A stretch of 35,481 nt of DNA from IMG/VR virus record IMGVR_UViG_3300010354_000262, positions 1-35,481 of that record; one strand, 5' to 3'. The stretch comes from a virus. A program made the position numbers and the translations under genes. Under the pieces are notes generated by a model. It ran no database searches, had not been told where the DNA came from, and worked only from the letters and a program-made list of their open reading frames with translations. Shown piece by piece: positions 1 through 35,481 of this stretch (positions are counted from its first letter, which is position 1; each line of letters begins with the position of its first letter).

Positions 1-3000
1 AAGGAAATTATAAAGTAGCTAGAGATAAAAACGTATCTCCCGCTTCCCAACAAAGACAAAAAGGCAAATTAGAAAATCTTCAGTTAGTACAAGGATTCAA
101 TGCAGATAGCCCTGGTAGGTTTGATTTTTTCATAGATAATGTAGAAATTGAAACTATCATGGCATTTACAAAAGAAGGGGGCACTACACAACCTACAAAG
201 ATAAAATTTGATATCTATGAGCCCTACAGCCTTAACGGATTTATAGAAGCTCTGCATGTTGCCAGTGTGAAGGCAGGTTATCCTAATTACATTTCTGCTA
301 GCTATGTTCTTAAAATTGAATTTGTAGGATATCCAGATTCCGCAGATTTAGTTGATCCCGAAGTTGTTCCTAAATCTACTAGATATTTTTTAATTAATAT
401 TACAGGATTAGAAGTTGAAGTAACTGAAAGAGGTACAAAGTATCTAGTAAGTGCTGTCCCTTTTAATGAGAAAGCATTTGGTCAACCTGGCAAATTAAAA
501 AAATCTGTCAAAATGATAGGGGAAACTGTCTATGATATTCTTGAAGATTTAATGTTAAACATGACTGATCAGGAAATCCAAAATGCTAAAAAATCAGGGT
601 CTCCTAAAAATTATGATGAATACAAAATAAGTTTTTTAAAACAATCTGGTTCTAGTTGGTCTGATGATAAATTTGGCCCTATTGCTCAAAGTAAACTAGC
701 AGAATTAGGGGTAGATAGCAATTTATATCAGATGATAGATCCTGCAGAAAATAAAAGGAAAAATAATTATAAGATTGCCAAAGAAAGACCAGAACAAAGT
801 GACGTAGTAACAGAAGAAAAACCTTATGAACCTAAAAAGAGTGTAACGCAATTTCCTGAAAATGTAAATCTGCATGATATTATTGCCGCTGTTATTAGAG
901 ATAGTCAGTATGTATCAGATATCATAAAAGATCTTCCTATCGGACCAGATGGCATGGTCGAGTATTTTTCAGTTAGAGTAGAAGTAACCAATAAAACAAC
1001 AATTAATCCTAGAACAAAAAAACCGGATCAAATTTTCAAATATATTGTAACTCCTTTTAGAGTTCATTTTACTGCTATTCCGTATACTGAAAATACTAAG
1101 ATAGCAGAAAAAGATTTAAAAAGGGCTACTTTACGTGAATACAATTATATCTATACAGGATTGAATACAGAAGTAAGAAATTTCAGATTAAATTTTAATA
1201 GTCTATATTTTGAAGCGTTACCTGTGGATGCAGGTAAAAAAGATACACCTAGTGCTAAAAATGCAGGTAGAAACAAAGGAGGATCAACAAGGACCTATAC
1301 ACCTAATCAACCTAATTCAGTTTCATCTGTACCTGAATCTAGTTCAAGAACAGATCCAACAGCTACACAGGTTTTACCTCCTAGCGGATACAACGCAGGC
1401 TTGCCAAAAAATGATCCTTACAGTGTGATGGCACGTTCCATGCACGAAAAAATTATTAACAGCGTAAATCTTTTGACTGGAGAGATAGATATAATAGGTG
1501 ACCCATTTTATCTAGTAACAGGAGGAATATCTACAGCAACTCCTACAATGAAAAATCATTTAGAAACTTCAGATGGGGAAGTTGCTCATATTAGAGGTCA
1601 AGTTTTAGTTGCTATAAATTTTAGGAATCCTATAGATATAAAAAGTTTTCAGCAAGGCGGGATGATGTATTTTGATAAAAATCGAATACCGTTCAGCGGT
1701 GTATATCAAGTTATAGAAGCAAGAAGTAATTTTAAAGATGGTAGTTTTAATCAAATATTAAAAGTTATTCGTGTCCCTGGCCAAATCATTGACCAGAATA
1801 TAGAACCTCAAGATCCGAGAGATTTTATTAATGATGTACCTGATCCTAAAGATAGGATAAAAGAGGGAACTACGCAGGCACTAGATTTTGGACAAAGAGT
1901 TGACAGCACTACTCTTGAAGAACAATTTGATAGAGGAGTGCCATCATCTGGATTACCTGGAGAAGCAGTTAATTATAATAATACCCCAGGGGGTTTAGGT
2001 GGAAATAACCCGTCTTTAAAAAGCCAATTGTTTGGATCATTTCCTAATTCAGGAAGTCTTCAATCTAAAAGTACACAAATAGGCTTACCTTTACCAAGTG
2101 ATTTTTCAAGAAATATAAGGATAAGTCAGTTAGGACTTGCGGGTCTAAGTCAGATTAGTTTAGAAAATGCTAGTAAAGTTAAATCTACAATAGATACTTT
2201 ATTTGCCGCAAAAGATCAAAGAGATTATGTTGCATTGGCAGGAGATTTGATAAACAAAGATTTCTCCAAGAACCTACAGATTCCTTTTGAAAATAGTGGA
2301 ATGGGAGAAGAGGCTACTAATTTAGTTAATTCCGACGAGCTATCTCTAGACCCAACGGCATTATCTTTTACTTCGGGAATTAGTAAAAATATTTCATCAA
2401 ATAAAATAGGTATGGTGTCAGGATTAGCCAATAAAGAAAATGCAGGAATTTTCAATACATTAAATGATAGAGTATCTAGTTTATTAGGAAGCAAACAAGA
2501 TCCTAGAGGGCTAGCATCGAGAGTCAATTTAGATATTAGCAAGATTTCTGGATTAGGTGGAAACTTTTCTAGTAAATTATCAAATCAAATATCTGAATTT
2601 GAGAATGTTCCTGAAAATGTTGATTTAAGTGAAGATGTTAAACGAGGACTAAGGTTAGAATACATTTCTCCAAGTCAACTTCAAAATATTCCTCCTACTC
2701 AACCTTTAACTTCTGCTCCTCCTCCTGGAATTAATAAAAATTATGTTTCTTCTGTAGTAGCCAACGGTGGAGAACAAGGACTTGCTAATTTATTCGGAGT
2801 GTCTAATATTAATAATATCAGTAATAATGTTTTGTCTAAACAAGATATAGGAGATGCGTTGGAAAATACATCTGCCGGATTATACAATCCTTATAAAAAT
2901 TTAAGAAACAATGCCAATTTAACTGATGTTGGTATTAATTCACTTAGAACACTAGTTGGAAAGCAGCAAATAAATCAGTTTGTAGGAGACACGTTTGTCA

Positions 3001-3161
3001 AAGACACTAGTGCAGCATCGTCTGTTGTTTCTAAATTCGGAACGAAGTCATTAGGTAAGAATCCCTTAGATAAATTAGCAAATAACATAGGAAATACCAA
3101 TGTAACTTATAATGGAAATGATCCTATTATAAGGAAAAATTTAGGTTTACCACCAATTTAA
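1..3161 (+). CDS. Large baseplate hub-like structural protein (5' end outside window)
   Basis: The frame is open from the first complete codon at base 3, so 1,052 residues are visible and the true start lies left of the window; the ATG at 159 is internal, since similar-looking protein continues upstream of it. The N-terminal 250 or so residues look like a compact beta-rich domain (for example FDIYEPYSLNGFIEALH and EVTERGTKYLVSAVPFNEKAFG). A second folded region follows at about bases 870-1130 and a third at 1420-1790 (VAINFRNPIDIKSFQQGG). From about base 1850 to the end the protein is rich in Ser, Asn, Gly and Leu with few aromatic residues. It sits directly before the gp5-type spike, one base apart, which is the expected place for a hub protein such as T4 gp27. 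T4 gp27 is only about 390 residues, so the equivalence is inferred from position. A role in the central hub or tail tube end is likely; exact identity is uncertain. Confidence 0.6.
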   Translation, partial: GNYKVARDKNVSPASQQRQKGKLENLQLVQGFNADSPGRFDFFIDNVEIETIMAFTKEGGTTQPTKIKFDIYEPYSLNGFIEALHVASVKAGYPNYISASYVLKIEFVGYPDSADLVDPEVVPKSTRYFLINITGLEVEVTERGTKYLVSAVPFNEKAFGQPGKLKKSVKMIGETVYDILEDLMLNMTDQEIQNAKKSGSPKNYDEYKISFLKQSGSSWSDDKFGPIAQSKLAELGVDSNLYQMIDPAENKRKNNYKIAKERPEQSDVVTEEKPYEPKKSVTQFPENVNLHDIIAAVIRDSQYVSDIIKDLPIGPDGMVEYFSVRVEVTNKTTINPRTKKPDQIFKYIVTPFRVHFTAIPYTENTKIAEKDLKRATLREYNYIYTGLNTEVRNFRLNFNSLYFEALPVDAGKKDTPSAKNAGRNKGGSTRTYTPNQPNSVSSVPESSSRTDPTATQVLPPSGYNAGLPKNDPYSVMARSMHEKIINSVNLLTGEIDIIGDPFYLVTGGISTATPTMKNHLETSDGEVAHIRGQVLVAINFRNPIDIKSFQQGGMMYFDKNRIPFSGVYQVIEARSNFKDGSFNQILKVIRVPGQIIDQNIEPQDPRDFINDVPDPKDRIKEGTTQALDFGQRVDSTTLEEQFDRGVPSSGLPGEAVNYNNTPGGLGGNNPSLKSQLFGSFPNSGSLQSKSTQIGLPLPSDFSRNIRISQLGLAGLSQISLENASKVKSTIDTLFAAKDQRDYVALAGDLINKDFSKNLQIPFENSGMGEEATNLVNSDELSLDPTALSFTSGISKNISSNKIGMVSGLANKENAGIFNTLNDRVSSLLGSKQDPRGLASRVNLDISKISGLGGNFSSKLSNQISEFENVPENVDLSEDVKRGLRLEYISPSQLQNIPPTQPLTSAPPPGINKNYVSSVVANGGEQGLANLFGVSNINNISNNVLSKQDIGDALENTSAGLYNPYKNLRNNANLTDVGINSLRTLVGKQQINQFVGDTFVKDTSAASSVVSKFGTKSLGKNPLDKLANNIGNTNVTYNGNDPIIRKNLGLPPI

Positions 3162-3162
3162 T

Positions 3163-5514
3163 ATGACTCAAAACTTTGAAAGTAGACGAAAATCACCTCC
3201 CCCTTCCCCAGGTCCATTTCTTGCTGAAGTAACTAGCCATCTTGATCCTATGTATATGGGAAGATTGGAAGTAGCATTGATAAAAACTATTCCTAGTAGT
3301 ATTGAATATCAAGCAGAAACTTACATAGCTAGTTATTGTAGTCCGTTTATGGGGTCTACTAGTGTTAGATTTGAAGGTAATAATCCTAGCGATTTTAATG
3401 ACGTAACAAAAAGTTATGGATTTTGGTTTGTTCCTCCTGATGTAGGAACAACTGTAATGGTTATCTTTATTGGCGGCGATCCTAATCAATGTTATTGGTT
3501 TGGTTGTGTTCAAGACCCATTTAACAATCACATGGTTCCTGGAATAGCAGCTAGCACTGAAGTGCTGATGACAGACGCACAGGCAAGAAGATATCAAACT
3601 AGTTTATTACCGGTAGCAGAGAGACATAAAACTAGTTTAAAAGAAGGACAGTCTCCAGCAGGAAAACCTAAACCTGTTCATCCTTTCGCAGAAAGGCTTT
3701 TAGATCAAGGATTGTTAAAAGACGATATTAGGGGGGTAACTTCTAGTGGTGCTAGGAGAGAAGTTCCTAGTTCTACATTTGGAATCAGTACACCTGGACC
3801 AATTGATAGTTCACCTGGGGCTAAAACAGGCAAAATAGGGTATAAGACAAAAACAAGGGATGGTATTGATGCCTTTGTAAGTAGATTAGGTGGAACTACC
3901 TTTGTTATGGATGACGGAGATAATGAAGGTAAAAACGAATTAGTAAGGTTAAGAACTAGAACTGGTCATCAGATACTTATGCATAATAGTAGTGATTTAA
4001 TTTACATATGCAATAGTAAAGGAACAGCATGGGTTGAGTTAACAAGTAACGGTAAAATTGATATATTTGCGTATGATAGTATCAGTATTCATACAGAACA
4101 TGACTTTAATTTTAGAGCAGATCGTGATATCAATTTTGAAGCAGGAAGAAATATTCATGTTAGATCCGGAAAAAACTTTGAAGCTAATATAGGGGGCTTT
4201 CATAATTTTACTGTAGAAGAAAATTCTAAATTAAGTATACGAGGTGATCATGATGTTACCATAGGCGGCGCTGCTAAACTTACTGTTTCAAGTGATATGC
4301 AGATACTAGCAGGTAAAAACTTTATTGCTAGTGCTAACGGGGGCATCGACCTTAGTGGAGAGGACCATGTTAAAATAGGAAGCGCAGCAAATTTACATGT
4401 TGGCGCCAATGGAAATATCTATGTAACCGGTAGTCAAATAGATTTAAATGGACCTGCCGCAGATGGACCTGCCATTGCTACACAAGCAGCAACGCCACCT
4501 ATCCTTCCCTTGTTTACTTTACCACAAAGAAATAAAAAATGGGGTTGGGAAAACAATATTTTTTATAAAAATCAAGAAGGACCTATTAAATCTATCATGC
4601 AACGTGTTCCTACTCACGAGCCCTGGGATCAGCATGAAAATATTAATCCTAGTCAGTTCAGTCCACAAGCTACTGATGTTACTCTCGCAGACAGATCTGC
4701 AGATGGTATTGCCCCTAATCCTGCGTCATCGGCTGGTGGTGCTGCTAATCCTCAACAGCCTGCTAATCAACCCGAGGTGGCTCCCGGGACCTGTAGTCCG
4801 CAATATGCTAAGGATATTAATAATTCTGCTGCTCAGGCAGGAATCTCAGCAATTAAGAATGCCTGTAAACAATTAGGATTGACAAGTCCCTATGCGGTAG
4901 CTAGTTTATTAGGAATAGCAGGTGGGGAATGTAGTTGGAAATTAGTTGAAGAGAATTTTAATTACAGTGCTCCTAGATTATTACAAGTATTTCCTAGTGT
5001 TTTTAAAGGTGACCAGGCATTAGCACAACGGTATGCCGGAAATCCAAATAATAGTTTACCAGAATTTTTATATGGGTATCAAACAGAAAAGGGTAAAGGT
5101 CTAGGTAATACTCAAGCAGGCGATGGGGCTAAGTTTATCGGTCGGGGCTACATACAATTGACCGGCAGGGCAAACTATACTAGATACAGTAAATTATTAT
5201 ATGATAGAAGATTAAGTCAAACCCCTACATCATTGGTTGATAATCCTAGTTTGTTGAATAATGCAGAAATTGCTGCTCAGGTTAGTGTTTTATATCTTTT
5301 AGACAGATGTAAGACTTCTCCTACTGATCCCGGTTATTTTGAATCTGCTTGTAGATCAGTTGGATTTAACACTCCGGATATTAAAGCAAAGAAAAAGGGA
5401 TATTATGAGTGTTTTTATAGTCAATTACAAGGAACCACTCTTAGTGCGGGACAGGGAGGTATAGTGACAGATAGCAGTGGAAATCCAATTAGAACTGGTT
5501 CTGCAGGACCATAA
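3163..5514 (+). CDS. 5: gp5-type baseplate central spike with C-terminal GH19 lytic domain
   Basis: This protein should form the trimeric needle at the tip of the tail tube. Residues about 15-130 match a gp5 OB-fold (HLDPMYMGRLEVALIK, then GFWFVPPDVGTTVMVIFIGGD). Residues about 235-430 form a VgrG/gp5-like beta-helix built of short repeats such as DINFEAGRNIHVRSGKNFEA. A segment ending near RVPTHEPWDQHENINP resembles the end of marine T4-like spikes, followed by a Pro/Ala/Gln-rich linker. Residues about 542-756 are a GH19 endolysin/chitinase-like domain: GGECSWKLVEENFNYSAPRLL with the likely catalytic Glu589, then FIGRGYIQLTGRANY. In T4 gp5 (575 aa) a GH24 lysozyme lies between the OB-fold and the helix; here the lytic domain is a different family and lies after the helix. 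The start is one base after the previous stop, with no strong ribosome binding site. Confidence 0.9.
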   Translation: MTQNFESRRKSPPPSPGPFLAEVTSHLDPMYMGRLEVALIKTIPSSIEYQAETYIASYCSPFMGSTSVRFEGNNPSDFNDVTKSYGFWFVPPDVGTTVMVIFIGGDPNQCYWFGCVQDPFNNHMVPGIAASTEVLMTDAQARRYQTSLLPVAERHKTSLKEGQSPAGKPKPVHPFAERLLDQGLLKDDIRGVTSSGARREVPSSTFGISTPGPIDSSPGAKTGKIGYKTKTRDGIDAFVSRLGGTTFVMDDGDNEGKNELVRLRTRTGHQILMHNSSDLIYICNSKGTAWVELTSNGKIDIFAYDSISIHTEHDFNFRADRDINFEAGRNIHVRSGKNFEANIGGFHNFTVEENSKLSIRGDHDVTIGGAAKLTVSSDMQILAGKNFIASANGGIDLSGEDHVKIGSAANLHVGANGNIYVTGSQIDLNGPAADGPAIATQAATPPILPLFTLPQRNKKWGWENNIFYKNQEGPIKSIMQRVPTHEPWDQHENINPSQFSPQATDVTLADRSADGIAPNPASSAGGAANPQQPANQPEVAPGTCSPQYAKDINNSAAQAGISAIKNACKQLGLTSPYAVASLLGIAGGECSWKLVEENFNYSAPRLLQVFPSVFKGDQALAQRYAGNPNNSLPEFLYGYQTEKGKGLGNTQAGDGAKFIGRGYIQLTGRANYTRYSKLLYDRRLSQTPTSLVDNPSLLNNAEIAAQVSVLYLLDRCKTSPTDPGYFESACRSVGFNTPDIKAKKKGYYECFYSQLQGTTLSAGQGGIVTDSSGNPIRTGSAGP

Positions 5515-5517
5515 ATA
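5510..5517 (+). promoter_or_regulatory. Late-promoter-like motif CATAAATA at the gp5/gp25 junction
   Basis: CATAAATA matches the NATAAATA late motif described for T4-like cyanophages (T4 consensus TATAAATA). It overlaps the gp5 stop codon and ends only five bases before the gp25 ATG. A normal late start site would fall at or just inside the gp25 start codon, so it could give a leaderless message or may be a chance match. Confidence 0.35.
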
Positions 5518-5522
5518 GTGTT

Positions 5523-5960
5523 ATGCCCTATAAAAATCTCGTATTAGATATACCAAATAGATCACCAACGTTGTCTGTTGGACGAAAGCATCTTTATAAA
5601 GGGTTTAGCACTGTTGATTTTTCCAATACTTCTTCTAAGTTGTATGATTTTGATTTAATAAAGCAAAATATTCTAAATCATTTCAATACCAAAAAAGGTG
5701 AGAGAGTAATGAATCCTGAATTTGGTACGATTATTTGGGATTTAATTTTTGAACCTTTAACGGATCAAGTAAGGGAACTGCTGTCGAACGATATTAATAC
5801 AATTTGTAAATTTGATCCTAGAGTAGCTCCTTTGGAAATAAAGATTAATGAATATGATCAAGGGTATCTTGTTGAGATTACGTTGTTAATGAAATCAACA
5901 AATGAAACAACTACTTTAAGATTAAACTTTGATCAAAGTATAGGCCTGAAAACACAATAA
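5523..5960 (+). CDS. 25: gp25 baseplate wedge subunit
   Basis: This is a 145-residue gp25/GpW-type protein, close to the 132 residues of T4 gp25. In the baseplate, gp25 sits in the wedge core with gp6 and gp53, contacts the hub and helps start sheath assembly; related proteins (TssE) do the same job in type VI secretion. The diagnostic segment is at residues 59-69 (GERVMNPEFGT), followed by WDLIFEPLTDQVRELLSNDI and a C-terminal beta region (APLEIKINEYDQGYLVEITL). The first 40 residues are an extra N-terminal arm. It lies eight bases after the spike gene and 48 bases before gp6, the order expected for T4-like marine phages. Confidence 0.95.
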   Translation: MPYKNLVLDIPNRSPTLSVGRKHLYKGFSTVDFSNTSSKLYDFDLIKQNILNHFNTKKGERVMNPEFGTIIWDLIFEPLTDQVRELLSNDINTICKFDPRVAPLEIKINEYDQGYLVEITLLMKSTNETTTLRLNFDQSIGLKTQ

Positions 5961-5979
5961 AATACCAAGTTTACTTGTT

Positions 5980-5987
5980 AATAAATA
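5980..5987 (+). promoter_or_regulatory. Putative late promoter AATAAATA upstream of gp6
   Basis: AATAAATA matches the NATAAATA late motif of marine T4-like phages. It lies in one of only two intergenic gaps over 40 bases in the tail module and ends 21 bases before the gp6 ATG, leaving room for a start site about 6-8 bases downstream and a short leader. No early-type -35 element is evident. Confidence 0.55.
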
Positions 5988-6008
5988 TAGTATTATACTA
6001 AAACTGAA

Positions 6009-9000
6009 ATGATTCCTGATTCAACAAAAAAATTATTAATTAGCGAAGACTGGACAAAAATATACCAGTCTTTTAAAAATGCTGATTTCAAAAGCTACGA
6101 TTTTGAAACAATCAAACGTGTAATGATTTCTTATCTTCAGGAAAATTACCCTGAAGATTTTAATGATTATATTGAATCAAGTGAATATATTGCGTTAATC
6201 GACTTAATCGCTTTCTTAGGGCAGAATTTAAGTTTTAGAATAGATCTTAATGCTAGAGAAAATTTTTTAGAAACTGCACAACGAAGAGACAGTATTCTTA
6301 GATTAGCGCAGTTAATTAGTTATAATCCTTCAAGAAATATCCCGTCTAGCGGATTATTAAAGGTCACTGGAATTTCTACGACTGATTCAGTGATCGATGC
6401 TAATGGTGTTAATCTTTCTGACATTACGATAAATTGGAACGATCCTAACAATAATGATTGGTATCAACAATTTATTAACATAATAAATTCTACACTAACA
6501 TCAAATTTTGGTAAAACAGAATTATCTAAAGTTATTGATGGAATACAAACAGAGTTATATAGAGTAAATTCAGATAATCCAGATGTACCAATTTATAATT
6601 TTTCAAAATCTGTAAATGGTACAGGAATGTCATTTGAAGTTGTTTCTGCCTCGTTTGCTGACGAAAATTACATTTATGAAGAAGCACCTAGACCAGGAAA
6701 TCTTTTTAACTTAATTTACAAAAATGACAACCAAGGGTCGGGTAGTATAAACACTGGATTTTTTTGTTTATTCAAACAAGGAACATTGAGTCTTGCTAAT
6801 TTTAATATTTCAAATCCTGTACCTAATGAAATTATAGGTATAAACACACCAAATATTAATAATACTGATGTTTGGTTATGGCAACTCAACAAGCAAGGAA
6901 ATTTTGATTCTTTATGGACCAAGGTTATTTCAAATTCTGGAAATAATGTAATATATAATAGTATCAGTAATTCTCAAAGAAAAATTTACTCCGTAGCGTC
7001 TAGAACAGATGATCAGATTGATCTAAATTTTGCTGACGGCGTGTTCGGTGATCTACCAAGAGGTGAATTTAGATTATTTTACAGACAAAGTAACGGATTA
7101 ACCTACGTTATTAAGCCTGAACAGTTAAGTGGGATAGTTATAAGTGTTCCTTATACAAATTCTAAAGGACAACCTCATACTTTACAACTGACTTTAAGTT
7201 TACAATACACAGTTTCTAATAGTGTTGGATCTGAAACAAACGAATCAATTCAATTAAAAGCTCCTCAAAATTATTATCTTCAAAACAGAATGATCACGGC
7301 CGAAGATTATAATATCGCACCATTGAATGCAGGATCAGATATTCTTAAGGTAAAAAGTGTTAATAGAGTTTCTAGTGGTATCAGTAGATATTTTGATCTT
7401 AAAGATGTTACTGGAAAATATAGTAATACAAATATTTTCGGCTCTGACGGGATTTTATATAAAGAATATTCTGAAAACATTTTTGATTTTACATTCACTT
7501 CTAGAAACGAAATTTTCTCAATTTTGAAAAATACAGTTTCTGGCATTGTTGACGACATTAGATTAAGATCCTTTTTTTACGACAAGTATTCTCGTCCTGA
7601 ACTGGTTTCTTTAGATTTAAAATGGTTTGAAGTCAATAAAACCCCGGGACAAAGTAGAGGATATTTTTATAATACTAATGGAAATTATAAGGTAGGTGAA
7701 GAGTACACTGATAATAATTTAAAATATGTTACAGAAGGTGCTAAGATTAAGTTTTCTGCCCCAGAAGGAAAATATTTTGATAAAGATAACAACTTAATAG
7801 GTTTATCAGAAAGTGAATCCTTAGGATTTAATCCAGTAGATTTTGTCAATGCAGCTAAGGGAACTAATTCTTATAAAAATTATTATGTAAAAACTATGAA
7901 TATTTTACCATTATATATTGGTAATAGTTCATTTAGCACTATATCGGGTACAAGGTACGGTCTTTATAGAGACCCAGATTACAATGGTTTAAAGAATTTT
8001 GTAGATTTATCGTTAACTAATAATTGGACGATAGATAGTACAGATTTATTGAATTTATTTTTTACAAGTTTAAGTTCTTCTGATGCTGCTAGAAGCCAAA
8101 GTCAAAATAAAATTTATTATAGTTTAGAACAAATTAATGTAGGATATAGTCCAATTTATAAAGAACTTCCCAAGGACGGAAAGAAATATATTTGGGCCAC
8201 AGTTAAGCAGGTAATTCTCGACGGCGCAGGTGTTTTAGAAGATGGTACAGGTTCTATAATTTTATCTGACCGTATTCCAAGCGATGCTATCCCTATAGAA
8301 ATTTTAACAAGATATCCTGAAATTTTAGATTACAGTTTTGAAAATGAAATAGTTAACTTGTGTAGTAATTATAAGAATTTTGGGTTAACTGTAGATGTTA
8401 TTACTAGAGGATGGAGTTTTATATTAAACAGTAATTTGAATATAAAAGATCCATTTAATTTAAACACACAAGGAGATGTATTAGATCAAAATCTAGATTC
8501 AAGTTGGTTAATTTCGTTTATATGGAATGGAAAAAATTATAGAATTACTTCAAGAATTCTAAATTATATTTTTGAAAGTGAAAAAGAAACAGCATTTTAT
8601 GTAGATAATTCATCATTAAATTATGATTATACATCTAATTTAATCATAAAAGATCAAATTCTTCTATTACCTATTAATTTAAATTCAAGATCAGAGAGTA
8701 TCGGTGAAAACAACATTTACCAAATTGACAATTTAGTAATTGAGTCAGATGGTTTTGTAGATAATTCTAAAGTTATTATTAGTTTTTATGATTATAATAA
8801 TTTAGGTGAAATATCTAATCCGGATTCTTTTTCTGATATTGTAGAAAGTAATTACATCTATTTTAAAATAAATTCTGATAGAACAAAATTTAATTTAACA
8901 AGAGAAAGTGTTATAGAATTAGATAATGAAGATTTGGTTACTGACAGCATGAAGATTGATGGACAATTATTTTATTTTACAAATCCTAATATTAATGTAA

Positions 9001-9701
9001 TGAAATATTGGTCAAGTGTAACTTCGTTATTAGTCTTTACCAACGATTACATTGCACGAGAAGGAAGATACGATTTAAAATTTCAATATTCTCATAACAG
9101 TGGGGAGCAAAGACGTATAGATCCTAGCAAGTCAAACATTATTGACATATACATTTTAACTTCTACATACGATTCAGAATACAGATCTTATGTTACTAAA
9201 AATGATTTATCCGAACCTCTTTCTTTAACGAGTAGTGAATTAGAAAAGAATTATAGCAGTTTTCTTAATGAAATAAAATCAGTTAGTGATGAAATAATTT
9301 TTCATCCTGTTAAGTATAAAAAGTTATTTGGAACAAGGTCTAATCTTCAACTACAAGCAACATTTAAGGCTGTAAGGAATACTAATGTTCTAACGAATGA
9401 TAACAATTTGAAGAATAGAATATTAACTTTGATTAATTCATTTTTTAATATTGAAAACTGGGATTTTGGACAAAATTTTTATTTCAGCGAGTTATCTACT
9501 TATGTTATGAACAGTCTAACACCTGAAATAACAAATTTTATTTTAGTACCTAAATTAAATTCCCCATTTGGTAGTTTATACGAAATAGGCTGTTTACCTG
9601 ATGAAATATTAATCAGTGTTGCTACTATCGATGATATTGAGATAATTGATGCAATCACCAGTACTCAAATACAATCTTCTAATTCTTTAATAAATTCGTA
9701 A
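6009..9701 (+). CDS. 6: gp6 baseplate wedge subunit, enlarged
   Basis: gp6 forms the ring-like core of the wedge with gp7 and gp25. The N-terminal 130 residues carry the family signature: FNDYIESSEYIALIDLIAFLGQ, then a helix with LETAQRRDSILRLAQLISYNP. A C-terminal region at about residues 1130-1230 (RILTLINSFFNIENWDFGQNF, then EITNFILVP) fits the baseplate-J-like end of gp6. At 1,230 residues it is nearly twice T4 gp6 (660). The extra length lies in the middle, including a module at about residues 632-706 with RYGLYRDPDYNGL at residue 649 that resembles DUF4214 repeats and has a homologue in the next gene. The gene is preceded by a putative late promoter and ends one base before the gp7-like gene. 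Confidence 0.9.
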   Translation: MIPDSTKKLLISEDWTKIYQSFKNADFKSYDFETIKRVMISYLQENYPEDFNDYIESSEYIALIDLIAFLGQNLSFRIDLNARENFLETAQRRDSILRLAQLISYNPSRNIPSSGLLKVTGISTTDSVIDANGVNLSDITINWNDPNNNDWYQQFINIINSTLTSNFGKTELSKVIDGIQTELYRVNSDNPDVPIYNFSKSVNGTGMSFEVVSASFADENYIYEEAPRPGNLFNLIYKNDNQGSGSINTGFFCLFKQGTLSLANFNISNPVPNEIIGINTPNINNTDVWLWQLNKQGNFDSLWTKVISNSGNNVIYNSISNSQRKIYSVASRTDDQIDLNFADGVFGDLPRGEFRLFYRQSNGLTYVIKPEQLSGIVISVPYTNSKGQPHTLQLTLSLQYTVSNSVGSETNESIQLKAPQNYYLQNRMITAEDYNIAPLNAGSDILKVKSVNRVSSGISRYFDLKDVTGKYSNTNIFGSDGILYKEYSENIFDFTFTSRNEIFSILKNTVSGIVDDIRLRSFFYDKYSRPELVSLDLKWFEVNKTPGQSRGYFYNTNGNYKVGEEYTDNNLKYVTEGAKIKFSAPEGKYFDKDNNLIGLSESESLGFNPVDFVNAAKGTNSYKNYYVKTMNILPLYIGNSSFSTISGTRYGLYRDPDYNGLKNFVDLSLTNNWTIDSTDLLNLFFTSLSSSDAARSQSQNKIYYSLEQINVGYSPIYKELPKDGKKYIWATVKQVILDGAGVLEDGTGSIILSDRIPSDAIPIEILTRYPEILDYSFENEIVNLCSNYKNFGLTVDVITRGWSFILNSNLNIKDPFNLNTQGDVLDQNLDSSWLISFIWNGKNYRITSRILNYIFESEKETAFYVDNSSLNYDYTSNLIIKDQILLLPINLNSRSESIGENNIYQIDNLVIESDGFVDNSKVIISFYDYNNLGEISNPDSFSDIVESNYIYFKINSDRTKFNLTRESVIELDNEDLVTDSMKIDGQLFYFTNPNINVMKYWSSVTSLLVFTNDYIAREGRYDLKFQYSHNSGEQRRIDPSKSNIIDIYILTSTYDSEYRSYVTKNDLSEPLSLTSSELEKNYSSFLNEIKSVSDEIIFHPVKYKKLFGTRSNLQLQATFKAVRNTNVLTNDNNLKNRILTLINSFFNIENWDFGQNFYFSELSTYVMNSLTPEITNFILVPKLNSPFGSLYEIGCLPDEILISVATIDDIEIIDAITSTQIQSSNSLINS
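7902..8126 (+). other. DUF4214-like module inside gp6
   Basis: Residues about 632-706 of gp6 read ILPLYIGNSS, then RYGLYRDPDYNGLKNFVD, then a helical stretch ending NKIYYS. The core L-[YF]-R-D-P-D-x-x-G-L resembles DUF4214 repeats (typically LFGRxPDxxGLxYW). It aligns with the module at 16288-16542 in the gp7-like gene. T4 gp6 is too short to include it, so I infer an inserted or exchanged module. Confidence 0.55.
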
Positions 9702-9702
9702 A

Positions 9703-12700
9703 ATGGCTAATAATAAAAAATCTTCTCAGTTTCTTCCTAATTATTATCAAACTGATAAGAATAAAAAGTTTTTGTCTAGCACAATAGATGAATTCTTTAA
9801 ATCTCCTGATCTTCAAAGAATAGATGGGTACATTGGTCAAAAAGCTGTTTTAAATTATGATCCTTCTATTGATGTTTATATAAATGAAACTACACAATCA
9901 AGACAAAACTATCAATTAGAACCTGCATTGGTTTTTAAAACTGCTGAAGGAGAAATTGAAAATGTAATCTTTTATGAAGATATCATTAATAAGATAAAAA
10001 CTTCTGGCGGTTATAATCAAAACATAGATAAGATTTTTAATTCTAAGATCTACCCATTTGCACCACCGATTGATTGGGACAAGCTCGTAAATTACGATCA
10101 ATATTATTGGCTACCACAAGGCCCGGAACCTATTTTTATTTCAACAACAACTATTGGTAATTTAATAGGACAACCTAGTTTCATTATGACCAATACTTAT
10201 AGTTTAAGTAACGGTATGAAATTAATTTTTGATAAGGATCTATCTACTGGAACAACCTATATTTTTTCTAATACAGAATATATTGTAGAAGGAGTTGGAA
10301 ATAGTATTACACTTATAGATTTTTCTAAATTAGAACCAAATTTAAATTTATGTAGCGTGACTAATGAAACATTTGATAATACACCTTTTGATTATTTTGG
10401 TTTCGATTCGGACGGTGCTACTCCTTCTATTCCAGACTATATTACAATTAATAAGGCCAGTAAAGATTTAAATCCTTGGACAAGATATAATAGATGGTTT
10501 CATAAAAGCATAGTTACTACCACTGCTGTTATTAATAATCTTGAATTAACTTTAGAAACTTTTACTCGTGCTCTACGTCCTATAGTTGAATTTCAGCCTA
10601 GCATTCAATTATACAATTTTGGAACAACAGCAATTGGTTCTGTTGATTTAATTGACGATAGTACTGTAGATCCTACCAGTTTAAATGGGCTTGTTGGATA
10701 TTATATAGATGAAATTTTACTAGAAGATGGATACAAAGTTATCTTCAATAATAATTCAAATTTGGTTGATAGAAAAAAGATTTATAAGGTAACATTTTCA
10801 ACTGTAACAAATTTAATTTCTTTAATCGAAGATGTAATTGTTGTAGATAATTTAGATAGTATATCTGTAATATATGGTAAAAAATATCAAGGACAAAGTT
10901 TTCATTACGATGAAAATTCACTAACTTGGATTCAATCTCAAAGCCATGATATACATAATCAAGCTCCTGTTTTTGATGCATTTGATGCTAACGGCATTAG
11001 AGTCAACGATCTTTTCGATGAAAATAATTTTTCTGGAACAAAGATTTTTGGATACGATATTGGTACAGGTGTAAATGACACTGTCTTAGGTTTTCCAATA
11101 AGCTATAACCAAAATTTAATTGGCATAGGCAGTTTTAATTTTAGAAATTATTTTTCTACAGATACTTTTAATTATGTTATCAATAATGTTTCAAATTCAA
11201 CTAATTTAAATTCTTACTTTTTTAAATCAAATTCTACAGCAACATCGACTCTGCAGAACATTTTTAATCAAAGTGTTAATAATACTATTCCTATAATACA
11301 GAATTTTGAAATCTCAACTTCTACCTCCACATTAGTAATTGATTGTATTGATGTACCAATAAGCAGTGTTGGACTTGATATAAAAACGTTTATAAACAAT
11401 AAGTATCGTCAAATTGGTTATTTGGTTAATTCTACATCGTCAGTAATTACCAATAACGAGAACTTTAATACAGATGATTTTGTAACGGTAAAAGTATATT
11501 CTACACAAACATCTAATTCAAACGGTTATTACGAAACTGTTCCTAGTTTGAGTAGTAATCCTTTAAATGAGACAATAAGCACTATGACTTATAGTCAACT
11601 TTTAGATTATGTTGGATCGATGGTACCTAGCATCGGATTGTTTAAAGGTGAATATCCTGGAGAAAGTAATCTTAGAGATTTGGACAATATAAGCTCTTAT
11701 GGTAAGACATTAATTTCAAACGAAAATTTAATTTCCTTTGTTAAATTATTTTTAGGTCATGAAGATTATAATGTTATTACGGCAATGCAATGGGTGTCAG
11801 AACAGTACAATTCTTTTAAACAAAATTTCTTAAGAATCGCAGCCGAATATAACAATAACAATGATCCAGTTGCCGCAGTTGATTCTATACTAGAGGAATT
11901 ATTTAAAAATAAGTTACTAGATGAACCTTTTTATAGCTCTGATATGATAGGGTTTGGTGATAGTAAACAAATTCAAAGTTTTTCTATAGAAACAACATCA
12001 ACAGTTGAATTGCCCATCGCTAATAATTTTGATTTGTCAAGATTATCTTTTGAATCATGTTTAATATACAGGAATGATGAACAATTAATAAATGAAGTTG
12101 ATTATACATTTAATTATGATCAGGCAACTGTTAGTTTTGTAGAACAATTAGATGCTGGAGATACAGTTGATATTCATTACTATAATTCCACATTAGGGTC
12201 ATATATTCCTCCTACGCCAACTAAACACGGTTTGTATTTCAAGTATGTTCCTGAATTGTTTACCGATAATAGATATGTAGACCAGCCAGTTGATATGATT
12301 AGGGGTCACGACGGTTCTTTAATTAAAGCATTTGGTGATTATAGAGATGATATTATTCTAGAATTAGAAAAGAGAATTTACAATAATATTAAAACTAATT
12401 ACAATAAAGAAATCTTTAATATATGGAATAAGATACCCGGCGGATTTAGAAATAACAAATATTCTAAACAAGAATTTGAAAAAATATTAGAAAAAGATTT
12501 TACTTATTGGGTAACTAAAAATGGTGTTAATTTTACCGAAAATACAACAAGCGATTATGATGTTGAAAAGAGTAGGAACTATATTGATGCCGTAGATAAA
12601 GTTAGAGGAAATGTTTTAAATGGTTCTTATAGAAGTATTTTTAGATTTTTATACGATACAGATAGGGCAGAAACTCATCCTTGGGAATGTTTAGGTTTTA

Positions 12701-15700
12701 CTTATAAACCTTCTTGGTGGGAAGCCCGTTACGGAACAGTTTATAATTTTTTTAATAATTTACTTTGGAATGAAGTATTGTCCGGGATTATAGCAGATCC
12801 TGATAATCCTACAATAGATTTTGATTTCTTTAGAAGTGGGGCACTGGTGCCTGCTACACAATTTTCTGAACTAGCACCTGTAGATTATGTTTGTTATGTC
12901 TTTGAAACAGATAACAATACGCAGTCAGAATGGGAATTTGGCGATTTTGGTCCGGCAGAAGTGGCATGGAGAAACAGCAGTTATTACCCATTCAGTCTAC
13001 AAGCAGCCTTAATTCTATTACATCCAAACGAATATCTTTCTAAACAGTTTGATCTAAGTAGAGTATCTAAAAATATTAATGGTCAAATTATTTGGACTGA
13101 AGATAATTCATACCTAAGTCCTAAAAAGTTATTAATACAAGGTCTTAATATAGATCAAATATCTGGCTTCGGTAATTTTTTACTTGAGTACGGAAGTTTT
13201 AAATCAAAAAACTATAAAGAAATATTCGCACAAAGGTTAGCAAATTTAGACGTAAATCTTGCCTATAAAGTCGGTGGATTTACAACTCAGGATAAAATAC
13301 AAATTAAAATAAATGCTGTTGATCCAGAGTCAACAAGTCCTGGTTTGGTTTTACCTAAAGAAGATTTTTCTATAAAATTAAATGTAAGTGACTCTGCAGA
13401 AGTTTTAGATATATCTGGAGTCATTGTTCAAAAGGTTGGAGACAAAAAATATTCTGTTAAGGGGTATAGTAGAAAAAATCTTTCTTTTCAAATATATAAA
13501 CCAATTATAAACAAAAATTCTTTGTCAGTACAAATTGGAGGAATTCCTGAAAAGTATGTTGAATGGAAACCATATTTTGGAGAGGAAATTGTTGGATTTA
13601 GTAAGACAGACTTAGCAACAGCCAATTCTTACAGTCAAAAATTTTATAAGCAAGGACAAATTGTTAGATATGATAATGAATATTATCGTGTTAAAGTCAG
13701 TCATAATGCTTCTAAAGAATTTAATAAAGACTTTTATCAAAAACTTTCTAAATTACCTTATACAGGCGGAGTAAAAGTTTTAACATCGTCGCAGTTTGAG
13801 AATATTGTAACCACTGTACCTTACGGAACAGTGTTTACATCTGTACAAGATGTTTACAGTTTCTTAATAGGTTATGGAAATTATTTAGAAAAGCAAGGCT
13901 TTATTTTTGACTATTATCAAAACGATTTAGGATCTATTTTAGATTGGAGTTATTCAGCAAAAGAATTTTTATTCTGGACTACTCAAAATTGGGCAAATGG
14001 TAATTTAATAACATTATCTCCTTTTGTAGAATATTTAAAATTTAGCAGACAGAATTATATTGTAGACGATATTTTTGCTAAGAAATATGAATATTCATTA
14101 CAGACCGCTGATGGAATTTCATTCAATAAAGAAAATGTTGATGTTAGTAGAGATGAAAATGAGTTTGTTTTAAAGACAGTTAATACCGAAGATGGTATCT
14201 TTTTCGCCCAATTAAACTTAATACAAAAAGAACATATTTTTGTTTTCAACAATACAACAATTTTTAACGATACTATTTTTGATAGACCATCAGGGTATAG
14301 ACAAAAAAGAATGAAACTATCTGGATTTAGAACTAGTAATTGGAACGGAGATTTGTCTAGTCCTGGATTTTTATTTTACAAAAATGATTATTCAGAATGG
14401 GAACCTTACGAAACATATAGTATCGGTGATATAGTCAGATACAATACAAAGTTTTATCAGTCAAATCAAAACAATTTAGGAACAGAATCTTTTGATTTTG
14501 CACAATGGTCTCTTTTAAATTCTAGATATAATGACGCACTACTACCTAACTTTGATTATAAAATTACTCAATTTGAAGACTTTTATAGTAACGATATAGA
14601 TAATTTTGATATTAGTCAGCAACAACTGTCTCAACATTTAATAGGATACACCCCTCGCAGATATCTAAGTAAAATAATTACAGATCCTATTGCTCAATAT
14701 AAATTCTATCAAGGATTTATTAGAGAAAAGGGAACTAAAAAAGTTCTTTCGAATATTATAAAAACCACACAAGATAGGACTAATAATTCTATCGAACTCC
14801 TTGAAGAGTGGGCATTTAGAGTTGGAGAATATGGTGGATTCCCTACATTTAAAGAATTAGAATTTATTTTAGATGAGGGAAGATCCTTAGAAAATCCTTA
14901 TCTTGTAAAAATAACAGACAGCATCTTAGATGATTCAAAAAGTTTAATTCATTATACTAGCAGTACAGATATTTTAATCAAACCGAATGATTTTGATATA
15001 AACAATGTTTTTTACACATCTACCGGAACATTTGAAAAAAATTCTTTAAAAATGTTAAACGCAGGATATGTTAGATTTGATGATGTAACTACTACTGCAT
15101 ACGATAAAAATAGTGTATTAGATATAGCAAATAATAGTTTGATACAAAATGGAAATACTATTTGGGTTGGGTTTTTAGAAAATGGCGATTGGACAGTTTA
15201 TAGGTATCAAAAGCAAAGAGCAAAAATTACTGGTGTTTATGTAAGCAGTCCAGGTGCTACATTAACATTTGTCTGTAACACCCATCATTATATTGAAGTA
15301 GGTGATATAATATCAGTTGTAAATTTTAATCAACAGGTTAATGGTGTATACAAAGTAATAGATATTCCTAATCTATCACAATTTACTGTAGCATCGACTA
15401 TAGCAGGAATTTCTAACGAACCTTTGTTAAGTTTTGGCTCGTTGTTCAAATTTGAAAATACTAGATTTAATAGTTTTGCTAGTTGGAGTCTTACGAAAGA
15501 TCAATTTAATTTAGGAATAGGTTCAAAGGTTTGGATAGATAAGGACGACACTGATAAATGGGGTGTATATGAAAAAATTGATAATTTCAATACAGCTGAA
15601 GAATATAAAATTTCTAATTTCCCTATAGGGCAAGAATTTGGAAATAAAATTTTTGCCAATTCAGCAACAGATGTAGTTCTAGTAGGAGCACCTAATTTTA

Positions 15701-18700
15701 ATTTTCCTACTTCTTTAACTTTTGGCAAAGTAAGATATTACAAACAAGTAAAATCTAAATTACAAACACTATTTGACATTGACTTAAACTATAACAATAA
15801 TTATGCAGCAAACACTGCCACTGATTTTGGTTATTCTTTAAACTATGACATAGGTAAAGAATTGATCATTATTGGAGCGCCTAATGCTACATATGTGAGA
15901 GCAACAACTTCAACTTCTACTTTAATTTGTATATCATCTTCAACATTTATTCCATATAGACCTTTCATAAATGAAGGCCTGGTTAAAATTGCCACCAAGA
16001 ATTCGAGATCTAATGGAGAGACTACAAAAGTTGTTATTGCTCAACCTTATAGTGGGACTACATCAACTATAGAAAATTCTAGATTTGGACATTCATTATA
16101 TATTAATCAGGTTTCAATTTCCAATACAACTACGTTATTAGTAGGCGCTCCTGGTAATGATGCATTTGTTGGCACTGGAACTGTGTTTGCCTACAAGATT
16201 AATTTATTAGATGTTAATCAACTTAATTTTGATTTGGATTCGTTTGTTAATACCTATCGAGGCACCTATACTTTTACAGATTATAAAAACAAGACTTTGA
16301 CAATATTGCCATACTATGTGACAAATAATCTTTACGTTGTAAATTCAGTTAACAGATATGGGTTATTTAGAGACCCTGACAATGCAGGTCTTGCTTATTG
16401 GGTAGAAGCCGGTCTTGTGACTGGTATTGACGGCCAGACTGAAGTGGCAAATACTGCTTTCTTTAACGCTATAGATGCTGACACGTCTACTTTCGATTAT
16501 GATAGATCATTCACAAATAATAAGCTATATCAAAAACAAGGAACTATTGATTTAAGATCATTTTTTACTAGTACAATTAAAGTTTTGTCTACAACAAGTG
16601 TAACCTTGAATCAGGGATCGAAATGGGGTTATGCTATAAGTGGAGATAAAGAAGGTAATAATATTGCCGTAACTGCACCTAGTTATTTCTCTAGTGGTAG
16701 TAAAGGTCTTGTTCAGATCTTTAATAAAAATTTACAATGGAAGCAGACTATAGAAAGTCCATTAAACAATAATGATGAATTTGGGTATAGCGTAAAAATA
16801 TCATCTACAGGTAAATTTTTGTTTGTTGGAAGCAATAGGTCGTTAGCCAGTTTGGAGACATATGGTAAGGTAGTTGTTTATCTTCAAAATTCTAGCGGTT
16901 ACTATGAACTAAATCAAATAATTGAAAATCCAGTGTTTAATTCTGATCTAAAATTTGGTCAAAGCATAGATATCTCTGACGATGAAAATCTTCTTGTCAT
17001 TAGTTCACTAGGAACAAATAAATCAGAAGAAGTAAAATTTTATCAAAGCACTGTGAGTAAAAAAGGTGAAACAACCTTCGATAAAGGTCAGACAAGATTT
17101 GTAACAGTAGTTCCTAATTCCGGTTCTGTTTATACCTATCAGAAATTCGGTGATAAATTTGTTCAATCTGTAGAATTAATACCTGCTGACCTTCAGATAA
17201 ACGGAAAATATGGACATTCGGTTGTCGTAACCGATAAGGATATTTTTGTAGGGGCACCGTCGTATCCTTTAATCCCATCCACTGAAGATCTTTCTTTGTT
17301 GTATAAATTTTCGATAAAAGATTTAACTAAACAGGTTTGGAATAAACTCAGGTATCAAGAAGATCTTATCGATATTGAAAAATTTAGAAGAATTTCTTTG
17401 ATAGATAATTCTTCTGATACACTGATAGACTATCTAGATGTATTTGATCCACTGAAAGGACGAATTCCTGGAATAGCAGATCAAGAAATAAAATATAAGT
17501 CTGTGGCAGATCCTGCTATATATTCAATAGGATCTGTGGGAACAGTAAATGACTCTACTAAAAATTGGCTAGATGACCATATTGGAGAATTATGGTGGGA
17601 TTTAAGCACAGCCAAATATGTATGGTACGAACAAGGCAATGAAATTTATAAAAAGAATAACTGGGGTAAATTATTCCCTGGGGCTAATATAGATGTTTAT
17701 GAATGGGTAAGATCAACGTTGACACCTAGTGAATGGGCTGCTAAAGCAGATACTTCTGAAGGATTGTCAAATGGTATTAGTGGTCAACCTAAATATGTTG
17801 ATAATTCCATTATCAGTGTAAAGCAAGTATTAAACACTGTTACCGGGTCATTTGAAAATGTATATTTCTTTTGGGTAAAAAATAAAACAATTGTACCTGA
17901 TATAGAAAATAGAAGAATTAGTGCCTTAGAAGTTTCGAGATTAATCGCAGATCCTGTTGCGTACGGACAAAAAATTTGTGAAATCATTGGTAATAATTCA
18001 TTGGCATTGGCTAATGTTCAAAATTACCTTGTAGGAAAAAATATAAGTTTAAACCTTGTCTATGATGAAATTAATAACCCTATTCCGTTACATACAGAAT
18101 GGCAACTTGTAAGAGAAGGTGATACTTCGTCGAAAATTCCTAAATTAGTAGAGCAGAAAATCATTGATAGTCTAATAGGATTAGATAAATTAGGCAATGA
18201 AGTTCCTGATACAAATTTGACATATAGAAATCGATATGGAATATCCATTCGACCTCGTCAAACAATATTTAAAGACAGATTTAATGCTGTAAGGAATTTA
18301 ATCACATTTGCTAATAACATATTACTAGAAAATAGAATTTATGGTATTGTTGATTTTGAAAATTTAAATGCACAGGAACCAGTTCCTGTAGAATCAGATA
18401 GAGAGTATGATTATATTGTTGATGATCGAGATATACTAGAACTTATTGATACAACTAATTTTAAACAGGCAAAGATTAGTTGTAATATCACAAATGGAAT
18501 AATAACTAAAATTAATATTTTAGACCCAGGATTTGGATATCAATTTCCTCCTAAAGTTACTATAACACCTGCATCAGACACTACATTAGAAACATTTATA
18601 GATTCTAATGGAAGAGTAATTAGAGTAGAGATTATTCAAAGTGCGGAAACATATGTTAGAAAGATTTTATTCCCTGATGATTGGACAACTTACTCAGCAT

Positions 18701-21700
18701 CACAAAAAATTAATTGGTATAATATTAATAATGTAACTCCTACAGAATTACGTACATTATTTTTTGTTGACGAAAATACTTTAATGTACATGGCATTAAA
18801 TGGATACAAATATTCTAAAGAAATTTTAACTGGTACACCAAGTAAAAGTGCCTCAGTTGTAGGAATATATGATGCTACTCCACCTCGGTTAGAAGTTAGA
18901 CCTCATGCTGTACTAGTTCGAGTTGATAATTTATCAAATAATAGGTGGAGTTTAAATTCGTTTGATTACGATAATAAACTTTGGATAAAATCTAGAACCC
19001 AATTATATAATACTCCTTTATTTTGGGATTATGTAGATTACAAGTCTTCTACTTTTAATCAATATAAGGCCTTTTCTGCCATAATTCCAAATTTATATGA
19101 AATTAGTAATGTAGAAAATATTGTCGAGGGTGATTATGTCAAGGTAATTAACCTTGGCAACGGACGTCAAGGAATATTAGAAAAAGTTAGATCCGGCGAA
19201 ATCGGAACATTCAGTGAAGATTGGAATATTGTTTTCAATGAACTTGCTACAATTCAATTTAAGGAATCGTTATGGAATTTACCCAATACAAACTTTGGAT
19301 TTGATAAGTCTTCTATTGACGAAACCTTATATGATCAATTACCTAATATTGAATTAAAATATATTTTAGAGGCATTAAAAAATCAAATCTTTATAAATGA
19401 TTTAAAAGTTTATTGGAATTTATTTTGTTTCGGTGCTGTGAAATATGCCTTTACAGAACAAAAATTTTTAGATTGGGCATTTAAAACTAGCTTTGTTGTT
19501 GTTAAAAGTAGAACTAATAATTTAGAGAGACCATCTGCTTATAGATTAGATAATAGTCAATATTATGAAGATTTTGTAAAAGAAGTAAAGCCTTATAGAA
19601 CAAAGATTAGGAATTTTGTAGGTGTTAATTCTTACACAGAAAATGCAGGAGTGTTTACTACTGATTTTGATGTACCTGCCACGTTTGATGAAACTCTACA
19701 ACTATTTTTAGGTGCTGTATCTTTTGCTAATGCTGTTAATAGTCCTTTGTTTGTTAATGAGCCTTATAAGAGTTGGAGAGATAATAGGCTATTTTATGTA
19801 AAAGAAATTTTGATTGCCGATGGCGGCACTGGTTATATTTCGCCTCCTCAAGTTCAAATCAATGGCGGATTATATAATAATTCTGCTCCTTCTGATAAAG
19901 CAATTGCCAAGGCTTATATCAGAAACGGTTCTGTATATAAAGTAGATGTAATTTATGGAGGAAAAGATTATCAAGTAAGACCGAGAGTTGAATTTTCTGG
20001 AGGATCATTTACAAGAAAAGCCAAGGCATCTGCGATAATAGCTAATGATACAACTAGAAGAAATATAGTTGGAATTAAATTTGATAGATATTCTTCAGAA
20101 CCAGATATACTTAATTATGAAGTTGATTATACATTTCCTGATCCGTGCGACGGGTCAACACTTGAATTTACCTTGCCATTCAGAGCAGATACAAACAAGC
20201 AGTATATATTTCCTACTCTAGATAAAAAGTTAGTTTTATCTACTGATTATAGGATAGATGAATTAACTGAGAAAGTAGATGGATTTACAACCATTTATAG
20301 TATATTTAAATTTGTAAATTATGTTCCTAAAAATGGTCAAATATTAAGGGTAGTCTATAGAAAACATGTCAGCTTATATAATGCTATAGATAGAGTAAAT
20401 CAATATTATACTCCGACAGACGAAATGGTAGGAAAAAGTTTACCATTATTAATGACCGGCCTAGAATACCCATTCACAAAATTAGAAGGGTTAAAGTTTG
20501 ATTATTCTACCCCATTATTGAATACTGGGACAAACATTATTAGAAATATTCCTGTATTTCCTGTTGATTGGGGAACTTACTCAGCGTCACAAAAAATTAA
20601 TTGGTTTAACATCAATAATGTTACTCCTACAGAATTGCGTACAGTATTTTTGATTGACGAAAATACTTTATTGTACATGGCATTAAACGGATACAAATAT
20701 TCTGAAGAAGTCTTAACTGGTAAAACTAGTTCAAGTTTCTCAGTTGTTGGAGTATACGACAATGGGGGAGGATGGAATGATTTTGTAGGTGATTATAGTA
20801 AGAAAAAACTTATCTCTCCTGCTACAACAAGTTCTACAACATTGTATCTTAATAATGTTTCTGGATTAAAAGTCGGTCAGCATATTAATTTCCTCAATAC
20901 CGCTAGTCAAAAGTTTAGGACAGGAACTGTTATTACTAGTATTTTAACTGGTAGTAATTCTATTACAATAAGTAGTCCTTCATATTATTTGATTAAATCC
21001 TTTGCCTCTGCTACCACAATAGGAACATATATACAGTTTGATACCTATGAAAACTTTAATGGTGAGATTAAAGAAGGTGATAATTTATATATATCCGGTA
21101 TAACCACAGGAGGATATGATGGGTATTATACTGTTTTAGAATTGAACGGAAATAACTCCTTTATAACTACTGCCCATTCTACATTATCTAGTACTAGCAC
21201 TTCGTGGACTACTGCTACTGTCAGGGTATTAAGTATCCTATCTGATATTGAAGTTCAAAATAATGTTATAGGTGAATATAATTTCTATTTAGGACCCTGT
21301 ACATTTCCAGAATGGACTATTTCTGCTAGATCACCAAGTGTAATGGAAGGTTATACCGCAACATTCTTTATTGACGCATTAGATTATTCTCAAGTTGACT
21401 TTAGCAAAGCAAGAACCTTTGGTTATTTCTTGAGCGGAAGCAATATTACTTCAGGTGATTTCACTCCAAGTCAATTGTCTGCCACAGTTACAACATCTTC
21501 TTTGTCATTGCCATATACTTTTACAATTACAATTGCCGATGATGCGGTATCCGAAAATACTGAAACTTTAACTGTTAGTCTGTTTACGTTTGATACTGCA
21601 TCTCCCGGTACTTCGCCATTTAGTACTGTCTCAAATACAACAATTAAACTAAGAGATAGACCTCCCGGTCCAGAATCATTCTATATTTCAGCATCTAGTA

Positions 21701-22965
21701 GTGTAGTAACAGAAGGAGAATCAGTAACTTTTTATATCACCGGTACCAATGTAAACTTTGGTAGCGACGGTAGAGTATTTAGAATATTAGGAGCAGGAAC
21801 TAATATTACATCTGAAGATTTTGTTGCAGGAGTTTTAACGTCAAGCGAAGTCGTTCTATACAGCCAAGACGAGTTTCCATTAATTGTTCCTGTAGAAATC
21901 GCTCAAGATTTCTTAACTGAAGGTCCAGAAAGCTTTGAAGCAAGATTAGAAACATGGTTAAATTATTTAGAAACTGGCACCTCAACATATGTAGCAACTA
22001 CAGTTACTATTTTAGATAGCGTAATTACACCAACATATGAATTAATTGCTCCTTCGATAATAAATGAAGGATTTTTATCAACAATTACATTAGTGACTAC
22101 TAATTTAGCAGTTGGTCAGTTAGTTCCATATGCAATATCAACAGTTTCTGGACAAATTTTATTTACTGAACTTACTACTTCAAGTTATACAGGATCGTTT
22201 GTACTGTTAAGTGGCAGTGGAAGTTATGCTGGAAAACAGATTTCGACAGTTACATTCTCTGCAACAGTCGGTGATTCATACGAACCTAATGATGTATTTA
22301 GATTTAGTTTAACAAATGCTATAAGTCAGATAGGTATGGTTTCAGGACAGACTTACATTGATATAGAAATAGTTGACCAAGTAGTTTCTAATTTTGGACA
22401 ATCACCTTCTACAATCTTTAATAAAACTGCTAATGGTGCTTTAGCTTATTCTAAGATTAGAATTAGAACTACAGGAACAATAAGTTTAGAAATAGATACG
22501 TCTGGAGATTCAGTTTATCCATCTGCAATAAATGTATCACCAGCAAATCAAGTCTGGGCAAATAATACTGCTTCAATAAGTTACAGTAATTACTATGTGA
22601 GGGCAATATTAGATCCGTATGATACTTGGGTAAATGATGTTCAATTCAGTGGTCCTGGGTTTGGTTCAACAATAGATACTAACTATTTTGTAACCAATGG
22701 ATATGCTCCTGTTGTTGGAAGTTGGGAGTATATAAATAATTCCGATGTTGCAGATGGGTGGTTTGGTAGAGCGGTCTATAATAGCGGAGAAAGTTATGCT
22801 TCTTACTATTTGACCATTCAAATAGGTGATTCTAGCCAAAATATCATAGCATCCGGAACTTATAATGTTTCATTAAATTCCCAACAATCTGCATCTGCTC
22901 CATTACCACCCGGTGGTTTTATAACTAATTCAGAAAGCAGTACAGATTTTAGAGACTTACTATAA
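9703..22965 (+). CDS. Giant gp7-like baseplate wedge/virion structural protein
   Basis: This 4,420-residue protein (roughly 490 kDa) occupies the place of T4 gp7 (1,032 aa), straight after gp6. Its N-terminus has the pattern of giant wedge proteins of marine T4-like phages: FLPNYYQTDKNKKFLSSTID, QLEPALVFKT and IDWDKLVNYDQYYWLPQGP. Visible parts in order: N-terminal region (1 to about 1970); seven FG-GAP-like propeller repeats (about 1978-2545) with a DUF4214-like module inserted near 2196-2280; a conserved region with GELWWDLSTAKYVWYEQGN and KLFPGANIDVYEWV (about 2610-2690); three G-x-[GD]-Y-x-x-[PR]-P-x-V segments at 2939, 3371 and 3416; two copies of a 68-residue module (2990-3057, 3619-3686); three Calx-beta-like domains (about 3868-4228); and a beta-rich C-terminus. 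There is no signal peptide or membrane segment. It likely bridges the wedge core to peripheral fibres. Its stop overlaps the next start (TAATG), so translation is probably coupled. Confidence 0.8.
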   Translation: MANNKKSSQFLPNYYQTDKNKKFLSSTIDEFFKSPDLQRIDGYIGQKAVLNYDPSIDVYINETTQSRQNYQLEPALVFKTAEGEIENVIFYEDIINKIKTSGGYNQNIDKIFNSKIYPFAPPIDWDKLVNYDQYYWLPQGPEPIFISTTTIGNLIGQPSFIMTNTYSLSNGMKLIFDKDLSTGTTYIFSNTEYIVEGVGNSITLIDFSKLEPNLNLCSVTNETFDNTPFDYFGFDSDGATPSIPDYITINKASKDLNPWTRYNRWFHKSIVTTTAVINNLELTLETFTRALRPIVEFQPSIQLYNFGTTAIGSVDLIDDSTVDPTSLNGLVGYYIDEILLEDGYKVIFNNNSNLVDRKKIYKVTFSTVTNLISLIEDVIVVDNLDSISVIYGKKYQGQSFHYDENSLTWIQSQSHDIHNQAPVFDAFDANGIRVNDLFDENNFSGTKIFGYDIGTGVNDTVLGFPISYNQNLIGIGSFNFRNYFSTDTFNYVINNVSNSTNLNSYFFKSNSTATSTLQNIFNQSVNNTIPIIQNFEISTSTSTLVIDCIDVPISSVGLDIKTFINNKYRQIGYLVNSTSSVITNNENFNTDDFVTVKVYSTQTSNSNGYYETVPSLSSNPLNETISTMTYSQLLDYVGSMVPSIGLFKGEYPGESNLRDLDNISSYGKTLISNENLISFVKLFLGHEDYNVITAMQWVSEQYNSFKQNFLRIAAEYNNNNDPVAAVDSILEELFKNKLLDEPFYSSDMIGFGDSKQIQSFSIETTSTVELPIANNFDLSRLSFESCLIYRNDEQLINEVDYTFNYDQATVSFVEQLDAGDTVDIHYYNSTLGSYIPPTPTKHGLYFKYVPELFTDNRYVDQPVDMIRGHDGSLIKAFGDYRDDIILELEKRIYNNIKTNYNKEIFNIWNKIPGGFRNNKYSKQEFEKILEKDFTYWVTKNGVNFTENTTSDYDVEKSRNYIDAVDKVRGNVLNGSYRSIFRFLYDTDRAETHPWECLGFTYKPSWWEARYGTVYNFFNNLLWNEVLSGIIADPDNPTIDFDFFRSGALVPATQFSELAPVDYVCYVFETDNNTQSEWEFGDFGPAEVAWRNSSYYPFSLQAALILLHPNEYLSKQFDLSRVSKNINGQIIWTEDNSYLSPKKLLIQGLNIDQISGFGNFLLEYGSFKSKNYKEIFAQRLANLDVNLAYKVGGFTTQDKIQIKINAVDPESTSPGLVLPKEDFSIKLNVSDSAEVLDISGVIVQKVGDKKYSVKGYSRKNLSFQIYKPIINKNSLSVQIGGIPEKYVEWKPYFGEEIVGFSKTDLATANSYSQKFYKQGQIVRYDNEYYRVKVSHNASKEFNKDFYQKLSKLPYTGGVKVLTSSQFENIVTTVPYGTVFTSVQDVYSFLIGYGNYLEKQGFIFDYYQNDLGSILDWSYSAKEFLFWTTQNWANGNLITLSPFVEYLKFSRQNYIVDDIFAKKYEYSLQTADGISFNKENVDVSRDENEFVLKTVNTEDGIFFAQLNLIQKEHIFVFNNTTIFNDTIFDRPSGYRQKRMKLSGFRTSNWNGDLSSPGFLFYKNDYSEWEPYETYSIGDIVRYNTKFYQSNQNNLGTESFDFAQWSLLNSRYNDALLPNFDYKITQFEDFYSNDIDNFDISQQQLSQHLIGYTPRRYLSKIITDPIAQYKFYQGFIREKGTKKVLSNIIKTTQDRTNNSIELLEEWAFRVGEYGGFPTFKELEFILDEGRSLENPYLVKITDSILDDSKSLIHYTSSTDILIKPNDFDINNVFYTSTGTFEKNSLKMLNAGYVRFDDVTTTAYDKNSVLDIANNSLIQNGNTIWVGFLENGDWTVYRYQKQRAKITGVYVSSPGATLTFVCNTHHYIEVGDIISVVNFNQQVNGVYKVIDIPNLSQFTVASTIAGISNEPLLSFGSLFKFENTRFNSFASWSLTKDQFNLGIGSKVWIDKDDTDKWGVYEKIDNFNTAEEYKISNFPIGQEFGNKIFANSATDVVLVGAPNFNFPTSLTFGKVRYYKQVKSKLQTLFDIDLNYNNNYAANTATDFGYSLNYDIGKELIIIGAPNATYVRATTSTSTLICISSSTFIPYRPFINEGLVKIATKNSRSNGETTKVVIAQPYSGTTSTIENSRFGHSLYINQVSISNTTTLLVGAPGNDAFVGTGTVFAYKINLLDVNQLNFDLDSFVNTYRGTYTFTDYKNKTLTILPYYVTNNLYVVNSVNRYGLFRDPDNAGLAYWVEAGLVTGIDGQTEVANTAFFNAIDADTSTFDYDRSFTNNKLYQKQGTIDLRSFFTSTIKVLSTTSVTLNQGSKWGYAISGDKEGNNIAVTAPSYFSSGSKGLVQIFNKNLQWKQTIESPLNNNDEFGYSVKISSTGKFLFVGSNRSLASLETYGKVVVYLQNSSGYYELNQIIENPVFNSDLKFGQSIDISDDENLLVISSLGTNKSEEVKFYQSTVSKKGETTFDKGQTRFVTVVPNSGSVYTYQKFGDKFVQSVELIPADLQINGKYGHSVVVTDKDIFVGAPSYPLIPSTEDLSLLYKFSIKDLTKQVWNKLRYQEDLIDIEKFRRISLIDNSSDTLIDYLDVFDPLKGRIPGIADQEIKYKSVADPAIYSIGSVGTVNDSTKNWLDDHIGELWWDLSTAKYVWYEQGNEIYKKNNWGKLFPGANIDVYEWVRSTLTPSEWAAKADTSEGLSNGISGQPKYVDNSIISVKQVLNTVTGSFENVYFFWVKNKTIVPDIENRRISALEVSRLIADPVAYGQKICEIIGNNSLALANVQNYLVGKNISLNLVYDEINNPIPLHTEWQLVREGDTSSKIPKLVEQKIIDSLIGLDKLGNEVPDTNLTYRNRYGISIRPRQTIFKDRFNAVRNLITFANNILLENRIYGIVDFENLNAQEPVPVESDREYDYIVDDRDILELIDTTNFKQAKISCNITNGIITKINILDPGFGYQFPPKVTITPASDTTLETFIDSNGRVIRVEIIQSAETYVRKILFPDDWTTYSASQKINWYNINNVTPTELRTLFFVDENTLMYMALNGYKYSKEILTGTPSKSASVVGIYDATPPRLEVRPHAVLVRVDNLSNNRWSLNSFDYDNKLWIKSRTQLYNTPLFWDYVDYKSSTFNQYKAFSAIIPNLYEISNVENIVEGDYVKVINLGNGRQGILEKVRSGEIGTFSEDWNIVFNELATIQFKESLWNLPNTNFGFDKSSIDETLYDQLPNIELKYILEALKNQIFINDLKVYWNLFCFGAVKYAFTEQKFLDWAFKTSFVVVKSRTNNLERPSAYRLDNSQYYEDFVKEVKPYRTKIRNFVGVNSYTENAGVFTTDFDVPATFDETLQLFLGAVSFANAVNSPLFVNEPYKSWRDNRLFYVKEILIADGGTGYISPPQVQINGGLYNNSAPSDKAIAKAYIRNGSVYKVDVIYGGKDYQVRPRVEFSGGSFTRKAKASAIIANDTTRRNIVGIKFDRYSSEPDILNYEVDYTFPDPCDGSTLEFTLPFRADTNKQYIFPTLDKKLVLSTDYRIDELTEKVDGFTTIYSIFKFVNYVPKNGQILRVVYRKHVSLYNAIDRVNQYYTPTDEMVGKSLPLLMTGLEYPFTKLEGLKFDYSTPLLNTGTNIIRNIPVFPVDWGTYSASQKINWFNINNVTPTELRTVFLIDENTLLYMALNGYKYSEEVLTGKTSSSFSVVGVYDNGGGWNDFVGDYSKKKLISPATTSSTTLYLNNVSGLKVGQHINFLNTASQKFRTGTVITSILTGSNSITISSPSYYLIKSFASATTIGTYIQFDTYENFNGEIKEGDNLYISGITTGGYDGYYTVLELNGNNSFITTAHSTLSSTSTSWTTATVRVLSILSDIEVQNNVIGEYNFYLGPCTFPEWTISARSPSVMEGYTATFFIDALDYSQVDFSKARTFGYFLSGSNITSGDFTPSQLSATVTTSSLSLPYTFTITIADDAVSENTETLTVSLFTFDTASPGTSPFSTVSNTTIKLRDRPPGPESFYISASSSVVTEGESVTFYITGTNVNFGSDGRVFRILGAGTNITSEDFVAGVLTSSEVVLYSQDEFPLIVPVEIAQDFLTEGPESFEARLETWLNYLETGTSTYVATTVTILDSVITPTYELIAPSIINEGFLSTITLVTTNLAVGQLVPYAISTVSGQILFTELTTSSYTGSFVLLSGSGSYAGKQISTVTFSATVGDSYEPNDVFRFSLTNAISQIGMVSGQTYIDIEIVDQVVSNFGQSPSTIFNKTANGALAYSKIRIRTTGTISLEIDTSGDSVYPSAINVSPANQVWANNTASISYSNYYVRAILDPYDTWVNDVQFSGPGFGSTIDTNYFVTNGYAPVVGSWEYINNSDVADGWFGRAVYNSGESYASYYLTIQIGDSSQNIIASGTYNVSLNSQQSASAPLPPGGFITNSESSTDFRDLL
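15634..17330 (+). other. FG-GAP-like seven-repeat beta-propeller region in the gp7-like protein
   Basis: Seven successive segments share an F/W/Y-G-x-x-[IVL] start and most have a V-G-A-P-like turn: EFGNKIFANSATDVVLVGAP, DFGYSLNYDIGKELIIIGAP, RFGHSLYI...LLVGAPGND, KWGYAISGDKEGNNIAVTAP, EFGYSVKISSTGKFLFVGS, KFGQSIDISDDENLLVISS and KYGHSVVVTDKDIFVGAP. Most continue into a strand such as GKVRYYKQ or GTVFAYK. This is the pattern of integrin-alpha/FG-GAP propeller blades, and seven is the usual blade count. It spans about residues 1978-2545; a different module interrupts it between repeats 3 and 4. Confidence 0.65.
16288..16542 (+). other. DUF4214-like module inserted in the propeller
   Basis: Residues about 2196-2280 contain RYGLFRDPDNAGLAYWVEAG (starting at residue 2218), close to the DUF4214 pattern, followed by a helical segment ending NKLYQK. 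It aligns with gp6 residues 632-706 (ILP-x-Y, RYGL-x-RDPD-x-x-GL, NK-[IL]-Y). It lies between propeller repeats 3 and 4, as a loop insertion would. Confidence 0.55.
18670..18873 (+). repeat. 68-residue coding module, copy 1
   Basis: Residues 2990-3057 of the gp7-like protein. Key residues are DW-x-TYSASQKINW[YF]NINNVTP-x-ELR, then DENTL-x-YMALNGYKY. Copy 2 lies at 20557-20760. By hand count the two share 175 of 204 bases and 54 of 68 residues, far more than the surrounding sequence. No function is assigned. Confidence 0.85.
20557..20760 (+). repeat. 68-residue coding module, copy 2
   Basis: Residues 3619-3686 of the gp7-like protein, in the same frame and orientation as copy 1 and 1,887 bases downstream. 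The central part (TYSASQKINW and NVTPTELRT) is almost unchanged, while both edges and the last 12 residues have diverged. It is followed by a Gly-rich break (NGGGWND). Confidence 0.85.
21304..22386 (+). other. Three Calx-beta-like domains near the gp7-like C-terminus
   Basis: Three units of about 115-120 residues begin with a strand followed by an acidic/Gly turn: ARSPSVMEGYTATFFI (about residue 3868), ASSSVVTEGESVTFYI (about 3990) and APSIINEGFLSTITLV (about 4110). The first two continue with ITSGDFTP / ITSEDFVAG and with ENTETLTVSLF / EGPESFEARLE, which are typical of Calx-beta folds; the third is more divergent. Such domains often act as spacers or calcium-linked adhesion modules. Confidence 0.6.
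22731..22738 (+). promoter_or_regulatory. Intragenic TATAAATA (exact T4 late consensus)
   Basis: TATAAATA lies inside the gp7-like gene, 227 bases before the start of the 970-aa gene. It matches the T4 late promoter consensus exactly and could allow extra transcription of the downstream fibre genes. In such AT-rich coding sequence a chance match is quite possible. Confidence 0.25.
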
Positions 22966-25877
22966 TGAAAATTTTAGATCAGATAGCCAACTCAGGAACA
23001 GCAATTTTAATTACTGATAATCCTATTTCTGAAATTTATAAGTATGATATTAAGGTAAATGGCGTTAGTATTTCTACTGCTACCATTCCTGGAGTTTATT
23101 ATAATGTACTATCTGACACTGTAATTTCTGGTAGAGCATTAATTAAAATTTTTAATTTAACAACAAATACCTGCTATCTTTTTTCAGCTACAACATTTAC
23201 AAATCCGGGAATTGAATTTTGGTCTGATAATTTTGATGCGGCAGCGTTAGATACATCTTATAAAGGTGGCACATGGAGTAATGGAGTTATTTCAGATGCT
23301 CTAGGAGTTAATCCTCAAGATCTAATAATCGATGGGGATAGTTTCATGAGTCCTAGTGTAAGTTTTGCTCCAGAAGAATTGGTTCCAGGCCACACTGCTG
23401 ATAGTCTGGGTATAAATGTATATACTAAAGGTCCAGATTCATATGCTACAGTCATAAGCGGTTCTTTTGATGTTGTTGCTAATCAAACTACTACGTTTGC
23501 AATTTCTATATTTCCTGATAATTTTTCTGGAATTAAAGTTTATTATAACAATACAATTTTTGATAGATCTACAGTTACGAATTTTTCTACCAGCAACCAA
23601 TTTTTTATAGATGGAAGATATTTAATATTACCTCCTCAAACTACCTCAGGAAGGGCAGGGTATACATTTGTAAGAATTGGAGGTATTGGTCTAATTGATT
23701 ACATTTCTACTGATGTCCCTGTTGAAAAATTGTTAACTACTTCTACTGCTATTGTTGAAAGCCTTATTTCTTATGATGATGCAGAATATGTTTATGTAAT
23801 GGTAAACGGGAAAGAAATTGGGTCAACTGTTTCGTCTGGCGTTTACTATGCTTTAAAAGCCAATTCATATGATAGTTACAGGGCCAGTGTTGAAGTATAT
23901 AATTTAAACACAGTAACAACAACTGTTAATACAATAGAGGCTTGGTTTTTTAACACTCCTTATGTTAAATTTAATAAAATGAATGAGGAAGTGTTTCAAA
24001 TTACTTCAGTTACAACAAATAAAATATTAGCGTATCCTCCAGGAAGTTGGGAACCATACAGTGATAAGATTATTGTAGAAATTAGTAATTCTGCTTCTAG
24101 CACAGAAAGAAAACGACTTATCCCTCCATATACAAGCAATTATTTCAAATTTAACGATAATCGAATTTATGACATTGACAACAGAATAGATAATGGAATT
24201 CCCTTAAATTACCTTTCGACTGTTACTGCTGCTGATATCTTTGTATATGCTAATGGTGTTAGAATTAGACCAGGTTATGATTTTAATTTTGATTTGCCGA
24301 ATAAAAAAATAGAGTTAGTTCCTAATTTATATCCGGATGGAACATATATTTCTATTGTAGCATTAGGCGGGTCTGAGTATGATTATATAGTCAGCGGGGA
24401 TATCCTACAATTTAGGTCGTCAAAATCAGATAATAATGTAAAAGTAACTTCTTTTACTAACCATGATCAATTATTCATTAATAATGAAGTGTTTGATATT
24501 AATCCACTTAATTTATATCAATTAGAGTATCCTGCACAAGATGAGAATTATGTTTGGGTTTATCTAGACGGATATCCGTTAATTCATAGACAAGATTTTG
24601 AAATTTTATCTGATAGACGGACTTTACAAATTGCTAATGATATTGTAACTCCTTCTTCAACTAAGATTATGGTAACATCTATAAAAAATCCAGAGTATCT
24701 CAATAAGGTATACGGATATAGAATTTTTAAAGATTTTTTTGGAAGAGATCAATTCAAACGTTTATCAGCTCATCATACAACATTTTTAGTTGAAAATTTA
24801 AAATTTTATGATACTAAAGCTAAGGTATTTGATTCTACAGTTTTAAGTCCTACTATTCCTTCTAGAAATGTTCCTGGTGTTGTCCTTATTGATAGAGAAA
24901 GAATAGAATTCTTTAATCAAGATTTTGATCAATTACAGGAATTAAGAAGAGGCACCCTTGGTACTAGCCCATCTTTTTATATTGATGAAGGCGGTAAGGT
25001 CATCGATCAAGGGATTTATCAAACAATACCATATTACGAAACTGAGTATTATCACACTACAATTACAACTACAGCATCAACCTATACAATACCTTTTTTT
25101 GATAGTAACGATACTTCTACATCTTATCTACTTTCTAATGTTAAGAATGGAATCACTCTTAATACATCTACATTGATTAGTCCTAGTGATCAAATTTTGG
25201 TCTATTTTGGAGGATATCAACTTAATAAGAGTAGTTACGTAAAATATTATGAGAAAATTAACGATGTTATTACTATACCTGCTGAATTTAATGTACAGGT
25301 AATTAATACTTCATATTCAACTTCTACTGTTTCTACAGTAACGTCTACGAATTTTTATGGATTATTACCTGATGAAAATTTTAAATTAATTATATCTGTA
25401 TTAACTGCAACTAGTACAATAACAAATTATTCTACTGCTACAATAATTCAAAATTCTACTACAACTATTTCAACGGGAACTGTAGGTGATTCATTACTAA
25501 CTTATTCAGTAACGTATTCATATAACACCGGTACATACATAAGCATTGAAAATTTACCCGGATCTATTGTTTCCACAGTTACTATTAGTCTTGTATACCA
25601 GCATGTGACATTAAATATACGAGATAGGTTAGAACCTGGAATACAGCTACATCTAACCAAAAAAGAGGGAGCAGTTTGGACAAATAACGAATCGTTGTTA
25701 ACAAGTAATGATGATAGATCAACATTTATTAGAGAAGAAGAAGCAGACTTGCCTGATGTTTATTTTTACGGTGGTGATCCTAGATTGCTAGATTCTAACA
25801 ATGTTCCGTTAACGTTAGATGAAACAGACGATTTATATACAGATTTAGGATTATCATTGATACTAACAAGGTTTTAA
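22965..25877 (+). CDS. 970-aa baseplate/tail structural protein, beta-rich
   Basis: I do not recognise a named family with certainty. The protein is Asn/Ser/Thr-rich, beta-rich, and has no signal peptide or catalytic motif. The N-terminal part carries a divergent internal repeat: YKYDIKVNGVSIS...GVYYNVL (residues about 24-70) and YVYVMVNGKEIG...GVYYALK (about 272-320), each leading into an F/Y-N-L-x-T strand. The middle has Y-V-x-V-Y-x-D/N-G strands (IFVYANGVRIRPGYDFNFD, YVWVYLDGYPLIHRQDFEIL), like modules in giant wedge proteins. Residues about 690-880 are very Thr/Ser-rich. The start overlaps the gp7-like stop by one base (TAATG), suggesting coupled translation and joint assembly. It may hold the place of T4 gp8 or another peripheral wedge protein; that is inference from position. 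Confidence 0.6.
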   Translation: MKILDQIANSGTAILITDNPISEIYKYDIKVNGVSISTATIPGVYYNVLSDTVISGRALIKIFNLTTNTCYLFSATTFTNPGIEFWSDNFDAAALDTSYKGGTWSNGVISDALGVNPQDLIIDGDSFMSPSVSFAPEELVPGHTADSLGINVYTKGPDSYATVISGSFDVVANQTTTFAISIFPDNFSGIKVYYNNTIFDRSTVTNFSTSNQFFIDGRYLILPPQTTSGRAGYTFVRIGGIGLIDYISTDVPVEKLLTTSTAIVESLISYDDAEYVYVMVNGKEIGSTVSSGVYYALKANSYDSYRASVEVYNLNTVTTTVNTIEAWFFNTPYVKFNKMNEEVFQITSVTTNKILAYPPGSWEPYSDKIIVEISNSASSTERKRLIPPYTSNYFKFNDNRIYDIDNRIDNGIPLNYLSTVTAADIFVYANGVRIRPGYDFNFDLPNKKIELVPNLYPDGTYISIVALGGSEYDYIVSGDILQFRSSKSDNNVKVTSFTNHDQLFINNEVFDINPLNLYQLEYPAQDENYVWVYLDGYPLIHRQDFEILSDRRTLQIANDIVTPSSTKIMVTSIKNPEYLNKVYGYRIFKDFFGRDQFKRLSAHHTTFLVENLKFYDTKAKVFDSTVLSPTIPSRNVPGVVLIDRERIEFFNQDFDQLQELRRGTLGTSPSFYIDEGGKVIDQGIYQTIPYYETEYYHTTITTTASTYTIPFFDSNDTSTSYLLSNVKNGITLNTSTLISPSDQILVYFGGYQLNKSSYVKYYEKINDVITIPAEFNVQVINTSYSTSTVSTVTSTNFYGLLPDENFKLIISVLTATSTITNYSTATIIQNSTTTISTGTVGDSLLTYSVTYSYNTGTYISIENLPGSIVSTVTISLVYQHVTLNIRDRLEPGIQLHLTKKEGAVWTNNESLLTSNDDRSTFIREEEADLPDVYFYGGDPRLLDSNNVPLTLDETDDLYTDLGLSLILTRF

Positions 25878-25880
25878 AAA

Positions 25881-27488
25881 ATGACAAAAGTAACTGATTT
25901 ACCTAGTGCTACACTTGATATTAATAACACAACTGCTACAAATGAACTTAGATTCATTGTAACTGAAAATAAACTAACAAGAAGGCTTAGTTTTCCAAAT
26001 CTCTTAACGGCTCTTCAAACAAGTTTTTACGGAGCTGGTCAAACTCTTACTCCTATAAGCGATGTTAGATTTGCTACCGTATCTGCTTTTTTAGGTTCTT
26101 ACACAAATGTTCAAGTTAGGAATAATTTATCGGTTGGTAGCCCAGTTGATTTAGATTTTGATGATGGAGATATAAAACTTACTAATGAAAATGCTCCTAA
26201 AAATACAACTTTATTGATAAGAGGGTATACATTTAATTATGTTTCTACAGGTCAACAACACCCTGTATTATTAGGAGAATTAGCAGAAAACACCGACGAA
26301 TTACCTAACGCTGTTTTAAATGGGAAAAATATTTTTACCGTTGGAGCTGGAGGTTATTCTGGAAGAAATTGGACAGATGCTAGAAATCAATTTGCGGGAA
26401 GGATAACATTCTATGCTACTGAAAATTGGAATGATACAATTACAACTACTACTAATGTTGGAACTGGATTTTATATAGCAACTCATCCTAACGGAGTTAT
26501 TTTAGATAGAAATCAAAATTATAAGCAAATTCATATTCATCAGTCTTGGGAAACAGAAGGCCAGTTTCCTGTTCCTAATATAACAATCGGATCGGGAATA
26601 GAAGGATACAAGACTTTAATTAGAGCCAATGGCACTACATTTACACACGAAGGATCTACTAAACTTAAATTTCTAAACACAAGATTTACAATTGATGGCG
26701 TTGTCCCTGAAGATACTAGCCCAGATAATGTAAGCCTATTAGATTCTAATAGTATAACTTTTATAGGTAGTAGAAGAAGTGCTACATCGTTGCGTAGAAA
26801 TGCTGTAAAATTAAATGACACTATTGGAAAATTACAATTTAGAGGTATGAATGCTAATACTGCCTCTATCTCAAATACAGGAACAATTGCAGGTGAAGTT
26901 AAGTTATTAGCGGTAGAAGATTACACATCTACCGCTACAGGTTCAAGGTTTGTAATTAGTACAATTAATTCGGGAACGGTTATTTCTTCTAATAGATTAA
27001 ATCTAACAAATAAATTACATATCTATTCTAGTGATAAGCATACATTTACTGATAGTCAAGGAAATACTATCGGAGTTATTTCAACAGGAACAGACACATC
27101 CTTTTTATCATCAAGGATAAATTTAACTACTTCTACAATCGATATTGTTTCTGGGGATACATCAACTGTTGTTCTTTCAGCGTATAAGACCTATGTCCTT
27201 TCGAAAGTGGTTACAAATGTAGCTGCCTGGGTAAGGATTTATACAGATTCAGCTAGTCAACTTGCTGATTTTTCTAGACCCTACGGAACCACAGTTACTA
27301 CAGGGATCAATTTAATTACTGAAGTTGTTACAACATCCGGTAGTCTATCTAAAGTTATAGCACCTGGAATTATTGGATTTAATAATGATTCTCCTGCTGC
27401 AAACATAGTTTATCTAACTTTAACAAACAACTCATCTACAAATGCTGCTGTAACTGCTAGTTTATCGGTGTTAAAACTTGAAATATAG
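25881..27488 (+). CDS. Tail fibre-like structural protein (535 aa)
   Basis: The N-terminus (MTKVTDLPSATLDINN, then RRLSFPNLLTALQTSF) resembles the attachment ends of fibre proteins in marine T4-like phages. The middle is a beta-rich shaft with repeated short strands (GRITFYATENWND near residue 170, KLQFRGMNANTASISNTGTI near 315). The last 110 residues contain AWVRIYTDSASQLADFSRP, then a region ending in APGIIGFNNDSP and a final strand SLSVLKLEI; I recall similar C-terminal domains in cyanophage fibre proteins. The likely role is a trimeric fibre or fibre connector on the baseplate. It starts three bases after the previous gene and ends with TAG, followed by a 43-base gap holding a putative late promoter. 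Confidence 0.65.
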   Translation: MTKVTDLPSATLDINNTTATNELRFIVTENKLTRRLSFPNLLTALQTSFYGAGQTLTPISDVRFATVSAFLGSYTNVQVRNNLSVGSPVDLDFDDGDIKLTNENAPKNTTLLIRGYTFNYVSTGQQHPVLLGELAENTDELPNAVLNGKNIFTVGAGGYSGRNWTDARNQFAGRITFYATENWNDTITTTTNVGTGFYIATHPNGVILDRNQNYKQIHIHQSWETEGQFPVPNITIGSGIEGYKTLIRANGTTFTHEGSTKLKFLNTRFTIDGVVPEDTSPDNVSLLDSNSITFIGSRRSATSLRRNAVKLNDTIGKLQFRGMNANTASISNTGTIAGEVKLLAVEDYTSTATGSRFVISTINSGTVISSNRLNLTNKLHIYSSDKHTFTDSQGNTIGVISTGTDTSFLSSRINLTTSTIDIVSGDTSTVVLSAYKTYVLSKVVTNVAAWVRIYTDSASQLADFSRPYGTTVTTGINLITEVVTTSGSLSKVIAPGIIGFNNDSPAANIVYLTLTNNSSTNAAVTASLSVLKLEI

Positions 27489-27504
27489 CAATGGTTAAAA
27501 TCAG

Positions 27505-27512
27505 GATAAATA
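27505..27512 (+). promoter_or_regulatory. Putative late promoter GATAAATA before the 203-aa gene
   Basis: GATAAATA fits the marine T4-like late motif NATAAATA. It lies in the 43-base gap after the 535-aa fibre gene and ends 19 bases before the next ATG, almost the same spacing as the motif before gp6 (21 bases). It could drive the last four genes of the tail module separately. Confidence 0.55.
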
Positions 27513-27531
27513 TCGTATTGGATAATAAAAA

Positions 27532-28143
27532 ATGCTAAATCAAACTGAATTTGGAGGATTATTAATAGAAGGATATCTAAAGATTTTCGATCCTTCTACC
27601 AAAGAGGTTTACGTTGATAAACGTAATGCTATTCATTATGAGAATTTCAGTATTGCTCTAGCCAGTGCAATGAGTAACCAAGACTCTGGTTTTATTGGAG
27701 AAATGTGCTTTGGAAATGGAGGAACAAGTATTGATCCTACTGGAATTATAACCTACAGAACTCCTAATACTATCGGAACAGAAGCAACATTATATAATCA
27801 AACTTACACTAAAAGTGTAGATGCGAAACGTTCAACCAATACTGATCCTGCTCGTAATTATATGGAAGTAAGGCATCGTGCAGGTGCTTTTTACAGTGAT
27901 GTTTTAGTAAGTTGTCTTTTAGATTTTGGTGAACCGACTGATCAATTAGCCTTTGATAATGAGACAAATTCTAGTGGATCCTATGTATTTGATGAAATTG
28001 GTTTAAGATCATATACACCTGCAGGAGCAGGAACTGGTATTTTATTAACCCATGTTATATTTCATCCTGTACAAAAATCATTGAACAGGCTTATTCAGGT
28101 AGATTATACAGTAAGAATACAAAGTTTGAGTTCGGGAACCTAA
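27532..28143 (+). CDS. Conserved virion-associated protein of unknown function (203 aa)
   Basis: I know no assigned function. The protein begins LLIEGYLKIFDPSTKEVYVD, continues KRNAIHYENFSIALASAMSN and ends with LLTHVIFHPVQKSLNRLIQV. Proteins of this length and pattern occur among tail genes of marine T4-like phages, as far as I recall. It has no signal peptide, membrane segment or obvious enzyme motif and looks like a compact mixed alpha/beta structural or connector protein. It is the first gene after a putative late promoter and sits three bases before the first of three paralogous fibre genes, so it may attach or assemble those fibres. That role is inferred from context only. Confidence 0.6.
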   Translation: MLNQTEFGGLLIEGYLKIFDPSTKEVYVDKRNAIHYENFSIALASAMSNQDSGFIGEMCFGNGGTSIDPTGIITYRTPNTIGTEATLYNQTYTKSVDAKRSTNTDPARNYMEVRHRAGAFYSDVLVSCLLDFGEPTDQLAFDNETNSSGSYVFDEIGLRSYTPAGAGTGILLTHVIFHPVQKSLNRLIQVDYTVRIQSLSSGT

Positions 28144-28146
28144 CCT

Positions 28147-29982
28147 ATGGCAGGAAATTACACGTTAAGTTTTAGTAATCCATTTAAAACTGATACAGTT
28201 ACAGTTCCTTCTGCCAATGGGGGCAGTGGAAAAAATGATTACGACACCAGTCTTGAACTAGCAGGTCCTGGATATGTAAATTATGGACAGGCTTACGCTC
28301 AGAATTTCTTAAAATTATTAGAAAATTTCTCAAGTCCCTATGCTCCGGATAACCCAATTGAAGGTCAGTTATGGTGGGACACTAGCGATGCTACTAGAAA
28401 AACACTTCGTATCTATGACGGTACTAATACAAGTGCTAGATGGAATCCAGCTAGTGGGATATTTCAGCAGACAAATGATCCTGCACAACAATATCCCAAC
28501 ACAATTTATGATGGGGATATTTGGGTAGATACTGATAATGCCCAGTTAAAGATTCGATACGGAAACACATGGAAAATTGTGGGACCTGATGTAAGTTCTA
28601 GCACAGATAAAACCGGAGCAGAATTTACATATTTAGAAAGTAATACAGGACAGTTATATCCAGTTATTTTAAATTGGGCGAATAGTAAAGTTCTAACTAT
28701 TGTTTCAAACAATGAATTTATTCCAAGAATAGTTATAGAAGGTTTTTCGATTGTAAAAGTTGGTGTTAATTTAACAAACAAAAACCAAGCCAAGTATTAT
28801 GGAGTGTCAGAAAAGGCAGAAGCACTTGTTGTCAGTTCCAATTCTACAATAAGAGCATCGGATATTTTAAGAAATAGAGTTTCAACATATCAGGTACATA
28901 CTGGGTCTCTTAGAATTAGTTCCTCTGAAGGAATTAGTGTTTTAAATTCAGATTATAATCATGAAATTAAATTAAAAAGTAATAATGCAGAAGGTGCTAT
29001 TTTAAATTTTAATTCTCCTGATCAGACAAAAAAGTTCAAAGTAGGAATTAATGATTCTGTTTTCATTACCTTTAATCCTAAGGTATCTTCTTTAGGTATT
29101 AATACTACAACTAATGACAGTAGTCCTCCTTTAGATATATATGGAAATACAAATCTTGTTGGTAAATTAACAATTTATGAATCTATTTTCACAGCACTAG
29201 ATGTACAAGGAAAATCTAGTTTTTCTAAAGATGTAACATTAAGTGAAAATTTATCAGTAACTGGAATTACAACTTCGACTGGAAAATTAGTAGTAGGTGC
29301 TACAACAGGATCGGGTAGTGGGACTATTATTCAACCAGGTAAAAATGATAGTTATGACATAGGAAGTACATCTACAAAGTTTAGAACAATATATGCCAAT
29401 GCGATTGGAAGCACAGTTTCTAATAATGTAGTATTTTATGGAAATCTGTACGGTACTGCCACAAGGCTAGCTACAAAACGTGAGATTAGAATTAAAGGCG
29501 CTGTAACAGGAACTTCTATAGTAAAATTTGATGGTAGTGCCAATATCGAATTTACTACTACAATGACAACATTTGCCTTTACTCAGAGCATTTCTACATC
29601 ATCTGCTACTGCCTTTCATTCTTTATTAGTTTGTAATACTAGCACTTCTTCTTCCCAGGTAGAAGTAATAAGTAAACAGAATTTTCTGAATGATATTACA
29701 CCCGGTTTAGTATTGCCTGGAACTATGATTCCTTATTTTGGGAATATTTCAACAGTTGAATCTTATCTAAAACCAGACGGTAAACCATCTTGGTTAGTTT
29801 GTGTAAATGACGGTGTATCTGGGTTAGGTAAACAGCACACTGGTACAAATTATTTTGATGCTTTATATGCTGCTATCGGAAATAAGTTTGGAGGTTCTGC
29901 TCCTAATTTTAGAGTACCTGATATGACAACCGCAACAGTGATATTTCTTGGTACTACAATGAACTACATTATAAAGACATAG
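28147..29982 (+). CDS. Tail fibre protein with C-terminal tail-collar domain (611 aa)
   Basis: This is the first of three tandem paralogues. The N-terminal 145 residues hold the shared module: NYGQAYAQNFLKLLENF, GQLWWD, and a second G-D-[IL]-W segment (YDGDIWVDTDNAQLKIRYG) ending KIVGPD. The middle is a beta-rich shaft with a fibre segment KFRTIYANAIGS, then REIRIKGAVTGTSIVKFDGS, as in T4-like fibres. Residues about 519-605 form a phage tail-collar domain: LPGTMIPYFGN, then FDALYAAIGNKFGGSAPNFR and VPDMTTA. Collar domains are found at the ends of short fibres such as T4 gp12. It probably forms a trimeric receptor-binding or whisker-like fibre. The stop is TAG, four bases before the next gene. 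Confidence 0.8.
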   Translation: MAGNYTLSFSNPFKTDTVTVPSANGGSGKNDYDTSLELAGPGYVNYGQAYAQNFLKLLENFSSPYAPDNPIEGQLWWDTSDATRKTLRIYDGTNTSARWNPASGIFQQTNDPAQQYPNTIYDGDIWVDTDNAQLKIRYGNTWKIVGPDVSSSTDKTGAEFTYLESNTGQLYPVILNWANSKVLTIVSNNEFIPRIVIEGFSIVKVGVNLTNKNQAKYYGVSEKAEALVVSSNSTIRASDILRNRVSTYQVHTGSLRISSSEGISVLNSDYNHEIKLKSNNAEGAILNFNSPDQTKKFKVGINDSVFITFNPKVSSLGINTTTNDSSPPLDIYGNTNLVGKLTIYESIFTALDVQGKSSFSKDVTLSENLSVTGITTSTGKLVVGATTGSGSGTIIQPGKNDSYDIGSTSTKFRTIYANAIGSTVSNNVVFYGNLYGTATRLATKREIRIKGAVTGTSIVKFDGSANIEFTTTMTTFAFTQSISTSSATAFHSLLVCNTSTSSSQVEVISKQNFLNDITPGLVLPGTMIPYFGNISTVESYLKPDGKPSWLVCVNDGVSGLGKQHTGTNYFDALYAAIGNKFGGSAPNFRVPDMTTATVIFLGTTMNYIIKT

Positions 29983-29986
29983 TCAT

Positions 29987-30973
29987 ATGGCATACACCGT
30001 TTATAATAATGATGGTAGTGTATTAGTTAATATACCAAATGGAGAGGTAGATGATCTAACTACCAGTTTATCTTTAGTTGGTAAAAATGTTAATAATTAC
30101 GGAGAAATACTCAACAATAATTTTGTAAAGTTACTAACAAACTCTGCAGATAACACCAGCCCATTAAGCCCGCAAACAGGACAGCTATGGTTTGATAAAA
30201 CAACAAATAAACTAAAAGTGTTTAATGGTAGTGGATGGGAACCACCTTTACAACCTACGGTTGATAGTGTTATAACAGGATCACCATCTCAGGGAGATTT
30301 ATGGTACGACACATCTAACAGCCAATTTAAGATCTATGTTAATAATACATGGACTGTAGTCGGTCCATCTGTTAATCCTAATCTAGGGCGATTTGGTATT
30401 GAACCACCAAAAATTCCATTTATTTTTAATAATGATATTGGTAATAATCAAAATATAGGTGTGCTATATAGTTATGGTACTCCTTTTATGTTTCTTTCTT
30501 CGGGAACATTTACGGCTGATGTTAATGCTACATCATATTATCTTCAGAATTCAACATCTACCGTAAATATTGGAACTACAATTTTAAATACTTTAACAGT
30601 TAATAGAGATGTTAAGGTATCGGGTGATATTATTGTACAAGGAAAGACATTAACTCCTTATCGAGGATTTACTGCCGCATATAATTCTGGTTGGATTGGT
30701 GCATTCACATCTACTTATACAGCTACAAATAATTTTGTAAGATTAGAATTATTGCCTTTATTATTTTCAACTGCAAGCACTGTTACCAATTTATTGTCAG
30801 AAGTGAAAGTTGTACTAACAAGTGGAACTTTTACAGCCACTGAAGTAAGACATTATAGATTAGAAGAAAGAGTAACAGGTGTTAGAGTATGGGAAGCCTA
30901 TGAACAATATAATAAGACCTCTGATTATAATACCATCGTTAGTACTTGGACAAATGTTGTAAGGATTAGTTAA
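29987..30973 (+). CDS. Tail fibre protein, second paralogue (328 aa)
   Basis: The N-terminal 125 residues repeat the module of the neighbouring genes: SLVGKNVNNYGEILNNNFVK, TGQLWFDKTTNKLKVFNGSGW, then QGDLWYDTSNSQFKIYVNN and WTVVGPS. The C-terminal part differs from both neighbours: a short beta shaft (INTLTVNRDVKVSGDIIVQG type) and a 110-residue end domain with GWIGAFTSTYTATNNFVRLE and RVWEAYEQYNKTSDYN, which I do not recognise. It has no collar domain and is the shortest of the three. It likely shares an attachment site or partner with its paralogues while carrying a different tip. It lies two bases before the third paralogue. Confidence 0.7.
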   Translation: MAYTVYNNDGSVLVNIPNGEVDDLTTSLSLVGKNVNNYGEILNNNFVKLLTNSADNTSPLSPQTGQLWFDKTTNKLKVFNGSGWEPPLQPTVDSVITGSPSQGDLWYDTSNSQFKIYVNNTWTVVGPSVNPNLGRFGIEPPKIPFIFNNDIGNNQNIGVLYSYGTPFMFLSSGTFTADVNATSYYLQNSTSTVNIGTTILNTLTVNRDVKVSGDIIVQGKTLTPYRGFTAAYNSGWIGAFTSTYTATNNFVRLELLPLLFSTASTVTNLLSEVKVVLTSGTFTATEVRHYRLEERVTGVRVWEAYEQYNKTSDYNTIVSTWTNVVRIS

Positions 30974-30975
30974 TA

Positions 30976-32241
30976 ATGGCATATATTTTAAATAAAACTA
31001 ACGGTTCTGTTGTAGCAATAGTTCAAGATGCTAGTTTAGATAATACAACTGATCTAACTTTTTTAGGTAGAAACTATGCTGGTTATGGTGAAATACAAAA
31101 CGAGAATTTTCTTAAATTATTAGAGAATTTTTCCAATTCAACTGAACCTGCCAAACCTATAGAAGGACAACTTTGGTATGATAGTTTAAACAATAGAATC
31201 AATCTTTATAATGGTTCAACTTGGAGAAGTATAGCTAATTTAGATATTTCTGATTCTGATCCTGGAGAAACTAAAACATACTACCAAGGTAACCTATGGT
31301 ATGATAGTATAAACCAACAAATTTATGTTTACAATGGAAATAATTTTATTTTAGTTGGGCCTCCTAGCAGTAATGACCTAATAGCCAGTTGGAAGGGATC
31401 ATATGAAATCAGTGCCAGCACAGCAACACAAGGTTTATCGTTATATAACTTAAAAGCTGTTATTGGTAGTGACGAACAAGTCGTTGCTATTGTAAGTAAT
31501 AATGAATACCAAGTGTCCAGTTCTCCTACTAGCGATAGTTACCCTATTGTCGGTACAACAAATTATCTCAAAAGAGGAATTACTTTAACTGGGGCCAATC
31601 CAGATACAGGATCAAGTAAACTATCTGGTTATTACTTTTGGGGAACTGCGGCAGAAGCACTTAAAGCAGATACAGCAACTTATGCCGCAAATGCTTTAGG
31701 ATTTACGTTTACATCTACAAATGCTAATCAACTATTTTATGTTCCGTTTATATCTACTGGTACAAGTACAGTTTCAACAACTTATATAGACAGTTCTACT
31801 ACAGGTTTATATTATAACCCATCAACTAATATTTTATATGCTACTGCCAGTGCTGCTTTATATAGTGACCTAGCTGAGCGATACCATGCCGATAACGCTT
31901 ATGCTGAAGGCACTGTTTTGGTAGTAGGTGGAAAATATGATGTAACTATCTCAATAACTGAAGCAGACGTATCAGTGGCAGGTATTGTTAGCACTAAGCC
32001 AGCATATAGGATGAATGAAGGAGCAGGCGATCAATCAACTCATCCTTTCATAGCATTGAAAGGTAGAGTTCCTTGTAAAATTGTTGGCAGAATTCAAAAA
32101 GGAGAACTAATTGTAACAAGTAGAACTCCTGGGCATGGAAGAGCCTTTGAAAAATCGGATAGTCCTAATGCTGTATTTGCCAAAGCATTAGAGTCTCACC
32201 ATTTTGATGGACAAGGAATCATCGAAGTTATGGTTGTTTAA
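30976..32241 (+). CDS. Tail fibre protein, third paralogue (421 aa)
   Basis: The N-terminal 125 residues carry the shared module: FLGRNYAGYGEIQNENFLKL, EGQLWYDSLNNRINLYNGSTW, then GNLWYDSINQQIYVYNGNNF and LVGPPS. A beta-rich middle follows (WGTAAEALKADTATYAANA). Residues 296-421 form the end domain: SDLAERYHADNAYAEGTVLV, GGKYDVTIS, VAGIVSTKPAYRMNEG and GRVPCKIVGRIQKGELIVTS, a C-terminal domain that recurs in fibres of marine T4-like phages. The stop codon lies in a palindrome and overlaps the stop of the convergent thyA gene by four bases, so this gene ends the tail module. Confidence 0.75.
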   Translation: MAYILNKTNGSVVAIVQDASLDNTTDLTFLGRNYAGYGEIQNENFLKLLENFSNSTEPAKPIEGQLWYDSLNNRINLYNGSTWRSIANLDISDSDPGETKTYYQGNLWYDSINQQIYVYNGNNFILVGPPSSNDLIASWKGSYEISASTATQGLSLYNLKAVIGSDEQVVAIVSNNEYQVSSSPTSDSYPIVGTTNYLKRGITLTGANPDTGSSKLSGYYFWGTAAEALKADTATYAANALGFTFTSTNANQLFYVPFISTGTSTVSTTYIDSSTTGLYYNPSTNILYATASAALYSDLAERYHADNAYAEGTVLVVGGKYDVTISITEADVSVAGIVSTKPAYRMNEGAGDQSTHPFIALKGRVPCKIVGRIQKGELIVTSRTPGHGRAFEKSDSPNAVFAKALESHHFDGQGIIEVMVV

Positions 32242-32250
32242 ACAGCCATA
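32229..32250 (+). terminator. 22-base palindrome over convergent stop codons (possible bidirectional terminator)
   Basis: TATGGTTGTTT followed by AAACAGCCATA gives 11 paired positions with one T/G mismatch that is a wobble pair in the + strand transcript. It is centred on TTTAAA and covers both stop codons. Short T-rich sequence follows on the + side, but no long U tract, so termination is plausible rather than clear. Confidence 0.4.
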
Positions 32251-33125
32251 TTTGCTTTGATTGATTCATGACATTGATAATTCTTAAGCTCAACATCATC
32301 CATTGTAAACTTAGTAATTTCTTTTATTTCTGGATTTAATATTAGATGTGGAAGATCAAAAGGCTTTCTACTTAGTTGTTCTTTCACTTGATCTATATGA
32401 TTTTTATAGATGTGAGCATCACCGAAACTAATAATTAAATCTCCTGGCGTACACCCAGTTACTTGAGCCAACATATGGGTAAAAAGCGAATATGATGCGA
32501 TGTTAAATGGCACTCCAAGAAACATATCTGCTGATCTCTGGTACATATGGCAGCTTAATTTTTTGTCTTTTGAAACATAAAATTGACTCATCATATGGCA
32601 TGGGGGGAGAGCCATTATTTCTAATTCTCCAGGATTCCATGCTGTAATAATGTGCCGTCTACCATATGGGTCTTTCTTTAATCCGTCTACCAACTCTAAT
32701 AATTGATCGTGATTGGCAAGAACAACCTTATTGATTCTAATTAAAGGTTTACGCCACCGACGCCATTGAACTCCATATATTCTACCGAGATCTCCGGAAT
32801 GCCTAGCTATTCTTTTCTGTGTCCAATAAGGAGCACTGGCATTGTCAGACCAAATAGTTTTTTTGTCTATGTACCTATCCCCGTACAGAATTTCTTTTAA
32901 TCGAAACTCGTCTCCACTGCCCTCAATAAACCAAAGAAGTTCGCTAACAACGCTACGCCATGCTAATTTTTTGGTAGTGAGTGCAGGGAACCCTTGTTCT
33001 AAATTAAACCTCATTTGAAGACCAAATTTAGAAATGGTTCCTACTCCAGTTCTGTCCTCTCTTGACTCTCCTGTAGTAAGAATATCTTTGAGTGTATTAA
33101 GATACTCTAATTCTGAACTATTCAT
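32238..33125 (-). CDS. thyA: Thymidylate synthase (ThyA type)
   Basis: The enzyme methylates dUMP to dTMP using methylenetetrahydrofolate, supplying thymidine for phage DNA. The 295-residue sequence is full length for the family. Visible hallmarks are REDRTGVGT near the N-terminus, PALTTKKLAWRSVVSELLWF, GDLGRIYGVQWRRW, the active-site loop LPPCHMMSQFYV with nucleophile Cys176, the phosphate-binding YQRSADMFLGVPFNIASYS, and GDAHIYKNHIDQVKEQL. The C-terminus is IKANMAV where many bacterial enzymes have IKAPVA[IV]. It is the last gene of the minus-strand operon. Its start overlaps the end of the upstream 214-aa gene by eight bases, with only a weak AGAAG as ribosome binding site, so translation is probably coupled. 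It is not the flavin-dependent ThyX. Confidence 0.97.
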   Translation of the reverse strand: MNSSELEYLNTLKDILTTGESREDRTGVGTISKFGLQMRFNLEQGFPALTTKKLAWRSVVSELLWFIEGSGDEFRLKEILYGDRYIDKKTIWSDNASAPYWTQKRIARHSGDLGRIYGVQWRRWRKPLIRINKVVLANHDQLLELVDGLKKDPYGRRHIITAWNPGELEIMALPPCHMMSQFYVSKDKKLSCHMYQRSADMFLGVPFNIASYSLFTHMLAQVTGCTPGDLIISFGDAHIYKNHIDQVKEQLSRKPFDLPHLILNPEIKEITKFTMDDVELKNYQCHESIKANMAV

Positions 33126-33762
33126 TTACTTCTTTTGTTTTTTTAGTTTTGCCTGTTTTTGGTTGGGGAGGAGACATTTCATCTGCTTTACGTCGCAAAG
33201 CCTGTGCTTCTTTAAAAAGTTTATCAGCCATTGATCTTAAATCAGATGCTGTAACTTCTTTAGGAGTGTCTATTACTGCACCTTCATATCCTGGATGATA
33301 TGGTGCCTCTTCTACTAATTTTTTATTTTCATCTGAATCTGCTAGAGGAACAGTTTTCTTTGGAATTTCTTTGGAAGCAGATCCATCATTGATAGCCAAT
33401 TCTTCTAATTTTACACCTCTATCCTTGGCAATTAGTTCATTAAGTTGATCTAATGGTAATTGAGTATTAGTGTTTGGCGTCATAAGCACCATGCTCGTTG
33501 GTACCTTTTTCAAATGTCCGTTTTGATGCAGGTAAGCTAACATGACAGAACCATCAGGAAAACGCCTAGTCGCTAGTACATCTGCTAATTCATTTGCCTG
33601 TTGTCCTGAATCACTTTCTATTAACGACATTAATGAATCATGATGGCTATCCGGTAATCCGTTAGTCCCAACCACTAAGGCACTCATAGGATCACCTGGC
33701 AATGTCCTATAGGCAACTGCTATCCTAGCAGAATTGTTTTTCATTTTACCCACATGTTTCAT
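33118..33762 (-). CDS. Conserved hypothetical protein (214 aa)
   Basis: No function is recognised. The N-terminal half looks folded (VAYRTLPGDPMSALVVGTNG, DSLMSLIESDSGQQANELAD, RRFPDGSVMLAYLHQNGHL), with a short helix after it (LDQLNELIAKDRGVKLEELA). The C-terminal half is charged and low in complexity, with a helix of DLRSMADKLFKEAQALRRKA and a Lys-rich tail, so it may be disordered or bind nucleic acid or protein. The chosen ATG has a clear AAGGAG five bases upstream that overlaps the stop of the preceding gene. I recall similar proteins in marine T4-like phages, without a known role. The gene overlaps thyA by eight bases and ends with TAG. Confidence 0.7.
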   Translation of the reverse strand: MKHVGKMKNNSARIAVAYRTLPGDPMSALVVGTNGLPDSHHDSLMSLIESDSGQQANELADVLATRRFPDGSVMLAYLHQNGHLKKVPTSMVLMTPNTNTQLPLDQLNELIAKDRGVKLEELAINDGSASKEIPKKTVPLADSDENKKLVEEAPYHPGYEGAVIDTPKEVTASDLRSMADKLFKEAQALRRKADEMSPPQPKTGKTKKTKEVNE

Positions 33763-33767
33763 GGGAA

Positions 33768-33773
33768 CTCCTT
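33768..33773 (-). promoter_or_regulatory. Shine-Dalgarno AAGGAG fused to the upstream stop codon (for the 214-aa gene)
   Basis: On the minus strand the text is AAATAAGGAGTTCCCATG. The TAA stop of the 71-aa gene runs into AAGGAG, five bases before the ATG. This fixes the start of the 214-aa gene and suggests ribosome re-initiation. Confidence 0.75.
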
Positions 33774-33987
33774 ATTTGTTTTCTTGTTTACTTTGAGCAG
33801 CAACGGCTTTTAAGAATGTGTCTAACTTGTCATAGGCAGCGCCTACCCCAGAAAGTTCACCTGCTTGAAAAGCACCACGTCTTACAGCGGCTTCTAAGAT
33901 TTGTTTAAGATTATTCAAATCATTTACAGTAAGTTCGGGTGTCGGTGCACCGTCGACAGGTTCTGTTACTTGTGCTTCGTTTTCCAT
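33772..33987 (-). CDS. Small conserved acidic protein of unknown function (71 aa)
   Basis: The protein has a flexible acidic N-terminus (MENEAQVTEPVDGAPTPE) and a helical C-terminal part: LTVNDLNNLKQILEAAVRRG, then FQAGELSGVGAAYDKLDTFL. I recall small proteins of this pattern as common in marine T4-like phages, but no function is known to me. The predicted two-helix hairpin could be a protein-binding module. The start is supported by AGGAGA four bases upstream, and the stop forms part of the ribosome binding site of the next gene, so the genes are translated as a coupled set. Confidence 0.7.
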   Translation of the reverse strand: MENEAQVTEPVDGAPTPELTVNDLNNLKQILEAAVRRGAFQAGELSGVGAAYDKLDTFLKAVAAQSKQENK

Positions 33988-33991
33988 AAAT

Positions 33992-33997
33992 TCTCCT
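33992..33997 (-). promoter_or_regulatory. Shine-Dalgarno AGGAGA overlapping the upstream stop codon (for the 71-aa gene)
   Basis: On the minus strand the text is TAGGAGAATTTATGG. The TAG stop of the 94-aa gene overlaps AGGAGA, which lies four bases before the ATG of the 71-aa gene. Confidence 0.7.
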
Positions 33998-34280
33998 ATG
34001 TATTATATAAAAATTTACATCCAAGTGTTAGCATGGTAATCTCTTTTGGATCTTCTAATCCAATTTTTATTACATGACTAATTTTAGTTTTGTCTCGAAT
34101 GTCTACAGATTGCTCTATAGCGTAACGACTATTTAAGTTATAGTCAATCCAGTGGTCTATATTTTTGATATCTTGAAATCCACGTTCAATAGTGACCACA
34201 TGAAAGTGATCTGGGATAAAGTTTAATTTCCTTAATCCCAGAACACTAAGTGGATTTATTTCTCCTCTATTGAGACTCAT
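33996..34280 (-). CDS. Small hypothetical protein (94 aa)
   Basis: No family is recognised with confidence. The sequence includes LNFIPDHFHVVTIERGFQDI, IDHWIDYNLNSRYAIEQSVD and the C-terminal LEDPKEITMLTLGCKFLYNT, which suggests a small alpha/beta protein ending in a helix. Its start overlaps the stop of the metallopeptidase/VWA gene (ATGA, bases 34277-34280), so the two are translationally coupled and may act together. There is no signal peptide or membrane segment. The coding evidence is the tight packing, intact frame and downstream Shine-Dalgarno overlap. Confidence 0.65.
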   Translation of the reverse strand: MSLNRGEINPLSVLGLRKLNFIPDHFHVVTIERGFQDIKNIDHWIDYNLNSRYAIEQSVDIRDKTKISHVIKIGLEDPKEITMLTLGCKFLYNT

Positions 34281-35481
34281 TTGTAGTAGGCAGTCTGGCC
34301 AAATGGAGCAACAATTAAAGAAGAATTACCTCCCTCAGGTCCGTGGATAACAAACAGGGTTTCGCAATAGTCCTCGTCGCCCCAGTCACCACATGGATAA
34401 CCATCTGTAAACATAATGAAGCGTTTTGGCTCAATACCCTTTTCTTTCATGAACTCCCAATTGGCTACGAAGTCAGTGCCACCACCACCTTTGACTTTAT
34501 AGTCCATGATCTCGTCAGCGTTATCTCCGGAGAACTCAGCATAGTTGTAGACTTCTGTGTCAAAACACCACAAGTTCAATTTAAAGTCCACATACTCATC
34601 CATAATACCTTTGACTTCACTGATGAAGTCGTTGGCTTGACGGTCACTGATACTACCGCTCATGTCAATAGCAACACTGACGTCAATGGTTTCCTCATTC
34701 ATCATGCCCGGAAGCACTGCGCCTGTATGCTGGCTTTTACGATTTGGACGAGTGAAACTGAAATTGCTTTTGATGATGCTTTGGATGCTCATACGCAATA
34801 ACTGACGCCAATCCATTTTAGGCTCAGTTAAGTCCTTGATCATACGCTGGATTCCTGCTGGAACTTTGCCTGCGCCGGCACTCTGTGCCGCGGCGATCAT
34901 GGCCTCCTTGATCTCGTCACGGATCTTTTGGCGTTCTTCTTTGCTTAGACGAGGACGACCTTTTCCTTGTTTATTACCATTTTCACAGTCGCCGTCCCCA
35001 TCATCGTCCTCATCATCAAGGTGATCATCCAGCAGTTCGCCTAATTCTCCAATGTCAATTTTCTCTGCCTTCTCATATAGATCTGCATAGATTTCTTCAT
35101 AGCTCTTACCACGATACTTGTCATCTTGGAAGATTTTGATCCAGGTAGGCACTGTCCCAATCTTCTCATCTTTTAGAATTTGGTTAGCGGCATAATCTGC
35201 GGCAATGTTTGACAGCATGGGGTCACGACCTTCACGACGGCCCATATGGTCAAAGATGTTATGTAGGACTTCATGAGCAAAGCCGAACTCACATTCTTTG
35301 GGACTGAGTTCATTTACAAACCCATAATTGAAGTAGAAATTCCTGCCGTCAGTGGCTAAAGTTTGGCACCAATCTGAAGCATCAATCATGTGCATACGAG
35401 TTGCCAAATTACCAAAGAACGGATGGCGTAGTAGCAAACCTACACGGGCAGTAATAAGTTTATCCAGGATACGAGCCTTCT
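34277..35481 (-). CDS. Metallopeptidase-like and VWA domain protein, DUF2201 type (5' end outside window)
   Basis: The frame stays open to the right edge: codons upstream of the TTG at 35435-35437 read KARILDKLITARVG, which continues naturally into LLLRHPFFGN, so the gene is cut by the window and the TTG is not its start. The N-terminal domain has a zinc-type motif HEVLH (in FGFAHEVLHNIFDHMGRREG). An acidic linker (DDEDDDGDGD) and a basic helical region follow. The C-terminal half is a VWA-like domain with the metal-site motif AIDMSGSIS, a downstream GGGGTDF and the strand RFIMFTDGYPCGDWGDEDY. This matches the DUF2201_N plus DUF2201 layout. Such proteins often pair with a MoxR-type AAA ATPase in chaperone or metal-insertion systems; the partner would lie just outside the window. 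The gene is clearly richer in GC than the tail genes. Confidence 0.85.
   Translation of the reverse strand, partial: KARILDKLITARVGLLLRHPFFGNLATRMHMIDASDWCQTLATDGRNFYFNYGFVNELSPKECEFGFAHEVLHNIFDHMGRREGRDPMLSNIAADYAANQILKDEKIGTVPTWIKIFQDDKYRGKSYEEIYADLYEKAEKIDIGELGELLDDHLDDEDDDGDGDCENGNKQGKGRPRLSKEERQKIRDEIKEAMIAAAQSAGAGKVPAGIQRMIKDLTEPKMDWRQLLRMSIQSIIKSNFSFTRPNRKSQHTGAVLPGMMNEETIDVSVAIDMSGSISDRQANDFISEVKGIMDEYVDFKLNLWCFDTEVYNYAEFSGDNADEIMDYKVKGGGGTDFVANWEFMKEKGIEPKRFIMFTDGYPCGDWGDEDYCETLFVIHGPEGGNSSLIVAPFGQTAYYK

Follow-up and report, generated by a model that had tools for sequence, protein, structure and literature searches.

A duplicated module in a giant phage virion protein belongs to an undescribed helical domain of uncultured phages

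The stretch of DNA analysed here (the window) spans 35,481 nucleotides of the IMG/VR virus record IMGVR_UViG_3300010354_000262 and contains a 4420-codon gene that lies directly after gp25-like and gp6-like baseplate genes (Table 1), with a gp5-like hub/lysozyme match also upstream of it in the cluster. A profile search matched the product of this gene over five stretches (E=2.3e-302) to phrog_10938, a jumbo-phage virion structural protein; giant proteins encoded by the Rak2-like, PA5oct-like and Atu_ph07-like jumbo phages are its isolate relatives. One of these relatives, CBB_236, has been detected in virions by mass spectrometry with 21 unique peptides (PMC5259590), and in CBB it directly follows the baseplate wedge CBB_237. 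The phrog_10938 giants of Rak2-like and PA5oct-like phages, CBB_236 among them, are members of the same family found in the same place after a gp6-like gene. Judged by these relatives, the window, a 35 kb fragment of the record, probably derives from a jumbo phage. A place after gp6 would also fit T4 gp7, but comparison of T4 gp7 with the 4420-residue protein by hhalign gave a probability below 1%; no similarity in sequence was seen and the likeness is limited to gene position. Matches to CBM_5_12 (in two stretches) and FG-GAP_2 exceed the Pfam cut-offs at residues 1565-1590 and 2136-2163 of the protein. The minus strand of the window carries a thymidylate synthase gene beside the structural cluster (32238-33125; phrog_160, E 6e-111) and a gene matching phrog_1314, labelled HNH endonuclease (34277-35437; E 1e-103).

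Table 1 Features of the giant virion protein gene and its surroundings (positions in the window)
Feature	Position	Strand	Description	Basis
gp25-like baseplate gene	5523-5960			PHROG match
gp6-like baseplate gene	6009-9701			PHROG match
Giant virion protein of the baseplate gene cluster	9703..22965	+	4420 aa; carrier of both modules	phrog_10938
Site-1 insert	18646..18873	+	about 76 codons, missing from relatives	alignments
Repeat copy A (site 1)	18668..18872	+	205 nt, 86% identical to copy B	
Domain core, copy A	18670..18810	+	46 residues	domain HMM 2.3e-19 (seed search); coordinates from iterated search
Site-2 insert	20533..20751	+	about 73 codons; empty site in L055 reads TGT directly followed by VYDNGGGW	alignment
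Repeat copy B (site 2)	20555..20759	+	205 nt, 86% identical to copy A	
Domain core, copy B	20557..20697	+	46 residues	domain HMM 1.8e-18 (seed search); coordinates from iterated search
VYD codons	20752..20760	+	native site-2 flank; counterpart IYD codons end copy A at site 1	L055 VYDNGGGWNDF vs window; L059 IYDMGGFND

Two copies of a direct repeat, designated A and B, lie within the giant gene and constitute by far the strongest direct repeat that a repeat finder detected in the window. Over the full unit 177 of 205 bases are identical by script count (blastn, E = 2.6e-67 for the second copy), and the longest exact run common to both copies is 19 bp. The initial annotation had described this repeat as two sharply bounded copies in one reading frame that agree in 175 of 204 bases (18670-18873 and 20557-20760). 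A script reproduced that count exactly, the edges are indeed sharp (mostly 12-14 matching bases per 15 within the unit and 2-7 just outside it), and both copies are in frame within the 9703-22965 open reading frame. With 28 bases different between them, the copies are unlikely to result from a trivial duplication in assembly. The spacing from copy A to copy B is 1887 nt, or 629 codons.

Each repeat copy encodes the pattern LPxxWxxYsPxQKIxWFNxNxVTPxxLxxAGVxxxdIdWMxxNGY. As a single-sequence search with copy B returned no IMG/VR relative, IMG/VR was searched with a degenerate DNA motif for KIxW[FY]NxNx[VI]TP. This motif recovered 34 stretches, the frames of which read as the same pattern of about 46 residues. 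A search of phage metagenomes for other insertion sites had been proposed in the initial annotation; a profile scan and an iterated HMM placed 221 domain matches in at least 118 IMG/VR ORFs, some of the loci representing one contig in duplicate. Both window copies were among the 25 seeds of the HMM, and the independent check is therefore provided by the members that were found by the short motif and then agreed over the full length. Across 48 domain sequences W6, K14 and G46 are invariant and the P, I, N and L positions nearly so, and the window copies conform to this pattern. The 118 ORFs hold one copy (56 ORFs), two (22), three (39) or, in a single case, four; with ORFs taken from stop to stop, the first copy lies no more than 60 residues from the ORF start in 84 of them. 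On two contigs (L016 and L020) the domain is present in two different ORFs. Annotated carriers include DNA ejection proteins (phrog_598 and phrog_4287), a tailspike (phrog_2234), tape-measure-like proteins (phrog_3547) and hub/lysozyme-like proteins (phrog_430), the ejection and tape-measure labels being mostly weak PHROG assignments. Single-linkage clustering chained 112 of 121 carrier ORFs (those with at least 150 unmasked residues, further loci beyond the main set included), and a coverage-based grouping by residual similarity was therefore used, which gave 20-23 groups at 30-50% coverage and 23 at 50%; with many carriers chained by partial similarity, the number of truly unrelated carrier proteins is uncertain. 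Each repeat unit forms a small module around an undescribed four-helix domain of about 46 residues, and this domain reappears in virion proteins of uncultured phages that are otherwise unrelated to one another.

The earlier statement that the module resembles no nameable family stands for the curated libraries and fails beyond them, since the module is a member of an undescribed domain family that is widespread in phages. None of the 48 members gave a credible match at curated cut-off in Pfam or NCBIfam, wall-binding families included. Weak partial matches to phrog_37693 (48 positions, function unknown) were obtained for 16 of the 48 members, the best at 6e-4; the matches inspected individually cover the N-terminal part of the domain and neither window copy matches, so that phrog_37693 was rejected as the family of the module. 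No credible match was obtained by tblastn of the module or its consensus in isolate phages or plasmids, the domain was not detected with the consensus query in 50,697 isolate phage records, and a PDB sequence search produced nothing credible. The sole motif match in a scan of genome contigs, in Desulfocicer, was judged to be a chance occurrence as the motif part alone fits.

An AlphaFold2 model of the domain, built from the 48 domain sequences, predicts four short helices with pLDDT 94-97 over residues 1-50. Foldseek comparison of this model with PDB and BFVD returned nothing significant (E >= 4.9), and its best VIA match was the PEX14 N-terminal domain (Z 2.5 over 44 residues). An 891-residue context model (mean pLDDT 70.5) predicts a helical insert for each module; module 1 is placed between beta strands, its helices reaching a pLDDT of only 55-67, and module 2 falls in a low-confidence stretch.

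The two insertion sites were compared with five distinct relatives of the giant protein from a first scan and 80 loci from a second, some of which share contigs. Whereas phrog_10938 relatives have short loops at these sites, the window protein adds a module at each. No aligned relative has a module at site 1, a short loop being present there instead. The alignment at site 2 is incomplete in many rows, and the claim of absence therefore rests on the domain HMM, which was run over every six-frame ORF: apart from the two copies of the window, its sole match in a relative of the giant protein is one copy at site 2 of L059. The initial annotation had held that ancient constrained repeats would be equally similar across distant phages; two equally similar copies were not found across the relatives compared here. 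At the empty site 2 of L055, TGT runs directly into VYDNGGGWNDF, and the insert of the window sits between these two segments. Copy A ends in SVVGIYD and is followed by the native site-1 sequence ATPPRLEVRPH. The terminal YD of copy A matches the site-2 flank in L055, several other relatives have YD or FD at that flank, and no other relative in the alignment shows YD at site 1. All three copies, A, B and that of L059, agree in 28 of 72 columns, including the linker that follows the domain (YxYxxExxxG...YD).

These comparisons suggest a history in which site 2 of the giant protein would have acquired the module in an ancestor perhaps shared with L059, and in which the module, together with a few downstream flank residues, would then have been copied by ectopic recombination into site 1, putatively a loop between beta strands, in the lineage of the window only. 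The final YD of copy A is best read as flank transferred from site 2, which gives the direction B to A; this hitchhiking argument consists of three residues (I-Y-D), and the order of events, site 2 and then site 1, is likely on sequence grounds. The window and L059 fall within a single five-row clade of the tree (98), and the sister of the window, L052 (98), is without the module; a single gain at site 2 therefore needs losses in L052, L055 and L046, or else site 2 was filled twice. The divergence between the copies (dN about 0.12, dS about 0.35-0.40) indicates that the duplication is not very recent and that both copies are under coding constraint, and the GC content of the module matches that of the carrier gene. 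The initial annotation had offered recent duplication, recombination or strong selection as explanations; a duplication after the split from known relatives and purifying selection are borne out, and the element of recency is not. We place the probability that the domain identity and the insertion-and-duplication history are as proposed at about 0.8.

Alternatively, one outside module may have entered the gene twice independently, with no duplication from site to site. The domain is evolutionarily mobile in general, which would suit such a scenario, but copies A and B are 78% identical as proteins while B is at most about 50% identical to any other member, and they have in common both the linkers and the YD end, which makes independent insertions improbable. 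It is highly improbable that the insert is a mobile genetic element in its own right, such as an intron, an intein or a bypass element. Two clean in-frame insertions of near-equal length could be read in that way, but the insert has no Rfam match and folds as RNA no better than shuffled sequences (z = -0.02), results on which an intron, RNA or splicing element was rejected; moreover, its frame is open and under purifying selection, and the same sequence is recognisable elsewhere as a protein domain. The direct repeat had further been proposed to allow an in-frame deletion of about 629 residues. The arithmetic is exact (629 codons), but the proposal is otherwise unsupported, as no deletion between the copies was found in any relative examined and their longest exact match is 19 bp. 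Such a deletion would probably destroy the giant protein, since 38 of the 44 columns that are invariant in the aligned region lie between copies A and B. The repeat itself, under the favoured history of insertion followed by duplication, is ordinary phage domain shuffling with duplication. Tail and receptor-binding proteins are typical sites of domain mosaicism, in which fragments are shared between otherwise unrelated phage proteins (Smug et al. 2023, PMC10684548), and the present module is likewise common to otherwise unrelated phage proteins. Unlike the cases in that report, it is small and helical, lies outside Pfam and NCBIfam, is duplicated within one gene and is carried here by a giant protein of a baseplate gene cluster.

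With regard to function, the two modules may be displayed as surface knobs with a binding or docking role, their partner being either the envelope of the host cell or another part of the virion, and duplication of the module would then raise valency; we hold this step tentatively, at somewhat less than even odds. One possible reading, which we likewise regard as falling a little short of an even chance, is that the domain serves adsorption or envelope penetration by binding peptidoglycan, capsule or LPS glycan in the host envelope. The carriers are ejection, tailspike, hub/lysozyme-like and baseplate-cluster proteins, two to three copies per protein are frequent in wall-binding repeats as well, the giant protein also has its CBM_5_12 carbohydrate-binding matches, and aromatic residues (W, WF, WM) are conserved in the domain. 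Against this, no known wall-binding family was matched, and the domain often occupies the extreme N-terminus of ejection-type proteins (the 84 of 118 ORFs noted above), which would be inside the particle. That N-terminal position, together with the contigs that have two different domain-bearing ORFs, would suit a docking or assembly tag through which virion proteins attach to one shared partner in the particle; the giant protein, however, has the domain only sporadically and is intact without it in most relatives, and we consider a tag of this kind rather unlikely. The broadest proposal, in which many unrelated virion proteins of uncultured phages use the domain as a new module for envelope binding or penetration and phages adjust its copy number through duplication within genes to control valency or host interaction, appears doubtful.

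The giant protein holds further inserts, both in the window and in its relatives. Another window-specific insert (16204-16521) has a weak DUF4214 match below the cut-off (NRYGLFRDPDNAGLAYWVEAG; E 0.0075), and the insert of L098 at window residue 3952 contains a DUF4214 domain above the Pfam cut-off. Inserts of L097 at window residues 2340 and 4349 look dockerin-like, the second with a weak Dockerin_1 match (E 0.015). L082 has a long insert (473 aa) at window residue 965, and L096, L005, L007 and L090 have inserts of about 270-280 aa in three pieces at 4355-4365; these long inserts are laminin-G-like and SGNH-esterase-like by eye only. The DUF4214 and dockerin-like inserts of the relatives are, like the module, small and sporadic in the giant protein, but they belong to sequence families other than the domain of about 46 residues. 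The giant protein seems to act as a scaffold onto which small modules are added, consistent with published phage domain mosaicism (PMC10684548).

While the remainder is ordinary domain mosaicism, the main interest lies in an undescribed virion-associated domain that is missing from the curated libraries searched. A name for this domain would allow parts of many ejection, tail and baseplate-cluster proteins in uncultured phages to be annotated, and the domain itself is a small, defined and expressible unit for tests of host or virion binding.
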